DNA of 64,000 nt, taken from positions 1 to 64,000 of IMG/VR virus record IMGVR_UViG_3300033571_019537. One strand, 5' to 3'. Positions within the stretch are counted from its first letter, which is position 1. Each line of letters begins with the position of its first letter. Below the pieces are notes generated by a model that was given only the letters and a program-made list of their open reading frames with translations, was not told where the DNA came from and made no database searches. A program made the translations under genes and the position numbers. Below, one piece after another: positions 1 to 64,000 of this stretch. Source of the stretch: a virus.

Positions 1-45
1 AATGATGGACAAAATAATTGTTTGTTATATTTATAAATAAAATAA

Positions 46-582
46 ATGGCAGGAAAAAAAATAACAGAATTAAGTAATAAAAGTGGGGTTATACAAAACC
101 ATAAAACTGTTATTGCAGATTCAAATGGTATTGCCTATCAAACGGATTATTTAGGTAGTACAACTGGAGCAACACTTTCAGGAGACACTGCTATTTTTAA
201 TAGAAATGATGGTAATCATTATATTTTACCTTTAAAAAATTATAAAGTTTACACTGCACAAGTAACATTTAATTCAGGTGGCGTAATAAATTTAATTGTT
301 ATGGATAACACCATTGGTGATGGGTCTGGTGATGGGATTAATGATATTCAATGGGTAGATAATTCCACTTATTATAGTTTAAATATGTCATCTGCACCAT
401 TTTTAAGTAATAAGACATGGATACAATCAGCAAGTTATATAGGTAGTGGTTCTAGTATATATAGTTTTTATGGTCGTAGGCAATCAAATTCTGAAATTAG
501 ATATTTCTCAAGAGATAAAGACAATAATAGTGGTGTTCCTTTTGGTTTTCCAATTTTTATTGAAATAAGAATATATAATTAA
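46..582 (+). CDS. Probable virion fibre/appendage protein
   Basis: 178 residues, ATG start at 46. The protein begins MAGKKITELSN, is rich in G/S/T/N and has short alternating beta-type segments, as expected of small phage fibre, head-fibre or tip proteins. It has no signal peptide or membrane segment. A TATTTATAAATA-like stretch lies just upstream, as it does for several structural genes later in the window, which fits late expression but is weak evidence in AT-rich DNA. It is convergent with the next gene. No enzymatic motif is visible. The structural call rests on composition and the ITELS-type N-terminus common in tail fibres; the exact role is unknown. Confidence 0.45.
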   Translation: MAGKKITELSNKSGVIQNHKTVIADSNGIAYQTDYLGSTTGATLSGDTAIFNRNDGNHYILPLKNYKVYTAQVTFNSGGVINLIVMDNTIGDGSGDGINDIQWVDNSTYYSLNMSSAPFLSNKTWIQSASYIGSGSSIYSFYGRRQSNSEIRYFSRDKDNNSGVPFGFPIFIEIRIYN

Positions 583-592
583 AGGATTTTGG

Positions 593-2194
593 TTACTTAT
601 AATATAAATCTTTTATATCAGTATAAGTATGAAATGCATTTCTAAATTTATTTATAACCTCACCTTGAATATATATACTTCTATAATAATCATTTAAACT
701 ACCTTCTTCATTTAAGTGTTTTTTAGAAACTTTTACAACTTGTCCACTTTCCTTATCAAGAATTTCAACAATTTCTTTTTTATCCATCCAATAACCATTA
801 ATTTTTTCACAATCTTTATCATACATCCAAACTCCGTTGATAGTTTTAACCACATTATCAGTCATTAAGATATGTTTTTTATATCTAATTGAATAAACCA
901 TTTTGTCGGAATGAACAAAATCATTTTTATCATCAGGATTAGGAATTGATTTATTTTTTAAGATATGTCCGTTATGGAATTTAGAGAAAACAACATCCCC
1001 CTCTGTTACCCAGTCATTATCGAATAGAACTTTTATTGCTTCTGTTTTCAATAAATTTCTTTTTAAATGTTTTGAAGGTACAATCAAATCCTTGTATATT
1101 GTTTTTTCTTCACCATTAATTAAATAATTAACAATAAAAGAATAATGATAAAAGTTATTTGTTATAAAACATTTTTTTAAATCACTATAATTGAACCATT
1201 TTTGATTATGTTCACAATAACCTTGCTCGCTAGAAGGTGTACCACCTGCATTTCTAAGTTCTAAGTACCTTTTACCTAATTCTGTTGATTTATAATTACT
1301 TAATATTAATTTTTCATTATAAAGATAAAAAAATGTATCTACATAAGGATAAAATTTATTTTTTGGTAACTCATTAATTGAAAAATGTAACTCTAATTTT
1401 TTTACTATTTCTTTTCCATTTTCTTCAACCAAAAAATTTTGGAAAGAATCATGTCGTTGTTCATTTTTTTGGATAAAACCATTTTTTCTTGCCCAATCAC
1501 GGAATCTTTCTAAGATATATTCATTAATGAAATATACCCTATCCATTACTTTTAAATTTTCACTTTCTATGAGTAATGCTCTACCCCAAATTTTATTTTT
1601 TGAATCTTTTAAAATTAAAAGTGAAAATTGTGGATTTACGGAATAAAGTTCCATGTAATTGTTCTTTGAAGAATGTGCCATACAAGATTTCCAAAGAGTA
1701 CTACCACCATAATCAACATTTTCAGGATTAGCATAATTAACATTATTATACCAAAATTTTATGTCTTTTCCTTTAACAATTAAAAATTCTTTGTCATCTT
1801 CCAAAAATTTTCCCCATTCTTGTACAAAGTCTTGTATATCCTTTTCTTTAATATCAAATTCATTTAAATTTTTAATTAAAAGTGAAATAAATCTTGAAAT
1901 TTTGCAATGTTGTCTTGATTTAATCCAACATAATTTATACCATTCCTCGATTGGTTGATTATCTCTTTTTGTTAATACCAAAAATTCTTCTGATTTTTTG
2001 TTTGTTATGTAGGATATTGTATTATCTTCTTTTTTTAAGGAAATGAAATTAGGATAATTTTCATTTAAAAATTGTAATGAATTTTTATCTTTACTTGTTA
2101 AAATATTATATAATATCTTACCAATCTTTGATTTCATAGATTGAAATCTTTCAATAACTTCTGTTTTGGAAATGATAATAGTGTTTTTTTCCAT
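593..2194 (-). CDS. Phage protein of the TLWKSCM family (copy A)
   Basis: 533 residues. The conserved core is TLWKSCM at residues 166-172 (Cys171), followed by a GRALL segment, VMDRVYFI and YPYVDTFFYLY. The same landmarks in the same order occur in the 525-residue protein at 4068-5645, so the two are paralogues. The invariant-looking Ser-Cys-Met after a Gly-rich turn could be catalytic, but I know of no established function for this family, which I recognise only as recurrent in large phages. The C-terminal third contains repeated W-[MV]-x-K/D-type beta hairpins, for example GVWMYDKDCEKINGYWMDKK. It has its own promoter candidate just upstream. Confidence 0.75.
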   Translation of the reverse strand: MEKNTIIISKTEVIERFQSMKSKIGKILYNILTSKDKNSLQFLNENYPNFISLKKEDNTISYITNKKSEEFLVLTKRDNQPIEEWYKLCWIKSRQHCKISRFISLLIKNLNEFDIKEKDIQDFVQEWGKFLEDDKEFLIVKGKDIKFWYNNVNYANPENVDYGGSTLWKSCMAHSSKNNYMELYSVNPQFSLLILKDSKNKIWGRALLIESENLKVMDRVYFINEYILERFRDWARKNGFIQKNEQRHDSFQNFLVEENGKEIVKKLELHFSINELPKNKFYPYVDTFFYLYNEKLILSNYKSTELGKRYLELRNAGGTPSSEQGYCEHNQKWFNYSDLKKCFITNNFYHYSFIVNYLINGEEKTIYKDLIVPSKHLKRNLLKTEAIKVLFDNDWVTEGDVVFSKFHNGHILKNKSIPNPDDKNDFVHSDKMVYSIRYKKHILMTDNVVKTINGVWMYDKDCEKINGYWMDKKEIVEILDKESGQVVKVSKKHLNEEGSLNDYYRSIYIQGEVINKFRNAFHTYTDIKDLYYK

Positions 2195-2212
2195 AATAAA
2201 ATTTGATTTTTA

Positions 2213-2244
2213 GAAATCTAAGTAAAAAAAACATAAAAATCAAA
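2213..2244 (-). promoter_or_regulatory. Bacteroidota-type -33/-7 promoter for the 593-2194 gene
   Basis: Read on the minus strand: TTTG (2244-2241), 20 nt, then TAGATTTC (2220-2213), 18 nt before the ATG. The spacing matches the Bacteroidota TTTG-N19-21-TAnnTTTG pattern; the last base of the -7 box differs. The same TTTGATTTTT context recurs at 4022, 14245 and 16496. The region also forms a 12-bp inverted repeat (2200-2211 with 2235-2246), so it could double as a terminator for the upstream gene. Confidence 0.45.
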
Positions 2245-2263
2245 TTAATTGATTTATTTTGCA

Positions 2264-3286
2264 TTAAGTAATTGAACCTAAATCAATACCTTGAAGAATT
2301 ATTTTCGCTGGTAAAGATGAGTTGGTTTTAACAATCGCAATTGATAATTGAGAATCTAAAAATCCATCAAAGGGTAAAGAAACGTTACTATTATTAATTT
2401 TAAATTGATAAGATGATATATTTTCTAATGTAACTTCTGAAAATTTATAATTAGAATCTAAAAAAGTAAAAGTTGATGTTAGGGGTACTTCAAAATAAAA
2501 ATAAAGTGTAGTTTCATTACCATTTTTATCAAATACTGGACGTCTTATTAACGAATTTGTTAATTCAGTAGTTAAAAAAGAACGATTGATTGTTGGAACT
2601 AATTCAACACGACTAAATTCAGATGTATCCATTAAATAACACTCACAATCTATATCAAAAGTAATATGATAAAATCTTTTATTTTCATTATCAATTTGAC
2701 TTTCATCACTTGTTCCATTCCAAAGAAGGGGAAAGTAATGACCATTTACCAAAATATAACTTTGTCTTGATGTAAATTGTTGTGCCATTATTCTATTTAT
2801 CATATTTATTTCTCTCATTTTTGTTGAGAAAAAAGAAATTTGATATTTCATTATTATTCTTGGTGGTTGTGGAATTTTGTAAATATCCACACCCTTTCTA
2901 TTACCATCCCATATAGGTAATTTGATAAAAGGAAAAGTCTTTCTATCAGGAATTGTGAAATCATTTTCCATTAATTCAACATTTGGTTGTCTTACAATTG
3001 ATAAAAATGGTATTTTTATATTTTCAAACTCATCAGTAAATTGCCAGGTTTTAGTGAATTCACCCCATCTTTGTATGGTTAAAAATATTACAGGTATTTT
3101 TTCATCACCAACAGTAAGTGGTAATTCATTAAAATAATTAATTACTTCCCTATCTATATCTTCATGTAATACTGATTGGGGTAAGAAACCATTATTCCTT
3201 GTAACTCCATTCCAATATTTAAACCTTAAATCTTTGTATGCAATTTCAGGTTGTATATTAATATTTTTCTTTCTTGGTGATGCCAT
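2264..3286 (-). CDS. gp15-like tail-sheath stabiliser/tail completion protein (probable)
   Basis: 340 residues. The central part has the layout I associate with T4 gp15-type tail terminators. A KIPVIFLTIQRWGEF strand-turn segment (around residue 63) is followed by IKIPFLSIVRQPNVE. A hydrophobic PPRIIMKYQISFFS strand comes next, then a helix (MREINMINRIMAQQF) and a GHYFPLLW strand with ITFDIDCECYL. These features suit a ring protein on the tail tube and sheath end. Its start overlaps the 3' end of the gene at 3258-3581. A gp3-type terminator is an alternative. The call rests on pattern resemblance, not on a catalytic motif. Confidence 0.5.
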   Translation of the reverse strand: MASPRKKNINIQPEIAYKDLRFKYWNGVTRNNGFLPQSVLHEDIDREVINYFNELPLTVGDEKIPVIFLTIQRWGEFTKTWQFTDEFENIKIPFLSIVRQPNVELMENDFTIPDRKTFPFIKLPIWDGNRKGVDIYKIPQPPRIIMKYQISFFSTKMREINMINRIMAQQFTSRQSYILVNGHYFPLLWNGTSDESQIDNENKRFYHITFDIDCECYLMDTSEFSRVELVPTINRSFLTTELTNSLIRRPVFDKNGNETTLYFYFEVPLTSTFTFLDSNYKFSEVTLENISSYQFKINNSNVSLPFDGFLDSQLSIAIVKTNSSLPAKIILQGIDLGSIT

Positions 3287-3581
3287 TTATATATAAATAT
3301 TCTTTCACCAAATAAAATATAAATATAATAAAACCAGATATTAAGAATATTTTTGAATAAAAATTGTTTATACCATAAAAATCGGAAAACATCCATAGTA
3401 TATTCATTACAGTCCAATTTGCAAATATTGTTTCTATTGAAATTAATTTTGATTCTTTTAAAACTAAAATAGTTAAAATAATTGTAGGTATTACCATAAA
3501 AGTACCAACTAATTTAATACCTAATAACCAAAAAATATCCATAATTAACCATGAAAAATGTAATAAATCTTTTATTTTCAT
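3258..3581 (-). CDS. Small integral membrane protein
   Basis: 107 residues with about four hydrophobic helices: LLHFSWLIMDIFWLL, FMVIPTIILTILVL, TVMNILWMFSDF and IFLISGFIIFIFYLV. The basic C-terminus (ITKKEKY) is probably cytoplasmic. Its ATG overlaps the TGA of the AdoMetDC-like gene upstream (ATGA), so the two are translationally coupled. No family recognised. Confidence 0.6.
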   Translation of the reverse strand: MKIKDLLHFSWLIMDIFWLLGIKLVGTFMVIPTIILTILVLKESKLISIETIFANWTVMNILWMFSDFYGINNFYSKIFLISGFIIFIFYLVKEYLYINGITKKEKY

Positions 3582-3985
3582 TTGTTACCTGATTCTATAA
3601 CTTTTATATCTTTATTTCTATCTATTAACATCCATTCATAAGATACTAAATCAAATTTGTTAAGATGTTCAATAACTTCTTCTGGAGTAAAACAAGAACA
3701 AGAATAAAGGTCAAATTGAAACATTGGTGGTGTTGTAGAATCCCACACATGCATTGAAATTTGAATTCCAGCATGACTAGTTGCAAGTGTAACTGAACCT
3801 AAAATAGTTCCAGTTAAACCTTCATTACCTTCTTCCTCAACATATACAGAAGTGGGTCCTGCAACAACTTTCATTCTTACTTTTTCAACTAATTCAATAA
3901 ACCATTTATTTAATTCTTCTTCTTTCATTGGTGGGTTATTAATAAACCCTTTAACCAAAATGTGTAGGTGGTTTGGTACAAACAT
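3578..3985 (-). CDS. S-adenosylmethionine decarboxylase-like protein
   Basis: 135 residues, the usual size of class 1 bacterial/archaeal AdoMetDC. The N-terminus MFVPNHLHILVKG gives the first beta strand. TSH (69-71) stands where the family has the E-S-H self-cleavage site. It is followed by ISMHVWD (His79, matching the catalytic His of the IHTWPE segment) and FDLYSCS (Cys96, matching the catalytic Cys in the DxFxCG segment). These enzymes cleave at the Ser to form a pyruvoyl cofactor and make decarboxylated AdoMet for spermidine synthesis. Two oddities: Glu is replaced by Thr at the cleavage site, and there are about four extra residues between Ser and His. It may therefore be an inactive or repurposed AdoMetDC fold. 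No spermidine synthase is in the window. Confidence 0.65.
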   Translation of the reverse strand: MFVPNHLHILVKGFINNPPMKEEELNKWFIELVEKVRMKVVAGPTSVYVEEEGNEGLTGTILGSVTLATSHAGIQISMHVWDSTTPPMFQFDLYSCSCFTPEEVIEHLNKFDLVSYEWMLIDRNKDIKVIESGNK

Positions 3986-4021
3986 ATTTTTTTGTTAATA
4001 AATATATAGTAAAAAAATAAA

Positions 4022-4053
4022 TTTGATTTTTTAATTTTTTTTATTTAAGTTTC
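4022..4053 (+). promoter_or_regulatory. Bacteroidota-type promoter for the 4068 gene
   Basis: TTTG (4022-4025), 20 nt, TAAGTTTC (4046-4053), then 14 nt to the ATG at 4068. Same architecture and TTTGATTTTT context as the minus-strand promoter of the paralogue at 593-2194. Confidence 0.45.
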
Positions 4054-4067
4054 TAAAAAACTTTTAC

Positions 4068-5645
4068 ATGTTTTACATAAATGACACTTTAAAAAACACC
4101 TTAAAAAATAACCGTACAACCTCAATTATTTGTTCAGATTTATATCATGTAATAACTATGAACAAAAAGGACTTTTTTAATTCTGAATTTTATGATGTTA
4201 GGTTGATTGATGGAACTATTCATTACCTTTTAAAAGAAGGTAAAAAAACCGAAGTTATAAAACCAGGTAGATTTGTTATGAAGTTTTTTAATAAAAAATA
4301 TCTTGATAAAGATATAGAAATATTCTCAAATATTTGTTCATCAAAAAGAAAGGTTGGTGAGGTTTTAGAGTTGGTTGAGGGAAATAATATACCTTATTAT
4401 TATTTAGAATATAATTACTCTTTAGAATATGGTAAAGTTGGAACTTTGTGGAAATCTTGTATGCGTCAAGAAGAAAAACAAAAGTTTTTCAAAATTTATG
4501 TAAATAATCCTGAAAATGTTAAAATGTTAACACTTTCAATAGATGGACTTGTTGAAGCAAGAGCATTGGTTTGGCATGGTGTAACTGATTTAATGGGTAA
4601 TAAATATAATTTAATGGATAGAATTTATACCATTAAAGATAATCAAGTACAAATTTTTAAGAATTGGGCATTTGATAATAATTTATATGTTAAAATGGAA
4701 CAAAACCATAAAGAACATAGATTTATCAACAAAGAAGGTAATATTTTAGATAAAGAATTATTATTACCTATTAAATGGGATGGTTATGAAAGGTATCCAT
4801 ATTTTGATACTTTTAAATTCTTGAATGAAGGTTATGATAAATTATCAAACCAAACAACCAAAAAAATTGTAAGATTTTTTCAGTCAACAAAAGGTTATGT
4901 TCTTCAAGGGGTTTTTTGTTCTTGGACAAAAGAATATATTAATTCTGAAAAGGCAGTTAAGACCTTTGATGGTAATTTTTGTAATTCAAAAGATGCAATT
5001 AGGTCAGATTTTTATGATTGTTATGGCGCACCTGATACTATGGTATATTCTTCTTTTTATAAGTGGATTCCTACTTATAAAGGTATTTGGTCAGATTTTT
5101 ATAAAACAACTATAATAAAAGAAAATTCAATTTATAGTGAATATATAAACTCATATATCCCAAAAGAAAATTCAGTAATAATTAATGGTAATGTTTATGA
5201 TAAATCTCAAGTTTTTTATTCAAAAACCTATAATACCTATGTTTTTAAAGATGATGTAGTTTCTGCATTCATTTATTATGGTGAACAACCAATCATTGAC
5301 TTTTTATTTAAAGATGATTGTGTTATGATAGGTGACAAATTCTTTATAAAAAAAGATTGTGTAAAAATAGGTAATGAATGGTTCGTAAAAAAACATTTGG
5401 GTAAAGATAATAAAGTAATGGGGGAATATGAGGATTTTTATTCTAACAAAGAAAAATATAATAATATTAATAATTTTAAAGATTTATTATTATATTCAAA
5501 AGTTTTAGAAAATAAAAACATACCCAAATCAAAAGGAAAACCTAAAAAATCTGATTTAAAAGTTAAAAATATATATAATTTGTTAACTGAACGAAGAGAT
5601 GAAAGAAGGGAAGTGAACTTTTTAGAAGAAGAAGATGAAGGATAA
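4068..5645 (+). CDS. Phage protein of the TLWKSCM family (copy B)
   Basis: 525 residues, paralogous to the 593-2194 product. TLWKSCM lies at residues 126-132 (Cys131), followed by VEARALVW, NLMDRIYTI and RYPYFDTFKFL in the same order and spacing. The C-terminal part is a series of short beta-hairpin-like repeats (VMIGDKFFIKKD, VKIGNEWFVKKH), ending in a charged helix with an acidic tail (EEEDEG). Function unknown. Two copies within 5 kb, in opposite orientations and under similar promoters, point to duplication followed by divergence. The next gene starts 2 nt after its stop. Confidence 0.75.
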   Translation: MFYINDTLKNTLKNNRTTSIICSDLYHVITMNKKDFFNSEFYDVRLIDGTIHYLLKEGKKTEVIKPGRFVMKFFNKKYLDKDIEIFSNICSSKRKVGEVLELVEGNNIPYYYLEYNYSLEYGKVGTLWKSCMRQEEKQKFFKIYVNNPENVKMLTLSIDGLVEARALVWHGVTDLMGNKYNLMDRIYTIKDNQVQIFKNWAFDNNLYVKMEQNHKEHRFINKEGNILDKELLLPIKWDGYERYPYFDTFKFLNEGYDKLSNQTTKKIVRFFQSTKGYVLQGVFCSWTKEYINSEKAVKTFDGNFCNSKDAIRSDFYDCYGAPDTMVYSSFYKWIPTYKGIWSDFYKTTIIKENSIYSEYINSYIPKENSVIINGNVYDKSQVFYSKTYNTYVFKDDVVSAFIYYGEQPIIDFLFKDDCVMIGDKFFIKKDCVKIGNEWFVKKHLGKDNKVMGEYEDFYSNKEKYNNINNFKDLLLYSKVLENKNIPKSKGKPKKSDLKVKNIYNLLTERRDERREVNFLEEEDEG

Positions 5646-5647
5646 TT

Positions 5648-6010
5648 ATGAAAACATTTTTTACAGTAGAAGAATTAAAACAAGAAGAACTTTATAAGGT
5701 TGGTGATTTTATTTGCAACCCAACAATGTGGTCTTGGAAAGATAAACCACTTAATTCAAAAGTTGAGGATGGTTATTTTGGGGTTGTATTAAAGGTTGAA
5801 ACTAATGAAAAAATTCATGTTAAATTTTATAATATAAAAGAAACATCAATAGATTTTGATTATGAGGAATTGGATTTTGATTTTGATGGGAAACCTGAAA
5901 AAATGACTGGTGAAGAAATATTATTCTTTATAAAAAGATATGAAGAATTTCTTAAATTTTTGGGTACTGATTTATTAAAATTAAAAATCGAAAGTTCTTT
6001 ATTTAATTAG
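5648..6010 (+). CDS. Small protein with the FFTVEE N-terminal tag
   Basis: 120 residues. It starts MKTFFTVEELKQEE, which belongs to a set of closely similar N-termini in otherwise unrelated proteins here (18769, 26199, 43889, 44575, 56783, 57804, 59475). The rest contains an SH3-like beta segment (VGDFICNPTMWSW...GYFGVVLKV) and an acidic stretch, then a C-terminal helix (GEEILFFIKRYEEFLKFL). It is in an operon with the TLWKSCM gene just upstream. No known family. Confidence 0.6.
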   Translation: MKTFFTVEELKQEELYKVGDFICNPTMWSWKDKPLNSKVEDGYFGVVLKVETNEKIHVKFYNIKETSIDFDYEELDFDFDGKPEKMTGEEILFFIKRYEEFLKFLGTDLLKLKIESSLFN

Positions 6011-6018
6011 ATTTTTCA

Positions 6019-6765
6019 TTAAATATTTGCATTTTCTTCTATTAATTTAAAAATAGTTTCTACTCTTTTGATAATAGGGTTTCTAACAATTTCATTTGTA
6101 TCAAACTCAATAACACCAACACTTTCTTCTGGTTTAAAATATTTAATCAGAGTTTCTAATGTGTTTTTTTTCAATTTTTTATTATCTACTTGATTAGAAT
6201 CTCCTAATAATATTACTTTACTACCATCACCTATCCTAGTTAATATTGTGCGCACATTTTCTATACTTACGTTTTGAATTTCGTCAGTAATTATAATAGT
6301 ATTATCCCAACTTGTTCCTCTTAAATACCCTAAAGGAAATTCCTTTAACATATTAAAATTTTTTAATTTGTTATAATTTTCTCTACCTATTAATTTATTA
6401 ATATTATGTATAAATGAAAAAAGTATTGGTTCGAGCTTTGAGTCCAATTCACCTTTGAGGTGCCCAAGTGATTCATTATCAAGGGTTTGTACTGATTTTG
6501 TAATTAATATTTGATTAACCTTTCCAGTACGTAACAATTCAAGAGCAGCGTACATTGTTGTTAAAGTTTTACCAACTCCAGGACTTCCGTTAACAATTAC
6601 AATATCCTTTTCATTTATTGTATTGATTAATTCCTTTTGTTTTTGAGTTTTAGGTTTAAAATTTATCTTGATTTTATCAACATTACCAGGTTCGGTAAAA
6701 AAATTTACAGGTGTAATATCATAGATTTCATCCTGCAAATCAAATTTCTGTTTTCTTCTTCCCAT
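6019..6765 (-). CDS. phoH: PhoH-like P-loop ATPase
   Basis: 248 residues, full length for the phage PhoH family. Walker A GSPGVGKT is at 60-67, Walker B with TDEIQN at 160-165, and a GDSNQVD sensor-like motif at 188-194. PhoH proteins are RNA-helicase-like ATPases, very common in large phages, with a role that is still uncertain (RNA or phosphate-stress metabolism). It is the last gene of the minus-strand run that starts with the sugar cluster and ends convergent with the 5648 gene. The call is secure; the function in infection is not. Confidence 0.93.
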   Translation of the reverse strand: MGRRKQKFDLQDEIYDITPVNFFTEPGNVDKIKINFKPKTQKQKELINTINEKDIVIVNGSPGVGKTLTTMYAALELLRTGKVNQILITKSVQTLDNESLGHLKGELDSKLEPILFSFIHNINKLIGRENYNKLKNFNMLKEFPLGYLRGTSWDNTIIITDEIQNVSIENVRTILTRIGDGSKVILLGDSNQVDNKKLKKNTLETLIKYFKPEESVGVIEFDTNEIVRNPIIKRVETIFKLIEENANI

Positions 6766-6774
6766 ATAGTATAG

Positions 6775-7494
6775 TTAATAATAAATATCTAATTTTTTGA
6801 ATTCTTTTATAGTTTCATTATTCAAATTCAAAACTTCTAAAGTTATTAAATCTTTATATTCATATTTTTTTAATAATTTAAAAAAATCAATATAATATTC
6901 AAAATTATTTATATTTTCAAGTCCAATTTTAGAAATATGTATATGTTTAATATAATCTTTATATGATTTATATTCTTCAATGAAATCTAATTCCTCTAAT
7001 TCAGAATTATGAGTATCTATCATAGTTTTTATGTTCTTAAAATCATTTTGATTTATAAAATCCACAATTTCTTTTATTGTAAAGAAATATTGTCCACCAT
7101 ATATTTTTGCATTAGGTTCAATACAGACTTTTATATTAGTTTCTTTTAACTTTATATCCAAATTATTAAAGATTGTATTTAAGTGTCTTAAATCATCTTT
7201 ATGACGTAATTTGGGTGAACCAAGTACTAAAGTATTTATACCCATTTCTTTGGATAAATTAATTAAAAAATCAAAATGTTTTAAAAATCTTTCATCAGAG
7301 AAAGAAAGACATTCAACACCATAAAATATTGATTGTGCAGATAATGTTTTTAAATCATATTTTTTCAATAATTTCCTATATTCTAAATCTACTTTATTAG
7401 GTATGGTTTCAATAAAATTTAAACCTTGTTTTTTTATTTCACTAAAGAAAAGTTCATTATTATCCCAACCTATATTACTTACTGTTAAATTCAT
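6775..7494 (-). CDS. Sugar-phosphate isomerase/epimerase-like TIM-barrel protein
   Basis: 239 residues with the xylose-isomerase/AP-endonuclease-2 barrel pattern: N-terminal strand LTVSNIGWD, LGSPKLR after the third helix, IKVCIEPNA (metal-ligand Glu), TMIDTHNS (Asp/His), HIHISK and a final LEV. These residues build the metal site in this fold. It overlaps the epimerase gene upstream by 20 nt. With four neighbours it forms a carbohydrate operon, so it probably isomerises or epimerises an activated-sugar precursor. Substrate unknown. Confidence 0.7.
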   Translation of the reverse strand: MNLTVSNIGWDNNELFFSEIKKQGLNFIETIPNKVDLEYRKLLKKYDLKTLSAQSIFYGVECLSFSDERFLKHFDFLINLSKEMGINTLVLGSPKLRHKDDLRHLNTIFNNLDIKLKETNIKVCIEPNAKIYGGQYFFTIKEIVDFINQNDFKNIKTMIDTHNSELEELDFIEEYKSYKDYIKHIHISKIGLENINNFEYYIDFFKLLKKYEYKDLITLEVLNLNNETIKEFKKLDIYY

Positions 7495-8230
7495 TTATAA
7501 AAGTTTTTATTTCTTTTAATATATTTTCCTTAGTATCTATATACCCATTATCATTTAAATTAGTTTTATAATTATATATAACATATTCACCATAATTTCT
7601 TATTTTATCCCAATGTTGAGGAAATAAATTTACTATATCTTTAGTATTTATTGGTTCTGTAAATAAATTATATATCTCCCTATTTTCAAATTTAGTGGTT
7701 TCAATAAAATTATGTAAGTTATCTAAATTAAACCATTGATAAAAACTATTAACATTTATTTTTTCTATATTGTTATTATTGATTAAATCAAATAAAATAT
7801 TTTTTTTGATTTTATTATTAAAAAGTGCTGGTAATCTATAAATTTTTAAATTTTTATATTTAACATATTGTTTAACCATTTTTTCAAATAAAAATCTATT
7901 ACCACCATAAGAAAATTTTTTAAAAATGGGTTCAAAATCTTCATCTTTATTTAAAGGTGAATCATTATAAACATCAATTGTTGATATTAAAAATATTTTA
8001 TTGTAATTAAATTTATTAATAATATTTATGATATTATTAATATTTTCCAAATCTTTTTTGGTATCTTGATTAACCAACCACTTTGTTGCAGGTAAACAAG
8101 ACAAATATAAATCACAATTATCTGGTACATTATATAAGTCAATATTTTTTGAATTGTATTCAAAATCAAAATTTATTTTTTCTTTTAATGTTTGACCTAC
8201 TAAACCTGTGTTTCCTATTAATATTTTCAT
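7475..8230 (-). CDS. NAD-dependent sugar epimerase/dehydratase-like (SDR)
   Basis: 251 residues. The Rossmann start is MKILIGNTGLVGQTL (G-x-x-G-x-x-G), with LISTIDVYND at the catalytic Ser/Thr strand and FSYGGNRFLFEKMV in the place of the Y-x-x-x-K motif. The Tyr is present, but Lys is replaced by Arg in the expected spacing, so activity is not certain. Its start overlaps the stop of the glycosyltransferase upstream (ATGA). It probably makes or modifies a nucleotide-sugar in the same pathway as its neighbours. Confidence 0.65.
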   Translation of the reverse strand: MKILIGNTGLVGQTLKEKINFDFEYNSKNIDLYNVPDNCDLYLSCLPATKWLVNQDTKKDLENINNIINIINKFNYNKIFLISTIDVYNDSPLNKDEDFEPIFKKFSYGGNRFLFEKMVKQYVKYKNLKIYRLPALFNNKIKKNILFDLINNNNIEKINVNSFYQWFNLDNLHNFIETTKFENREIYNLFTEPINTKDIVNLFPQHWDKIRNYGEYVIYNYKTNLNDNGYIDTKENILKEIKTFINEFNSK

Positions 8231-9258
8231 CTTACTAATTTTAATTTTACATCCCTTGATTCTACTAACATATAATCCTTTAAATATTTTTGTAATAATC
8301 TTTCAGGATAAGAACAATTGTAATAATATAATGAATCAATATGTCCACGCATACCTTCTAATTTATAATCACCATTAATTAATTTTAAATTACTACTATG
8401 TTTTTCCAATTGTTTTTTATTTTCTTCTTCAAATTCACTAATTAATTCATCATATACATTATATAAATTGCAATAACTTTCCATTGATTTTTGATTTCCG
8501 TATGCGAATAAATCACATATAACATTTGTATGTTCAAAAATATGAACATGTTTTAATCCATATTTGTAATACATATTATCACATGCCCAACAAGAAGTTC
8601 CATAATCCATGTGACTATGATTGCAATCATTATTTGATGTGAAAATAATATTATTATTCTTTATGTTATTTATTGTATGTTTTTTTAAATTAAAATAAAA
8701 AATATCACAATCAAATCTAAATTTAAAAACAATATCATAATTAATATTATTTTCTTTGGAGTAATTATTCATTAATTCATAAGATTTATTAATTGAATAA
8801 AGTTGTGATTTTATAAAAGGTTCTGGAGATGAAAAATTAAAATATCCACTTCTTTTTTCCATACCATTTATCAATTGTTTATTATTTTCAATTATAAAAC
8901 TTTTAACATTATTAAATTTTTGTATTTCTTTTTCTATTTCACTTTCATTGGTATGGTCATTAACGTTAGTTTCAGTACCTTTCAAACCAAAATTATCCCA
9001 AGTATGTATAAAAATATCAGTATCATATCTATTTAGTGCACTTGAAATATTATTATATATTGAATTTTTCCTTATATGTCCACTTAATAAAAGTGCAATT
9101 TTTACATCTTTTTTATTTATTAAAAAATATTCACTACAATTTAATATTTCATGTTCAAATAAATGGTAATTTTTTTTACCATGCACTATCCATTCATTAG
9201 GTGTATAATCCCTTTTTAAATGGGTATTAAACAAAAATTTAAGTTCATTTCTAGTCAT
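8227..9258 (-). CDS. Glycosyltransferase-like protein (LSGHIR / DIFIHTWD type)
   Basis: 343 residues. KIALLLSGHIRK opens the fold and is followed by DTDIFIHTWDNFG, a pair typical of a glycosyltransferase-like family found in polysaccharide clusters. IVFKFRFDCDIFYF provides a D-x-D-like acidic motif for metal/nucleotide-sugar binding. Cys-rich SCWACDN follows. No membrane segments, so cytoplasmic. Position between an SDR and an FAD enzyme supports a role in making a phage- or host-surface glycan. Acceptor unknown. Confidence 0.65.
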   Translation of the reverse strand: MTRNELKFLFNTHLKRDYTPNEWIVHGKKNYHLFEHEILNCSEYFLINKKDVKIALLLSGHIRKNSIYNNISSALNRYDTDIFIHTWDNFGLKGTETNVNDHTNESEIEKEIQKFNNVKSFIIENNKQLINGMEKRSGYFNFSSPEPFIKSQLYSINKSYELMNNYSKENNINYDIVFKFRFDCDIFYFNLKKHTINNIKNNNIIFTSNNDCNHSHMDYGTSCWACDNMYYKYGLKHVHIFEHTNVICDLFAYGNQKSMESYCNLYNVYDELISEFEEENKKQLEKHSSNLKLINGDYKLEGMRGHIDSLYYYNCSYPERLLQKYLKDYMLVESRDVKLKLVR

Positions 9259-9272
9259 TTGTTCAAAGTTTA

Positions 9273-10253
9273 TTACAATAAAGTGGTATTTTCATTTATT
9301 AAATTTTTTATATATTCTTCTATGGTAAAAATTCCCTGTATTTTTCCTGTATATATATTAACCACGTTATCATTTTTTATTATGGTTGGGTATCTATCAT
9401 CAGATTCACTTATATTCTTTACTTTTAAAGACAAAAAATAATCTTTATAAGTAAAATATTCATCTATTGGAAAATATTCATTTACTTTATTAAACATTTT
9501 ATTTTTAATATCACTAATAACATTATCATTAATTTCTTTTTTTACTACTTCTAAATCATTAATATTTTTAAATTTTCTAAATGGAGTATATTCCACATCA
9601 GTTAATGTAAAAAGATTATTATCATAGGGGTATATTGAAAAAAATTTACCATCCATTAAGGTTAATGAATCAAAATTAATATCTTTTATTTTTTCAATTA
9701 TTAATGATATGGTTAACTCATAAAAATAACCATTATCAGATGGTATATTATTATTGGTACAATTCAATATTAAATCATAATTATTTTTTAATTCTTCAAT
9801 AGTATCAACCTTAATTTGTTTAAATAAATGTTTTAGTTCTTTATTAAAAAATTCTTTTGCAACTCTATAATTTATAAATTTTTCTTTTGTTTTAATACAA
9901 CCATCAGTACTAAATTTATCATTATAAATATCATATTCAAAATCCCTAAAAATTGTTTTAAAGGTATCGAAATCTATTAGTGATTTATTTGGTACACAAT
10001 AAACATTATTTTTAACATCTTCCACTAAAAATCCATATTCATCAATAAATTTTTGATAAGTATCTTTACATAACATTCTTGTTCTATGGTTTCTTGGGTA
10101 ATGAAAACCATAATGAAGTCTATTTTGATTTTTAAAGGATGTTTCACAAAACAATTCAATATTTTTATCAAAAATAGTTATATTATGTTTATCCCTTAAT
10201 TTCATTGCCAAGTGACAACCTACCCATCCTCCACCGATTATTAAAATATTCAT
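9273..10253 (-). CDS. FAD-dependent oxidoreductase of a sugar cluster
   Basis: 326 residues. The N-terminal dinucleotide fold is MNILIIGGGWVGCHLA, followed by ITIFDKN ending in an acidic residue for ribose. NQNRLHYGFHYPRNHRT is a signature of DAO-like FAD oxidoreductases found in O-antigen and capsule loci. A DLILNCTNN segment marks the second nucleotide-binding strand, and the C-terminal GKIQGIFTIEEYI is consistent with the family. Probably oxidises a sugar or amino-sugar intermediate. Fourteen nt separate it from the gene downstream, so it is in the same transcript. Confidence 0.7.
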   Translation of the reverse strand: MNILIIGGGWVGCHLAMKLRDKHNITIFDKNIELFCETSFKNQNRLHYGFHYPRNHRTRMLCKDTYQKFIDEYGFLVEDVKNNVYCVPNKSLIDFDTFKTIFRDFEYDIYNDKFSTDGCIKTKEKFINYRVAKEFFNKELKHLFKQIKVDTIEELKNNYDLILNCTNNNIPSDNGYFYELTISLIIEKIKDINFDSLTLMDGKFFSIYPYDNNLFTLTDVEYTPFRKFKNINDLEVVKKEINDNVISDIKNKMFNKVNEYFPIDEYFTYKDYFLSLKVKNISESDDRYPTIIKNDNVVNIYTGKIQGIFTIEEYIKNLINENTTLL

Positions 10254-10257
10254 ATTA

Positions 10258-10917
10258 TTAAATATCTATAACCATATTTACTGATTGTCCCCAATTAGAT
10301 TTATTTTTATATAAATCTAATGAATAATAATATTCAGTTCTCCTTATTGTTTTAGTACTAAACCAATTTTTATAATCTATAACATCCCATCTATTATCAT
10401 TATTATAAATGAATGGTTTTGGTTCAGACATCCATAAAATATAATCTTCATTAGGAACTCCCCATAATTTCCATTTCATTAATGATTCTTTTGATAAATC
10501 ATAATTTTTAATTGATAATAATTTATCTTTAACTGTTAATAAATAATCATATCTATATGAACCTATTGACATTGCAGGTTTGTTTTTTAATGCCATTTTT
10601 TCAGGTTTACTTTCTGGTATATTATATAAAAAATTTTTAAAATTTTTCCCAACTTTACAAGTATCATGTATTAAAAACCAATATTCTGATTTTAACTCTT
10701 TTTCAACTATTTCTATCAATGGAGTATATTCATAAGAATTATAATTCAAATAAAAATAATTTATATTATTTTGCGTTTTATTTTCATAAATATCACATCC
10801 ATTTATAAAAACATAAATATCTTCTTTACTTATACCAACTTCTAATAAAGAAGGTATTATTATTGGTAAAGATTTTTCTGAAAAATTAATATTACTTGAT
10901 ATTGCAATTTTAATCAT
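10258..10917 (-). CDS. Glycosyltransferase-like protein, first gene of the sugar operon
   Basis: 219 residues. MIKIAISSNINFSEKSLPIIIPSL gives the N-terminal GT-A-like strand and helix (read as two parts), then IYVFINGCD, and YWFLIHDTCKVG where a D-x-D-type acidic site would lie. WKLWGVPNEDYI is near the acceptor side. No close family recognised, but fold order and context (four carbohydrate genes downstream within 25 nt of each other) favour a glycosyltransferase. It is divergent from the modular protein at 10956. Confidence 0.5.
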   Translation of the reverse strand: MIKIAISSNINFSEKSLPIIIPSLLEVGISKEDIYVFINGCDIYENKTQNNINYFYLNYNSYEYTPLIEIVEKELKSEYWFLIHDTCKVGKNFKNFLYNIPESKPEKMALKNKPAMSIGSYRYDYLLTVKDKLLSIKNYDLSKESLMKWKLWGVPNEDYILWMSEPKPFIYNNDNRWDVIDYKNWFSTKTIRRTEYYYSLDLYKNKSNWGQSVNMVIDI

Positions 10918-10955
10918 ATTATTAAATCTAAATATTTATCTTAAAAAGTAAAATA

Positions 10956-12725
10956 ATGTTCATTAATGAAGTTGAGATAAATCCAAATTACATACAAACA
11001 GTAGTTGACAAAATCAATTCTTTTTTAGAAAAAAAAGGATATAGACAACGATTCAAAAAAAATATTAGGGATGGGAATTATCACAATGCTAGATATTATC
11101 AAGTATTTTTTGATTGGGATTCAGGAAGATTGGTATCTGATGAAGAAGAAAAAGAAATAGAACAATTTTTAAAAAGAATACAAAATAAAATCTATAAGGA
11201 TATGAATATCTTAATGGTATTTAATGTTCTACCTTCATCAATAACAATTAATTTCAGAAATTGGTATTTTAAACGAATGAAACCGCCAAAATATTTATAT
11301 CATTCAACTCGTTCTTTGGATTCTGTTAAGGAAATACTAAAAAATGGTTTAATTCCAAAGGAAACTGATTTTAAAAAATGGAGTAAATCTCTTGCATATC
11401 CTAAATTAATTTTTTTTGAAACTGAACCATCAAGACATAGATGGGGACAATATGTTTTTAAGATTGATACAGAAAAATTACCTGACCATAAATTTTATAC
11501 TGATATTAATTTAGATGCAAGAGGTGAAGGTATTGTTGGTGGTCGGGATATGTACTCAATGGTTACTAATAAATCAATACCTTCTGATAAAATTGAATTA
11601 TTAAATAAAGAACATGTTAGTCAGTTTTTAGATGAGGGATTGAATTTAAAATCTAGAGCAAGTGAACAAGAAAAACAAAGGGAAGAATATATTAGAAATA
11701 TTCTTAAAAAAGATTTGAAGGATATAACAGAATCAGATTTGAGTTTTGTGGTAGTTAATTCAAATATACGAACAAACCCCTTTTATAAAGAATTTTTAAC
11801 TTTAATGTATGATAAAATAAAAAACTATTTTAGGAATGAAGGTATAGAAGTCGTTGATAAAACAATATCTACTTCTGATTATCCTGGTTTATTATTTTTG
11901 GGTAATGAATATCATGGTGAATTTATGATGTGGTACATAAATGGTAAGTTCTTAATTTCTTATAAAGGTAGCCGATTTTATACTTATAGTGGTAAACAAT
12001 TAATTGATACTGTAATTGCATCATTAAAACCAAAAAACAAAATCAAAAAAAATATTAAAGAATCTTTAAATCTAAAATCTCGTGCAAATGATAATTTAAA
12101 ACAAAAGGCAAATTATATAAAACAAAAAGGAATAAATGATGAAACAAGGGATTTATTTATGAAGGATTTTGAAGTGAATAAAGATTTATATTCTGTAATG
12201 GATGAAAGAACAATGTTGGAAATTGAGTATTATGTTAAAAACTATAAAGAAATGATTTTAAGAATAATTCCAATTGATTCAGAAGGAAATATTCAACATG
12301 ATTTATTAAGAGATATTATGTATGAAGAAAATATAAGTCTTAATAAAATGATGGATTTAATTGATGCAAGAGAACAACTTTGGATGAAAGAAAGGAGGGA
12401 TGAATTAAAGTGGGAAGTTGAATATCTTTTGGATGAAGAATTTAATGAAGTACCAACATTTCAGGAATTTTACCAACTATTTAAATCATTAGATAGGGAT
12501 TATACTTATAGTGAAAATGAAGTTAGGAATGTATTCTTATCTTTGACTACCAATCCAAATCAATTAAGTTTATTTGAAAACGAAAAACAATATAAGTTAA
12601 TATATGCACCAACTGGTCAGATTATTATAAAAGGACATTATAGATTGTGTAATTGGAAATTAAGTGAATTAAAAAAAACAAAACCAACAAGTGAAGTTTC
12701 TAAATATAAAATTGTAAGATTATAA
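10956..12725 (+). CDS. Modular protein with ADP-ribosyltransferase-like domain and two LKSRA modules
   Basis: 589 residues. It starts MFINEVEI, a short N-terminus with I-x-E like the T4 Alt leader. An ART-like domain spans about 108-222: KYLYHSTRSLDSVKEIL with Tyr-His, GLIPK at 131-135, KLIFFE at 150-155 and IPSDKIELL, as in KptA/DarT-type folds. Two copies of the dispersed LNLKSRA motif begin at residues 229 and 371, each directly after [LI]-x-E (FLDE, NIKE). The C-terminal part (about 390-589) is helical and ends in a beta-rich segment; no family recognised. Inference: an internal head protein cleaved into parts and injected, comparable in logic to T4 Alt. It ends one base before the convergent glycosyltransferase. 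Confidence 0.65.
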   Translation: MFINEVEINPNYIQTVVDKINSFLEKKGYRQRFKKNIRDGNYHNARYYQVFFDWDSGRLVSDEEEKEIEQFLKRIQNKIYKDMNILMVFNVLPSSITINFRNWYFKRMKPPKYLYHSTRSLDSVKEILKNGLIPKETDFKKWSKSLAYPKLIFFETEPSRHRWGQYVFKIDTEKLPDHKFYTDINLDARGEGIVGGRDMYSMVTNKSIPSDKIELLNKEHVSQFLDEGLNLKSRASEQEKQREEYIRNILKKDLKDITESDLSFVVVNSNIRTNPFYKEFLTLMYDKIKNYFRNEGIEVVDKTISTSDYPGLLFLGNEYHGEFMMWYINGKFLISYKGSRFYTYSGKQLIDTVIASLKPKNKIKKNIKESLNLKSRANDNLKQKANYIKQKGINDETRDLFMKDFEVNKDLYSVMDERTMLEIEYYVKNYKEMILRIIPIDSEGNIQHDLLRDIMYEENISLNKMMDLIDAREQLWMKERRDELKWEVEYLLDEEFNEVPTFQEFYQLFKSLDRDYTYSENEVRNVFLSLTTNPNQLSLFENEKQYKLIYAPTGQIIIKGHYRLCNWKLSELKKTKPTSEVSKYKIVRL

Positions 12726-14213
12726 TTACTTATTAATATATTCTTTTATTTTTCCCATGTTTTTGAATATAAAAGGAAATAATAATTCTTTTGCATCATT
12801 TTGTAATTTAACCATTTTTTCTGAATCCTCATTTCTTGTTAAGGATTCAAAATGATAACAAACTGAATCACCACAATAAAGATTATGTTTACCCTTTAAT
12901 AAACAAGAAATATTATATTCCACATCCTCAAAACAAGAAGAATATCCTTCATTAAATCCACCAATTTCATCAAATAATTCTTTCCTTGTTAACATAAATG
13001 CACCAGTATTACCAATTACTGATTCACAATTGGGTGAATAATTATAATGTGATTGTAAACCTTTATGTGTAATACCTTGTATTCCTTCTTTATTTCCAAC
13101 CAATATCATTCCTGCATGTTGTATTGTTTTATTTTCAAAATATAATCTACTACCCAAAGTACCAATTTTTTTTGGGTTTTTAAGATATTGTTTAACCAAC
13201 CTACTTAATGCATTATTTTGTAATTCAACATCATTATTGCAAAATAAAATTAATTCTGAATCAACATAATACTTAACCACATTATTATTAATTTTTGCAA
13301 AATTATAATAATCATATTCAATTAAGTATGTATCTAAACCTTTTATATTAAATTCTGTAATAATATCTTTTAGTTCTTCCTTATTTTGACTTCCTGTATC
13401 TGCAATATAGAATTTAATTTTTGAAAAATCATAAGTTTCATACTCATTAAATGATTCCAATAAATTTTTTATTAAATGATGTTTATCTTTATGAGGAATA
13501 ACTACTGATACTTTTGGGGATTCTTTTAACTGAATTTCATCTTTTGGTAATTGAATTTCTGGGGTAATACTAATTGGTAATTGATATTCTGAAATGAATT
13601 GTTTTCTATTTTCCTCCCATTTTTCATCCGTTTGACCAATTGATTTATGTGTTACAACAAAATCAAATGTAACACCAATTTTAACCCCACTTAAATGATT
13701 ATCAATGCAAAATGGAATATCATAAAAGTGAAACCCTTTATAATTTTCATTAAATACCTTTTTTATTCTTTTTTTGTGAACACCAATAAACAAACCATCA
13801 ACCAAAACGGTTTGTTTTATTTCTTTTTTCCAATTATGTGAATATTTTGATTGGTGGGTTTTTCCTTCCCATTTATGATTAACAATTCCAATCATTTTAC
13901 TTCTATCTCCCCACCATACACCAGAATTTGGTAGATGAGTTGTTCCTGCAAGACCAATTATACCATAATCGGTTTCATTAAAAGTATTCAAGATTGATTT
14001 AAATGAGTTATGGGGAAGAATTAAATCATCATGAATAAGAACTACCACATCCCATTTAGAATTGGTTATAATTGAATTATAGACCTCTGAAAGTGATTTA
14101 TCTCCGTTGTTAACAACTTCAATTATTTCAATGTCCTTTAGACCAGACATTTTTTTAATATGTTCTTTATAAGTGGGATTTGTTTCCCTTGTTGAATAAC
14201 CAATTGTAATCAT
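12726..14213 (-). CDS. Two-domain glycosyltransferase (GT2 C-terminal domain)
   Basis: 495 residues. The N-terminal domain (1-210) has WDVVVLIHDDLILP and a Trp-rich WWGDRSKMIG region of the GT-A type. The C-terminal GT2 domain (about 235-495) starts KVSVVIPHKDKHHLI, has LILFCNNDVEL (D-x-D equivalent), GSRLYFENKTIQHAGMIL and FEDVEYNISCLLKG (the ED catalytic-base motif). Such tandem enzymes build surface polysaccharide or glycosylate proteins. Cytoplasmic; no membrane helices. It is a single-gene unit with its own promoter candidate 5 nt upstream, separate from the sugar operon at 6.8-10.9 kb but likely in the same pathway. Confidence 0.85.
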   Translation of the reverse strand: MITIGYSTRETNPTYKEHIKKMSGLKDIEIIEVVNNGDKSLSEVYNSIITNSKWDVVVLIHDDLILPHNSFKSILNTFNETDYGIIGLAGTTHLPNSGVWWGDRSKMIGIVNHKWEGKTHQSKYSHNWKKEIKQTVLVDGLFIGVHKKRIKKVFNENYKGFHFYDIPFCIDNHLSGVKIGVTFDFVVTHKSIGQTDEKWEENRKQFISEYQLPISITPEIQLPKDEIQLKESPKVSVVIPHKDKHHLIKNLLESFNEYETYDFSKIKFYIADTGSQNKEELKDIITEFNIKGLDTYLIEYDYYNFAKINNNVVKYYVDSELILFCNNDVELQNNALSRLVKQYLKNPKKIGTLGSRLYFENKTIQHAGMILVGNKEGIQGITHKGLQSHYNYSPNCESVIGNTGAFMLTRKELFDEIGGFNEGYSSCFEDVEYNISCLLKGKHNLYCGDSVCYHFESLTRNEDSEKMVKLQNDAKELLFPFIFKNMGKIKEYINK

Positions 14214-14217
14214 TGGT

Positions 14218-14248
14218 TAAATCTAATGATGAATTAAGAAAAATCAAA
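14218..14248 (-). promoter_or_regulatory. Bacteroidota-type promoter for the two-domain glycosyltransferase
   Basis: Minus strand: TTTG (14248-14245), 19 nt, TAGATTTA (14225-14218), only 4 nt before the ATG at 14213, so the transcript would be nearly leaderless. A second TTTGATTTTT arm on the plus strand at 14268-14277 makes a 10-bp inverted repeat with 14239-14248. Confidence 0.4.
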
Positions 14249-14348
14249 TCTTTTAAACTTGATATATTTTGATTTTTTTAGATTTTCTTTTGTGAACATA
14301 AAAACCTCATTATCAGAAAAAACAGTTTTTGCAAACCAACCGTATAAA

Positions 14349-14368
14349 ACTATATAATAAAATATAGT
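14349..14368. terminator. AT-rich hairpin beyond the TnpB right end
   Basis: ACTATAT (14349-14355) pairs perfectly with ATATAGT (14362-14368) around a 6-nt loop. It lies directly after the TnpB-associated conserved tail on the minus strand. It may end the minus-strand transcript; the stem has little G+C, so this is tentative. Confidence 0.3.
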
Positions 14369-14370
14369 AA

Positions 14371-14460
14371 TTTCCTAATTCAACGAGCATCTATTGATAA
14401 CTCTCCAAAGGCGTTAATTCCCCACTACGAATGGGTATTTTATTTAAAATTCTTTTTCCC
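14371..14460 (-). ncRNA. Remnant of TnpB right end / omega-RNA 3' scaffold
   Basis: On the minus strand, the 3' end of the tnpB fragment and the 20 nt beyond it read GGGGAATTAACGCCTTTGGA ... GCTCGTTGAATTAGGAAAT. This closely follows the conserved 3' end of many IS200/IS605 tnpB loci, where the RNA scaffold overlaps the end of the gene and finishes near GTTGAAnnAGGAA before the guide. Its conservation here, with most of tnpB gone, is notable. Assignment is from remembered family pattern; activity is not implied. Confidence 0.4.
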
Positions 14461-14792
14461 TCATTTAATATATTAATCGAGGCATTTAAATCTCTATCAT
14501 GATGTGTTCCACAATTGTTGCAAATCCATTCTCTATCAGATAATTTTAAATTATCATTTTTTTCACCACAACTGGAACATAATTTCGATGATGGATAAAA
14601 TCTATCAATTTCAATAATTTGTTTTCCATACCAATCAGATTTATATTTTAATATTTGTTTAAATCTATAAAGACTTAATTCCTGAATGGATTTTGCCAAA
14701 TTACTATTTTTCATCATCCCTGAAACATTTAAATTCTCCATTTCCAAACCAATCAAAGAAAGTAATTCTTTAACACTTTCCTTATCTTGCAA
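14391..14792 (-). pseudogene. TnpB C-terminal half fused to an ART-like gene fragment
   Basis: 133 codons from a TTG (the frame stays open a little upstream). The first ~14 residues, preceded in frame by KKIYLL, match the segment after RIYLL in the ART-like protein at 24206-24898. From about residue 16 it becomes TnpB: MENLNVSGMMKN (RuvC-II Glu), YRFKQILKYKSDWYGK, DRFYPSSKLCSSCG with CNNCG (zinc ribbon), HDRDLNASINIL (RuvC-III Asp) and GELTPLES at the end. The N-terminal part with RuvC-I and the RNA-binding lobes, about two thirds of TnpB, is missing. This is a recombinational chimaera and should be inactive as a nuclease. Confidence 0.85.
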
Positions 14793-15169
14793 TAAATAAA
14801 TCTTTTTTTGGTGATATGGTATAATATATTATTTTTTGGTCTAACTTCAACATCAAACTTTGGTTCAAAAACAATAAACACTTTATTAGTTTTATCTTCC
14901 AAATAAAAATCAATAAATTCTTTTTTAAATTTTTTATGAGTTAAATAACTACCTTCTTCTAATATTCTTAATGAAGAAGGGAAATAACCTAAATTATTTG
15001 TTAAGGTAAGAATTTCTGGTAGTTGTTCAGAATTAATTAAAGGAATTAGAAATTGTGAATTATTGGATGGTTTTGGATTGAATTTTTTTAAGATTTGCAA
15101 AACCTTTTCTTTGGGTTGAATTTTAATCAACCCTTCATTTAGAATAAACTGTAATTTGGTAAAAATCAT
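14753..15169 (-). pseudogene. Truncated ART-like protein, homologue of the 24206-24898 product
   Basis: 138 codons. It aligns over most of its length with the 24.2-kb protein: FILNEGLIK versus ILKEEEGLIK, NNLGYFPSSL versus DNLGWFPAYI, and FDVEVRPKNNILYHIT versus YDVKYIPENNIFYHIT. Right after YHIT, the first catalytic motif, the frame changes at a run of seven A (around 14802-14808) and ends in an unrelated tail. The homologous continuation (KIYLLQDKESVK) resumes in the next frame in the TnpB chimaera. About 28 codons with the GLVPK segment are deleted. The protein lacks the ART active site, so decay is the likely interpretation. Confidence 0.75.
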
Positions 15170-15181
15170 ATTCCATAAATA

Positions 15182-15712
15182 TTAATTCCACCAATTTTCA
15201 ATTTTGTGTGCAAGATAGTTAAATAAAATTCTTTTGCATTTGTCATGTTTATATAAGGAAATATCCATTGATATTGACTTTTTTTCCTCAACTGAAAAAC
15301 TTTCTGAATCCAACAAATCAATATTTTTTGAGAAAATTCTGTTCATTCTTTTTAATGATGATTTATTTTTATTAATATATTCATCATAATTTTCTGAAAT
15401 TAAAGTTGTTTTAATATCGTTATCAAGAAATTCATATTTATATTCTCCATAGTTTAAATATTCATCAAGATATTCTTCATTTTTAAATTTATCAATTAAT
15501 TTTATAACCAAATTTATTTGATTAACAACGTTTAAATCATCATAACTTTTAAAACGTTCTTTTTTTAATTGCAATTTAAATTTTAAAATATCTAATGTAT
15601 AAACATAATCATAATCCCTATCTTTTATTAAAAGGGGAATCCATTTAATTATTCTTTTAAATAAAAACCAATAAAGTTTTATTTTTTTTATTTTTGTTAT
15701 CAATTTATTCAT
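15182..15712 (-). CDS. Conserved phage protein of unknown function (DYDYVYTLDILKFKL motif)
   Basis: 176 residues. The basic amphipathic N-terminus (KIKKIKLYWFLFKRIIKWIPLLI) is followed by KDRDYDYVYTLDILKFKL, which I recognise as a recurrent motif in large-phage proteins without assigned function. The rest is helical and charged. Its start overlaps the 3' end of the gene at 15705-16001 by 8 nt. The N-terminal helix may be a peripheral membrane anchor. Confidence 0.65.
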   Translation of the reverse strand: MNKLITKIKKIKLYWFLFKRIIKWIPLLIKDRDYDYVYTLDILKFKLQLKKERFKSYDDLNVVNQINLVIKLIDKFKNEEYLDEYLNYGEYKYEFLDNDIKTTLISENYDEYINKNKSSLKRMNRIFSKNIDLLDSESFSVEEKKSISMDISLYKHDKCKRILFNYLAHKIENWWN

Positions 15713-16001
15713 TTAAAAAAATATTATATGATAAATTTGCAAATGTATTTTTTCTAACAGAAAATTTTTCATCATAATATTTTTCATCATAATATTTTGA
15801 ATAATATTCAAAATGACCTCCACATTCTCTTATTTTTTTATGATAATTTCTATTATATAAAAATTCAGTAAAATTATCATATTTTTTATAGACATAAATT
15901 TTATCTTTTAATATTTCAAACCAAACCTCATCACCTTTTTTCAGATTAAAAAATCCTTTATGTGATTTTTTTAAATTTAATATGGTTTTATTCAGATTCA
16001 T
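15705..16001 (-). CDS. Small protein with the MNLNKTI leader
   Basis: 98 residues. The N-terminus MNLNKTILNLKKSHKGFFNL is almost the same as that of the 16132-16461 product (MNLNKTISNLRKSKHSFFNL) and resembles MTLEKTLLNL at 23694 and MTLKRTFENIKK at 60509. After the leader the proteins diverge. It contains KKGDEVWFEILKDKIYVYKK, an SH3-like beta segment, and a Tyr/Lys-rich YYDEKYYDEKF direct repeat. Function unknown. Confidence 0.6.
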   Translation of the reverse strand: MNLNKTILNLKKSHKGFFNLKKGDEVWFEILKDKIYVYKKYDNFTEFLYNRNYHKKIRECGGHFEYYSKYYDEKYYDEKFSVRKNTFANLSYNIFLNE

Positions 16002-16128
16002 TTTTAAAAAATTTGGTTTTAAGTATTGGTTTTTCCTTAGTTCTTAAATGAAAGATTTCTCTGACAATATCTATTTTTTCAATTGTTATTTTTATTTTAT
16101 AACCAAAAATTTTAAATTCTTTTTTCAT
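15988..16128 (-). CDS. Small basic ORF
   Basis: 46 residues, ATG at 16128, stop at 15988. Sequence begins MKKEFKIFGYKIKITIEKID. It fills the gap between two related leader genes, and its stop codon overlaps the start of the next gene by 14 nt, as true phage genes here do. Lysine/isoleucine rich; no known family. Confidence 0.5.
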   Translation of the reverse strand: MKKEFKIFGYKIKITIEKIDIVREIFHLRTKEKPILKTKFFKNESE

Positions 16129-16131
16129 TGT

Positions 16132-16461
16132 TTATTTATTTAAAAAACAAAACCATTCTTCTGGTACTGGTTTATATAAACAATTAAAAGGAATGTAAAT
16201 ATAATCATTTGTTGTTGGTTCGTAAATTTTAAAAGACATAATTAAAGGATTATTTTCATATTCAAAAGTTTCGATATATTCCCAATTTTTTCTTATATAA
16301 GAATTAAGAACAAATACTTCATCTTCATTAATATCATATACTTTTGCATTATAAGATACCCCTACTTTTAATAGGTCATAGTTAATATAACAATCAGAAT
16401 TTAAGTTAAAAAAACTATGTTTTGACTTTCTTAGATTAGAAATGGTTTTATTCAGATTCAT
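16132..16461 (-). CDS. Small protein with the MNLNKTI leader (second copy)
   Basis: 109 residues. It shares its first ~20 residues with the 15705-16001 product, then has a different body with beta strands (VGVSYNAKVYDINEDEVFVL, LIMSFKIYEP) and ends YKPVPEEWFCFLNK. First gene of a minus-strand mini-operon with a promoter directly upstream and next to the distal end of the CRISPR array. Function unknown. Confidence 0.6.
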   Translation of the reverse strand: MNLNKTISNLRKSKHSFFNLNSDCYINYDLLKVGVSYNAKVYDINEDEVFVLNSYIRKNWEYIETFEYENNPLIMSFKIYEPTTNDYIYIPFNCLYKPVPEEWFCFLNK

Positions 16462-16467
16462 ATAATG

Positions 16468-16499
16468 GAAATATAATGATTTTTATTGAAAAAATCAAA
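16468..16499 (-). promoter_or_regulatory. Bacteroidota-type promoter between the CRISPR array and the small-gene operon
   Basis: Minus strand: TTTG (16499-16496), 20 nt, TATATTTC (16475-16468), 6 nt before the ATG at 16461. An 8-bp inverted repeat (16477-16484 with 16490-16497) overlaps it. Confidence 0.45.
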
Positions 16500-16523
16500 T
16501 AGTAACCCCCTTTTAAAATTTAA

Positions 16524-17161
16524 TCAATTCCAATTAAAGGATTAATATAAAACTACAACAATAAAAATGAATTTAACTACAGCAGATATATTTTGATTCC
16601 ACTAAAGATTTAATATAACTAATATAGACTACAATGATAAACGTTGTCTCTTGCGTCTAACGTATGTTGTGATTCCACTAAAGATTAATATAGACTACAA
16701 TAAATGTAAATAATTAGAATCCAAACCAATGTTGTAATTCCACTAAGGATTAATATAGACTACAATCTTTCGATTTGTATCATGTCACATCATCTTGTTG
16801 TGATTCCACTAAAGTTTAATATAGACTACAATTAAAACCCTGTAAAATCAATGTTTTTGGGGTTGTGATTCCACTAAAGTTTAATATAGACTACAATAGA
16901 ACTTGCAGACCAAATACAAGATGTTCGGTTGTGATTCGATTAAGGATTAATATAAACTGTAATCACTTTATAGTTCGAGTCTTTGAGTATGTCGTTGTGA
17001 TTCCACTAAAGTTTAATATAGACTACAATTCCATCAGGTAGTACAAAACCTGTACAAAGGTTGTGATTCCACTAAGGATTAATATAGACTACAATTCCTT
17101 CACCTTTTCCTATTGGTGACCCAAAGTTGTGATTCCACTAAGGATTAATATAGACTACAAT
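16524..17161. CRISPR. CRISPR array: eight good repeats plus two degenerate ones at the left end
   Basis: 36-nt repeats begin GTTGTGATTCCACTAAAG and end ATAGACTACAAT on the plus strand. They lie at 16666, 16731, 16797, 16862, 16928, 16994, 17060 and 17126 (each 36 nt); spacers between them are 29 or 30 nt. Two more repeat-like units lie to the left: 16591-16635, with about 9 extra bases inside, and about 16524-16559, strongly decayed. The unit at 16928 also carries several changes at both ends. Repeats differ at an inner position (AAAGATT, AAGGATT, AAAGTTT). Decay at the left end suggests that is the old (trailer) end, so the leader would be near cas6 and transcription on the minus strand; the plus-oriented terminator-like hairpin at 17170 argues the other way. 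Terminal TTGT/ACAA can pair within each repeat. Confidence 0.97.
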
Positions 17162-17169
17162 GTAATACC

Positions 17170-17208
17170 CCTCAAACCCTTGATTTTATTGGGTTTGAGG
17201 TTGTTTTT
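17170..17208 (+). terminator. Strong hairpin between CRISPR array and cas6
   Basis: CCTCAAACCC (17170-17179) pairs perfectly with GGGTTTGAGG (17191-17200) around an 11-nt loop, followed on the plus strand by TTGTTTTTGG. It is the most GC-rich stem in the region. It looks like an intrinsic terminator for plus-strand transcription, or may separate cas mRNA from the array; on the minus strand no T-run follows. Confidence 0.55.
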
Positions 17209-17263
17209 GGGTGAGAAAAAATGAGGAAATATACCATAAAATATAATGTTGTACCCCATTTTT

Positions 17264-17962
17264 TTAATCCTGGTTTCTGTAAGTTTTATGATTTTCGGTT
17301 TTGTATATTGTACCAAAACCACTACCAGTAGATTGTCCAATTCCTATGTTGTATAAGGTTTCTGCAACTTTTTTGTTACAGAAAATATTAACTTGACATT
17401 GATTTGCAAAGTTAATAACATTTTTAACCAAAATTTGTTTAACTTTGTTTGATTTGTTATCACCAATTTTAACATCAAAATCAGTTAAATCCAAATCATA
17501 AGGAATTAATTTCTTTTTAAGATATTCCTTTAATTTTTCCTCAAAGTTTTCATCTTTAAGGGTTAAAAATTTATATCTTCCATCATTATACTCCTTAACA
17601 ATAAAGGGTGATAATGCTGCAAAATAATTCCAACCATCATGAAAATTTTCCTTAATATAATCCACACCAACAAAACTCATTCCAAATCCAAAATTAGGAT
17701 TTTTCATAACACCCAATAAGAAAGTTGTTATTAATTCATCATCCAATGATGATACAGTAATAAATCCACCATTAGGGAAAGATAAGGTTTGTTTGTCATT
17801 ATTCATTTTTCCACCTCTTAGGGAAGAAATCGAATAGTTGGACTTTTTATCGTGCCACTTATTATTTTCACCCAATATCTTATGAATCCAAGAATTTAAT
17901 AGGGTTTGGTTTTGAATTGGAACATTAGTTTTGTTCTTGCTTAAATTTATTTTTATTCTCAT
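17264..17962 (-). CDS. cas6: Cas6 crRNA-processing endoribonuclease
   Basis: 232 residues, typical for Cas6. It has two ferredoxin-like halves. Near the N-terminus WIHKIL supplies a candidate catalytic His27 (His37 is an alternative). YSISSLRGG at 43-51 and the FAALSPFIVK strand at 114-123 are typical of the family. The C-terminal glycine-rich loop GIGQSTGSGFG at 207-217 is the Cas6 signature. It cleaves repeat RNA to give mature crRNAs and usually stays bound to the 3' hairpin. It is the last gene of the cas operon, overlaps cas5 by 38 nt, and lies next to the array. Confidence 0.88.
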   Translation of the reverse strand: MRIKINLSKNKTNVPIQNQTLLNSWIHKILGENNKWHDKKSNYSISSLRGGKMNNDKQTLSFPNGGFITVSSLDDELITTFLLGVMKNPNFGFGMSFVGVDYIKENFHDGWNYFAALSPFIVKEYNDGRYKFLTLKDENFEEKLKEYLKKKLIPYDLDLTDFDVKIGDNKSNKVKQILVKNVINFANQCQVNIFCNKKVAETLYNIGIGQSTGSGFGTIYKTENHKTYRNQD

Positions 17963-18779
17963 AATACTTTGTTAAATTTGTTTTTTCTGAATTAATTTCA
18001 TTAACAGATTGAAACCCATCCCAATCAATTTGATTTTCACTAAAAACCCCTTTTATCCATACAAAACCACCATCAAGAATTGTTCCATTTGCTCTTGATA
18101 ATTTTGATAAATCTTCATCACTTACTGGAATAATTATTTCACCATGATGTTTTGTTATATTAACAGGGGCAGTTAAAACAGTTCTCATTGTTCTTGAGTT
18201 TTTATTTATATTTGCTCTTTCTTGTTTATTATCACTATAAACATAATCATAAATAGGTTTTTTACCCTTTACATTTAACAAATAGTTTTTAATAACCCCA
18301 TTTTCCCTAATAATTGGAATCCATTCATTAAATGATTTTTCCAAAGGATTAAAACCATATTCTTTTTTCATTAATGAAATAAAATCATCATAATTTTCAT
18401 CCAACATTTGTTTCACTTTTTCCCAATAAATCCAAACGTTAGGATTCCAAGAATTCCATGCAGACTTTTTAATCTGCATGGTTTCATAAACAAAATTATT
18501 ATTTATTTTTAAAGAATCAAGTTTAATATAAGAATTATTTGCCTTATCAAAATAATAATCAATTCTTGGAATTAAGGTTTCCCTTAATGTTGGTGATGGT
18601 CTTTCACCAAAAAGAACATGAAGAAGATTTGATACCTGATATTTTGTTATAGGTTCTTCAAAAAAATCAATATCATCCCTATCCCTTGTACCATTTATAT
18701 CACCAACTTTATCCTTATATTTTCCAGGTCTAAATTGTCTAGCATTTTTAAAACCCAATACCAAAAATTTATTCTTCAT
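17925..18779 (-). CDS. cas5: Cas5-like Cascade subunit (probable)
   Basis: 284 residues. The N-terminal strand KFLVLGFKNARQFRPG looks like the RAMP/Cas5 start. Next comes FFEEPITKYQVSNLLHVLFGERPSPTLRE (read in parts), where Cas5 proteins typically place 'PTxR/K' residues. Near the C-terminus, LDGGFVWIKGVF is a glycine-containing strand. In type I effectors Cas5 caps the crRNA 5' handle. Position between cas7 and cas6 fits. It is somewhat longer than many Cas5 proteins, which may matter because no separate large subunit is seen. A type IV Csf3-like relation is possible; subtype cannot be fixed by eye. Confidence 0.6.
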   Translation of the reverse strand: MKNKFLVLGFKNARQFRPGKYKDKVGDINGTRDRDDIDFFEEPITKYQVSNLLHVLFGERPSPTLRETLIPRIDYYFDKANNSYIKLDSLKINNNFVYETMQIKKSAWNSWNPNVWIYWEKVKQMLDENYDDFISLMKKEYGFNPLEKSFNEWIPIIRENGVIKNYLLNVKGKKPIYDYVYSDNKQERANINKNSRTMRTVLTAPVNITKHHGEIIIPVSDEDLSKLSRANGTILDGGFVWIKGVFSENQIDWDGFQSVNEINSEKTNLTKYYENKNKFKQEQN

Positions 18780-19854
18780 TTTTCTTTCCTTTTTTTGATT
18801 CTTTTTTCTCAGCAGATTTTTTCTTTCTGTTTTTATATTCTACTTCAATTGATTCTCTTAATTCTTTACTTTTCTTTAAATCAACTTCATTATAGAATAA
18901 TTCTGATTCAAATTCCAATTTTGTTTGTGGTGTAAATTTAACCCAACCATTTTCATCTTCTAATGTATCAGTTAATACATCATAAACAAATTTAACTTCC
19001 AATTCATTTGATTTAACAAATGCATCTCGTTTTGTTACATTTAATCTTAACATTTTTTGTAACAAATCATTAACCAAAAAGTTAACATTTTCTTGACTTA
19101 ATAAGAATCCCCATTCAGGTATTTCAATGATTGAATTTTTCATTTGGAAATAACCTAATTCTGAATTAAAGTTTGGTAACTTTGTTTGCAAGAATTTCTT
19201 AAACAATTCAAAATTGTCTGGGTCAAATGACATTCTATCAAAAATATCATCACAACTAACAAATTGTAATTGTGATAAATCAATTGAACCAACGGTTTGA
19301 TAATCAATATCACCAACAACTTCTTTTTTGAAGAAAGTATTATCGGTTGCACCATTATCTTCATCATCTTTTCTACCAGATTTTGCAAAAGTTTCAATAT
19401 GTGAAACTGAATCATTTGTTTGTTCTGCATCAACCAAAGTTAAAGAACCTTTTCTTTTTAAGGTAACTGTTTTTGATGTTTCCAACCAACCTCTAACCAA
19501 TTTTGATGGTGATGCAAGATAAGAATGTAATACCACCACATTATCTTGAACATTTGGTGATTGGAATGGAATATCAGAAAAAATATTATGCAATAAGAAA
19601 TCTGATGAAGTTGTTAACTTATAAGAAAATTTATCACCATTCTTATAAAGTCTTTTCTTTGCATAATTGGTGTTTTTATGTTGGGTTTTCATGTAACTCA
19701 AATCAGTACTATTAAGTACAAATCTTTGGTCAGATGAATCAAAGTTTACAACACCCCTACCTTTTAATTTCCATCTTAAAAGAATAGATTTAACTGTTTT
19801 TTCTTTTTGTTTTGGTTGAACTTCCTCAACCGAAAATACTGATTTTTTTGACAT
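18769..19854 (-). CDS. cas7: Cas7-like backbone subunit with FSVEE N-terminus
   Basis: 361 residues. RAMP-type features: ILLRWKLKGRGVVNF strand, HSYLASPSKLVRGWLET (the segment that in Cas7 proteins contacts crRNA), a middle disordered acidic loop (RKDDEDNGATDN), VVGDIDYQTVGSIDLSQLQFV, and a very basic helical tail (KNRKKKSAEKKESKKGKK). Cas7 polymerises along the crRNA spacer. It lies between cas3 and cas5 and overlaps cas5 by 11 nt. Its N-terminus, MSKKSVFSVEEVQPK, resembles the short FFTVEE tag found on unrelated proteins in this window, which is odd for a Cas protein. Called Cas7 from fold features and operon position. Confidence 0.65.
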   Translation of the reverse strand: MSKKSVFSVEEVQPKQKEKTVKSILLRWKLKGRGVVNFDSSDQRFVLNSTDLSYMKTQHKNTNYAKKRLYKNGDKFSYKLTTSSDFLLHNIFSDIPFQSPNVQDNVVVLHSYLASPSKLVRGWLETSKTVTLKRKGSLTLVDAEQTNDSVSHIETFAKSGRKDDEDNGATDNTFFKKEVVGDIDYQTVGSIDLSQLQFVSCDDIFDRMSFDPDNFELFKKFLQTKLPNFNSELGYFQMKNSIIEIPEWGFLLSQENVNFLVNDLLQKMLRLNVTKRDAFVKSNELEVKFVYDVLTDTLEDENGWVKFTPQTKLEFESELFYNEVDLKKSKELRESIEVEYKNRKKKSAEKKESKKGKKNEE

Positions 19855-19884
19855 TTTTTTGTTTGTTTTTTATGGTTATTAAAT

Positions 19885-22098
19885 TTATTCGGTATCTATT
19901 AATCCTAATTCAGAATCATATTTTTTATCATACCTTATATAAGGTGTATTTGATTTTTTCCCCATTCTACGAACAATATCAATATTTAATTTTTCAAATT
20001 TTTCCAACATTTCTCTGAATTCAAATCGTTTATCATCACAAAGTGCTCGATATGTTTTTTTGAATCTTTCCATTACATTTTGTTTTTCATGGAAATCTTC
20101 ACCAATTGATTTATATATTTGTTGGTTAAAAACATCAGTATATTCTTCTGAATTAACTTTTTGACAAATATAAAATATATTTGAACCAACAAGTCTTAGT
20201 TTATTTGATTCTGCGTTTTTAATATCAGTTTTTTGTTTTCCTTTATTAAAAAATTTAATAGGATAAATTCCACTTAATAATTCACAAGAAGTAAGAAATC
20301 TTTCTTGAATAAAGTCTTTAATTTCTTTTTGATTTATTTCATTGAATTTATTAAATATAGAATAAATTTCTGACAAAGTCAAATTCTTGTTATTTCCATT
20401 TTCTTTAAAGAAATTAAACCATTTAGTTGATAAGTCAAATGTATAATGAATGTGTTTTACTGCACGTTCTGCCTTATCCTTATTAAGATTAATAATATTA
20501 ATAGTACTATCATCATATTTACCCCAACGATTTGTTCTACCTATTCTTTGTACTGTTGTTTGTGGTGATAAAACTGATTCATATAAATTTTTAAAAGAAA
20601 TATCCATTGATGCCTGTAAAATAAGTGAAGAAACAACATCTTCTTTTACACCATCTTTTGAATATTTATCATATAAAGAATAAATTAAATCAGTTCTTTT
20701 CTTTCTATCTTCTTCTAAATAATCAGAATGAATTAAAATTTTCTTATTTAAGTTTCTATACACTTTTTGGGTATTCTTAATAGAATTTAAGATGATTAAA
20801 TTATCACCATTTTCTTCTAAGTTTAAAACTGAAACATCAGATTTTTCAGAAAAATTAAGTTTATATTTTTTATCATGTGCAGGTGGGTAATGATGATTTT
20901 TCTCTGGTAAGAATTTTGATTTATTTGATGGGGTATCCCACATATAAGAAATATCAAATGGTGTTGCAGATAATAGAATTGTATCAGAATTAGTATATTT
21001 ATGTCTAATATTCATTAAGTTAATAAAACAAGAAAATAATGCACCTTCTGTAATTAATTCATGATATTCATCAAAAACAACATCACAATCATTTATAAAA
21101 TAAAGTTCATTCATTCTTCCACTATTAACTGATGGGGATAAAAAGTTATCTATATTAGTTACAATAATATCAGAATCAAACCCACCACATCCATTCCAAT
21201 TAGACATTTTCACTTCACTTTGGTAGAATAATTCAATTTTAACATTAACACAGAATTTACCAATCAAATCTTTTAATTCACGATAAACTTGTTCTGCAAC
21301 AATATTTCTTGGACAAACCCAAATCATTTTTTTATTTGATTGTAGATTTTTTAGAAATCCAATTAAAGTTTTACCAAACCCAGCAGGTGCATTAACAAAA
21401 TTAGTACCTTTAAGTTGTGTAACAATATTTTTTTGAAGTTCAAATCTTTCATTATTAAATGGTGGATTATAATTTTTTACTATTTCCTTTTCCAAGAGTT
21501 TTTGGATAAATTCTTCTGAATTAGGATAATTACCATCAAATGATGAAACCAATCTATCAGATGTAATTAAAATACTTCTTAATAAAGTTTTTTCAACTTG
21601 TTTTCCTTTTAATTCCAAAAATTCATAAAAAAGTGGTGGATTTATTTCTTTTCTACCATTATCATCCACAAAACATTTTTTTGTTATTGGAAACTTTAAG
21701 AAATATTTCTTCATTGATTCAATATCTTTTTCAGTAATTGAATCATAAACATCTTGATTTGTTAATTTTTTATCGCCATATTTTTTAAAATAAGGAAACC
21801 CATGATGCCAATAAATTAAATCCAATATCATATTATATTCATAATCATCAATTTTTAAATGTTTGCTAACAAATGCCCAACTGATTTCATTATGAGTAAA
21901 TTTTCTTTGTGAATCTTCATCTTTTAAGAATCTTTGGAACTCTTCTGTACATTTACCTATATCATGTAAAAGTGATGATATTTCTAAAACTTTTTTATGT
22001 TGTTTATTAAGACTATCATATCTTTTTAAAAACTCTAAAGAATATTCCATTACTTTTAAAGAATGTACATCTAATAATTCGTTTGTTTTTCCTAACAT
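19885..22098 (-). CDS. cas3: Cas3 HD nuclease-helicase
   Basis: 737 residues, a fused HD-helicase. HD domain: His12, LLHDIGK (His45-Asp46), THNE (His69) and WHHG (98-99), the metal ligands of Cas3 nucleases. Helicase: Walker A APAGFGKT at 237-244, DEYH box at 343-346 (usually DExH), LLSATP at 375-380, and motif VI QRIGRTNR at 517-524. All catalytic residues appear intact. Cas3 is recruited by Cascade to unwind and degrade target DNA. It is the first gene of the cas operon with a clear promoter 19 nt upstream. Being transcribed first, ahead of the effector genes, it is not a remnant. Confidence 0.95.
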   Translation of the reverse strand: MLGKTNELLDVHSLKVMEYSLEFLKRYDSLNKQHKKVLEISSLLHDIGKCTEEFQRFLKDEDSQRKFTHNEISWAFVSKHLKIDDYEYNMILDLIYWHHGFPYFKKYGDKKLTNQDVYDSITEKDIESMKKYFLKFPITKKCFVDDNGRKEINPPLFYEFLELKGKQVEKTLLRSILITSDRLVSSFDGNYPNSEEFIQKLLEKEIVKNYNPPFNNERFELQKNIVTQLKGTNFVNAPAGFGKTLIGFLKNLQSNKKMIWVCPRNIVAEQVYRELKDLIGKFCVNVKIELFYQSEVKMSNWNGCGGFDSDIIVTNIDNFLSPSVNSGRMNELYFINDCDVVFDEYHELITEGALFSCFINLMNIRHKYTNSDTILLSATPFDISYMWDTPSNKSKFLPEKNHHYPPAHDKKYKLNFSEKSDVSVLNLEENGDNLIILNSIKNTQKVYRNLNKKILIHSDYLEEDRKKRTDLIYSLYDKYSKDGVKEDVVSSLILQASMDISFKNLYESVLSPQTTVQRIGRTNRWGKYDDSTINIINLNKDKAERAVKHIHYTFDLSTKWFNFFKENGNNKNLTLSEIYSIFNKFNEINQKEIKDFIQERFLTSCELLSGIYPIKFFNKGKQKTDIKNAESNKLRLVGSNIFYICQKVNSEEYTDVFNQQIYKSIGEDFHEKQNVMERFKKTYRALCDDKRFEFREMLEKFEKLNIDIVRRMGKKSNTPYIRYDKKYDSELGLIDTE

Positions 22099-22116
22099 AT
22101 TTTAAATTTATGAACA

Positions 22117-22152
22117 CAAAAATACTATTTTTTTACTACCAAATTAATGCAA
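22117..22152 (-). promoter_or_regulatory. TTGCA-type promoter for the cas operon
   Basis: Minus strand: TTGCA (22152-22148), then TATTTTTG (22124-22117), 28 nt from T to T, and 19 nt to the cas3 ATG. Same geometry as promoters at 38045, 51382, 52628 and 54559. Its upstream box overlaps the first ATG of the divergent gene at 22147. Confidence 0.6.
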
Positions 22153-23502
22153 TATTTATTTATAAACCAAATTATGTTCATTGATATTCACACCCACCCA
22201 ACACTTAAACCTTTTACCAATAATGGAAATATTTTCATTGAACATAAAAATAATCAAAAATCAAAGAATGTTTTTCATAAATTAGTGAAATCAATAATAT
22301 CACTTTTAACAAAGGATATACCAAAACATTCTCAATCACATTTTCAATCACTTATTCAAGGAAATTTTAACATAATAATCACATCATTCTTTGCACTTGA
22401 AAAGGAATTCTTTAATACAAAAATTCTACCAAAAAAATTGGATTTACCACTTCTTTCTCACCTAACAGGAGTTCCAGAAAATAAAGTTACCTTAGATTAT
22501 TATAATTTTATTTATAATGAAATGTTATGGTTAAAAGAACAAGAAAAAAATAACACCCAACTTTATAATTTTGTTATTGCAAAAAACTATTCTCACATAG
22601 AAAGGATTCACAGAAAAAATCCAAAAACCCTTTGTGTTATTCCATCAATTGAGGGAATTCAATGTTTATTAACTTATGATGAATTAAAAAATCCAAATAA
22701 AGAATTGTTATTAAGTAGATTGGATTCACTTCCCTTAAAACCTTTTTTTATAACTTTTAATCATCATTTTTGGAATGGGTTATCATCCAATGCAGATTCG
22801 GTACAAAGTTTCTTATTCACACAGAAAAATGAATTTAAAGGAATTTCACCTTTGGGATTGGAAATAATTGATTCACTTATTGAAAGGGGAATTTTAATTG
22901 ATATAAAACATTTTGATGGGGATTCAAGAAGAGATTTTTATAACCACATAAGGGGAAAAAATATACCAATTATTTGTTCGCATACAGGAATATCCACTTG
23001 GGAAAATTTATCAGATATTAAGGATGACCACAAAAGAAATAAAAAATCTTTTTTTCATGAATTGGAAATTAATATATGTGGTGAGGATGTAAGAGAAATT
23101 GTTAATTCTGGGGGTTTAATTGGTATTCAGATGGACAAAAAACGTCTTGTGGGTAGTAGAGTTAAAATAACCGAAGATAATGTCACAGAAGTCATTATTG
23201 CAAATATTTTAAAGTGTGTTGAATTTGGTGGAATTCAAACTTGGAATCACATTTCAATTGGAAGTGATTTTGATGGAATGATTACACACTTGCCAGGACT
23301 ATTAAAAAGTGAGGATTTTCCAAAACTTTACTTTGAAATTTTGAACTTTTTAATTTGTCCGAAGGACATTTTATTTAAGGGGGATTTAATTTACTCCAAA
23401 GAAAAAATTGATTCTTTAATAGGAGGTAGATATGTTAAAGAATTGGTTGATAGAATATTTGGGTTAAACGCAAAAGAGTTCTTAAAAAGGAACTTCTTTT
23501 AA
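22147..23502 (+). CDS. Peptidase M19 / membrane-dipeptidase-like metallohydrolase
   Basis: 451 residues. FIDIHTHPTLKPF (Asp13, His15) near the N-terminus, CVIPSIEGIQCL (metal-bridging Glu), FITFNHHFWNG, ICSHTGISTWENL and IGSDFDGMI match, in order, the amidohydrolase barrel of M19 dipeptidases, where a two-zinc site cleaves dipeptides or related amides. No signal peptide, so likely cytoplasmic. A second ATG at 22174 directly precedes FIDIHTH and avoids overlap with the cas3 promoter, so it may be the true start. Unusual gene for a phage; possible roles are peptidoglycan-peptide or D-amino-acid turnover. Codon use and base composition look slightly richer than neighbours, suggesting acquisition from a bacterium. 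Confidence 0.75.
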   Translation: MQYLFINQIMFIDIHTHPTLKPFTNNGNIFIEHKNNQKSKNVFHKLVKSIISLLTKDIPKHSQSHFQSLIQGNFNIIITSFFALEKEFFNTKILPKKLDLPLLSHLTGVPENKVTLDYYNFIYNEMLWLKEQEKNNTQLYNFVIAKNYSHIERIHRKNPKTLCVIPSIEGIQCLLTYDELKNPNKELLLSRLDSLPLKPFFITFNHHFWNGLSSNADSVQSFLFTQKNEFKGISPLGLEIIDSLIERGILIDIKHFDGDSRRDFYNHIRGKNIPIICSHTGISTWENLSDIKDDHKRNKKSFFHELEINICGEDVREIVNSGGLIGIQMDKKRLVGSRVKITEDNVTEVIIANILKCVEFGGIQTWNHISIGSDFDGMITHLPGLLKSEDFPKLYFEILNFLICPKDILFKGDLIYSKEKIDSLIGGRYVKELVDRIFGLNAKEFLKRNFF

Positions 23503-23694
23503 AATTTCATAAATCTGAATCTGGTCAGAAGTTTTTAAAAATTTATAGTTTTCATCATCATAATTACCATCTAAATATGTTAAATTAAATTTTCGATTAT
23601 CATACCAAATAACTAATGATTTTTTAATTAAATCATTAGTTAAAAAATTCCCACTATTTCTACCCAGATTTAACAAAGTTTTTTCTAATGTCAT
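23482..23694 (-). CDS. Small protein with MTLEKTLLNL leader
   Basis: 70 residues from the ATG at 23694, which overlaps the upstream TGA (ATGA). An in-frame upstream extension exists but lies inside the next gene. MTLEKTLLNLGRNSGNF resembles the MNLNKTI leaders at 15.7 and 16.1 kb. The rest is a short beta-rich body. Its 3' end overlaps the convergent M19 gene by 21 nt. Confidence 0.5.
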   Translation of the reverse strand: MTLEKTLLNLGRNSGNFLTNDLIKKSLVIWYDNRKFNLTYLDGNYDDENYKFLKTSDQIQIYEILKEVPF

Positions 23695-24200
23695 AAATAA
23701 ATCATTTTTATTTGATAATCTGTTAAAGGTAATCCACTTCCTCCATGATAAGGTTGTCTGTGTGTTCCAAACCATTTTGGTTCAGGAGATTTAATATCAT
23801 TAAAAATATGAACAATATTTGGCAATATATTTAAACCTTTTTTTAATACAACCTTAAAAATACCATCAATATTATAACCATCAATAATATAATCTTCACC
23901 CAAATCACATTCAAAAATATCACCAGTTTCAAAATTAAAATTTCTATTAACAAATGGGGTTATTTCCATTTTATTTTTTTGTTTATTAAAACGATAACCA
24001 ATCATTATTGCATTTTTGTTTGGTTTTAATGAATAAGAAATTCCACAAAGTTTGTTCCATTGGTCATCTTGTTCACTTTCAAAACCTTCAAGAAAATTAA
24101 ATTTCACCCTAAAATGATATTCCCAACCAAATGCGAATAAATCCATTAATCCCAATCTTGGTTTTGAAAAATGTTTTCCTTTTTTAAATTGATATATCAT
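23691..24200 (-). CDS. Conserved hypothetical protein (FKKGKHFSKPR motif)
   Basis: 169 residues from ATG 24200; the longer form needs a TTG start. Begins MIYQFKKGKHFSKPR, then a beta-sandwich-like body with DQWNKLCGISYSL and IMIGYRF, which I have seen in phage and Bacteroidota proteins of unknown role. C-terminus is rich in Gly/Pro (YHGGSGLPLTDYQ). In an overlapping operon with the 70-residue protein downstream. Confidence 0.6.
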   Translation of the reverse strand: MIYQFKKGKHFSKPRLGLMDLFAFGWEYHFRVKFNFLEGFESEQDDQWNKLCGISYSLKPNKNAIMIGYRFNKQKNKMEITPFVNRNFNFETGDIFECDLGEDYIIDGYNIDGIFKVVLKKGLNILPNIVHIFNDIKSPEPKWFGTHRQPYHGGSGLPLTDYQIKMIYL

Positions 24201-24205
24201 AATTT

Positions 24206-24898
24206 TTAATTTATAATTTCTATCCAATCAGGATGTAAATTTGATTCTGTATATATTCCCTTTTCAGGAAAATTTGTATCATTATAAAATTTTATCCCAT
24301 TTAATTTTTCTTGTGGTATAGTTATTCTTAAAACAATAGGTTTAATATTATATTGATAACTAAACACATCTATTAAATCATTTATAGATTCTTCATTTAT
24401 TAATAAATAAATTCTACTTGGATGTGATGATATTTTTTCCTTACTTTTTGGTACTAAACCAATCTTCATAATTTTATCAATATACTTATCAGAAGTTATA
24501 TGATAAAAAATATTATTTTCAGGAATATATTTAACATCATATTTTGACTCAAATTTAACCATTACTTCACCAAATTCTTCTAAAAACATTTCTAAATTTG
24601 GTTGACTATATTTTGCACTTTGTCCTTTATATTGGATATATGCAGGAAACCAACCTAAATTATCTACTAATCTAAATAATTCTACTAAGTTGGTTTCCTT
24701 AGTAATTTTATAAACAAACCAATTTTCAATATCAGATTTTATAATTAACTTTGTTCGTTCCAAATCCATCTCACCTTTAATCCAATTATTGATTAAAGTT
24801 ATTGTATGATTAATATTTGTAGTTTTTATTAAACCTTCTTCTTCTTTTAAAATAGATTTAATAAATTCTTCTTTAGTGAAAGTTATTTTCTTAGACAT
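24206..24898 (-). CDS. ADP-ribosyltransferase-like (KptA/DarT-type) protein
   Basis: 230 residues from the ATG at 24898 (ATGTCTAA overlap with the upstream stop; the longer form needs TTG). The N-terminal ~120 residues form a helper domain ending FESKYDVKYIP. The ART-like domain follows: NIFYHITSDKYIDKIM with Tyr-His at 132-133, GLVPK at 147-151, SRIYLL at 161-166, and GIYTESNLHPDWIEII at the C-terminus, where the Glu could be catalytic. Fold logic is that of RNA 2'-phosphotransferase and DarT enzymes, which use NAD. Intact relative of the broken copy at 14753-15169. Target unknown. Confidence 0.6.
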   Translation of the reverse strand: MSKKITFTKEEFIKSILKEEEGLIKTTNINHTITLINNWIKGEMDLERTKLIIKSDIENWFVYKITKETNLVELFRLVDNLGWFPAYIQYKGQSAKYSQPNLEMFLEEFGEVMVKFESKYDVKYIPENNIFYHITSDKYIDKIMKIGLVPKSKEKISSHPSRIYLLINEESINDLIDVFSYQYNIKPIVLRITIPQEKLNGIKFYNDTNFPEKGIYTESNLHPDWIEIIN

Positions 24899-25394
24899 TT
24901 TCCTCAATTACGGTTTGTTTTTTCTCAACCCTCCATACACCCATTCTTCTTTCATCAATTTGTCTAGCAATGAATTTCCATCCCCTACCTTTTGACCAAT
25001 TTGATGCATAAGAACAAATTGTTTTAAATTGTTTATCATTTTTAATTGGTATTACCGCACATTTACCTGGGGCATCCAATAAATTAAATTTATATTTGGA
25101 CATTCTTTCCATTGGTCTTTTTCTTTCAGGAATTGCAAGTCCTTCAACAATAATTGGTTTATCATAATACTCATCATATTTGTTTTCCAATTCTTTAATT
25201 AAAACATCACTTACTTCATTTCTGTACATTCCTTCAATTAAATCAAAAACATGTCCTACAAAGTCTTTATGTAACCCAAGTTTTTCACTTTCTTGCGACA
25301 TTGATGTTCCGTTTGCAATTGCAGATTTAATAATTTCAATTGCAGTTACAACTCTTTTGTTTCTTTCTTCTGGTGTTAATTTTTTGATAATCAT
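24891..25394 (-). CDS. Putative DNA-binding regulatory or structural protein
   Basis: 167 residues. A helix-turn-helix-like segment lies at about 28-55 (ANGTSMSQESEKLGLHKDFV, with the turn around SEKLGLHK). The C-terminal part WSKGRGWKFIARQIDERRMG is basic and aromatic. No clear family. It sits mid-operon between the ART-like gene and small unknown genes. Could be a nucleic-acid-binding protein; confidence in being a gene is high, in function low. Confidence 0.55.
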   Translation of the reverse strand: MIIKKLTPEERNKRVVTAIEIIKSAIANGTSMSQESEKLGLHKDFVGHVFDLIEGMYRNEVSDVLIKELENKYDEYYDKPIIVEGLAIPERKRPMERMSKYKFNLLDAPGKCAVIPIKNDKQFKTICSYASNWSKGRGWKFIARQIDERRMGVWRVEKKQTVIEENV

Positions 25395-25397
25395 AAT

Positions 25398-25649
25398 TTA
25401 TTTTTTTAAGTTTTTCTTTAATTTTTTTAATAAGTTTTCAGGTGTATCTGATATTTGACTTTCTTTCAGATAAAGAATTCTATAATAAGAACCTTTAAAC
25501 CTAACATTATAAGTTGTATCTATTTGTTTAATACCAATTTTATTTTTACTAATGTTAATAATTATTGACACTATGACACCTGTTTGAAGTTTATTATCTT
25601 TAATTGCATAAACTTCCTGACCAACTTCAAATTTGTGTAAGACTTCCAT
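25398..25649 (-). CDS. Small SH3/KOW-like protein
   Basis: 83 residues. KFEVGQEVYAIKDNKLQTGVIVSI is a compact beta segment like KOW/Tudor-type barrels that bind nucleic acid or ribosomes (residues 6-30). The C-terminal LLKKLKKNLKK is strongly basic. Function unknown. Confidence 0.55.
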   Translation of the reverse strand: MEVLHKFEVGQEVYAIKDNKLQTGVIVSIIINISKNKIGIKQIDTTYNVRFKGSYYRILYLKESQISDTPENLLKKLKKNLKK

Positions 25650-25661
25650 TTTTATTTATTT

Positions 25662-25844
25662 TTAATTTTCTCCTCCATAATCAAAACCAAGAACAACAAG
25701 GGTTTGATTAGTTTTTGTATTTAAAACTTCTATTGAATTAATAGGAACAAATCTAAAATTTTGTTCATTCATTCCATCTAATAAAACACATTCATTTTCA
25801 GGATTTATTTTACTAAGTTCTTCAATCATTTCTTTTACTTTCAT
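25662..25844 (-). CDS. Small conserved phage-type protein
   Basis: 60 residues, MKVKEMIEELSKINPENECVLL..., a helix-strand pattern common in tiny phage proteins that begin 'V.ElI..L...pp...V'. Its ATG overlaps the DHFR stop (ATGA). Function unknown. Confidence 0.6.
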   Translation of the reverse strand: MKVKEMIEELSKINPENECVLLDGMNEQNFRFVPINSIEVLNTKTNQTLVVLGFDYGGEN

Positions 25845-26221
25845 AAGTTAAAATAGTAGTTATAGATTTTACAATTTTTATTTAAATTTTTAAAATTAGG
25901 GAACATACAATCACCTATTGAATTATCATTTATATGGGATATATGTAATTCAGTAAAATAAGGTGAATATTTCTCATAAGTTTTTTTACCACCAATGCAC
26001 CAATCAATTAATTCAAAATCATTAACCAAACCATTCCTTTCATCTAAAATAATTTCTCTTTTAGGTAGTGGTGGTAATTTTGTAAAAGTGTTATAACCAA
26101 CTAATATTTTAGTGTTTAATGTTAAATTTTTAAAATGATTTAAATCTTCTTTACATTTCCAAAGTAATTCATTTTCTTTTCCAATAAAACACAAATTATT
26201 AACTGATACTATTCCTTTCAT
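25841..26221 (-). CDS. Dihydrofolate reductase (short form)
   Basis: 126 residues from ATG 26221 (a TTG six bases earlier gives the longer form). It has GIVSVNN at the N-terminus, IGKENELLWKCKEDLNHFK where DHFR has GxxxxLPW and the catalytic acidic residue, ILVGYNTFTKLPPLPKR (NADPH-binding 'GRkTf..lp.lpgR' motif) and CIGGKKTYEKYSPY (GG motif). It reduces dihydrofolate for thymidylate and purine synthesis; many large phages carry it. About 30 residues shorter than usual DHFR, mainly in the middle and the C-terminus, so activity should be tested before it is assumed. Overlaps the methyltransferase gene. Confidence 0.85.
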   Translation of the reverse strand: MKGIVSVNNLCFIGKENELLWKCKEDLNHFKNLTLNTKILVGYNTFTKLPPLPKREIILDERNGLVNDFELIDWCIGGKKTYEKYSPYFTELHISHINDNSIGDCMFPNFKNLNKNCKIYNYYFNL

Positions 26222-27131
26222 CTTCAATTTTTGAATATTTTTCTAAAACTTTACCTATATTTGCAATTGATTTATTATGAATTTCATTTTTTAATTCTTG
26301 TGAAATTCTAATAGATTCTTCAAGAGTAATTTTTGGATTGTTCTTAGTTTTTTCATATATTTCATCAACTTCTTTATCAGAAAGATTTTTATTAACCAAA
26401 AAAGAAACCTTATTTTTATGTTTTTTGGTTATTAATGATTCTTTTTCAACAGGATTTTTTTCCAATTTTTGAAACACCAAAAAATAAGAATGATACTTTC
26501 TTGCATGAACTTGTTTTGAATGTTTACCAGATAATATTCTATTTTTTGCATTTAGAATAAACATATCCTTACAATAAAACCCGATTTCAGTTCCTTGATT
26601 AATCAATTCAACATGAGATAAATATTGTTTTGAAGATGAAACCGTGTCTTGACATTTAACAACCAAAAATTTATTTGGTTTGAGTATTCTATGACATTCT
26701 TTTAAGGTTTTATAATAATAATCCCACAAATCTTTCATTGTTTTAAATGAACCAAATCTATTTGCAATTATATTACTTCCTGATTTACCTTTAGATGAAT
26801 TTGGAATACCAACTGTAAATACTGGGTCAAATAATATTGAATTTACAGATTCATTATCAAGTGGTAAATCATCTGATGATGCCTCAATGGTATCATTGGT
26901 TTGAGGATATAAATCAAATTTATGAATTGGTTCTTTAATTCCTTTCTTATAAAAGTTTCCTTTTGAATAAGTTGGGTCACATTCAAAAAAACCTTCCTCA
27001 ATATAAAGTTTAATTATATTCCTTAATATTTCATTTTGGTCAAAAGAAATTGATTTAATAACTGTATCATTATTATACAATTTTTTTTCTTCTATTTCTT
27101 CTAATTGAAAGAATGTATTTTGATTACCCAT
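26199..27131 (-). CDS. DNA methyltransferase-like (N6-adenine/N4-cytosine type) with FFQLEE tag
   Basis: 310 residues. After a short tag-like N-terminus (NTFFQLEEIEE) the AdoMet fold includes FECDPTYSKGNFY, SSDDLPLDNESVNSILFDPVF, then DLWDYYYKTLKECHRILKPNKFLVVKCQ (as consecutive motifs) and GKHSKQVHARKYHSYFLVF. The catalytic loop is DPVF where amino-methyltransferases normally have DPPF/DPPY, a notable change. The C-terminal 80 residues are a charged helical extension. It would methylate phage DNA, perhaps to evade restriction. No cognate endonuclease nearby. Confidence 0.75.
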   Translation of the reverse strand: MGNQNTFFQLEEIEEKKLYNNDTVIKSISFDQNEILRNIIKLYIEEGFFECDPTYSKGNFYKKGIKEPIHKFDLYPQTNDTIEASSDDLPLDNESVNSILFDPVFTVGIPNSSKGKSGSNIIANRFGSFKTMKDLWDYYYKTLKECHRILKPNKFLVVKCQDTVSSSKQYLSHVELINQGTEIGFYCKDMFILNAKNRILSGKHSKQVHARKYHSYFLVFQKLEKNPVEKESLITKKHKNKVSFLVNKNLSDKEVDEIYEKTKNNPKITLEESIRISQELKNEIHNKSIANIGKVLEKYSKIEDERNSIS

Positions 27132-27267
27132 TTAATTGTTGTTTTTCATTATTACAAGAACAATTACCACAACATTTTTTATCTTTTTTTCCTAAACCAA
27201 ACTTTGTAAAATCGGTTTTGGAAATAATGAAGATAATAAGAAAAATTATTAATAAAGAAGTTAACAT
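27124..27267 (-). CDS. Small Cys-rich membrane peptide
   Basis: 47 residues, ATG 27267, stop overlapping the methyltransferase start. N-terminal membrane helix LTSLLIIFLIIFII, then a basic stretch (GLGKKDKK) and KCCGNCSCNN with four Cys in seven residues. The layout resembles FeoB-associated Cys-rich membrane proteins, so metal binding is possible. Confidence 0.6.
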   Translation of the reverse strand: MLTSLLIIFLIIFIISKTDFTKFGLGKKDKKCCGNCSCNNEKQQLNG

Positions 27268-27294
27268 TTAAAATTATTTAATTGTGAAAAAAAG

Positions 27295-27363
27295 AATTCT
27301 ATCCACAATATTATAACAGATAATAAAAGGGACTATTAAAACTTAAATATTATGGATAGAATT
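27295..27363. repeat. Long imperfect inverted repeat
   Basis: Arm 27295-27312 (AATTCTATCCACAATATT) pairs with 27346-27363 with one mismatch in 18; the loop is 33 nt. It lies between two minus-strand genes, just downstream of the NUMOD4 gene, and could be a terminator, an mRNA-processing site or a protein-binding site. Confidence 0.7.
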
Positions 27364-27372
27364 TTATCGGTA

Positions 27373-27729
27373 TTAGATATTACCGAATTGGTGTTTGATT
27401 AAGTTACTTCTATACCAGATTTTACGTTCACCGTTTCTGTTGTATAGGGAGTAACCATCTTTGTTTTTACCATAACCTACTAAAACATACCCTGTTTTTT
27501 TGTTACGAATCATACCAGTTTTATTAATTTCATAGAAACCAACATAACCTTTTAAATCATACCAAGTTTGGTTAGATTTAGTAGTTTTCGCAACCATCTT
27601 TGGAGTTTTAATTGTTTTAGATGATTTGGTAATTGAGTTTTTAGTCATTTGACTCTTTTCCGTAGGTTTTGAACCTTTTGTCACAAACTTCCTTGAAGTT
27701 GTTGACACTTTATTTGTTTTTGTACTCAT
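27373..27729 (-). CDS. NUMOD4-domain protein with basic N-terminal tail
   Basis: 118 residues. The first ~50 are Lys/Ser/Thr rich and probably disordered (KTNKVSTTSRKF, SITKSSKTIKTPK). Residues 56-115 form a NUMOD4-type module: WYDLKGYVGFYEINKTGMIR, then GYVLVGYGKNKDGYSLY. NUMOD4 modules normally sit in front of HNH homing nucleases and bind DNA. No HNH part is present, so this is a stand-alone DNA-binding module or the remnant of a homing gene. Confidence 0.75.
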   Translation of the reverse strand: MSTKTNKVSTTSRKFVTKGSKPTEKSQMTKNSITKSSKTIKTPKMVAKTTKSNQTWYDLKGYVGFYEINKTGMIRNKKTGYVLVGYGKNKDGYSLYNRNGERKIWYRSNLIKHQFGNI

Positions 27730-27782
27730 GTAAGAAATATAATGTAGTTTTCAGAAAGTTAAAGTTATTTATTAACTTTGCA

Positions 27783-28154
27783 TTAAAATACTTCTGTATA
27801 AATATATTTTTCGTTCTCCTGAAATTGGATGTTATTTCTTTTTAAAAGTATTTTCACAAACTTATTTAAACCATCATAATTAATTTTTTCAAATCCTATT
27901 TTTCCTTTAAAATTCAATTCTTTTATAAAGTTAATAATATCACCAAATAGTAATAAATTTGGATAAAATGTTGGTTTAAAGAAATATTTTGGGTGTTTGT
28001 AGTATAAACAATTTATATTGTCTTTATTATAGTGAATTAAATAATGATTTGGTTCACCTAAAAAATCAATTCTAATCTCATTATAACTTTCAGGTAAAAT
28101 TATTTTAACATCTTTCCATTTATCCAATATTTTTTTATATTTTTTCTTGTTCAT
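27783..28154 (-). CDS. Hypothetical protein
   Basis: 123 residues, basic and beta/alpha mixed, with LIHYNKDNINCLYYKHPKYF and FKGKIGFEKINYDGLNKFV. Overlaps the preceding gene by 20 nt in a four-gene overlapping operon headed by the GT4 enzyme. No family recognised. Confidence 0.55.
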   Translation of the reverse strand: MNKKKYKKILDKWKDVKIILPESYNEIRIDFLGEPNHYLIHYNKDNINCLYYKHPKYFFKPTFYPNLLLFGDIINFIKELNFKGKIGFEKINYDGLNKFVKILLKRNNIQFQENEKYIYTEVF

Positions 28155-28674
28155 ATTTTTTATTAATTAAAAATTTATTGGTGGTAGGTTTTTTATCTTT
28201 TGAATAGTAGAAAAATTTTTCTTTTAAAAATTTATTTATAAAAAAATCATAAATTCTATCTCGACTTAAATCATAAGTATAATAAGTTAATACATTAACT
28301 TCATTTTCTTTTATAAATTCTTCTATAATTGCAAAAACATATTTAAAAATAGTTATACTGTTGTTTTTATTAGTTTTAATATCATTAACATTTTGACCAT
28401 CAATAACCACACCAAAATCCAAATAATATTTATTATCTAAGTTTTTAATTAATTCATAAAGTTCTGTATCAGGTATCATTATTTTCCCAATATCTTTAAT
28501 TTTTAGAAAGGCAACATAATATACTAAATCACCATCTTTAAATGTAAATTTTATTTCATTACCTTTAATTGTTTTAGTGTATTCATTTGGTAAAATTAAA
28601 TTATCAATTATTTCCAATAATAATTTTATTCTGTTTTCCTCAATTAATTCTTTTAAAATTTCACCTATTTTCAT
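28135..28674 (-). CDS. Hypothetical protein
   Basis: 179 residues. Helical start (ILKELIEENRIKLLLEIIDNL), beta middle (YYLDFGVVIDGQN) and a motif NVLTYYTYDLSRDRIYDFFI that resembles phage proteins of GNAT-like layout, though no acetyl-CoA loop is visible. Its start overlaps the stop of the next gene upstream (ATGA). Confidence 0.55.
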   Translation of the reverse strand: MKIGEILKELIEENRIKLLLEIIDNLILPNEYTKTIKGNEIKFTFKDGDLVYYVAFLKIKDIGKIMIPDTELYELIKNLDNKYYLDFGVVIDGQNVNDIKTNKNNSITIFKYVFAIIEEFIKENEVNVLTYYTYDLSRDRIYDFFINKFLKEKFFYYSKDKKPTTNKFLINKKYEQEKI

Positions 28675-28991
28675 AATTTTTGTTCTATTCTATAAATAGT
28701 AGTTTCATAATTACCATTACCTTTATATTCAGTATTACCTTCTATAAAATATTCAACAGTACCATCTATAAAAGAATAATTTTTTAAGGTATTAGGTATT
28801 CTATCAACATCTAATGTTTTAAATTGAAAATTATCCCATTTATGTCCTATTGGAATTTCTCCAGAATATTTACCCTCAAAAAATTTTGGTACAGTTTTTA
28901 TTGTTACTTTTGGTGAATTATTAAATTCAATTCTAAATTCATTACTTCTTTCTCCATTTGTATCCCTTAATATTAATATTCCTTTTTTCAT
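28671..28991 (-). CDS. Small hypothetical beta-rich protein
   Basis: 106 residues of alternating strands: KKGILILRDTNG, FRIEFNNSPKVTI and VEYFIEGNTEYKG. Start and stop both overlap neighbours by 4 nt. Function unknown. Confidence 0.55.
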   Translation of the reverse strand: MKKGILILRDTNGERSNEFRIEFNNSPKVTIKTVPKFFEGKYSGEIPIGHKWDNFQFKTLDVDRIPNTLKNYSFIDGTVEYFIEGNTEYKGNGNYETTIYRIEQKL

Positions 28992-30184
28992 ACTAAAACC
29001 TCCTTATTTACAAGGGAATGATATAAATCCCTTCTTTTTTTTGAAACTTCTTTTATTTCATATTTTTGAACAGTTTCATATAATTTTTCACCCATTTCTT
29101 TTATTTTATTTGGGTTATTTATTAATAATTTAATTTTCTTATACCAATCTTTATGATTTTTATGTGAATCTATTAAAAATCCATTTTCACCATCAATAAT
29201 ATCTTCTTGATATGGTGGTAGATTTTGGGCAATTAAAACTTTTTTATGAAACCCTGCTTCTAGTATCTTTAAATTACTTTTGACTCCATTAAATGTATTA
29301 TCCACTAAAGGTGCAAGTGATATATCAAAAAGATTGTAATTTGATGCATAAGTGGAAATAGGTTTAGTCCAAACTCTTCTATAATTTTCGTTATTCCATT
29401 GATTAAAATCATCTTTTATAAATTTATTTAAAAATCCTTTATATTGCGGTGTACAATTCTTATAATTATCTGTAAATATTTTTTCATATTCATACCACAC
29501 AGTTTCCATAGGTTTGATTGGTCTTTCTTTCATTTCACCAGTATCTTTATTAATTTCTTTAACTGTACCTCGCAAATCAAAACCACATAAAACTAATTGT
29601 GTATTTGGGAAATCTTGTGGAATTCTATTAATGGATGACATTAATTTAACATCATGTAAGTGAGAAGAACCACATAAATAACCAATCCTAATTTTATCAG
29701 AATTTTCAGGATTTGATTTAAATTGTTCACTTTCTGAATTAATTGCATTTGGTATTACAAATACATTTTTATTAATTGGTTTTATTAAATCTGCGAATGT
29801 TTTTGTGGTTGTTGTGACATAATCAGATTCTTTAATATTTTTAATTATTAATTTATCTAAACCATATTGTCTTACAATACTATGTGCTGGATGGGTATGT
29901 GGTGGAGACCAGTAATCATCTATATCACATATTGTAACAATACCTAATTTCTTACAAACACTAAAAAATTCATCCATTCTTTCATAATGAGTTGCAGTTC
30001 TATGAAAATGAACTATTTGATAATCTTTTAGATATTGTTCTGTTGGTTCATATTCATTAACAAAACGAATATCCACTTTAAATTCTTCTGGATATAATTT
30101 CTCTAAAAAAGTATGTGGTTCTATTGAACGATAAGTACCAACCCCAAATTGGTCTGATGGTATTACTAAAATTCTCTTTTGCAT
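28988..30184 (-). CDS. Glycosyltransferase family 4-like (GT-B)
   Basis: 398 residues. N-terminal Rossmann part: RILVIPSDQFGVGTYRS with the glycine-containing loop, YQIVHFHRTATHY and VTICDIDDYWSP. Linker VFVIPNAIN leads to the donor domain: IRIGYLCGSSHLHDVKLM, LVLCGFD, FDISLAPLVDNTFNGVKSNLK and GENGFLID. The order fits GT-B enzymes; SNLK-ilEa is the place of the nucleotide-sugar-binding E-x7-E region. Likely part of the same surface-glycan work as the genes at 6.8-14 kb. Confidence 0.85.
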   Translation of the reverse strand: MQKRILVIPSDQFGVGTYRSIEPHTFLEKLYPEEFKVDIRFVNEYEPTEQYLKDYQIVHFHRTATHYERMDEFFSVCKKLGIVTICDIDDYWSPPHTHPAHSIVRQYGLDKLIIKNIKESDYVTTTTKTFADLIKPINKNVFVIPNAINSESEQFKSNPENSDKIRIGYLCGSSHLHDVKLMSSINRIPQDFPNTQLVLCGFDLRGTVKEINKDTGEMKERPIKPMETVWYEYEKIFTDNYKNCTPQYKGFLNKFIKDDFNQWNNENYRRVWTKPISTYASNYNLFDISLAPLVDNTFNGVKSNLKILEAGFHKKVLIAQNLPPYQEDIIDGENGFLIDSHKNHKDWYKKIKLLINNPNKIKEMGEKLYETVQKYEIKEVSKKRRDLYHSLVNKEVLV

Positions 30185-30228
30185 AAAAGAAATTTAATAT
30201 ATTTATATAAAAAGTAAAAAAATAATAA

Positions 30229-30891
30229 ATGTTTTTTAAAGAAAATATAACAATAAAAAATAAATATGATGAATTTGTATATGCATGTATAGTGGCAGAA
30301 GAATATGATAAATTACCATTAAAAAATGAAGATGACTTTGATTATTGGAATTATTTAATATTATCTAATGATGTTCTTTATAAAAGAATTACTGGTAAAA
30401 TAAATGTTATATTTGTTGATGATGACCCCTATAAAAATCATTCTGAAATTGTTAATGATATAAAAAATAATAGAACATTAAAGATATGGAAAGGTGCAAG
30501 TGATTTACATCTATTCTTTTCCCCTATACAAAATTGGGTTTTCAGAACAGTACATGATTATTTTCATGACATAGGCGAATTTAATTTAAGAGGTGAATAT
30601 AAAGTATATAATAGACAAATTAAATTAGCAAAAAATAAGGCAATACCTGCACTTTTTACTGAAATAATAGGACAAATATCTTATGCAATTATTACTGATG
30701 GATTTCCTGAACAAAAAGTTGCAAAAATGAATGGATTTGATTATTTTAATGTTGGTTTATATCTATCACCAATGTTAAAAGAAAGACATAAAGTTCTTTT
30801 AAATGATTTAATGAATGAAGAACTTTATTTGAATATTAAAGGTTTTGAATCTGTTAATTTCTATGAAAAATTTAAACAATTATATCTTTAA
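30229..30891 (+). CDS. Conserved large-phage protein (FRTVHDYFH motif)
   Basis: 220 residues. The core NWVFRTVHDYFHDIGEF is followed by LRGEYKVYNRQIKLA and AIPALFTEIIGQISYAI. The series H-D-x3-H, G-E, and E-x2-G-Q recurs in large phages and looks like a metal-binding or enzymatic helical fold, but I know of no assigned function. It begins MFFKENI and is divergent from the GT4 operon; its 3' end overlaps the convergent virion gene by 4 nt. Confidence 0.65.
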   Translation: MFFKENITIKNKYDEFVYACIVAEEYDKLPLKNEDDFDYWNYLILSNDVLYKRITGKINVIFVDDDPYKNHSEIVNDIKNNRTLKIWKGASDLHLFFSPIQNWVFRTVHDYFHDIGEFNLRGEYKVYNRQIKLAKNKAIPALFTEIIGQISYAIITDGFPEQKVAKMNGFDYFNVGLYLSPMLKERHKVLLNDLMNEELYLNIKGFESVNFYEKFKQLYL

Positions 30892-31940
30892 ACCTTAATT
30901 TGTATATCAAATATTATTGCCTGATTTTTTGATTTTTCTATTGGTCTATCTGGTTTAACTATTGCAACCAATTCATCTAAATCATTATATAAACCTATTT
31001 CTGTGATAAAAACTGATTCTATTCCAACACCTCCCTGACCATAGGATTCCAAAAATGTTGGATTTGAAGTTTCATAAAATTCATTAGGTTGAGCAAGACA
31101 AGTAATATGTTGAATAAATTCTGTATTAATTGAATTAAATGTTAATTCTGATAAAGTAGAACCTGTAAAATATAAATCTGAAAATTCTGTATTTCCTGTA
31201 TAATTTGTTGAACCGTTAATTGTACCTGCACTAAATGGGAAATTATTAACTATTGTTGGGTGTGATAATACAATAAAACCTTTATCTAAAAATGCAATAC
31301 CTACTGGTTCATCAATTTCTGATTGATTAGAGGAAAAGAATTTAAAAGGTTCTTTATTATTTGTTAAAAATGCATTTCCTGTATTATATCCTGTTGACCA
31401 AGATTTAGAATTATCACCTTTAGGTTTTTTAATTGAATCACTAAATAAAAATACAATATTACTTTCATAAGGTGTTAAAGTACCACTTGGTTGACCAAAT
31501 TCCTTAGATTCATTTGATGAATCAGAATAAAGAGTATCAAAAAATTGTTTATAGTTTGTTTGTTCAACAAATGTAGAATAAATTTCAATTACATCAGATG
31601 GTGTTGAACCAGTGGGTATGGTTAATTTAATTTTTTTACCATCAATTAATTCACCATAAGTATCTTTAGGTATCTCAATAAAAATTATTTCATCTGTATT
31701 AAATCCAGAAAAACCTGTATCTATAAATCCACCATTTTGTCTTGTTGACAAAAATTTATTTTTTTGTAAATTTGTTATTGGTAAATTAAATGTTGCAAAC
31801 ATATTACCAAATTCATTATTAATCAAAGTTCTATTTGCATAAGTAAATTTAAGGTCTGAATCATTTAATGTTACTTGACCTAAACTAACTATTGTTTTAG
31901 TAAATTGTCCTGTTCCTTGCTCTACTGGTTTTAAAAACAT
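30888..31940 (-). CDS. Virion appendage/fibre-type protein
   Basis: 350 residues, beta-rich with many N/S/T/G. The C-terminal domain (VFITEIGLYNDLDELVAIVK, then PIEKSKNQAI) matches the C-terminus of the 33861-35897 protein (IHITDIGIYDTDKKLVGIGK, then PIEKHNAKTV). Such shared end domains are common in attachment or baseplate-peripheral proteins. Last gene of the minus-strand structural run. Confidence 0.65.
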   Translation of the reverse strand: MFLKPVEQGTGQFTKTIVSLGQVTLNDSDLKFTYANRTLINNEFGNMFATFNLPITNLQKNKFLSTRQNGGFIDTGFSGFNTDEIIFIEIPKDTYGELIDGKKIKLTIPTGSTPSDVIEIYSTFVEQTNYKQFFDTLYSDSSNESKEFGQPSGTLTPYESNIVFLFSDSIKKPKGDNSKSWSTGYNTGNAFLTNNKEPFKFFSSNQSEIDEPVGIAFLDKGFIVLSHPTIVNNFPFSAGTINGSTNYTGNTEFSDLYFTGSTLSELTFNSINTEFIQHITCLAQPNEFYETSNPTFLESYGQGGVGIESVFITEIGLYNDLDELVAIVKPDRPIEKSKNQAIIFDIQIKV

Positions 31941-32000
31941 ATCTTTTTATTTTATAAATATTCGTTAATTACTTCCCCCTAAAGGATTATTTTGTCCTAC

Positions 32001-32402
32001 TTAATTACCAAAAGGATTACTACCACTACTAAATATATTAATATTAGGGTTATTATTTAATGTACTAACATTAGTACTACAATCTATTTTAATTGTTGGT
32101 TGTGTATTTGAACCAATTAAAGGTTTACCTTTACCTATTATCGTAATATTTTCCTGTATAGGTAAAGTATCTCTTTGTAAAAAATATTGTGTATAAGTTG
32201 TTCTATTTACTATATCATTTGAATTAACAGAAACAACATCCCAAACTTTACCTGAACCAAAACCACCACTACCTGAATTACTAACTGATATAAATTGACT
32301 TTTTTCTTCACTATCTAGTGAATTAAAATGTGAATCCAAAATAGTATTCTTATTTTTGTATATTAAATTACATAAACGTTTATTTACATCAAAAGTTGCC
32401 AT
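32001..32402 (-). CDS. Small virion-associated protein with Asn/Gly/Ser tail
   Basis: 133 residues, starting MATFDVNKRLCNLIYKNKN. Its tail ends SSGSNPFGN at a TAA; in the same frame the next 11 codons read VGQNNPLGGSN before a second TAA (31966-31964 region), a near repeat of the tail. Either the stop is read through or a mutation shortened the protein. Function unknown; structural by neighbourhood. Confidence 0.6.
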   Translation of the reverse strand: MATFDVNKRLCNLIYKNKNTILDSHFNSLDSEEKSQFISVSNSGSGGFGSGKVWDVVSVNSNDIVNRTTYTQYFLQRDTLPIQENITIIGKGKPLIGSNTQPTIKIDCSTNVSTLNNNPNINIFSSGSNPFGN

Positions 32403-32413
32403 AATTATGTTTT

Positions 32414-33622
32414 TTATAAAATTGTTATGAAATCACCATTTTGATTCCAATTATTAGTGTTTTTACTCATTTTAAAAGTAATATTTAATTCACCAAATTT
32501 AGATTGTATTGTTTGAGAAATAAAATTCATTCCAATGGAAACATAATCTATATTTGATTGTGTAAAACCAAAACCAGAATTAACCAACCAACCCATTGTT
32601 TGCTGTAACAAATCAATTTCTTTATTCATTAAATCATTACCAAAACGTTTTATATGGTCATGTGAACCACTTTGGTCATTATATGTTGTTTCTATATTTG
32701 CAACATAAACTAATTTTTGTGTTGGGTTATTGGGATTTGTTATTCTAACCGATGGTACTAATTTACGTTGTTTAGATAAAAATATATTAGAATTGTTTTC
32801 AACTAATTCAGGTTTAAAGAAATTAGTTACACCTAAATTTGGTATAGTAGTTAATATTGCAGAACCTATAACATCCAAAGGTACTAAAGGGTTATTTGTA
32901 TCAACAACTGAATAACCATATTCTCTACCCATTAAAACAACACCACCAGGTCCTGAACCAAAATAAGAATTCAAACCTAAATCTAAAGAAGATAATAAAA
33001 ATTTAAGTGGTGAATCAACTAAATTATTAAAATTTCTATTTCTATAATTAATTGGATTTAATAATAAAGTTTCAAAACTTAAATATTCATTTTGAATTTT
33101 TCTAAATAAATTATAATCCTGTTGTGTTTTAAATTCAACTTTAACATCATCATATTCTATACCAACTGTGTTACTGTTTGAATCAATTTCTTCAATTCTT
33201 ATGAAGTTGTAAAAATCTATAATAGGTGATTTTAAATCTTTATTAAAAGTAGTTGTGGATGATTGATTATCCAAATAAGCACAATAATTTCCCAAATCAA
33301 TTTCAACATTTAAAACATTATAAGAAATATTATCATTTACAAATCTTAATTCTTTTATTGTAGTTTCAGTTAAACCAGAAATACTAATTTTATTTTTAAT
33401 ATCCACATTTCTTGCAACAGATAACACACAACCAATGTGGTCACCAGTAACATCAGGTACTTTACCTGGTGAATTTCTATTTTCAATTAAATAATTAGTA
33501 TCAGAATCACCTAAACTAAATTTAGTGATATTTTTACTTATACCACTTAAAATAATTTCCCTACCTTTTTGTGTTAGGTGCGAATCTAATGTTATTGTTG
33601 TTGCACTTGTTATGTAACCCAT
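32414..33622 (-). CDS. Virion structural protein with GRE-LS-G / LGDSD N-terminal domain
   Basis: 402 residues. The N-terminal domain LTQKGREIILSGISKN ... FSLGDSDTNYLIE is shared with the products at 33610 and 33861, and is typical of large-phage structural proteins. After VDIKNKISISGL a longer beta-rich and helical body follows (KLVYVANIETTY; GWLVNSGFGFTQSN). Probably a baseplate or fibre-network component. Overlaps the next gene by 13 nt. Confidence 0.65.
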   Translation of the reverse strand: MGYITSATTITLDSHLTQKGREIILSGISKNITKFSLGDSDTNYLIENRNSPGKVPDVTGDHIGCVLSVARNVDIKNKISISGLTETTIKELRFVNDNISYNVLNVEIDLGNYCAYLDNQSSTTTFNKDLKSPIIDFYNFIRIEEIDSNSNTVGIEYDDVKVEFKTQQDYNLFRKIQNEYLSFETLLLNPINYRNRNFNNLVDSPLKFLLSSLDLGLNSYFGSGPGGVVLMGREYGYSVVDTNNPLVPLDVIGSAILTTIPNLGVTNFFKPELVENNSNIFLSKQRKLVPSVRITNPNNPTQKLVYVANIETTYNDQSGSHDHIKRFGNDLMNKEIDLLQQTMGWLVNSGFGFTQSNIDYVSIGMNFISQTIQSKFGELNITFKMSKNTNNWNQNGDFITIL

Positions 33623-33861
33623 TTTATTTTATTTTTAATATCTTCTAAATTAATTGATTGTAAACAATCACCCATTTCTCCTCTAATTCTATTTATATCT
33701 TCATTTCTTTCTTCTATATTATAATTAACATCATTATCAGAAATACTAAATTTTGTTACTTTTAAAAAGTTATTATTACCTTTTAAAAGTTCATTTTTAG
33801 ACTTATTAGTTAGAATAATAGTCAAAGTATTTCCTGATGCAACTAAATATGGTAAACTCAT
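33610..33861 (-). CDS. Short paralogue carrying only the LGDSD-type N-terminal domain
   Basis: 83 residues. It has TIILTNKSKNELLKG and FSISDNDVNYNIEERN, matching the N-terminal domain of the 402- and 678-residue proteins on either side, and stops at EDIKNKIKWVT, exactly where the larger protein continues with a body. It may be a genuine one-domain protein or a truncated duplicate. Starts directly at the end of the 33861 gene. Confidence 0.6.
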   Translation of the reverse strand: MSLPYLVASGNTLTIILTNKSKNELLKGNNNFLKVTKFSISDNDVNYNIEERNEDINRIRGEMGDCLQSINLEDIKNKIKWVT

Positions 33862-35897
33862 TAAAAATCAATTCCTAATTCTATTATTACTGTTTTTGCA
33901 TTATGTTTCTCGATAGGTGAAGATAATTTACCTATACCAACTAATTTTTTATCTGTATCATAAATACCAATATCTGTAATATGTATGTTTTGATTTCCAT
34001 TAACAAATGTTGGATTTATTGATTGGTTAAATTCATTAGGTTTTAAATTAAAAATAAAATTTGTTTTATATGTAGTTGCCTCAATTTTAGTGTCAACATT
34101 ACCAAATAAAAATCTTTCATCACCAAATTGTAATTTGTTTGGTTGATTTGTTAATGGTAAACCACTTAAAAAATTATTAATGTTATAGGTTGTTGCACCT
34201 GTATAAGTATTATAATCAATTATAAATGTTGAATTTTCTATTTCAATAGGGTCTAAATTATCACTTCCAGAAAATTTTAATGAATTATCTGTAAAATTAA
34301 TTATTTTCCAATTTTGTGGGTTTGGTCTATCACCAATATTTACTTTTTGACAAATAACATAAAAATTATTCGCCTGAAAACCACTACCATCTGAACCATC
34401 AGTCATATAAGGAAAAGTGGATTCATTTACTGCATCAAAATAACAAACAACATTAACTGGTGAAGAAACACCAACTTTATTTATACTTGAATAATACTGA
34501 CAATGTATTCCATTTGTAAAACCAGAATTTGTTGTGAATAAATAAGAAACCCATAATTCTTCATAAGGTTGTAAAAGTGATGTTTGTGATGTTGTTTCTA
34601 AATTTAATTTAATTTGTGGTAACGTATGAGAACGATTAGATTTATAAGATAAAACTGTAACCAATTCCTCATCTTCTATTGTACATATTTTTAAATCAGG
34701 AAAAATTTTACCAACAACATTTCCAAACCAATCTACTAAATCATAATATCTTAAAGAATAGTTTGTATTACCTGTAAAAGTTAATGTTTTTTCTACTGTA
34801 TCACCAGTAAAAGACATACCTAATCTATTACCTGTGGTAGAACCACTAAATTCTCTTTTATGCCACATAATGTGTGGTAATGAAAGAACAAAGGTATTGT
34901 CATTGAATCTTTCACCATAAACATTATTAATATTATTGTTTGTATAATGGATTATTGCAATAGATTTTTGATTACTATTTTGTGATGTATAATCTAAAAG
35001 TTCTTTTGAACCTAAATATTGTTGTGACCCATAATCATTAATATCTTCATTAGTTAATTCTATTCCTGCCAAATTTTCTGAAAAAGGAATATTTAAATTC
35101 CAAACTGACACATCATCAACTGATAAATCACAAGTACCATCAAAAATTAAAGTAGAATTATTCCAATAAGGTATAGTAGAACCACTTCCATAAAAATTTG
35201 TTATAGATTCACCACCTGGAAAAAAAACAAAATAAGTTTCACCTGTTAAAGATGGATATAAAGAAAAATCAGGTAATTCCCTATCAACTTCAATAGAAAG
35301 TGTACCACCACTTAATGTACCTGATAAAGATTCAATTTTGTAAAATAAAAATGTTTCTGGTTTTGTTTGAATTAATTGTGTTCTAATTATTGGATTATTA
35401 GGGTGAGTATATGCAATTAAAACAATATCACCTACTTCTGGTTCTTCGGTTAAAGAACCAATTGTATTAACAATATTAGAAACTATTGTACCACCTGTAA
35501 ATTCACTATTTAAGGCAAAACCTATATTTATATAGTATTTTTCTGGATTAGTTAAAATTGCTGATAAATTATCCGTTGTTCCTGTAAAAAAACCTCTTGT
35601 TTCTGCTTGATTTATCACTTTTTGTTCAAAAGATTGTAAATTATTTAGTGTTTGATAAAAATCTACATCAGTAGTTAATCTTATAAGTGGATATTTTATA
35701 TCTTGATTATTATCTTTTGGTCTTAAAATATTAAAAGTAGATAAATCAAATGTGTTTTCTAACGTTTGATAATCCATTTCTGAATCACCTAAACCCCAAA
35801 AACTAAAATTTAGTTTACCTAAACTTAATTGTTTTCTTCCGTAATCAGTTAATTTTGCATTTATAAATGCAGAAGATTCTTTTATTATGTAAGACAT
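33861..35897 (-). CDS. Large virion appendage protein
   Basis: 678 residues. N-terminal LTDYGRKQLSLGKLNFSF plus GLGDSEMDYQ domain, a long Thr/Gly/Asn beta-rich middle (many TGxT repeats such as TGNTNYSLRYYD), and the C-terminal DIGIYDTDKKLVGIGK domain shared with 30888-31940. No catalytic motif. Likely a baseplate-attached fibre or tail-surface protein. A TATTTATAAATA stretch lies 10 nt before its ATG. Confidence 0.7.
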   Translation of the reverse strand: MSYIIKESSAFINAKLTDYGRKQLSLGKLNFSFWGLGDSEMDYQTLENTFDLSTFNILRPKDNNQDIKYPLIRLTTDVDFYQTLNNLQSFEQKVINQAETRGFFTGTTDNLSAILTNPEKYYINIGFALNSEFTGGTIVSNIVNTIGSLTEEPEVGDIVLIAYTHPNNPIIRTQLIQTKPETFLFYKIESLSGTLSGGTLSIEVDRELPDFSLYPSLTGETYFVFFPGGESITNFYGSGSTIPYWNNSTLIFDGTCDLSVDDVSVWNLNIPFSENLAGIELTNEDINDYGSQQYLGSKELLDYTSQNSNQKSIAIIHYTNNNINNVYGERFNDNTFVLSLPHIMWHKREFSGSTTGNRLGMSFTGDTVEKTLTFTGNTNYSLRYYDLVDWFGNVVGKIFPDLKICTIEDEELVTVLSYKSNRSHTLPQIKLNLETTSQTSLLQPYEELWVSYLFTTNSGFTNGIHCQYYSSINKVGVSSPVNVVCYFDAVNESTFPYMTDGSDGSGFQANNFYVICQKVNIGDRPNPQNWKIINFTDNSLKFSGSDNLDPIEIENSTFIIDYNTYTGATTYNINNFLSGLPLTNQPNKLQFGDERFLFGNVDTKIEATTYKTNFIFNLKPNEFNQSINPTFVNGNQNIHITDIGIYDTDKKLVGIGKLSSPIEKHNAKTVIIELGIDF

Positions 35898-35924
35898 TGT
35901 TAATTTTTATTTATAAATATATGG

Positions 35925-37343
35925 TTAGTAACTTTCAATAGAATTATCACCTGGTTTAAAAGAAATTATATTACTATAAGAATAAGGTTGAATTAAAAAT
36001 TCAACAAAATTTATATTTTTAGTATTTTTAATTCTTGCTAAATATGTATTTCCCACTTGTAGTGGTGAAAATGTTAAAAAATATTCATAAGTATTATTTT
36101 TTTCAGTAATGTATTCACCATTAAAAGTATAATCTGTTGTTGCAGAAAATATTGGATTTAAAAAATTAGTATCAGTAAAATCAGTAACTTCTAATAAAAA
36201 TTCACCATTTTCTTGTTCTATTGTACATTGGAAATTTATAGTTACTGCTGATGAATATATGTTACCTACATCACCATCACTTTCATAAATTGCAATTAAA
36301 GTATCACCAACTTCAATAGAAAATTCATGAAAAATTAATATTTTGGAATTTGTTAATGATTGATAAAAATCAATACCTTCATTTAATTTCAAACCATTAA
36401 TTATCAAAGTTATTTCACCATTTGGTATATTTTCTAATAAAAATTCATATTTTGTTGTTCCTGTGTTTAAAACAACCCTATCAGTTAAATCAGAAACATA
36501 AAAAGAATCAACTATAAAGTTTGGTTGATTATCATCTGCAATGTATTGTATCGTTATTATATCATTTGTTTGTGTTAAACCTGATTTTATTATAATTTTA
36601 TTAAGTTCATTGGTATATTCAACTTCACCTATAATTTCTTCACCCCATAATAAAGATAAACCATTTAAATTTAAATTTATTATTTTTGATGGTACTTTAG
36701 ATAAATAAAATTCTGTTTGTCCACTAACAACTACTTCTAAAGTTTCATTATTATAAGTTCCTTCAAAAAATTTAACTTCACCAATATTATTTAATTGAAT
36801 AGGTGGGTTATTATAAAATGCAAAATATCCTGAATAATTGTTAGAATAATTTATATATTCTTTATTAGGTAATTCAAACTCTTTTGTATTATATGTTTGT
36901 GTTAAACCATAAGGTTCAGTTGTTCCTGAAAATATATAATAAGTGTTTATTATATATTGGGAATCAGGAATATATTCTAAATTTTCTATACTGATAGTAT
37001 CATTATAAGTATAACCAGTAAAGTCTGTTTTTTCTATTTCTTTATTGTAAATATTTTTTGTAAATCCTGTTGTTGAATCTTCCCACTTATAAATATTATA
37101 ACCAAAGGTTTGAATTTTATCAAAAGATTGTGTATTACCTGTAACATTAAAAACTAAATTAATTTCATTATCTGTTATGTTGTATATTCCTAATGATGTT
37201 ATTGTTAATCCTGATGAAATTTTTGTTGTACCATTAATATCTAAATCAGGATAAACAAAAGTTTCAAAATCTGAATTAAGATTCAAATTTGTCATAATTG
37301 TGTTAAAAACACAATTTTCATTACTATAATTAAATTTTTCCAT
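35925..37343 (-). CDS. Virion beta-sandwich appendage protein
   Basis: 472 residues from ATG 37343 (MEKFNYSNEN); the longer form uses TTG. Repeated Ig-like beta units with TNDIITIQYIAD and VGDTLIAIYESDG; the pairs '[LI]xLNGLxLxxGxD' occur twice (IINLNLNGLSLLWGEE, ITLIINGLKLNEGID), showing internal duplication. Fibre or decoration role likely. Confidence 0.65.
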   Translation of the reverse strand: MEKFNYSNENCVFNTIMTNLNLNSDFETFVYPDLDINGTTKISSGLTITSLGIYNITDNEINLVFNVTGNTQSFDKIQTFGYNIYKWEDSTTGFTKNIYNKEIEKTDFTGYTYNDTISIENLEYIPDSQYIINTYYIFSGTTEPYGLTQTYNTKEFELPNKEYINYSNNYSGYFAFYNNPPIQLNNIGEVKFFEGTYNNETLEVVVSGQTEFYLSKVPSKIINLNLNGLSLLWGEEIIGEVEYTNELNKIIIKSGLTQTNDIITIQYIADDNQPNFIVDSFYVSDLTDRVVLNTGTTKYEFLLENIPNGEITLIINGLKLNEGIDFYQSLTNSKILIFHEFSIEVGDTLIAIYESDGDVGNIYSSAVTINFQCTIEQENGEFLLEVTDFTDTNFLNPIFSATTDYTFNGEYITEKNNTYEYFLTFSPLQVGNTYLARIKNTKNINFVEFLIQPYSYSNIISFKPGDNSIESY

Positions 37344-37989
37344 TATAATATACTGTATCAAATTTTAAAGTTGATTCACCGTTTTTGGTTATTTCTGCAT
37401 TAAATTTAAAAATAACATAATCACCATGAGGTTTAAAACCTATAAAATCTTTAATTAAAAATTCCCAAATTTTATTATTTTCCTCATATTGAGTAATTGT
37501 TAGTTTATCTAAATTAGAAATAGAATTATATTCACTTTTTGAATCAACATAAAATTCCAAAACTTTTAAATCACCATAACCTTTTTTTACATGAACATAT
37601 TCAGTTAAATAATATAATTCATTATCACATTTTAAAGAATATTCAAAATCATCAGGTGTGTCTTTTAACTTTTGTATTTGTTTTATTGCATAAATTGATT
37701 CATTTATTACTTTTTTATTATTTGTAAAAATATTTTCTATTTCTAAACCATCAGATTTATCACCTTTAAGTAACATTTTTTGATTTAATTTTTCTTTATC
37801 TCTATTTCTTACAAATTGGTCTGCCTTTTCAAGTATTTGGTGAAATCTTTGTTTATCTATTAATTTTAATTCGTGTTTTTGATATTCTTTTTTGATGTTT
37901 AAATCATCTTCTAAAATATCACGAACCATTTGTTTTTCTGTCTTAGATAATGACATCATAGTTGCCAAAAATAAATCTTTTAGTGCCAT
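37330..37989 (-). CDS. Virion-cluster protein with N-terminal helical domain
   Basis: 219 residues. Residues 1-115 are helical and charged (LSKTEKQMVRDILEDDL, QKHELKLIDKQRFHQILEKAD); the rest is a beta domain (YYLTEYVHVKKG, LKVLEFYVDSKS). First gene of the minus-strand structural run from 38 to 31 kb. Could anchor the following fibre proteins; no family recognised. Confidence 0.6.
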   Translation of the reverse strand: MALKDLFLATMMSLSKTEKQMVRDILEDDLNIKKEYQKHELKLIDKQRFHQILEKADQFVRNRDKEKLNQKMLLKGDKSDGLEIENIFTNNKKVINESIYAIKQIQKLKDTPDDFEYSLKCDNELYYLTEYVHVKKGYGDLKVLEFYVDSKSEYNSISNLDKLTITQYEENNKIWEFLIKDFIGFKPHGDYVIFKFNAEITKNGESTLKFDTVYYNGKI

Positions 37990-38044
37990 ATATAAATAAA
38001 ATTTATTATAAATATAAATACTTAAAAACCAAATTAAAGTAAAA

Positions 38045-38080
38045 TTGCATTAAAAAATAAATTTTTTATTTCTATTTTTA
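38045..38080 (+). promoter_or_regulatory. TTGCA-type promoter for the 38097 gene
   Basis: TTGCA (38045-38049), TATTTTTA (38073-38080), 28 nt apart T to T, 17 nt to ATG 38097. Differs from the consensus only in the last base of the -7 box. Confidence 0.45.
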
Positions 38081-38096
38081 CTGAAAAAATAATTTT

Positions 38097-38651
38097 ATGG
38101 AAGAACTTACAAAAGAACAAATTGAGGAATTATGGAAAGAAATTCATTATAGAATAAAACAAGGTCTATATCTACAAGATTATCTTTTTAATTTATTAAA
38201 AATAGAAAATAATAAAAAATTAATAAAATTATATTTTAAAAATCTTTTAAAAGATAATTACGTACCTAACATCTCTTTTGAACAATGGTCTTTACTACCT
38301 AATAAAATAAAAATTAAATATACAAGAACAAGAATAGAAAAACATTATAATTTATCTAATTGGGAATATGATTTTATTTCAACTAAATTAAAAAAACGAT
38401 ATGTTAATATTAAAAGTAGATTTTCAAATAATCTTTTATCTGATGACCAATTCAATCTACTTAAAAAAGTAGATAAATTATCTTATATCAAAAATAGAAT
38501 TGATGATAGGTATCATTTAACGGAATATCAATTTAAATATTACCTAAACCTATTTCCAGATGAATTAAAAATAATACAAATTAAAAATTTAATACCAGAT
38601 TATATACTTAAAAATATAGAAATAGAATTAAAAAAAACATTAAATACTTAA
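38097..38651 (+). CDS. Helical repeat protein (LSDxxFxxLxxxLKxxYI repeats)
   Basis: 184 residues built of about four ~28-residue units: ISFEQWSLLPNKIKIKYTRTRI, LSNWEYDFISTKLKKRYVNIKS, LSDDQFNLLKKVDKLSYIKNRI and LTEYQFKYYLNLFPDELK (each partly quoted). The same unit occurs after LKSRA motifs in the products at 39417, 47292 and 63051. Possibly a binding scaffold, similar in style to short alpha-repeat proteins. Here it stands alone under an early/middle-type promoter among late genes. Confidence 0.6.
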   Translation: MEELTKEQIEELWKEIHYRIKQGLYLQDYLFNLLKIENNKKLIKLYFKNLLKDNYVPNISFEQWSLLPNKIKIKYTRTRIEKHYNLSNWEYDFISTKLKKRYVNIKSRFSNNLLSDDQFNLLKKVDKLSYIKNRIDDRYHLTEYQFKYYLNLFPDELKIIQIKNLIPDYILKNIEIELKKTLNT

Positions 38652-38683
38652 ATTCGTGAAAATATAGAGATAAAAATAAAATC

Positions 38684-39061
38684 TTAAAGTTTCACAACAA
38701 TAACATCTGATTGTCTAAATACATCTTCTGTTACACTATATTTTATTTCTATTTCTACTGCATATTCATTAGTAGAATCTTCTTCAACTGTTATTTCATC
38801 AATATTCAAATTAGGAATCCACTTACTAATATCATCATTTAATTGACGTTTAATATCATTTCTTGTAAAATTATCTTGTTGCTCAAAGATATATTTTTTT
38901 AAGTTTGTTCCAAATTCTGGCAAATACCATCTTTCACCTTTTTCAGTCATAATAAGATGAATTAAATTACTTCTTATTGCTTCAATAGAAGTTTTATTTA
39001 ATTTTAAAAAACTACCTTCTTCTGCATCCCTAAAAGGGAATTTAATATTAATACCTTTCAT
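38684..39061 (-). CDS. gp25-like baseplate wedge protein
   Basis: 125 residues, the usual size of the T4 gp25/GPW family. AIRSNLIHLIMTEKGERWYLPEFGTN (I..nl..li.T..GeR.m.PeFG) and KKYIFEQ are the family signature; the C-terminal strand VEIEIKYSV follows. gp25 joins baseplate wedges and starts sheath assembly, so the phage is a contractile-tailed myovirus. Flanked by modular and baseplate genes in the opposite orientation. Confidence 0.9.
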   Translation of the reverse strand: MKGINIKFPFRDAEEGSFLKLNKTSIEAIRSNLIHLIMTEKGERWYLPEFGTNLKKYIFEQQDNFTRNDIKRQLNDDISKWIPNLNIDEITVEEDSTNEYAVEIEIKYSVTEDVFRQSDVIVVKL

Positions 39062-39106
39062 AATAATAAATATTATTTTAATATATTTATTTTGAAAATT
39101 TATAAC

Positions 39107-39412
39107 ATGAAGGATTTATTTTCTCAAATAGAAGATGGGGAATACAAAAAAATGACTGAACAAGTATGGAAAAAAGTTAATCAAACCTTTATTGTTGATG
39201 ATACTGGTGATGATAATATGAAACATTATAAATGGTTAAAACTAAAACTAAATAAAGGTGATGATGAATTATTAAAAATAATGAATAAAGATAAAATAAA
39301 AGAATACACTAATTTTTATAATGAATTTCAGGAAAAATACCACTCTTCTTTAGAATATTTTTGTATTATTGACTATCGTGAAGGAATAGTTTATGTAATA
39401 AGATATTTATGA
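39107..39412 (+). CDS. Hypothetical small protein
   Basis: 101 residues from ATG 39107 (an upstream TTG gives five more). MKDLFSQIEDGEYKKMTEQV, then WLKLKLNKGDDELLKI and a C-terminal IIDYREGIVYVIRYL strand. 4 nt separate its stop from the modular gene. Function unknown. Confidence 0.5.
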   Translation: MKDLFSQIEDGEYKKMTEQVWKKVNQTFIVDDTGDDNMKHYKWLKLKLNKGDDELLKIMNKDKIKEYTNFYNEFQEKYHSSLEYFCIIDYREGIVYVIRYL

Positions 39413-39416
39413 TTAA

Positions 39417-40946
39417 ATGGGTAAAAATTTCTTAAAATCACTTACAGTAGAAAATGGGATGGTGAAATTATATCACTATTCTGATAAAAAAATTGATTCT
39501 GGATTTATTCAAGTAAATAAACCCTATAATATTCATTCAAAAAATGAATTTAGGATTTGGGGTAAATCGAGAAGTTTTTTTTATTGTAATGAAGATGGTT
39601 ATAAATTTGATAAAGGTGTTAATACAAATTACCTTTATATTTGTTATATACCCATTAATGACATTTATCCTATCAATGATAACCCCTATAAATATAAAAA
39701 ATTGGATGATGATTATAATTCATTTGATTCTTATTTTAAACAATCTTGGGATGATGGATTTACTGCATGGGGTTACTTTTTAGGTGGTAATAAAAATGCA
39801 CCTATAATTATTTCTTTTATTGATTTACCAATTTCTGAATCTTTTAAAATATCCAAAGGTGGACTAAGAATTCCTATGGATGAAACAGAATTGGATTATG
39901 TAATAGGGGATATTTTAATTGGTGAAGAAAAATATTTTGTTATTCAAAAAGGTGGTTATCCAACAACACTTCTTAATTGTTATTTAAGTGATGAAAAAAA
40001 TATTAAGAAGGTAATGAAAGGTTATCAAAAAACCTTAGAAGTCTATATGTGGGATGATTTATCATTAAAAGAAGAATTTATTGGTGATTATATAAAAGAT
40101 TTAAAGAAATCTAAATTATGGATAAAAAGATTAAGTGAAAGTTTAAGTGATAAGATTAAATCCAGAGCAAATGACCAGGAAAAACAAGCAATAGAATATT
40201 ATACAAAGAAAATTGAGGAAGGTGAATGGGATATTCCAGATAATATTTTTGATAAATTACCAGATAATATTAAATTAAAATATGTTGAAAACATTATCAA
40301 TCGTAAAGTTGGTTTTGGTTTAACAAAAGAAAAATTTAATTCTTTATCAAATGATTTAAAATTAAAATACATTAAATATATAATTGAAAACCAACATAAA
40401 GGTTCAGTTTTATCAGATGAAGAATTTGATTTTGCCCCAGATGAATTAAAATTAAAATATATTAAAATTAGACTTGATGAAATGGGTCTTGGTATATCAA
40501 ATTATAAAATGACATGGTATATTGAAAATAGAAATATAAATGAAGTATTAAATTTAAAATCTCGTGCAAAAGAACAGGAAAAACAAAAGGAAGAATATAT
40601 TAAAACCATTATTTCAAAAGGAATTGAAAATATTAATGCAAAAGACATAAAAACATTTTTTAATTTTGAGAAATTAGATATAATTTGGAAAAAAGTTATT
40701 GAAGATTTGGGTGTTTTACGTAATTATTGGGATTATAAAATAACTGATAGTTTTTTAAAATTTACTCATGGTAATACAGAAGTTGTAGTTATAGTAGTGC
40801 CAACTTTTGGATTATTTAAAATAATGATAATAGGTAAAGGTCATTTTAATAAAGGTTTTAAAAAATCAGAATTTGCAACAAATTATAAAACATTAATAGA
40901 AACATTAACTGAAATTCTAAAAGAGGGTGATATAACAAATGAGTAA
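39417..40946 (+). CDS. Modular protein: ART-like N-terminal domain, KYI repeats and LKSRA module
   Basis: 509 residues. Residues 15-170 look ART-like: MVKLYHYSDKKI (Tyr-His at 19-20), RSFFYCNED, IISFIDLPIS, DYVIGDIL. IKSRANDQEKQ starts near residue 247, after KRLSE (L-x-E). Next come KYI-type helical repeats (LPDNIKLKYVENII, LSNDLKLKYIKYII, APDELKLKYIKIRL). A second LNLKSRAKEQEKQ at 378 follows NRNINE (I-x-E) and leads into a ~110-residue alpha/beta module. Overlaps the baseplate gene by 8 nt. Inference: capsid-delivered polyprotein. Enzymatic activity of the N-terminal domain is unproven; it lacks an obvious GLxP segment. Confidence 0.6.
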   Translation: MGKNFLKSLTVENGMVKLYHYSDKKIDSGFIQVNKPYNIHSKNEFRIWGKSRSFFYCNEDGYKFDKGVNTNYLYICYIPINDIYPINDNPYKYKKLDDDYNSFDSYFKQSWDDGFTAWGYFLGGNKNAPIIISFIDLPISESFKISKGGLRIPMDETELDYVIGDILIGEEKYFVIQKGGYPTTLLNCYLSDEKNIKKVMKGYQKTLEVYMWDDLSLKEEFIGDYIKDLKKSKLWIKRLSESLSDKIKSRANDQEKQAIEYYTKKIEEGEWDIPDNIFDKLPDNIKLKYVENIINRKVGFGLTKEKFNSLSNDLKLKYIKYIIENQHKGSVLSDEEFDFAPDELKLKYIKIRLDEMGLGISNYKMTWYIENRNINEVLNLKSRAKEQEKQKEEYIKTIISKGIENINAKDIKTFFNFEKLDIIWKKVIEDLGVLRNYWDYKITDSFLKFTHGNTEVVVIVVPTFGLFKIMIIGKGHFNKGFKKSEFATNYKTLIETLTEILKEGDITNE

Positions 40947-43506
40947 TAAAAAAGTCATACCAAAGTCCTTAACGGATGCATATAATAAAAGTGATTTTTC
41001 ACCAAACTTAGTTGGTTTGCAAATAACCAATGGTAGTTCACTTTTTACATTTGGTAACTTTGAAATTACATCAAATTTAGAAGAAAGATTTGTTAAAAAT
41101 TATACTTTAGGAAGTTTTTCTAATCCTATAACAGTAGAAACAATTAATTTAGAAAGTAATTCAGAAAACATAGAATCAAACAATATTAAGATATTTTTAA
41201 ATTATGATAGAAAAAATTTAAAAAACTATGCATATTTTGGTTCTTTAAAAGAATTTATAAGAGTTGAAATAGAAGATATTATTGAAAAATTTCCATCATC
41301 TTTAGTTGTTTCATCACTTATTGATGGTCAAGTTAAAATTACAGTATTAAATAATGTTTATGATTCTTTAACAAACAAATCAACTTTTAATGTTCCAGTA
41401 TCTTCTTTTGTTAATAATTTTGAAATGTCTTATACGGAAGAAGATGTTTTAATTAATTCTTTTTCACCAACAAATGATTTAAGAAACATTTCTGCAAATT
41501 TTTTGAATTACGAAATTTCTTTCCCACCTTTTGAATCTGGTTATAAAATATTGGAATTTACTGGTTCTACTACTGTTAGTACTGGATTTTTAACAATAGT
41601 TTGTGAAGGAAATCCTTTTAGTGGTAATACTTCACTTTCTATAACTTATCATATAAAACCTATCCAAAATGTAATTGATAATTTTTTTAATTCTATTTCT
41701 TATTTTCAATCTTATTTATTAAATAGGGATACTACACCAAAATATACTGCAACTTTTTCAGTAATAGAAGAAGATAGTAATGGAATTACCAGTTTTACAG
41801 AACAAAGTTTCACATTTCCCACATCAGATGGTTATAATATTGATATTAACACCAGTCTATATCAATTGTATTTAAATGATTTAAATAATCTTGCATTAAC
41901 TTATGACCAATATAAAACTGATTTAGTTTCAAGATTTTTAACCACATCAGTTTTAAAGGAATTTGATACACCAAATTTAAAATTTGATAAAATGTTAAAA
42001 GTTTATGGAAGGGAATTGGATGAAATAAAATTATTTATTGATTCTATTGCATTTTCATCAACAATACAATACAATAGGGAATTAGAAAATTTACCAGACC
42101 AATTAGTTAAAAATTTTGCAAAAGTTTTAGGTTTTGATGTTTTACAATCAATTAACGAAAATGATTTATTAAAATTCTTTGTTTCAACAGGGGATTCACC
42201 CATTTATGGTAACAATAAAACTTTTTTAACTCCATCAGAAATGGACATTGAACTTTGGAGAAGAATTATTTTAAATTCTTCATTTTTATGGAAAGGAAAA
42301 GGAACAAGAAAAGTTTTAGAATTTTTGTTTAGATTTATCGGTGCACCAGATTGTTTAGTTGATTTTAATGAACATGTTTACACAGTAGATAATATTGTAG
42401 ATTATGACCAATTAAAATTAAATTTAATTAATTTATCAGGATTATCAATTAATATGTCTGATTACCCAATTTCCGAAGAAGGTTTTCCTAATAAACTACC
42501 CAATACTTTTGATTATTATTTTCAAATGAATGGTGGTTGGTTTGAAGAAAATGTTTACCATGAAGGTTCTTATGATTTTGGTCAAAAATATATGGATAAA
42601 TTTCGTGATATTGGTTTTATTTTAAATTTAACAGAAGATAATAAAAAATCTTGGGTTTATACAGGTAATACAACCAATAGAAATTATAATTTAGAATTAA
42701 GGGAAACCAATTATAATGAAAAAAGAAGTGAATTAATAATAAATACAAAGGAAGTAACATTATTTTTAGACCCAGCAAAGGCAATAGAATGTGATGTATT
42801 TAATTTTTATAAAACCAATTATCCACTTTGCGATATTTCAAAGTATCCTACCTATGGTTATGATAAATCAATATCTGCAATGACTTTTTCAGAATTCATT
42901 AAATTAAGTTATGAAAGATTTATTGATGCAAGAACAAGAAAAACAGTATCTTATTACCCAACATTAAGAATGATTTATGAAGATTATTTAAATTCTTTAG
43001 AAAAGTGTGGAATTGATTCAAAAGGTTTAACATATCAAATAATGATGAATCAATATATTAATTTAATTGATTCCTATTGGTTTGGTTTAATACAACAATT
43101 TATTCCTGCAACTACAATATGGAAAGGTGGTGAAAAATATAGAAATACCTTATTTGATAGACAAAAATTTCAATATAAAAAAGGTATTGATTATGGTTCT
43201 GAATTTAAAAATGAACAACCACCACATTTAGAAACAGAACTTTCTACATTACAAATTGATTCTAAAGTAGTTTTACCACAAGTAGGTAAAATTAATGGAT
43301 TACTTACAACATGTGGATTTTGGCAATCAGGAAATTCAATTATTATGAACGATAATTGTGAATTGAGTGTTGAAAGGGTTATTTTAAATAACCAAAATTC
43401 TGGTTTGGTTGCATCACAAGTTTTGTTTCAAAACAGACCAAATAATATCACTTTAATCACTCCATTAACTTTTTCTGGAGTATTCTTAAACCCAAATTTT
43501 TTCTAA
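40939..43506 (+). CDS. Baseplate/tail protein with gpI-like region
   Basis: 855 residues. N-terminal half is beta-rich (tail-attached domains). The middle has DTPNLKFDKMLKVYGRELDE, LPDQLVKNFAKVLGFDVL and MDIELWRRIILNSSFLWKGKGTRKVLEF with FRFIGAPD, the layout of P2 gpI/tail protein I and T4 baseplate-periphery proteins ('gTr.siefll.l.Gap'). QQFIPATTIWKGGEKYRN near residue 745 is also typical. It should join fibres or wedges to the baseplate. Starts inside the end of the preceding modular gene. Confidence 0.7.
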   Translation: MSNKKVIPKSLTDAYNKSDFSPNLVGLQITNGSSLFTFGNFEITSNLEERFVKNYTLGSFSNPITVETINLESNSENIESNNIKIFLNYDRKNLKNYAYFGSLKEFIRVEIEDIIEKFPSSLVVSSLIDGQVKITVLNNVYDSLTNKSTFNVPVSSFVNNFEMSYTEEDVLINSFSPTNDLRNISANFLNYEISFPPFESGYKILEFTGSTTVSTGFLTIVCEGNPFSGNTSLSITYHIKPIQNVIDNFFNSISYFQSYLLNRDTTPKYTATFSVIEEDSNGITSFTEQSFTFPTSDGYNIDINTSLYQLYLNDLNNLALTYDQYKTDLVSRFLTTSVLKEFDTPNLKFDKMLKVYGRELDEIKLFIDSIAFSSTIQYNRELENLPDQLVKNFAKVLGFDVLQSINENDLLKFFVSTGDSPIYGNNKTFLTPSEMDIELWRRIILNSSFLWKGKGTRKVLEFLFRFIGAPDCLVDFNEHVYTVDNIVDYDQLKLNLINLSGLSINMSDYPISEEGFPNKLPNTFDYYFQMNGGWFEENVYHEGSYDFGQKYMDKFRDIGFILNLTEDNKKSWVYTGNTTNRNYNLELRETNYNEKRSELIINTKEVTLFLDPAKAIECDVFNFYKTNYPLCDISKYPTYGYDKSISAMTFSEFIKLSYERFIDARTRKTVSYYPTLRMIYEDYLNSLEKCGIDSKGLTYQIMMNQYINLIDSYWFGLIQQFIPATTIWKGGEKYRNTLFDRQKFQYKKGIDYGSEFKNEQPPHLETELSTLQIDSKVVLPQVGKINGLLTTCGFWQSGNSIIMNDNCELSVERVILNNQNSGLVASQVLFQNRPNNITLITPLTFSGVFLNPNFF

Positions 43507-43507
43507 A

Positions 43508-43539
43508 TTTGATTAATTCATTTTTTTTTCTTAAATTTA
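43508..43539 (+). promoter_or_regulatory. Bacteroidota-type promoter for 43545 operon
   Basis: TTTG (43508-43511), 20 nt, TAAATTTA (43532-43539), 5 nt to ATG 43545. Starts directly at the stop of the baseplate gene, so the accessory genes downstream could be expressed independently of the late transcript. Confidence 0.4.
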
Positions 43540-43544
43540 AGATT

Positions 43545-43904
43545 ATGAGAAAAAAATTGTTTTGGGAAGTAACTCATCTTGATAATAAAGTGATGGGTAG
43601 ATATTCCTTAGATTCTTTAATAAAAAAAATAGAACCATATAAAAGAGAAATATGGGAACTTAATTCTAATATTTATAATGTTAATTTAGTTCTTTATATT
43701 AAAAAAAATACTTTATATAATATTAAATTTCCTTCTTTAACTATTTCTAATATTTCAAATTTTGAACACATAATTATTGATATTGTTGGTAATTGTTACT
43801 TGGGTAATAATTACGTTAATTGTACAAAATTAAATTCAACTTTTACAAATAAAGAAAAAATAGAGAAGAAAGTAAAAGAAATACTAAAATGTTCTGGCAA
43901 ATAG
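43545..43904 (+). CDS. Hypothetical protein
   Basis: 119 residues from ATG 43545 (the longer reading needs a TTG at 43509 and would cover the promoter). MRKKLFWEVTHLDNKVMGRYS; a beta-rich middle (LTISNISNFEHIIIDIVGN). Overlaps the next gene by 16 nt. No family. Confidence 0.5.
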   Translation: MRKKLFWEVTHLDNKVMGRYSLDSLIKKIEPYKREIWELNSNIYNVNLVLYIKKNTLYNIKFPSLTISNISNFEHIIIDIVGNCYLGNNYVNCTKLNSTFTNKEKIEKKVKEILKCSGK

Positions 43905-44575
43905 AAGAATTAAAATTACCTTGTTTCATACCGAAACAAAGAATAAAAAAAACCTACATTAGTAAACAAACTGTAAAAACTACTAATGAAGATATTCCTT
44001 TAATTTTAAATTTATTTAAAAGAAGGGATATTAATACGATTTTTAAAATAGAATCAAGTCCTTCACAAAAGGAATGGCAAAGTTTTGTTAAGTCTGATAT
44101 AAAATATTTCTATAAAAATATTTTCTACTTAGATAGTATGAAAACATTCCAAATGTCAATAAAAAAAGATAAACCAACTGGTGTTATGATAAATTATGTG
44201 AAATATAATAATCAAAATACTTTGGTAATTATGAATGATTTAAATATATTTAAAATAATTAACAATAACATAATTGAAGTTAAAAATGAAGTAATTGATA
44301 GATATATTAATAATATTCATGGTTTGCAAAAATATAAATCAGAAATGATAAGGGAAATTCTTTCTAATAACTCTATTAATAATTTTAAATTACCTAAAAA
44401 ATTGGGTACTGAATATTTTGGTGATTTAACTTTAGATGGTGTTAATATAAACATTTTTCCTTTGACCAAAGTACATGGTACTTTAACATTTAAAAATTCT
44501 GTTGTTAATTATGTAAAATGTAAATATAAACATTTGATTTTTAATATAAATGACAGTAAAATTAATATATTCTAA
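43889..44575 (+). CDS. MFWQIEE-leader protein, copy 1
   Basis: 228 residues. It begins MFWQIEELKLPCF; the next gene begins MFWQIEEIKIKKC, and the two genes share the ~22-nt start sequence. The body has KKDKPTGVMINYVKYNNQ, then beta repeats at the C-terminus (LTLDGVNINIFPLTKVHG; FKNSVVNYVKCK) resembling a short right-handed beta-helix. The leader belongs to the F-x-x-[VIL]-E-E set. TAATG overlap with the next gene. Confidence 0.6.
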   Translation: MFWQIEELKLPCFIPKQRIKKTYISKQTVKTTNEDIPLILNLFKRRDINTIFKIESSPSQKEWQSFVKSDIKYFYKNIFYLDSMKTFQMSIKKDKPTGVMINYVKYNNQNTLVIMNDLNIFKIINNNIIEVKNEVIDRYINNIHGLQKYKSEMIREILSNNSINNFKLPKKLGTEYFGDLTLDGVNINIFPLTKVHGTLTFKNSVVNYVKCKYKHLIFNINDSKINIF

Positions 44576-44913
44576 TGTTCTGGCAAATAGAAGAAATTAA
44601 AATTAAAAAATGTTCAATTTTTTCAATAAAAAGTGAAGATGTTATTGATATAGGTAACATTTATTTTGGTACTACAAATGTGTATTATTATATAGAAATA
44701 TTTAGAGGTGATATTTTTAAGGGTGTTATTTCTGAAAATCTTTTTCAATCATTTTTAAACCCAAAAAAAGGTATTTTTATTAAATCAAATTATAAAGATG
44801 AAGAATATCTTTATATTGATAAAGATAAAAAAATATTTAAAATAAATAATAATAAAATACAAAATCAAATTCATAACGAATATATTTTAAAAATAATGGA
44901 TAAATATGAATAA
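44575..44913 (+). CDS. MFWQIEE-leader protein, copy 2
   Basis: 112 residues. Same leader as its upstream neighbour. Both also contain an F-Q-S-F/F-x-S element and a YKDEEYLYIDKDKKIFKINNN-like strand pair (compare NTLVIMNDLNIFKIINNN in copy 1), so they are tandem paralogues of different length. Function unknown. Confidence 0.6.
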   Translation: MFWQIEEIKIKKCSIFSIKSEDVIDIGNIYFGTTNVYYYIEIFRGDIFKGVISENLFQSFLNPKKGIFIKSNYKDEEYLYIDKDKKIFKINNNKIQNQIHNEYILKIMDKYE

Positions 44914-45367
44914 ACAATGGTTATATGTTATTTTTAGTAATTCCAAAGAAAATAAAAAATTTCAGGAAAAACTTATTTCTTTGGGATGGTCTTGGAATGG
45001 TACTGATGTAATGAAAAATTTTGATAGACCATTACTTCTTAAACGATTTGGTTTAAACAATAATAATGAAATTCATTATAAAAGATTAAGAATAAGTGAT
45101 ATAGAATATGTAATAAATACTTTTACACCAATAGTAATATATGGTGTTGATAATGAAATTATTGATGAATTTATTAATTACGAAATTCCTTATTATCAAA
45201 ACAACATTTTATTTAATGTTGATATTGATTTTAATGTTTTTAAACAACATAATTTATCAAAAAATCCGATTGACAAAATAGGATTTAAATATTTTCTTAA
45301 TAAAGTAAATGATAAAATTAATAAATTTCATAACAGACCTAAACCTGATTGGATATGGTATCATTAA
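44906..45367 (+). CDS. Hypothetical protein
   Basis: 153 residues, starting MNKQWLYVIFSNSKENKKF, with a possible helix-strand fold (FQEKLISLGWSWNGTDV) resembling small phage proteins that compare sequence number/position by 'L..lGw.W..g'. Ends RPKPDWIWYH. Overlaps neighbours on both sides. Confidence 0.55.
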   Translation: MNKQWLYVIFSNSKENKKFQEKLISLGWSWNGTDVMKNFDRPLLLKRFGLNNNNEIHYKRLRISDIEYVINTFTPIVIYGVDNEIIDEFINYEIPYYQNNILFNVDIDFNVFKQHNLSKNPIDKIGFKYFLNKVNDKINKFHNRPKPDWIWYH

Positions 45368-45594
45368 GTGCATTCCTTAGTATGATTTTTTTATCATTAT
45401 TATGTTCAAAAATCTTTTTTGATAATAAAAAAATACTTTATATTATTGATTTATTTATATTTATTTTTTCTTGTTATTTCGCAATTGAATATACATTAGA
45501 ATCAAATTTTATAATAGTATTTATTTGGGTTATGAATATTATTGTATATGGGTATTCCTTATTAAAGTATATGGATGATATTTGGTTTACCTAA
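45355..45594 (+). CDS. Small integral membrane protein
   Basis: 79 residues from ATG 45355, overlapping the preceding stop. Three hydrophobic segments: SAFLSMIFLSLLCSKIFF, ILYIIDLFIFIFSCYFAI and IIVFIWVMNIIVYGYSLL. Might be holin-like, but no charged signature supports this. 3' end overlaps convergent terminase gene. Confidence 0.5.
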   Translation: MVSLSAFLSMIFLSLLCSKIFFDNKKILYIIDLFIFIFSCYFAIEYTLESNFIIVFIWVMNIIVYGYSLLKYMDDIWFT

Positions 45595-47257
45595 ACAACC
45601 ACATATTATCCATATATTGTTTATTTTCTGGACTAATAAATCTTTCATTATTAGAAACAGTTTCCTTGTTATTTACATTTATCATTGCATTAAGTATTGC
45701 CTTTGCATGATTCATATTTTTATCAATAAATTTTAAAGAAGTTTGAATAACATATAACCCCATTGCACAACCCATTATTAAATCATCATGAGTATTTTTT
45801 GTATGGTTTGGTTTTCCACTTCTATCATAAATAAATGTTTTCATTTCACTACATAAACGAGAAGAACGTACTTTAAACTCATTCATTCTTATTTGTCTTT
45901 CAAATTCATCAACAATTAATGCTCTATTTGATTGGATTTGGAAACCTGGCATTTTTTCATCAGATGTTTTTAAGTGAGAAAATTTATCATTCATTATCTT
46001 TGCCTTTGGTATATCATAATACATATTCTTTTTATCCAAACCTAATTCGTATAATTTAAGAATAACAGTTAATCCCATACCACCTGTAACATCAGGAACT
46101 ATTAACCCACCATAACGTTTCCAATATTCATATATTAATTCTGCAAATGTATCTGGTCTTATTTTACCCTGATATTCTGCAACTTGTTCATTATTTTCAA
46201 TATCAATTATTTGTATTGTTGAGTAATCTGTACCAAAAGAAGAAGATACATCACAACTTAATATATATCTTTTACCATATTCAGGGTCTTTCCATATCCA
46301 CATATTACCATCAAAATTTTCCTTTCTTATAGGTTCTGATACATTTTCAACTTCTTGCATTTTAATATATTCTTCATCAATAACATTACCACCAGAACCA
46401 ACGAAATCACCATCCAATTCTTGTGCAATTGCTCTTTGATTCCAATTCATTTGTCTGCACATATTTTCATACCAGGGAGACCAGGGTTTATAACCTTTTC
46501 TTTTTAATTCTTTACCCAAATCCAAATCTTGACTTTTAATTATATCATCATCTTTTCTCCATTCCAAATTTTTATTATATCTTGGGTCTTGCCACCATTC
46601 AACTTCAACTATTTTAAAGTCATTTTTTCCTTGTAAAGAAGAATCATAAGTAACAAAATATAATGGGTCCATACCATTTGTAGTGGAAATCATAAAACAT
46701 TTACCACCAGTTGATAGTGATGGAAATGTTGCCTTCCATAATTCATCACCATTATCAATAAATGCTGCCTCATCAAATATAACTATTGTTGGTGAATAAC
46801 CCCTTAAAGAGTCAATTGATGTTGCAACTGCCTTAACTTCTGAACCATTTTTAAGTATTATATGTTTTTCATTCCATTTTACTGCATCTTTTGCAATAGA
46901 CACATCCATCCATTTAGGGTATTGGGATAAAAATTCTTTTACTTGAGCAAGAAATTTCTGTGAAGTTTCATGTTTATTTGCAATAAGAAGTATTCTTTCT
47001 GGTCTTAATTCATCTGCAAGACCAACTCTATGTGAAACCCATGCTGCAGTTGTTGTTGTAATACCTGCCTGTCTTGGTTTTTTTAATATAACAAAATTAT
47101 TCTTTTCATAATTTTCAATTAATTCCTTTTGTTTTGGGAATAGTTTAAATGGAACATATCCACCTTGAGTTTTATCAAAAGTTTGTAAATATGTTTCAAT
47201 TGTGTAAATTGAATCACTTAAACAACGTGCATATTCTAAAAATAAATTATTATCCAT
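45587..47257 (-). CDS. terL: Terminase large subunit (T4 gp17-like)
   Basis: 556 residues. ATPase: adenine-binding QKELIENYEKNNFVILKK, Walker A KPRQAGITT at 60-68, Walker B with IVIFDEAAF at 158-166, coupling motif MISTTNG. Nuclease: ILSCDVSSSFGTDYS (Asp336), VPDVTGGMG and THDDLIMG (last Asp pair). All key acidic residues are present. It cuts concatemers and pumps DNA into the prohead, in the cytoplasm. No small subunit gene is adjacent, unusual compared with T4. Divergent from the 1200-residue modular gene. Confidence 0.96.
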   Translation of the reverse strand: MDNNLFLEYARCLSDSIYTIETYLQTFDKTQGGYVPFKLFPKQKELIENYEKNNFVILKKPRQAGITTTTAAWVSHRVGLADELRPERILLIANKHETSQKFLAQVKEFLSQYPKWMDVSIAKDAVKWNEKHIILKNGSEVKAVATSIDSLRGYSPTIVIFDEAAFIDNGDELWKATFPSLSTGGKCFMISTTNGMDPLYFVTYDSSLQGKNDFKIVEVEWWQDPRYNKNLEWRKDDDIIKSQDLDLGKELKRKGYKPWSPWYENMCRQMNWNQRAIAQELDGDFVGSGGNVIDEEYIKMQEVENVSEPIRKENFDGNMWIWKDPEYGKRYILSCDVSSSFGTDYSTIQIIDIENNEQVAEYQGKIRPDTFAELIYEYWKRYGGLIVPDVTGGMGLTVILKLYELGLDKKNMYYDIPKAKIMNDKFSHLKTSDEKMPGFQIQSNRALIVDEFERQIRMNEFKVRSSRLCSEMKTFIYDRSGKPNHTKNTHDDLIMGCAMGLYVIQTSLKFIDKNMNHAKAILNAMINVNNKETVSNNERFISPENKQYMDNMWLFR

Positions 47258-47291
47258 TAACGAATATTTATTATATAAATATCAAAAAATA

Positions 47292-50200
47292 ATGTTTTTA
47301 ACCGAAATAGTAGATTTATCTAATGTTTATATTACAAAAAGAACTAAAAATAGGAATCTAAATATTATTACGTATAATTTTAAGACTGATGATGATTATA
47401 ATTTTTCAGTAGATTTTATATTAGATGGTAATGATATTTGGAATAGACATTTTTCAACATTTGAGAAACAATTTGATGATATTAATAGTCAGGAAAGATT
47501 TAAAATATTAAATACAATAACAAAAATTACTTTGGATTTTATTGAAAAATATAACCCAAAGAAAATAAAAATTTACCATGTAAGAAGTAAAAGTGAATTT
47601 GCAAATAACCCCTATGATGAAAATAAAAGAACAAGGGTGAACAAATATTTTTTGGAAAAAGTATTACCAAGTAACTATAAAATCAAAACTTTTGGTAATA
47701 ATACTGAAATTGATTTGGTTGAAAATAAATTGAATTTAAAATCTCGTGCTGGAGAACAAGAGAAACAAAGAGAAGAATATATAAAAAGTATTATTGGAAA
47801 TAAAGATATAATGGAATTAACCCCAAAAGAAGTAAATTCAACTTTTTTGTCTAAATTTATATTTCCAATATTAATTAATAAATTAAAACAAAAATTCCCA
47901 AAATTAAAGTATAATAATCTATTTCTTATAGATATAAGAAATAAAAAACTACTTTTCTTCTCGAATGGGAAAAAATTTTTTTTACATTTTTATACACCAA
48001 TCACAACATATAATGGTTTTGGTGAAATTATAATGGAAGAAGAATTTAATACAGTAGGTGAATTATATAATAAATTGGAAGAAATTATTTCTGATAATTA
48101 TAATTTAAAAGAAAATTTAAATTTAAAATCTCGTGCAAAAGAACAGGAAAAACAAAGGGAAGAATACATTAAAAATATTGATGATAAAATTCTAAATTCA
48201 CCAGTAAAAGATTTACCTGAAAATATTTTGAATTTATTGGGTTTAATTATAAGACAAAAAGTTAAAGAAAAATATCCTTTTATTAATACTTTTGATAAAT
48301 TTTATGAAAATAATCTTAATTTTGATAAAGTTGATTTTAAAAATATACGTTTTAAAAATATCATTGGTTCGTTTTCAATTACTCAACATTTAGATAAAAT
48401 AAACTTACATATTTTAGGTCCAAGAGATATAATAACACAAGAAAGAACATTAAAGAATATAAACATAGAGTTTGATACAATCAATGAAATTCTAGAATTT
48501 TTATTTTATTCAATTTCCAAAACTTATGATTCTAATGGTAATTTACTTGATTTTAAAAATTTAAAAGAATCTAAAAAACAAATTAATGAAATTGCAGAAT
48601 TAACCAACACTTATTCTTATGAAAAAATTGTGGATGGTGATAAAATAAAATATCGTTTTTCAGATGGTGAGGAAATATTCTTTGTTAAATTTCTTCTTTT
48701 ATCAATTGGAAAGTTTGGTGAAGAATGGGAAAGAGAATATTACACAACATCAAAATGGATGAATGAATTAAATAAAGAAAATTCTTTAAGAGTTCTTGGT
48801 ACTGTTACAAAAATAACAAATGAATTTATTAATGATTATAGACCTGAAATAATAACCATTTCACATATTGATTCAAGAAAGGAAACAATGGGAAGATTTT
48901 CAATTGATTCTATTTTAAGTGGGAATAAAAAAGATGACAACGAACCAAATAAAAGAGCAAAAATAAATAGATTATTTTTATCAAAAAACCTACCGCAAGA
49001 TTATAAATTGGAATACAAAGGAAATGTTACATTTATTAAAAGAAAAGATTTAAATGAAAGTTGGAAAGATATGTTAATTGGTACTGCGATAGGTTTATCA
49101 TCCTTAAATCCGCAAGAAGTTAAATCTCAAAATATTAATCAACAACAAATACAAACAAAAATTTTATCTAAAGTTAATGGACCTGTTGGTGTACAATCAA
49201 TTTCAAACCCTGACTTAGATTTAGTGCATGGAATACTGGGTTCAAAAAGACTTTCAGATGATTTTGAACAAAGAGTTTCTGATGAACTAAAAAAATTAAA
49301 TAATCAAGGTTTTAAAACAGATGTAACTAACATACAAATAAAAACTTATGTAAAAGATAATAAAATAATAACAGAAAGTTCTTGTGATATTATTGAATCA
49401 AAAGATGGTAATTCTTATACTATATTCACTACAAGAGGTAGTATTGGTGATAACTTTGAACAAAGACATAACCAACAAATTTCTGGATTAGAAGATAGAC
49501 TAAAAAATCATTACGGTGGTAATTCTAAAAAAATTAAAACAGTTACAATTAATTTTTTGTTAGGTGGTGAAACAATTTATTACAAACAAAGTTTTTTTGT
49601 TGTTTCAGAAAATAAAAATGAACAAATTAATATTAGTGCTAATAATTTAGAGGATTTAAGAAATAAACTGTTAAATATAAGTAAAAATGATTCAATAAAT
49701 TTAAATTCATTAGTTATTGATATTGACAACTATAAAATATCTTACGAAAAAGGTAATACGAAAATTACTAATTTGTCTTTAATTTTTGATACTAATTTTG
49801 ATAATCTTAATTTAAGATTACAAACAATAAAAGAAAAAAATCCAACACTTAAAGTTTTATCTAAAGGAAATAATTCTGGTTACTATTGGGTTTTTTCTGT
49901 TATATTAAAAAACTTAAATGAAGGATTAAATTTAAAATCTCGTGCAAATAACCAAATAATTCAATCAGTAAAATACTATTCAGATAAATTTTTAAATGGT
50001 ACTCATAGTGAAAAACTTAATTTAAAAATACCTAAAGAGGTTTTTAAACTTCTTTCAGATGATGTTAAATCTAAAATTATTAATTTCTACCCAAATTTAC
50101 TTAAATATGATTATTTCTTAGATTTAAGTAAACCACTAAAAAAAGAATATATTGATTCTGGTTGGGGTTTGAGTGATGAATATTTTTTATCTTTATCAGA

Positions 50201-50894
50201 TGATTTAAAACAATATTATTTAAATAAAATTTTAAAACACGTTAATTGGAATTTATCAGATATTCAGTATAAATTTTTGACTGATGATTTAAAAGAAAAA
50301 TACATTAATTATTTATTTTTAAATCCAAATAATACACCAAGAGTACTTTCTAAAGAACAAGTAAAAAATACTTCAAATGAATTGTTAAATAAGTATATTG
50401 GTTTAATAATCAAAAATTATGATAAAGATTTTTATTTTTTATATCCAGATTATTTAAAAAAATTAGTAAGAAATTATAAAAAACAAAATATAAAAGAAAA
50501 TTTAAAACTAACTTCTAGAGCAAATCAACAAGAAAAACAAAGAAATGATTATATAAAAAATATTATTGGTGATAAATCAATTATGGATTTAAAACCAAAA
50601 GAAGTAGTTGAAGTTGAAAAAATTGATGAACATTTTATGGATAAATTTATAATTAATAGAATAAAACAAAAATTCCCAAATTTAAAACATGATGATAATT
50701 TTATTTATATTACTTATGACAACAAACCAAGTCACATTACAATTTTTGTATCAACAAGAAATTACTTTGTTTTAAGATGTTTTGATGATAAAAAAATTGG
50801 TACAACAGGACTACTATTAGATGAAAAATTTTATTCGGTTGGTGAATTATATAAGAGATTGGAGGAAATTATTTCGCAAAATTATATACCTTAA
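47292..50894 (+). CDS. 1200-residue modular protein with four LKSRA modules
   Basis: The largest protein in the window. It starts MFLTEIVDL. Domain 1 (about 1-145: FKILNTITKITLDFIEKYNP...KIYHVRSK) is duplicated at about 440-600 (LRVLGTVTKITNEFINDYRP...TISHIDSR); the duplicate begins after QINE. LKSRA motifs start at residues 147, 276, 879 and 1071, preceded by DLVE, NLKE, NLNE and NIKE. Modules after the first and last are alike (SIIGNKDIMELTPKEV / NIIGDKSIMDLKPKEV ... YNKLEEIIS / YKRLEEIIS). Residues 600-620 (LNESWKDMLIGTAIGLSSL) may start another unit. KYI-type helical repeats lie at about 930-1060. No membrane segment. Inference: virion polyprotein cut at L/I-x-E sites. Confidence 0.65.
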   Translation: MFLTEIVDLSNVYITKRTKNRNLNIITYNFKTDDDYNFSVDFILDGNDIWNRHFSTFEKQFDDINSQERFKILNTITKITLDFIEKYNPKKIKIYHVRSKSEFANNPYDENKRTRVNKYFLEKVLPSNYKIKTFGNNTEIDLVENKLNLKSRAGEQEKQREEYIKSIIGNKDIMELTPKEVNSTFLSKFIFPILINKLKQKFPKLKYNNLFLIDIRNKKLLFFSNGKKFFLHFYTPITTYNGFGEIIMEEEFNTVGELYNKLEEIISDNYNLKENLNLKSRAKEQEKQREEYIKNIDDKILNSPVKDLPENILNLLGLIIRQKVKEKYPFINTFDKFYENNLNFDKVDFKNIRFKNIIGSFSITQHLDKINLHILGPRDIITQERTLKNINIEFDTINEILEFLFYSISKTYDSNGNLLDFKNLKESKKQINEIAELTNTYSYEKIVDGDKIKYRFSDGEEIFFVKFLLLSIGKFGEEWEREYYTTSKWMNELNKENSLRVLGTVTKITNEFINDYRPEIITISHIDSRKETMGRFSIDSILSGNKKDDNEPNKRAKINRLFLSKNLPQDYKLEYKGNVTFIKRKDLNESWKDMLIGTAIGLSSLNPQEVKSQNINQQQIQTKILSKVNGPVGVQSISNPDLDLVHGILGSKRLSDDFEQRVSDELKKLNNQGFKTDVTNIQIKTYVKDNKIITESSCDIIESKDGNSYTIFTTRGSIGDNFEQRHNQQISGLEDRLKNHYGGNSKKIKTVTINFLLGGETIYYKQSFFVVSENKNEQINISANNLEDLRNKLLNISKNDSINLNSLVIDIDNYKISYEKGNTKITNLSLIFDTNFDNLNLRLQTIKEKNPTLKVLSKGNNSGYYWVFSVILKNLNEGLNLKSRANNQIIQSVKYYSDKFLNGTHSEKLNLKIPKEVFKLLSDDVKSKIINFYPNLLKYDYFLDLSKPLKKEYIDSGWGLSDEYFLSLSDDLKQYYLNKILKHVNWNLSDIQYKFLTDDLKEKYINYLFLNPNNTPRVLSKEQVKNTSNELLNKYIGLIIKNYDKDFYFLYPDYLKKLVRNYKKQNIKENLKLTSRANQQEKQRNDYIKNIIGDKSIMDLKPKEVVEVEKIDEHFMDKFIINRIKQKFPNLKHDDNFIYITYDNKPSHITIFVSTRNYFVLRCFDDKKIGTTGLLLDEKFYSVGELYKRLEEIISQNYIP

Positions 50895-51333
50895 ACCAAT
50901 TTCTAAATTTTTCCTTTTGAATAATCCACATTTTTGTGTTACTTCTCCAATCACCACCATTAACCCATTTAAGATTATTTTCCTTAATAAGTTTTTTAAG
51001 GTCTTTGGTTCTTATTAACCAAATTTCATCATAATGAGCATAATAATATATATAATAATGAGATTTGGTTACAGATATTCCAGAATCTTTTCCTCTACTC
51101 TCAAATTCAATAACCATATTTCCTGTGTCTTTTGGGTAAACATCTGTTTTAATTTCATATTTAATCTTTTTTCCCCTCCATTCCATTAATAAATCAAATG
51201 TTTTATCATTATTTCTATCAATAAATTTAAAACCTTTTGATTCAAGAAAATTAATTATATAATCCTCACCCTTTTTACCAATCTTTAAATCTTTTTTAAA
51301 GTTGTAGTTTCCTGATGCACTTTTTAAGTTCAT
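50869..51333 (-). CDS. PD-(D/E)XK nuclease (resolvase-like)
   Basis: 154 residues. KKGEDYIINFLESKGF (Glu23), NNDKTFDLLMEW (Asp47) and KYEIKTDVYPKDTG (Glu60-x-Lys62) form the PD-(D/E)XK core, followed by NMVIEFESRGKDSGI. Similar phage enzymes act on branched DNA or on nicked ends during recombination and packaging. It starts MNLKSASG, a short echo of the LNLKS motif. Its 3' end overlaps the modular gene by 26 nt. Confidence 0.75.
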   Translation of the reverse strand: MNLKSASGNYNFKKDLKIGKKGEDYIINFLESKGFKFIDRNNDKTFDLLMEWRGKKIKYEIKTDVYPKDTGNMVIEFESRGKDSGISVTKSHYYIYYYAHYDEIWLIRTKDLKKLIKENNLKWVNGGDWRSNTKMWIIQKEKFRNWFKVYNFAK

Positions 51334-51381
51334 AAAAAGAAATATATTATATATAGAAAAAAAATAAACAAGTTATTAAAT

Positions 51382-51418
51382 TTGCATTGAAAAATTTGGG
51401 AATTTTGTTTTATATTTG
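51382..51418 (+). promoter_or_regulatory. TTGCA-type promoter for the 51433 operon
   Basis: TTGCA (51382-51386), TATATTTG (51411-51418), 29 nt apart T to T, followed by TGG and the ATG 15 nt downstream. A perfect TAnnTTTG -7 box. Confidence 0.7.
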
Positions 51419-51432
51419 TGGAAAATTAAATT

Positions 51433-51702
51433 ATGTTACAGATTGAAAAAGAAGATTTAATTAAATTCTTAAAAGAAAAGGGATTTAAATTTGATATTGA
51501 AGAGGAAATAACTTTTAAAGAATACAAAGGTATTGATTTTTTTGAGGTTAAATTAACAATGTGTGTTCCTGATACAGAAATTCCAATGGAAAATTTATTT
51601 GGTAGGAAAAAAGTTGTTTTATCAATTGATAAGGAAGTTTATCAATGGTGGTTAAAGGAAAAGAATTGTATTCAAATACAGAAGATTGATTTTCAAAAAT
51701 AG
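51433..51702 (+). CDS. Hypothetical small protein
   Basis: 89 residues, MLQIEKEDLIKFLKEKGFKF; a helix followed by strands (IDFFEVKLTMCVPD) and EVYQWWLKEKN. First gene after a strong promoter, so probably expressed early. No family. Confidence 0.55.
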   Translation: MLQIEKEDLIKFLKEKGFKFDIEEEITFKEYKGIDFFEVKLTMCVPDTEIPMENLFGRKKVVLSIDKEVYQWWLKEKNCIQIQKIDFQK

Positions 51703-51711
51703 AAATAAAAT

Positions 51712-51969
51712 ATGAAAAATTATTTATCACAGTTTATCCTTTTAACCTTAGATAAAGGTTATGAAGTTAGGAAATTAAAAAATAAATATCATTTTGTTAA
51801 TGATGGAATAGATTTTGATGTATATGAATCTAACTTTGATTTGGTTTTTAAAATTTTTCCAGAAATAGGTAAAAATTTTAATATGAAAATTAATTTTAAT
51901 CCTTTAGTATGTAAAACAATTATCAGTACAGAAGATTGTTTATCAAAAATAGAAAAATTATGCAAATAA
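51712..51969 (+). CDS. Hypothetical small protein
   Basis: 85 residues, beta-rich (YEVRKLKNKYHFVNDGIDFDVY). Its stop overlaps the next ATG (ATGCAAATAA). Unknown role in the early-type operon. Confidence 0.5.
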   Translation: MKNYLSQFILLTLDKGYEVRKLKNKYHFVNDGIDFDVYESNFDLVFKIFPEIGKNFNMKINFNPLVCKTIISTEDCLSKIEKLCK

Positions 51970-52343
51970 AAAAATTGGAATTTAGAGATTTTACAACTGA
52001 TTTGGGTAAAGAAAAAGGATTTATCTATTTAAAAAGTGAAAGTCTATTACATTCTTGTATCATATCAAATCATAGACTTGGTGATAAAATTCCACAAAAT
52101 GAATTTTATGTTTCATTTGATTATGAAGAAAGTACTTTTTCAGATTTAAATTCTGCAATAGAATTTTGTCAAAAAGAATTTGAAAATAAAATAATTGATT
52201 TATTCTTTGAAAAGAAAAAATTTAAAGAACCTATAATCACAATTATTTGGTTTGATTTTTGGTTTCAGTCATTGAAAAAAGATTTTATTGATTTATTCAG
52301 AAAACCCTTTAAAGAACATTTTAGGTTATGGAAAAATTATTAA
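51960..52343 (+). CDS. Hypothetical protein with C-terminal amphipathic helix
   Basis: 127 residues from ATG 51960. MQIKKLEFRDFTTDLGKEKG; C-terminal ITIIWFDFWFQSLKKDFIDLF is aromatic and may lie on a membrane. Overlaps the HNH gene by 16 nt. Confidence 0.5.
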   Translation: MQIKKLEFRDFTTDLGKEKGFIYLKSESLLHSCIISNHRLGDKIPQNEFYVSFDYEESTFSDLNSAIEFCQKEFENKIIDLFFEKKKFKEPIITIIWFDFWFQSLKKDFIDLFRKPFKEHFRLWKNY

Positions 52344-52675
52344 ATAGGGATGAATTTAGGGAATCTGTTTTTAAAAGAGATAATTATAAATGTGTAATTT
52401 GTAGTGAACCTGCAAAAGATGCTCACCATATAATAGAACGTAGATTATTTACGGAAGATTTTGAAAAGGGTGGTTATTTTATTGATAATGGTGCATCTTT
52501 ATGTGAAAAACACCATATTCTTGCAGAAACAACTGAATTAACTTGTGAAGAAATAAGGGAAAGATGTGGTATTAAAAATATAATTTTACTATCTGATTTT
52601 TATAAAGATTTAATAGATTTTACTTTTTTGCATTTGTTTTATTACTTTTTTTTGTTTAAATTTGTTTTAAAATAA
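52328..52675 (+). CDS. HNH endonuclease domain protein, 3'-altered
   Basis: 115 residues. FKRDNYKCVICSEPAKDAHHIIERR (Cys22, Cys25, DAHHI at 31-35) and ASLCEKHHILAE (Cys59, His62-His63) form an intact HNH/zinc core. After RCGIKNIILL, where relatives usually continue with a Pro-rich folded end, the protein turns into DFTFLHLFYYFFLFKFVLK, a non-specific hydrophobic tail. That tail is encoded by the AT-rich promoter of gltX. The gene therefore seems to have lost its normal 3' end. Confidence 0.75.
   Translation: MEKLLNRDEFRESVFKRDNYKCVICSEPAKDAHHIIERRLFTEDFEKGGYFIDNGASLCEKHHILAETTELTCEEIRERCGIKNIILLSDFYKDLIDFTFLHLFYYFFLFKFVLK
52628..52664 (+). promoter_or_regulatory. TTGCA-type promoter for gltX, inside the HNH ORF end
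   Basis: TTGCA (52628-52632), TAAATTTG (52657-52664), 29 nt apart, 20 nt to the gltX ATG at 52684. Matches the TAnnTTTG box exactly. Confidence 0.6.
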
Positions 52676-52683
52676 ATATCTTT

Positions 52684-54246
52684 ATGTCAGAAAAAAAGAT
52701 TAGATTAAGGTTCTCACCTTCTCCCAGCGGCACTCTACACATCGGTGGTGTGCGTACAGCACTATTCAATTATCTATTAGCAAAGAAACTCGGTGGTGAT
52801 TTCTATATCCGAATCGAGGATACAGATAGGGAACGTTTCGTTCCAACTGCAGAAAAATATATCTATGATTCTTTAGAGTGGTTAGGTATTATGCCTGATG
52901 AATCCCCAAAACACGGTGGACAATTCGGTCCTTACACTCAATCCCAAAGAACTGAAATCTATAAAGAACATGTTCAAATTCTTTTAAATAAAGGTTATGC
53001 ATATTATGCATTCGATACCCCTGATGAACTTGAAAAAATGAGAGAAGATTTCGGTGGTAAATCTCGTTCTGCAAAATATGATTCAGTTACTCGTCAATAT
53101 ATGAAGAACTCTTTAGTTCTTCCTGAATCAGAAACAAAAAAACTTTTAGAAGAAAATCACCCTTATTGTGTTAGATTATTAATGCCAAAAAATCGTGATA
53201 TTATTTTCACAGATATGATTCGTGGTAAAGTTAAATTTAATACATCAGAATGTGATGATAAAGTTATTTGGAAATCTAAAGATAATCTTCCAACTTACCA
53301 TCTTGCAAATGTGGTAGATGACCATTTAATGCAAACCACACATGTTATTCGTGGTGAAGAATGGTTATCATCTGTACCTACACATATAATGTTATATGAA
53401 TCATTTGGTTGGGAACATCCAACATTTGCACACCTACCTTTAATTCTTAGACCTGAAGGAAATGGTAAATTAAGTAAACGTGATGGTGATGCATTTGGTA
53501 TTCCTGTTTATCCACTTCAATTTAAAGAAATGGGATTTTTACCTGAAGCAGTAAATAATTTCCTTGCATTTTTGGGTTGGAATCCTGGTGGTAATAAAGA
53601 ATTATATACCATTGATGAATTAATTCAATCTTTTTCAATCGAAAGAGTTTCCAAATCTGGAGCAAGATACAATTTCAAAAAGGCATTGTGGTATAATAAT
53701 CAATATATCAAAGTAATGGATAATAATCTTGCACTTGAACAATTGGTTAATGATAAAGGTGAAAAACTTTATGAATTGTATGGAAAAGAATTGGTTGAAA
53801 AAATGTGGGATTTAACCAAAGATAAGGTTATGTCTTTTAAAGATATTACCTTAAAAGAAATGACTGAAAAAGGTGAAAAAGAAAAATTCTATCCAAATTT
53901 TTATTCCCTAACAAAATGGTTTTGGAATTCGTTTGACTTAAATAATTTAAACCCTGAATCATTTAAAAATTGGGGTGAAACACAAGAAAAATGGTTTTCC
54001 GAATATATTAATTATTTAAAAGAAACAAAACCAACAGATTTGGATGGATTTCAATTAAAAGGATTGGAATTAATAACACAATTAGAATGTCAACAAAAGG
54101 ACATAATGATGTATTTAAGACAATCTTTGACTGGGGGTGAACCTTCACCTGGTTTGTTTGATTTAATGGTTCTGTGGGGTTATAAAGAAACAATTTCAAG
54201 ATTGGAATCTTATTATGAATTTGTTCAAAAAACCTTAGTCAAATGA
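52684..54246 (+). CDS. gltX: Glutamyl-tRNA synthetase, full length
   Basis: 520 residues, a complete class I GluRS of bacterial type. HIGH region SPSGTLHIGGVRTALFNYLL (signature 17-22), FYIRIEDTDRERF, PYCVRLLMP, VIRGEEWLSS, and KMSKS equivalent NGKLSKRDGDA (262-266). The anticodon-binding C-terminal region continues to SPGLFDLMVLWG, without truncation. It charges tRNA-Glu with glutamate in the cytoplasm. The first ~300 bp are visibly richer in G+C (for example CCCAGCGGCAC) than the rest, which has the phage's AT-rich codons. A complete aminoacyl-tRNA synthetase in a phage is unusual; it likely came from a Bacteroidota host. Confidence 0.97.
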   Translation: MSEKKIRLRFSPSPSGTLHIGGVRTALFNYLLAKKLGGDFYIRIEDTDRERFVPTAEKYIYDSLEWLGIMPDESPKHGGQFGPYTQSQRTEIYKEHVQILLNKGYAYYAFDTPDELEKMREDFGGKSRSAKYDSVTRQYMKNSLVLPESETKKLLEENHPYCVRLLMPKNRDIIFTDMIRGKVKFNTSECDDKVIWKSKDNLPTYHLANVVDDHLMQTTHVIRGEEWLSSVPTHIMLYESFGWEHPTFAHLPLILRPEGNGKLSKRDGDAFGIPVYPLQFKEMGFLPEAVNNFLAFLGWNPGGNKELYTIDELIQSFSIERVSKSGARYNFKKALWYNNQYIKVMDNNLALEQLVNDKGEKLYELYGKELVEKMWDLTKDKVMSFKDITLKEMTEKGEKEKFYPNFYSLTKWFWNSFDLNNLNPESFKNWGETQEKWFSEYINYLKETKPTDLDGFQLKGLELITQLECQQKDIMMYLRQSLTGGEPSPGLFDLMVLWGYKETISRLESYYEFVQKTLVK

Positions 54247-54410
54247 TTAGTAAAGAAAAAAAAGGTAATGAACTTTATGTTTGGTTCTGGGAAAGGGGTT
54301 TAAAAACTTTAATCTATAAAAGATGGATTGATAAAGGTTATGGTATGGTCATGGATAGAATTCCTTTTACTGCGAAAGAAATTGATGAACAAAAATTAAA
54401 AAAACAATAA
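54243..54410 (+). CDS. Small hypothetical protein after gltX
   Basis: 55 residues, ATGA overlap with the gltX stop. Aromatic and basic: ELYVWFWERGLKTLIYKRW, then GYGMVMDRIPFTAKEIDEQ. Too short for family assignment; coupling to gltX supports translation. Confidence 0.6.
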   Translation: MISKEKKGNELYVWFWERGLKTLIYKRWIDKGYGMVMDRIPFTAKEIDEQKLKKQ

Positions 54411-54414
54411 ATAT

Positions 54415-54555
54415 ATGATTTACTTATTAAGTACAATTGTTCAATTTTTATTTTTCTACATGATTATTCGTTGGTTCACAATGGAAGTTATGAACAAATT
54501 TTGGTTTCCTGAATTTGAAGAAAAAATTAGACGTTGGTGGGGTAGAACTTTTTAA
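54415..54555 (+). CDS. Small single-pass membrane protein
   Basis: 46 residues: MIYLLSTIVQFLFFYMIIRW is one membrane helix, followed by a cytoplasmic KFWFPEFEEKIRRWWGR tail. 4 nt after the previous stop, so in the gltX operon. Confidence 0.55.
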   Translation: MIYLLSTIVQFLFFYMIIRWFTMEVMNKFWFPEFEEKIRRWWGRTF

Positions 54556-54558
54556 AGT

Positions 54559-54594
54559 TTGCAATACCAATTTAAATTTTTTTCCTTATCTTTG
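54559..54594 (+). promoter_or_regulatory. TTGCA-type promoter for the RNA-repair operon
   Basis: TTGCA (54559-54563), TATCTTTG (54587-54594), 28 nt apart, then TGGAAA, as in the 51382 promoter; 15 nt to the ATG at 54609. Confidence 0.7.
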
Positions 54595-54608
54595 TGGAAA
54601 CTTAATCA

Positions 54609-56786
54609 ATGAGAACTTTAATTCTAACAAGGGGTTGTCCTGGTTCAGGAAAATCAACTTTTATTAAAAATAATGGTCTGGAGGAATATACACTTTCCCC
54701 AGACCAAATTCGTTTATTATTTCAATCACCATCTCTTAATGAATTGGGTGGTTTAAATATTTCAATGAATAATGATAACAAAGTTTGGTCATTACTTTTT
54801 GAACTTCTTGAAAAACGAATGGAAAGGGGTGAATTAACGGTAATAGATGCAACACATCAAGGTAGAACAAATTTTCAACGTTATAAAAAATTAATTGAAA
54901 ATTATCGTTATCGTGCATTTGTATTGGATTTTACTGATGTTCCAATAGAAAGGGTTTTAAAACAAAATAAAATGCGTGATGAATATAAATTTGTTCCAGA
55001 AGAAGTTATTCACCGTGCATTTGCAAGATATGATTTGGAAAAACCTCAAGGTAGGTTTATTATAACAAAACCTGATAATTTATTTGAAAATATTCATGCA
55101 AAACCAATTGATTTATCCAATTATAAAAATGTTTATATATTCGGTGATATTCATGGTTGTGTTGAACCTTTAATTCAATTTTTTCAAGATAATCCTTTTT
55201 CTTTAGAAAATCAATATATTTTTGTTGGTGACTTTATTGATAGGGGTATAAATAATTCTGATGTATTAAAATATATGTTGGAATTATCAAAACAACCCAA
55301 TGTTTATCTTATTGAAGGTAATCATGAAATACATCTTTGGAAATGGGGTAATAATGAAATATCAAAATCTAAAGTATTTGAAGTTGAAACAAAACCCCAA
55401 TTAGAAGAATCTGATTTCACCAAATCTGATGCAAGGGAATTATATCGAAAATTAGGTCAAATGTCATGGTTTACATATAATGGAAAAGAATATCTTGTAA
55501 CTCATGGTGGTTTATCTACGTTCCCAAAAAGAAATTTAATTTATATTGCAACGCAAGAAATGATTAAAGGTGTTGGCAGACATAATTTGGATATTGATGA
55601 AGTTTTTTCACAAAACTGTAATAAGGAAATTTATCAAATTCATGGTCATAGAAATTCAAAAAACTCATCAATATTTGCATCAGAAAAATCATTTAACTTG
55701 GAGGGTAAAATTGAATTTGGTGGTCATTTAAGAATTTTGCATTTATCTGGTAATGAAATTAAAGGTATTGAAATTAAAAATAATTTATTTAAAATAAAAG
55801 AAGAACTTGATACCGAAGTGGTAAATCTTGAAGGACTTAATTTGGTTAATGAATTAAGAAAATCCAGATTAGTTCGTGAAAATAAGTTAACCAATTATAT
55901 ATCTTCTTTTAATTTTACTCGTGATGCATTTTTCAATTCAAAATGGAATCAATTAAACATTAAGGCAAGGGGATTATTTCTTAATACAATTAATGGTGAA
56001 ATTATAACTCGTTCTTATGATAAATTTTTTAATATTGGAGAACAAAAAGAAACATCATTGGATATATTACCTACAAAAATAAAATTTCCACTTACTTGTT
56101 GGCATAAATATAATGGTTTTTTGGGATTGGTAGGTTATGATTCCATTAAAGATGAAGTTTTTATATCATCAAAATCAACTTCTGATGGAGAATTTTCCCA
56201 AATGTTTGCCAAAATATTAAAAGAAAAAATCACTAACTTTGACTTACTAAAAGATTATGTAAAAAATAATAATTGTTCACTTATTTTTGAGGTAATTGAA
56301 CCGAATTTAGACCCACATATTATTGAATATCCCAAACCAAATATCGTTCTTATTGAATCTGTAAAAAGAGATATTGAATTTAAAACTGATTCTTATGAAG
56401 AATTATTAAAAATTGGTAAGGAATTGGGATTGGATGTTAAAGAAAAAGTTGCAGTTTTTAATCATTGGGAAGAATTTTATGAATTCTATAAAAAAATTCT
56501 TCATCATGATTATAATTTAAATGGTGAATGGATTGAGGGATTTGTATTTGAGGATATGAATAAATTTATGTTTAAATACAAAACTTATTTTTATAATAAG
56601 TGGAAGTATAGAAGAGGAATTAAAGATGCAGTTGCAAGACAAAAAGATGATAATAAACCATTTAATCACGGTAAATTAAAATCTAAAGAAGATGTTGAAT
56701 TTTATGGTTGGTTAAAACAACTTGATAAGGATTATTTAAAAGAAGTGTCAATTATTGCATTAAGAAATCAATGGTTAAAAAGATGA
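54609..56786 (+). CDS. Polynucleotide kinase-phosphatase-RNA ligase fusion
   Basis: 725 residues with three catalytic domains. Kinase 1-165: GCPGSGKST at 9-17, VIDATHQGR at 78-86. Metallophosphatase 173-380: GDIHG 179-183, GDFIDRG 207-213, GNHE 237-240, THGG 298-301, HGH 345-347. Nucleotidyltransferase/ligase 400-725: CWHKYNGFLG with Lys500 (motif I K-x-N-G), FEVIEP 560-565, EGFVFED 643-649 (motif IV), FMFKYK 653-658 (motif V). The order matches bacterial Pnkp, which heals and seals RNA ends; the ligase motifs also recall T4 Rnl1. Likely repairs tRNAs cut by host anticodon nucleases. No Hen1 methyltransferase neighbour. First gene of an operon with a strong promoter. Confidence 0.93.
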   Translation: MRTLILTRGCPGSGKSTFIKNNGLEEYTLSPDQIRLLFQSPSLNELGGLNISMNNDNKVWSLLFELLEKRMERGELTVIDATHQGRTNFQRYKKLIENYRYRAFVLDFTDVPIERVLKQNKMRDEYKFVPEEVIHRAFARYDLEKPQGRFIITKPDNLFENIHAKPIDLSNYKNVYIFGDIHGCVEPLIQFFQDNPFSLENQYIFVGDFIDRGINNSDVLKYMLELSKQPNVYLIEGNHEIHLWKWGNNEISKSKVFEVETKPQLEESDFTKSDARELYRKLGQMSWFTYNGKEYLVTHGGLSTFPKRNLIYIATQEMIKGVGRHNLDIDEVFSQNCNKEIYQIHGHRNSKNSSIFASEKSFNLEGKIEFGGHLRILHLSGNEIKGIEIKNNLFKIKEELDTEVVNLEGLNLVNELRKSRLVRENKLTNYISSFNFTRDAFFNSKWNQLNIKARGLFLNTINGEIITRSYDKFFNIGEQKETSLDILPTKIKFPLTCWHKYNGFLGLVGYDSIKDEVFISSKSTSDGEFSQMFAKILKEKITNFDLLKDYVKNNNCSLIFEVIEPNLDPHIIEYPKPNIVLIESVKRDIEFKTDSYEELLKIGKELGLDVKEKVAVFNHWEEFYEFYKKILHHDYNLNGEWIEGFVFEDMNKFMFKYKTYFYNKWKYRRGIKDAVARQKDDNKPFNHGKLKSKEDVEFYGWLKQLDKDYLKEVSIIALRNQWLKR

Positions 56787-57094
56787 AAAATACATTTTTT
56801 ACGGTAGAAGAAATTCAATTAAAAAATAATATTATGATTAATACAGAAAAATTAAGAAAAATTATTCTTTTAAAAGAAAAAGAAAACGAGGAAATTAAAG
56901 AAAAGGAAAATTTAATACACAAATGTGTTTATGATTTACAGATTTGTCCTGTTTGCGGTAATCCTTTAAAATATGAAATAATAAAAGAAAGAAGTTTTTT
57001 GTTTTTTACTAATAAAAGAGCATTTACTTATTGTACTACAAATAAGACCCATTATAATGAAGAAGATGAATCTGGTGAAGAAGAAGATTGTTAA
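56783..57094 (+). CDS. FFTVEE-tag protein with zinc ribbon
   Basis: 103 residues from ATG 56783 (ATGA overlap with the PNK-ligase stop). MKNTFFTVEEIQLKNN, a charged coiled-coil-like helix (KEKENEEIKEKENLIHK), then CPVCGNPLKYE with a later Cys (YCTTNK) and an acidic tail (EEDESGEEEDC). Coupled to the repair enzyme; possible partner. Tag as discussed for other proteins. Confidence 0.6.
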   Translation: MKNTFFTVEEIQLKNNIMINTEKLRKIILLKEKENEEIKEKENLIHKCVYDLQICPVCGNPLKYEIIKERSFLFFTNKRAFTYCTTNKTHYNEEDESGEEEDC

Positions 57095-57111
57095 TATTTT
57101 AATAAATTAAA

Positions 57112-57804
57112 ATGAACTATCAAGATTATAAATATATTTTTCCACCAAGACCAGAAAATGCAACAAAAATTTCTGATTGTGAATTTTATCAATCTAATGG
57201 TTATTTCGCACAACCAAAATTAAATGGTTCTTGCTGTTTATTATTCACAAATGGTCAAACTTTTATTGTAAAAAATAGACATAAACAATCTTTTTCAAAT
57301 TTTAAAATAAGTGTAGAAATAGAAACATTAGTTAAAAGAATTTATGAAAAAAATAAAGATTTGGGTTGGATTGTTTTGGTTGGTGAATATCTAAATAAAT
57401 CGCAAAAAGATGAAAATGGAAAAATATTTAACCAAAAACTTGTTTTTTTCGATTTAATTGTTTATAATTCAAAACATCTTCTGGGTGAATCTTTCCAAAG
57501 TCGTTATAATCTTCTTTTGAATTTGTTCACATCTAAAGATGAAACTGATAAATATTACTTTGGTAAATTGGATTTAAAAGACTATAACAAATGGTTATAT
57601 ACAATAGATGAAACTTTTTATGTTGTTAAAACCTTTGTAAAAGAAGATTTTAAGGAATTATATGAAGAAATGGTGAAACATGAATTATATGAAGGTTTGG
57701 TCTTAAAGAGAATGGTTGCACCATTGGAAAATGGTATTACCGAAAAAAATAATACCAAGTCACAAATAAAAATTAGAAAAGAAACAAAAAATTATAAATT
57801 CTGA
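57112..57804 (+). CDS. Compact ATP-dependent polynucleotide ligase
   Basis: 230 residues. AQPKLNGSCCLLF holds motif I (K-x-N-G, Lys47 region), then VKNRHKQSF, LVGEYLNKS (motif III-like), KLVFFDLIVY (IIIa), YEGLVLKRM (motif IV) and SQIKIRKETKNYKF (motif V). Smaller than T4 Rnl2 or DNA ligases and without a visible OB domain, so a minimal nucleotidyltransferase. Second ligase within 3 kb and directly after the PNK-ligase, probably RNA- or nick-specific. Confidence 0.85.
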   Translation: MNYQDYKYIFPPRPENATKISDCEFYQSNGYFAQPKLNGSCCLLFTNGQTFIVKNRHKQSFSNFKISVEIETLVKRIYEKNKDLGWIVLVGEYLNKSQKDENGKIFNQKLVFFDLIVYNSKHLLGESFQSRYNLLLNLFTSKDETDKYYFGKLDLKDYNKWLYTIDETFYVVKTFVKEDFKELYEEMVKHELYEGLVLKRMVAPLENGITEKNNTKSQIKIRKETKNYKF

Positions 57805-58127
57805 TGAAAACATTTTTTCAAGTAGATGAAATAAAACCCATAAAAAGGAAGAAAAATAATTCAGTTGTAGAATCAACCACTCAATTGATTGATAATTCAT
57901 TACCTAATTGGTTTACAAATATTCAATTACTTAGAAAAAAGTATAATGAAATAGAAAAACTTAATGATAATGAATTATTATTATTTTTAGATAATAAAAA
58001 CTTTGATGAACGTTGTCAATATATTTTAGGGTTAGTTGATTATTGTCTTGAAATTAATTCATTTCCTTCATTAAAAAAATATAAAGAAGAACTTTTATAT
58101 TTAAAAAAAATAAATAAACAAAAATAA
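57804..58127 (+). CDS. FFQVDE-tag protein
   Basis: 107 residues. MKTFFQVDEIKPIKRKK, then a helical body (NWFTNIQLLRKKYNEIEKL, LDNKNFDERCQYILGLVDY). TGATG overlap with the ligase stop. Tag shared with other genes. Function unknown. Confidence 0.6.
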   Translation: MKTFFQVDEIKPIKRKKNNSVVESTTQLIDNSLPNWFTNIQLLRKKYNEIEKLNDNELLLFLDNKNFDERCQYILGLVDYCLEINSFPSLKKYKEELLYLKKINKQK

Positions 58128-58128
58128 A

Positions 58129-58614
58129 ATGAAAAAAGACATTACAAAAGAAGAGTTTGAAAAACTTTATAACGAATGGTATCCCAAATTCAAATCTTTG
58201 GGTTTGGACAACTTAAAGTTCCAAATTATGCGTACATTGTATGGTGAAAAAATAAAAGAAACTTTTCAACAAAAAAAGGATTTTGGTAATTCATTGGAAA
58301 ATTTTGAGAATTATGAAAAACTTTGCAAAGAAACAAAAAAAGATGTTTTAAAAAACGAATTGGAATTAAAAATTTTAAATGATAATGAATTTGAAATTTA
58401 TTTCAATAAATCCCTAAAATGTAAAATTACAGATTATTATGAAGGAAAAACAAAACACTTCATAATGTATAATCTTTTGTGTAATAAAAAATCAGACACA
58501 TACGAAAGGGAAATTAGTTCTTTGATTGCAAATCAAGAATATAATGTAACAAAAATAAAATTCAATCCAACTTTTGATGAAATTATTGATAAATTTCTTC
58601 CTCAATTAAAATAA
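58129..58614 (+). CDS. Hypothetical protein
   Basis: 161 residues. ITKEEFEKLYNEWYPKFKSL helix pair, then a beta domain (NEFEIYFNKSLKCKITDYYEG) and a C-terminal helix. One nt after the preceding stop; same operon as the ligases and sigma factor. Confidence 0.55.
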   Translation: MKKDITKEEFEKLYNEWYPKFKSLGLDNLKFQIMRTLYGEKIKETFQQKKDFGNSLENFENYEKLCKETKKDVLKNELELKILNDNEFEIYFNKSLKCKITDYYEGKTKHFIMYNLLCNKKSDTYEREISSLIANQEYNVTKIKFNPTFDEIIDKFLPQLK

Positions 58615-58639
58615 TTTTTTATAATCAAACCAAACCTAT

Positions 58640-59473
58640 ATGTTAAAAACCAAAACAAGAAAAAAAGAAAAAAAAGAAGGTATTGATGATATAATTGAAA
58701 CCAATCTATCATCCTTATTTTTTAAGGATGTTAGAAAAACACAAAAATTATCAGGTGATGATGAAAAATTAATGTGGCAAAAATATTTTAAAACAAAAGA
58801 TAAAAAAATAAGAGATTTAATAATAAAATCTCATTTACTTTTCGCAATAAAAACTGCAAATGAATTTAGTGGTGTTTGTAATCAATATAATATTGATATA
58901 AAAGATTTATATCAAGAGGCATTAATTGGTCTTGTTACCGCATCTGAAAAATATACTTTAGAAAAAAACACTAAATTTATATCTTATGCAGTATGGTGGG
59001 TTCGCCAATCCATTCTTGCATATCTTTCTGAATATTCAAGAGAAATAAGATTACCTTTAAATGTTGTTAATGATATTCAAAAACAACAAAAAAAGAATGA
59101 ACAAAAACTAAAACAAGATGAGTTTGTTGATACAAGTGATGATATATTTGTACCAACAGTACAATCAATTTATTCTTCAATTAATGAAGATGGTGATGAA
59201 TTAATTGATTTAATACCAGCAAATATAACCCCACCTGATAATATTGATAAATTTGATAAAAGAAAAGAATTAGAAGATTTAATTAGTAATGTACTTGATG
59301 AAAGAGAAAAAACTATTATTACAATGTATTATGGGTTTGATGGTAATAATAATTGTAATTTAGAAGATGTTGGTGATGAATTAAATTTAACCAAAGAAAG
59401 GGTTAGACAAATAAAAGAAATTGCACTTAAAAAACTTAGAACAAACGGAAAAAATCTTTTTAAATTTAAATAA
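58640..59473 (+). CDS. RNA polymerase sigma-70 family factor
   Basis: 277 residues. Region 1.2/2.1 starts at LSSLFFKDVRKTQKLS; region 2 has IKDLYQEALIGLVTASEKY and FISYAVWWVRQSILAYLSE at 113-131, then REIRLPLNVV (region 3 start), nearly the sequence of Bacteroidota primary sigma RpoD. Region 4 (about 208-270) has DEREKTIITMYYG and a helix-turn-helix LEDVGDELNLTKERVRQIKE. Region 3 is short and replaced by a Lys/Gln-rich linker. It should redirect host polymerase, perhaps to the promoter types seen here. Last gene of the repair operon. Confidence 0.93.
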   Translation: MLKTKTRKKEKKEGIDDIIETNLSSLFFKDVRKTQKLSGDDEKLMWQKYFKTKDKKIRDLIIKSHLLFAIKTANEFSGVCNQYNIDIKDLYQEALIGLVTASEKYTLEKNTKFISYAVWWVRQSILAYLSEYSREIRLPLNVVNDIQKQQKKNEQKLKQDEFVDTSDDIFVPTVQSIYSSINEDGDELIDLIPANITPPDNIDKFDKRKELEDLISNVLDEREKTIITMYYGFDGNNNCNLEDVGDELNLTKERVRQIKEIALKKLRTNGKNLFKFK

Positions 59474-59474
59474 A

Positions 59475-59635
59475 ATGAATACAGTTTTTACAGTAGAAGA
59501 ACATAAAGAAAAGATTGATTCATTTTATTAAGAATAATCCTGAAAATAGAATATTTTATAAATATTTTAAAATATAAATTAAATTTAAAAAGTAATTGTC
59601 AATTTGACTGGTTTATAAAACTATTAAATAATTAA
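59475..59635 (+). pseudogene. Frameshifted small FTVEE-tag gene
   Basis: ATG at 59475 right after the sigma stop. In frame it encodes only MNTVFTVEEHKEKIDSFY (stop 59529-59531). From about 59519 another frame stays open to 59635 and ends directly before the next ATG (ILLRIILKIEYF..., LNLKSNCQFDWF). The whole interval is thus coding-like but split by one shift in a T/A run. A functional tag-only peptide is the alternative. Confidence 0.4.
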
Positions 59636-59637
59636 TT

Positions 59638-60063
59638 ATGATATACTTACTAATATTATTATTTTTTGTTTCATTAACATTAATAATTGTTTGCAACAAT
59701 CCAAAAAGATTAGGTGTTGTTTACACTACAAAATTCGGTATGTTTTTATTTCAAAAAACTATGGAAAAAGGTTTTTCAATATACTTTTCCAAAAAACCAA
59801 TGATTTTAAATCATACCAAATTTGTAACAAATCAATTATCATTACATATTTGGACTTCCCAAGTTACATTTATTTCAAATAAATTAAAAGAAATTAAACC
59901 TGACCCATATCAATTTGGAATTCAGGAAGGTAGTAAATTTTTGGAAAGGGAACAAAGAAGAATTATAAATAAGTCTGATAATGAAACTGCAAAAACAATT
60001 AGAAAATTTGATGATATGAATTATTACTTTAATTTATATAAAGTAGAAGAAAATGTACTATAA
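59638..60063 (+). CDS. Membrane-anchored hypothetical protein
   Basis: 141 residues. N-terminal helix YLLILLFFVSLTLIIVCNN is a signal anchor, then a soluble part with QFGIQEGSKFLEREQRRIIN. Overlaps the next gene by 11 nt. Confidence 0.6.
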   Translation: MIYLLILLFFVSLTLIIVCNNPKRLGVVYTTKFGMFLFQKTMEKGFSIYFSKKPMILNHTKFVTNQLSLHIWTSQVTFISNKLKEIKPDPYQFGIQEGSKFLEREQRRIINKSDNETAKTIRKFDDMNYYFNLYKVEENVL

Positions 60064-60505
60064 TGATTATAAAGTAGATTTTTTATATACAAAAAAGTTA
60101 ATAACAAAAAATTCTTTTGTATTATTACCTGACCAAACCATAGGTAAGGTAATTGGATTTTCATCAGGTATTTGTTGTTTAACAAAAGATGGTGAAAAAA
60201 AATATACATTAAAAGAAATTAAACCAATTTTGTTATTTGCAACAAATAAATCAATTTTTAAAAGTAATATAGTTATTTATGAAAATGAATTCTTTGTTGT
60301 AGATTCTGTTAATGATAATGAAGTAACTTGTTTAAATCATTTAGAAGAAGTTATTAAATTACCAAAAGAAAAACTTAAAAGGTTTAATGGTATAATTAAA
60401 ACAGAAAAATTATTTCAGGTTGGTGATTCTATTTCAGGATATGAAAGTTATGGTTATTTTAATGAAAATTTATATCCTGAAAGTATATACGATAACTGGT
60501 ATTAA
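60053..60505 (+). CDS. Hypothetical beta-rich protein
   Basis: 150 residues with two SH3-like repeats: NSFVLLPDQTIGKVIGFSSG and NIVIYENEFFVVDSVNDNEV. C-terminal YESYGYFNENLYPESIYDNW. Function unknown. Confidence 0.55.
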   Translation: MYYNDYKVDFLYTKKLITKNSFVLLPDQTIGKVIGFSSGICCLTKDGEKKYTLKEIKPILLFATNKSIFKSNIVIYENEFFVVDSVNDNEVTCLNHLEEVIKLPKEKLKRFNGIIKTEKLFQVGDSISGYESYGYFNENLYPESIYDNWY

Positions 60506-60508
60506 AAT

Positions 60509-60802
60509 ATGACATTAAAAAGAACTTTTGAAAATATTAAAAAATATTCCTTATTGCATAATGATTTTTTAATTTGGAGTGATAGTTATGAAAAATCAAG
60601 AAAAATAGTTAAAACTTTACAACAATTAGGTTTTAAAAATCCTAATTTTTATGAGGGAACAGAAATAGAATGTTATTATGGTATTGAATCAAAAAAAATA
60701 ATTTTTAAAAATTTCATTCGTATAATGAACCTAAAATCAAGTGGTTTTCATAAAGTTATTGATTATGATGTTTTTGAAAAAAATTTTATAAAATCTTTAT
60801 AA
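60509..60802 (+). CDS. Small protein with MTLKRTFENI leader
   Basis: 97 residues. The leader MTLKRTFENIKKYSLL recalls the MNLNKTI/MTLEKTL group at 15.7, 16.1 and 23.7 kb. It also contains RIMNLKSSGFHKV. Convergent overlap of 17 nt with the gene at 60786. Confidence 0.55.
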   Translation: MTLKRTFENIKKYSLLHNDFLIWSDSYEKSRKIVKTLQQLGFKNPNFYEGTEIECYYGIESKKIIFKNFIRIMNLKSSGFHKVIDYDVFEKNFIKSL

Positions 60803-61472
60803 GTTTATCCTTTTCAATCAAATAAGAATTATTTTTTATTTTAACTCCTTTATTTTCAAAAATCCATATTTTATCATCATTATCATGAAATATAAATAAA
60901 TCTTGTTTATAATCCTTTGCGAATTGATTTAAGTTAATAAAATAAACCTTTTCCCCTTCTTTTACAGATTTAACTTTTTTAATTTGTCCAGTCTTTCCAT
61001 CTATTATAATATCCTGTCCAATAAAATCTATTACTGAACCATCACCAGAAGTTACCTTAATTCTTTCATAAACTTCATTTAAACGACTTTCTACTATTTT
61101 CTCTGTCTTACTACCCCTTTCACGAGAAAACGTTATAAAATCAATTATTTGTGGTATTAGTGGGGAATTTGGTGAGAACATATCATTTCTATAATACCAA
61201 ATCATATTTAAAAGGTCATTATTCTTTTTTGAATCTAATCTAGTTTTTTGTTGCTCATAACCAAATTTCTTTCCTGAAATTTTTTCTAAATAAGGTAAAA
61301 CAACTTTTTGGAAAGTTGTATAATGAGTATTGATAAAATTTATATTACTCCAAGTAGGATTATCTTTTTCAGTTAAAGGTTTAACAACACCCCTTTTTTC
61401 TTCTGAATAAAAATCTTTAAATTGTTCTTTAACAATTTTATTTATAACATCTTTATAATCTTCTATAAACAT
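60786..61472 (-). CDS. Putative PD-(D/E)XK-like protein
   Basis: 228 residues. RGSKTEKIVESRLNEVYERI (Glu124/Glu128), SVIDFIGQDIIIDGKTG (Asp149, Asp154) and QIKKVKSV (Gln163-x-Lys165) have the order E, D, Q-x-K of phage and Vsr-like nuclease folds. The N-terminal part (1-110) is helical and unassigned. Probably a nuclease or nuclease-like protein; the Q-x-K version is common in active members, but the fit is only moderate. Confidence 0.5.
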   Translation of the reverse strand: MFIEDYKDVINKIVKEQFKDFYSEEKRGVVKPLTEKDNPTWSNINFINTHYTTFQKVVLPYLEKISGKKFGYEQQKTRLDSKKNNDLLNMIWYYRNDMFSPNSPLIPQIIDFITFSRERGSKTEKIVESRLNEVYERIKVTSGDGSVIDFIGQDIIIDGKTGQIKKVKSVKEGEKVYFINLNQFAKDYKQDLFIFHDNDDKIWIFENKGVKIKNNSYLIEKDKLIKIL

Positions 61473-61501
61473 GGATTAAATATAATGAAAAATTGCAGAA
61501 A

Positions 61502-61855
61502 TTAAATTTTTTCCACCAATTCAGTCAATTTCTGCAAATCTGAATTCTGAAAAGTTTGTTTTAATTTTTCAATAGTTTGTTGCAGTAATTCATCTTTCTT
61601 TTCCTTTTCAATATTATCATTAATCAATTTTTTAATATATTCAACAGATGATTCAATTTTACTTTCCTTTTCTGAATAAAAGAAAACAGTTTTTTTATTC
61701 ATTTCATTTAAATCTGAATTATCTTCACGAATTACTATAATCCCTTCACTTTCAGGAATAAACCAACTATTTTTAATGGAAATAGTGAAAAGGATATTTT
61801 CCTTTAAAAATTTAATTTCTTTAATATAATCTTTTAATTTTTCTAATTCTATCAT
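61502..61855 (-). CDS. Hypothetical coiled-coil protein
   Basis: 117 residues. Beta start (ILFTISIKNSWFIPESEGII), then a long charged helix (VEYIKKLINDNIEKEKKDEL). ATGA coupling with the membrane protein upstream. Confidence 0.55.
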   Translation of the reverse strand: MIELEKLKDYIKEIKFLKENILFTISIKNSWFIPESEGIIVIREDNSDLNEMNKKTVFFYSEKESKIESSVEYIKKLINDNIEKEKKDELLQQTIEKLKQTFQNSDLQKLTELVEKI

Positions 61856-62052
61856 AAAAATATTTTAAAAATATAAGTAAATATAAAAGATATTGCAAAC
61901 AACAAATACATTTTATCTCTTTTATCTAATATTATCGGTTCAGGAAATTCCTTTCTTAATTCCATTACAAAATCAAACAAATATTTTCCACATAAAAAAA
62001 TTGATACAAATAAACCAAATAATAAAACTATATTGATTAAATTAATTATCAT
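61852..62052 (-). CDS. Two-helix membrane protein
   Basis: 66 residues with two membrane helices: IINLINIVLLFGLFVSIFLCG and KMYLLFAISFIFTYIFKIFL. Start overlaps the preceding stop. Could belong to a lysis or membrane-modifying set; no direct sign. Confidence 0.55.
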   Translation of the reverse strand: MIINLINIVLLFGLFVSIFLCGKYLFDFVMELRKEFPEPIILDKRDKMYLLFAISFIFTYIFKIFL

Positions 62053-62264
62053 TTAATACCTCCCATATCTTTTAACATAAACAAAATAATTTTTCTTAAT
62101 TTAAGAGATTGTTTACGCATTTCATTTAAGTAACGTCTTGCAAGTTTACCATTTTTTTTAACACCAAATTCATCAAACTTGGTTATGTTTTTTTCTATTA
62201 AGAAATTAATATTTTTGTATCTTTCAATTTCTTCTTTTAATGATTTAAATTCTAATTCTGTCAT
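62049..62264 (-). CDS. Small basic helical protein, possibly histone-H1/Hc1-like
   Basis: 71 residues. Pattern 'F..Lk.ei......F.....nGKLARRYLNEMRKQSLKLRK' is similar in length and layout to Bacteroidota Hc1-like proteins (acidic helix, AxRaRk, then LRK). It lacks the usual Lys/Ala-rich tail. May bind DNA; low certainty. Confidence 0.45.
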   Translation of the reverse strand: MTELEFKSLKEEIERYKNINFLIEKNITKFDEFGVKKNGKLARRYLNEMRKQSLKLRKIILFMLKDMGGIK

Positions 62265-62266
62265 GG

Positions 62267-63001
62267 TTAATTTGTTTTTTCAGGAATGAATGTAAAACGG
62301 TAAAATTTATTATTTTCTTCATTATCATAAATTTTCAATGTTGGGTAAATTACTATACCTAAAGAATTTATTTTTTCTAAATTTTCTTTAACATAATCTT
62401 CTGTATAGGTTTCAACACCTAATGTTATATTATTTTCATTAGTCATTTTAAAACTACCATTACCATCACTAATTAAATCAAAAGAATCATGATAATTAAC
62501 AATTTTATTTTTTGTTAAAGAATAAGTAAACACTGGTAAATCTGTAACTAAAATTTTATCAGGATTAACCCCTAATTTTATATATCTTTCTTTTTCTTCT
62601 TCAATTGTATTAAATCTAACTTCTGATGAAATAGTTTTAATTTTTCTTTCACCAAACCATTTTGTCAAAAAAGATTTAATGTCAAAATTAAGCATATCTT
62701 GGATATATTTATCTTTTTTGTTATATTGTTTAATCAAATTTTCTTTATCCTTTTCTTGTTTTTTTAAAACATTTGTTAGATAATTCATTTCATTTTCTTC
62801 AAAAGTAAATTCGTCATATAATTCACCATTCAGGATTATATTATATGCAGATTTAATTCTGTCTTTTAAATTTTTTCTTTCATTCTTTAATTTAAAGACC
62901 ATTACATTCTTAGGGAAATTGGTTTGTGAGGTATTAATTACCTCATTTTCCATTATTAATTCTGAATTATTTCTTTTTGATTTTAATTTAATTGCGTTCA
63001 T
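62267..63001 (-). CDS. Hypothetical protein
   Basis: 244 residues. Begins MNAIKLKSKRNNSELI. Helical first half (KNLKDRIKSAYNIILNG, LKKQEKDKENLIKQYNKK) and a beta second half with KFYRFTFIPEK. A LKSK echo of the dispersed motif is at 5-8. First gene of the minus operon ending at 60.8 kb, divergent from the last modular gene. Confidence 0.5.
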   Translation of the reverse strand: MNAIKLKSKRNNSELIMENEVINTSQTNFPKNVMVFKLKNERKNLKDRIKSAYNIILNGELYDEFTFEENEMNYLTNVLKKQEKDKENLIKQYNKKDKYIQDMLNFDIKSFLTKWFGERKIKTISSEVRFNTIEEEKERYIKLGVNPDKILVTDLPVFTYSLTKNKIVNYHDSFDLISDGNGSFKMTNENNITLGVETYTEDYVKENLEKINSLGIVIYPTLKIYDNEENNKFYRFTFIPEKTN

Positions 63002-63050
63002 AATGCATAAATATAATAAATTATTCCAAAAATTAAAATATTTATTCTAT

Positions 63051-63968
63051 ATGAAATATATTCTTACCGAAAAACAATTAAAACTAATCGAAGATTTGGA
63101 GTTAAAAAGTCGTGCAAAAGACCAAGAAAAACAAAGGGAAGAATATATAAATCAGATTTTAAAAAAAGAAATTACTGATATTAATTACCAAGATTATAAT
63201 ATTTTAGGTGTACAAAAAAAAGATATATTAAATAAATTTACTGATTATTTAAAAGAAAAATATAAATTAGAACTAACAAAAAAAGTAATAATTTTTACTG
63301 ATGAACCAAATGTTATTGATTTTAGAATCTTCTTTGAAAAAAACATTGGTAAACATGAAGTTCATTTTTATTTTCATAATTTAAGTGGTTCAGATTTTTG
63401 GTTATTTAGGATTGATGTTGATAATCATAATCATATTGATTTTAGTTCAGAGATTCAATTTTCCAAATATCCATTTAAAACGATTGAACAATTAATAAAA
63501 TTACAGATTGAAAAATTGGAAAAGAAAGAAAATGTGAAAGAAAATTTAAACCTTAAATCTCGTGCAAATGACCAAGAAAAACAGGCAATAGAATATTATT
63601 CAAAAAAAATAATGAATGGTGAATATGAAGATATTCCAGAAAATATTATAAGAAAATTACCAAATGAAGTTTTATCAAAATATGTAAATTATTATTCAGA
63701 ATTAATTAAAAGGGATGTTAATGGTTTTTTGGAAATTGAAAATGAACATGAAATTCAAGGTGATTATACAAATCCTATTGATATTATTTTTGATTTATTA
63801 CCAAATAATATTAAACAAATTTATATTAATGGAAAATTAGAAAGAGATGATTGGTTTACCTTACTTGAATTTAAAAATTTAACTGATGAGCAAATAAAAA
63901 AATATATAGAACATAGAAAAGTGATTAAAATAAAACAACTTTACTTAGGGATGAATTTGAATTATTAA
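63051..63968 (+). CDS. Modular LKSRA protein, interrupted by a frameshift near the window end
   Basis: 305 codons from ATG 63051 (the longer upstream reading crosses the divergent gene). MKYILTEKQLKLIEDLELKSRA: the first LKSRA motif starts at residue 16 right after L-I-E. An alpha/beta module ends in KKENVKE, and a second LNLKSRANDQEKQ at 166 leads to KYI-type repeats (LPNEVLSKYVNYY, LPNNIKQIYINGK, LTDEQIKKYIEHR). The frame ends GMNLNY, but another frame from about 63936 reads DEFELLSEEMKNWYLNF, the next repeat unit, to the window edge. So the gene probably continues with a frameshift. Confidence 0.65.
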   Translation: MKYILTEKQLKLIEDLELKSRAKDQEKQREEYINQILKKEITDINYQDYNILGVQKKDILNKFTDYLKEKYKLELTKKVIIFTDEPNVIDFRIFFEKNIGKHEVHFYFHNLSGSDFWLFRIDVDNHNHIDFSSEIQFSKYPFKTIEQLIKLQIEKLEKKENVKENLNLKSRANDQEKQAIEYYSKKIMNGEYEDIPENIIRKLPNEVLSKYVNYYSELIKRDVNGFLEIENEHEIQGDYTNPIDIIFDLLPNNIKQIYINGKLERDDWFTLLEFKNLTDEQIKKYIEHRKVIKIKQLYLGMNLNY

Positions 63969-64000
63969 GTGAAGAAATGAAAAATTGGTATTTAAATTTT

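What the first reader, a model, noticed from the sequence alone, without database searches (positions are those of the whole stretch)
14391..15169. ART-like gene broken and fused to the C-terminal half of a TnpB
The N-terminal part of an ART-like gene (14753-15169) matches the intact gene at 24206, then loses about 28 codons including the GLxP motif, shifts frame at a run of seven A, continues as KIYLLQDKESVK (matching RIYLLINEES), and passes into TnpB from the RuvC-II Glu to the end. This is a record of an IS200/IS605-type insertion or recombination into an effector gene.
Basis: seen in the sequence. Interest (0 to 1): 0.6.

Follow-up and report, generated by a model that had tools for sequence, protein, structure and literature searches.

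The report
Dead phage gene joined to transposon relic
In this phage genome one copy of an ADP-ribosyltransferase-like gene has lost its core and is joined to the tail end of a TnpB (transposon nuclease) gene; it is an ordinary genetic scar and almost certainly makes no working enzyme.

Summary
ORF 14753-15169 (-) is the N-terminal part of a family that includes the intact gene at 24206-24907 (profile 52 bits, 3e-18). About 24-26 codons with the GLxP motif are missing at an A7 run (14803-14809). The sequence resumes in another frame as KIYLLQDKESVKELLS, which scores as this ART family (0 of 2000 shuffles) and not as TnpB (no score). From the RuvC-II Glu (codon 14736-14738) to 14391 it is the C-terminal third of a TnpB. 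A model of the intact copy finds only Tpt1/KptA structures as its 18 best PDB matches. I add two things: at the ART/TnpB joint there is a 15-nt near-copy (14/15, p about 5e-4) of a stretch 118 nt inside TnpB, the mark of a templated insertion; and the element's noncoding 3' scaffold is still there (79% to L112). Not supported: that ART sequence continues beyond TnpB, so insertion into the gene, rather than a deletion joining neighbours, is unproven. No ART or TnpB catalytic core survives, and no other TnpB was found in this record or in a 173-kb record identical wherever compared. Verdict: a decayed pseudogene; low interest.

The parts
14753..15169 (-). ORF with the N-terminal part of the ART-like gene, up to YHIT, then an out-of-frame tail
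   Evidence: profile of six intact relatives, 52 bits, E about 3e-18; 31% identity to the intact gene, E=5e-11
14803..14809 (-). A7 run where the missing 24-26 codons and the frame change lie
   Evidence: sequence and three-frame translation; a similar ACCAAAAAA stretch at 14823-14840
14757..14807 (-). continuation of the ART gene in the other frame (KKIYLLQDKESVKELLS)
   Evidence: scores as ART (0/2000 shuffles, 0/2000 random) and not as TnpB
14741..14755 (-). 15 nt at the ART/TnpB joint, near-copy (14/15) of 14623-14637: probable templated filler
   Evidence: direct repeat D4; 0.03 matches expected per window; p about 5e-4 by codon shuffling
14623..14637 (-). probable source of the filler, inside TnpB (codes for DWYGK)
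14391..14741 (-). C-terminal third of a TnpB: RuvC-II Glu, TNB zinc finger, RuvC-III Asp, natural end
   Evidence: PF07282 1.3e-25; phrog_506 2.4e-46; 69% identity to full-length phage TnpB in L088
14372..14445 (-). end of TnpB plus noncoding 3' scaffold (omega-RNA region) of the element
   Evidence: 79% identity over 75 nt, E=5.6e-11, to noncoding DNA after tnpB in L112
14349..14368 (-). small hairpin after tnpB, possibly the right-end hairpin of the element
   Evidence: predicted by folding, but no more stable than expected from shuffles (z -0.8); weak
24206..24907 (-). intact paralogue of the ART-like gene
   Evidence: AlphaFold model mean pLDDT 75; 18 best PDB matches all Tpt1/KptA, E 4e-6 to 3e-4

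Best explanation
This is a pseudogene scar. A phage carried an old paralogue of its Tpt1/KptA-like ART gene, with an IS200/IS605-type TnpB element inside it or just beside it. At least two deletions followed. One, ending in an A-run, removed the part of the ART gene that holds the GLxP motif and shifted the frame. The other removed the rest of the ART gene, the left part of the element and the first two thirds of tnpB, and joined ART to TnpB at the RuvC-II Glu. A short near-copy of nearby TnpB sequence at that joint suggests template switching during repair or replication. Neither a working ART nor a working TnpB remains. Shown: the parts, their order, the missing cores, the retained 3' scaffold, the junction repeat. 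Inferred: order of events, where the element first sat, template switching, lack of function.
For: ART identity of both pieces; TnpB identity and the point where homology begins; loss of the ART elements that the model of the intact copy places at residues 140-165 and after about 186; element 3' end retained; junction filler; no other TnpB in the 82-kb or the 173-kb record; no promoter-like sites above chance; 74 of 79 viral relatives of this TnpB have full length and two of the five short ones are cut by contig ends, so this copy is a truncated exception.
Against: The TnpB remnant is open over its whole length with zinc-finger cysteines intact, so it is either recent or, less likely, kept. 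The two records agree exactly, but independence of their reads is not known. No empty site or intact syntenic allele was found, so the history is not seen directly.
Confidence: 0.87

Rival explanations
1. The element inserted into the ART gene itself, and the ART C-terminus still lies after it.
For: Downstream frame 14237-14344 (VFSDNEVFMFTKENLKKSKYIKF) resembles the KptA end by eye (SDNGVWL...PxYI).
Against: Profile tests give p about 0.2-0.3; no match in phages or PDB.
Confidence: 0.3
2. Slippage at the A7 run makes an ART-TnpB fusion protein with a function.
For: A-run of seven followed by an open frame through to the TnpB stop.
Against: Even the fused product would lack the ART core (GLxP region and the last strands) and the TnpB RuvC-I Asp and N-terminal two thirds; no promoter signal above chance.
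Confidence: 0.03
3. The relic is kept as a TnpB C-terminal mini-protein or as an orphan guide RNA that a TnpB in trans could use.
For: 3' scaffold retained; frame intact; a PHROG of short proteins of this kind exists (phrog_17087, 141 positions).
Against: No other TnpB in the phage records; scaffold fold not more stable than shuffles; no conserved relatives of the relic.
Confidence: 0.04
4. Assembly artefact joining two genome parts.
For: Metagenome record; not checked at read level.
Against: A 173-kb record is identical across the joint; TnpB is single-copy in both records, so there is no repeat to cause a misjoin.
Confidence: 0.05

Closest known systems
IS200/IS605-family TnpB (PF07282; NCBIfam NF038281)
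   Same: RuvC-II to C-terminus, TNB zinc finger, natural end and 3' noncoding scaffold
   Different: first two thirds, RuvC-I Asp, left end and any TnpA are absent
Tpt1/KptA RNA 2'-phosphotransferase (ART superfamily; caudoviruses including jumbo phages code for KptA, PMC9503650)
   Same: intact paralogue is predicted to have the C-lobe fold and shares the LYHxT...GLxP pattern
   Different: no KptA N-lobe match, sequence scores below all cut-offs, and the copy at issue has lost the core
phrog_17087 (short phage proteins, unknown function)
   Same: covers the same C-terminal TnpB stretch (E=4.4e-30)
   Different: not known to be joined to an ART gene

Membership tests
IS200/IS605 TnpB | TNB zinc-finger domain and RuvC-II/III | tested here: met
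   PF07282 1.3e-25; C-terminal alignment
IS200/IS605 TnpB | complete RuvC with RuvC-I Asp, WED and REC parts | tested here: not met
   homology begins at the RuvC-II Glu; upstream sequence is ART
IS200/IS605 TnpB | 3' noncoding scaffold/right end | tested here: met
   79% to L112 over 75 nt; exact right tip not determined
IS200/IS605 TnpB | left end and target-site relation | tested here: inconclusive
   the DNA upstream of the relic is ART; target site not recoverable without an empty-site relative
ART superfamily, Tpt1/KptA-like | ART fold | tested here: met
   for the intact paralogue only: 18 best PDB matches all Tpt1/KptA, model pTM 0.59, TM-scores 0.32-0.36 over the query
ART superfamily, Tpt1/KptA-like | KptA sequence family membership | tested here: not met
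   PF01885 12.6 bits against a cut-off of 26; NF002014 15 against 239
ART superfamily, Tpt1/KptA-like | NAD+-dependent activity | not testable with these tools
   needs biochemistry
Nuclease-dead TnpB repressors (TldR; from own knowledge) | near full-length TnpB with mutated RuvC and kept guide-RNA binding part | tested here: not met
   N-terminal two thirds absent

The most novel reading that the evidence does not exclude
The relic is an orphan guide-RNA locus: the retained TnpB tail and 3' scaffold are transcribed, and a TnpB from a co-infecting phage or the host uses this guide.
Probability: 0.03. Interest if true: 0.6.

Novelty: new member of a known kind. Interest (0 to 1): 0.2.

Why it matters
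It is a clear small example of how transposon-borne TnpB genes and fast-evolving ART genes decay in large phages, with a junction that hints at template switching. It also corrects a tempting reading: this is not a new ART-TnpB fusion enzyme. The intact ART-like family, not the scar, is what would deserve work.

Tried and rejected
ART C-terminus after the TnpB relic: looked convincing by eye, failed profile, shuffle and database tests. TnpB origin of the KIYLL segment: rejected. Common ACGG tip of the element's right end: 13 of 64 relatives against 14.9 expected, rejected. More ART relatives in viral contigs: alignment too diverse, single-protein scans found nothing new. Relatives with the same right end: only L112 and the identical record, none in bacterial genomes. 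Syntenic relatives through the glycosyltransferase next door: apart from the identical record they are 49% identical or less, and the ART profile found no ART gene in them. No Rfam match in the window. Searches ended in technical errors; 60 and 62 were repeated as 61 and 64, 82 as 84.

Full report
What is there. On the minus strand, ORF 14753-15169 codes 138 aa and ORF 14391-14792 codes 133 aa in another frame, open from 14828. The first matches the intact gene at 24206-24907 at 31% over 86 aa (E=5e-11) and a profile of six intact relatives at 52 bits, E about 3e-18. The relatives come from this window, from IMG/VR contig 3300040801_000995 (two copies), from two huge-phage genomes (LR756501/LR756502) and from a Lak phage.

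The first lesion. In the intact gene 26 residues stand between YHIT and RIYLL, among them GLVP. In the broken gene only two lysine codons stand there, in an A7 run at 14803-14809, and the frame changes. A similar stretch, ACCAAAAAATAATATATT, lies 28 nt upstream. A single deletion ending in such A-rich repeats would explain both the loss and the shift; this is inference, since no intact allele of this locus is known.

Is the next stretch ART or TnpB? This mattered, because TnpB also has a YL near this distance from its RuvC-II Glu and an aligner will pair the two. I tested it. YHQKKIYLLQDKESVKELLSLIGL scores 10.5 bits against the matching ART block, with 0 of 2000 shuffles and 0 of 2000 random window pieces as high; against a profile of 66 different TnpB segments it gets no score, while a real TnpB segment gets 45.7 bits.

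The TnpB part. From the RuvC-II Glu (codon 14736-14738) to the stop at 14391 the sequence is TnpB: PF07282 1.3e-25, phrog_506 positions 271-376 of 403, NCBIfam IS200_TnpB 1.2e-40. The nearest full-length relatives are in phages: 69% (L088) and 65% (L089) identity. The zinc-finger cysteines and the RuvC-III Asp are there; RuvC-I and everything before are not. The DNA at 14372-14445 is 79% identical to noncoding DNA after tnpB in L112 (E=5.6e-11), so the 3' scaffold of the element has been kept. It does not fold better than shuffles, and I could not fix the exact right tip.

The second joint. The 15 nt at the ART/TnpB joint, TGATTGGTTTGGAAA (14741-14755), has a 14/15 copy at 14623-14637 inside TnpB. 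After codon shuffling of the remnant such a match at the joint arises about once in 2000. A short copy of nearby sequence at a deletion joint is what template switching leaves; this is the reading I prefer, but the mechanism is inferred.

Is there ART sequence after TnpB? By eye the frame 14237-14344 looks like a KptA end. It fails every test: p 0.17-0.33 with three profiles, no hit in phages or PDB. So insertion inside the gene is not proven; a deletion that joined neighbours does as well.

What the ART-like gene is. The model of the intact copy (mean pLDDT 75, pTM 0.59) finds as its 18 best PDB matches only Tpt1/KptA structures (E 4e-6 to 3e-4; TM-scores low, 0.32-0.36 over the query), with DarT1 further down, and a set of viral ART and KptA proteins. 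Sequence libraries give only sub-threshold KptA matches. A survey of viral NAD+ systems reports that several caudoviruses, jumbo phages among them, code for KptA homologues and that most viral ARTs evolve fast (PMC9503650). I therefore call the family 'Tpt1/KptA-like ART fold', not KptA. The word effector remains a guess.

How sure is the sequence? IMGVR_UViG_3300032322_002674 (173,457 bp) is 100% identical over all stretches compared: window 1-7480, 6729-30907 and 30981-64000, and about 6 kb beyond the window. It may share reads with the window's record. Neither record holds another TnpB. Standard stop codons are in use: 45 TAA, 10 TGA and 2 TAG among 57 ORFs, the relic's being one of the two TAG.

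Verdict. A decayed ART-like gene joined to a TnpB tail: a scar of a known kind. Interest low.

Noticed in passing
window 16560-17165 and 17264-22098: Phage-borne CRISPR array next to a compact set of type I genes on the minus strand: Cas6 (TIGR01877 1.8e-22), Cas7fv-like (NF040577 5e-24), Cas3 (TIGR01587 2.9e-24) and one gene without a match (17925-18779); no Cas1/Cas2 was noticed, but none was specifically searched for.
   Followed up: partly
L083:4769-11134: Two ART-like genes lie between the halves of genes interrupted by inteins: a RecA-like gene with intein N- and C-terminal signals (TIGR01445 3.5e-9, TIGR01443 3.4e-5) and a DnaB-like gene, whose intein halves I infer by eye. In LR756502 (L167) the ART-like gene directly follows a RecA-like gene without an intein.
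   Followed up: partly
window 24206-24907, 14753-15169; L083, L167, L168, L169: Members of this ART family share an N-terminal pattern like F..FI..NEGLI, which recalls the head-targeting peptides of T4-like phages (own knowledge). Could mean packaging in the head; not tested.
   Followed up: no
window 10956-12725, 39417-40946, 47292-50894, 62919-63968: A third, more distant KptA-like ORF (10956, phrog_5470 0.0019) shares a stretch around LNLKSRA... with three other ORFs of the window.
   Followed up: no
window 15705-16001 and 16132-16461: Two neighbouring small ORFs are paralogues (about 43-49% over the first 43-68 residues).
   Followed up: no
window 14237-14344: Short open frame right after the TnpB relic that looks like a KptA C-terminus by eye but fails statistical tests.
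   Followed up: yes
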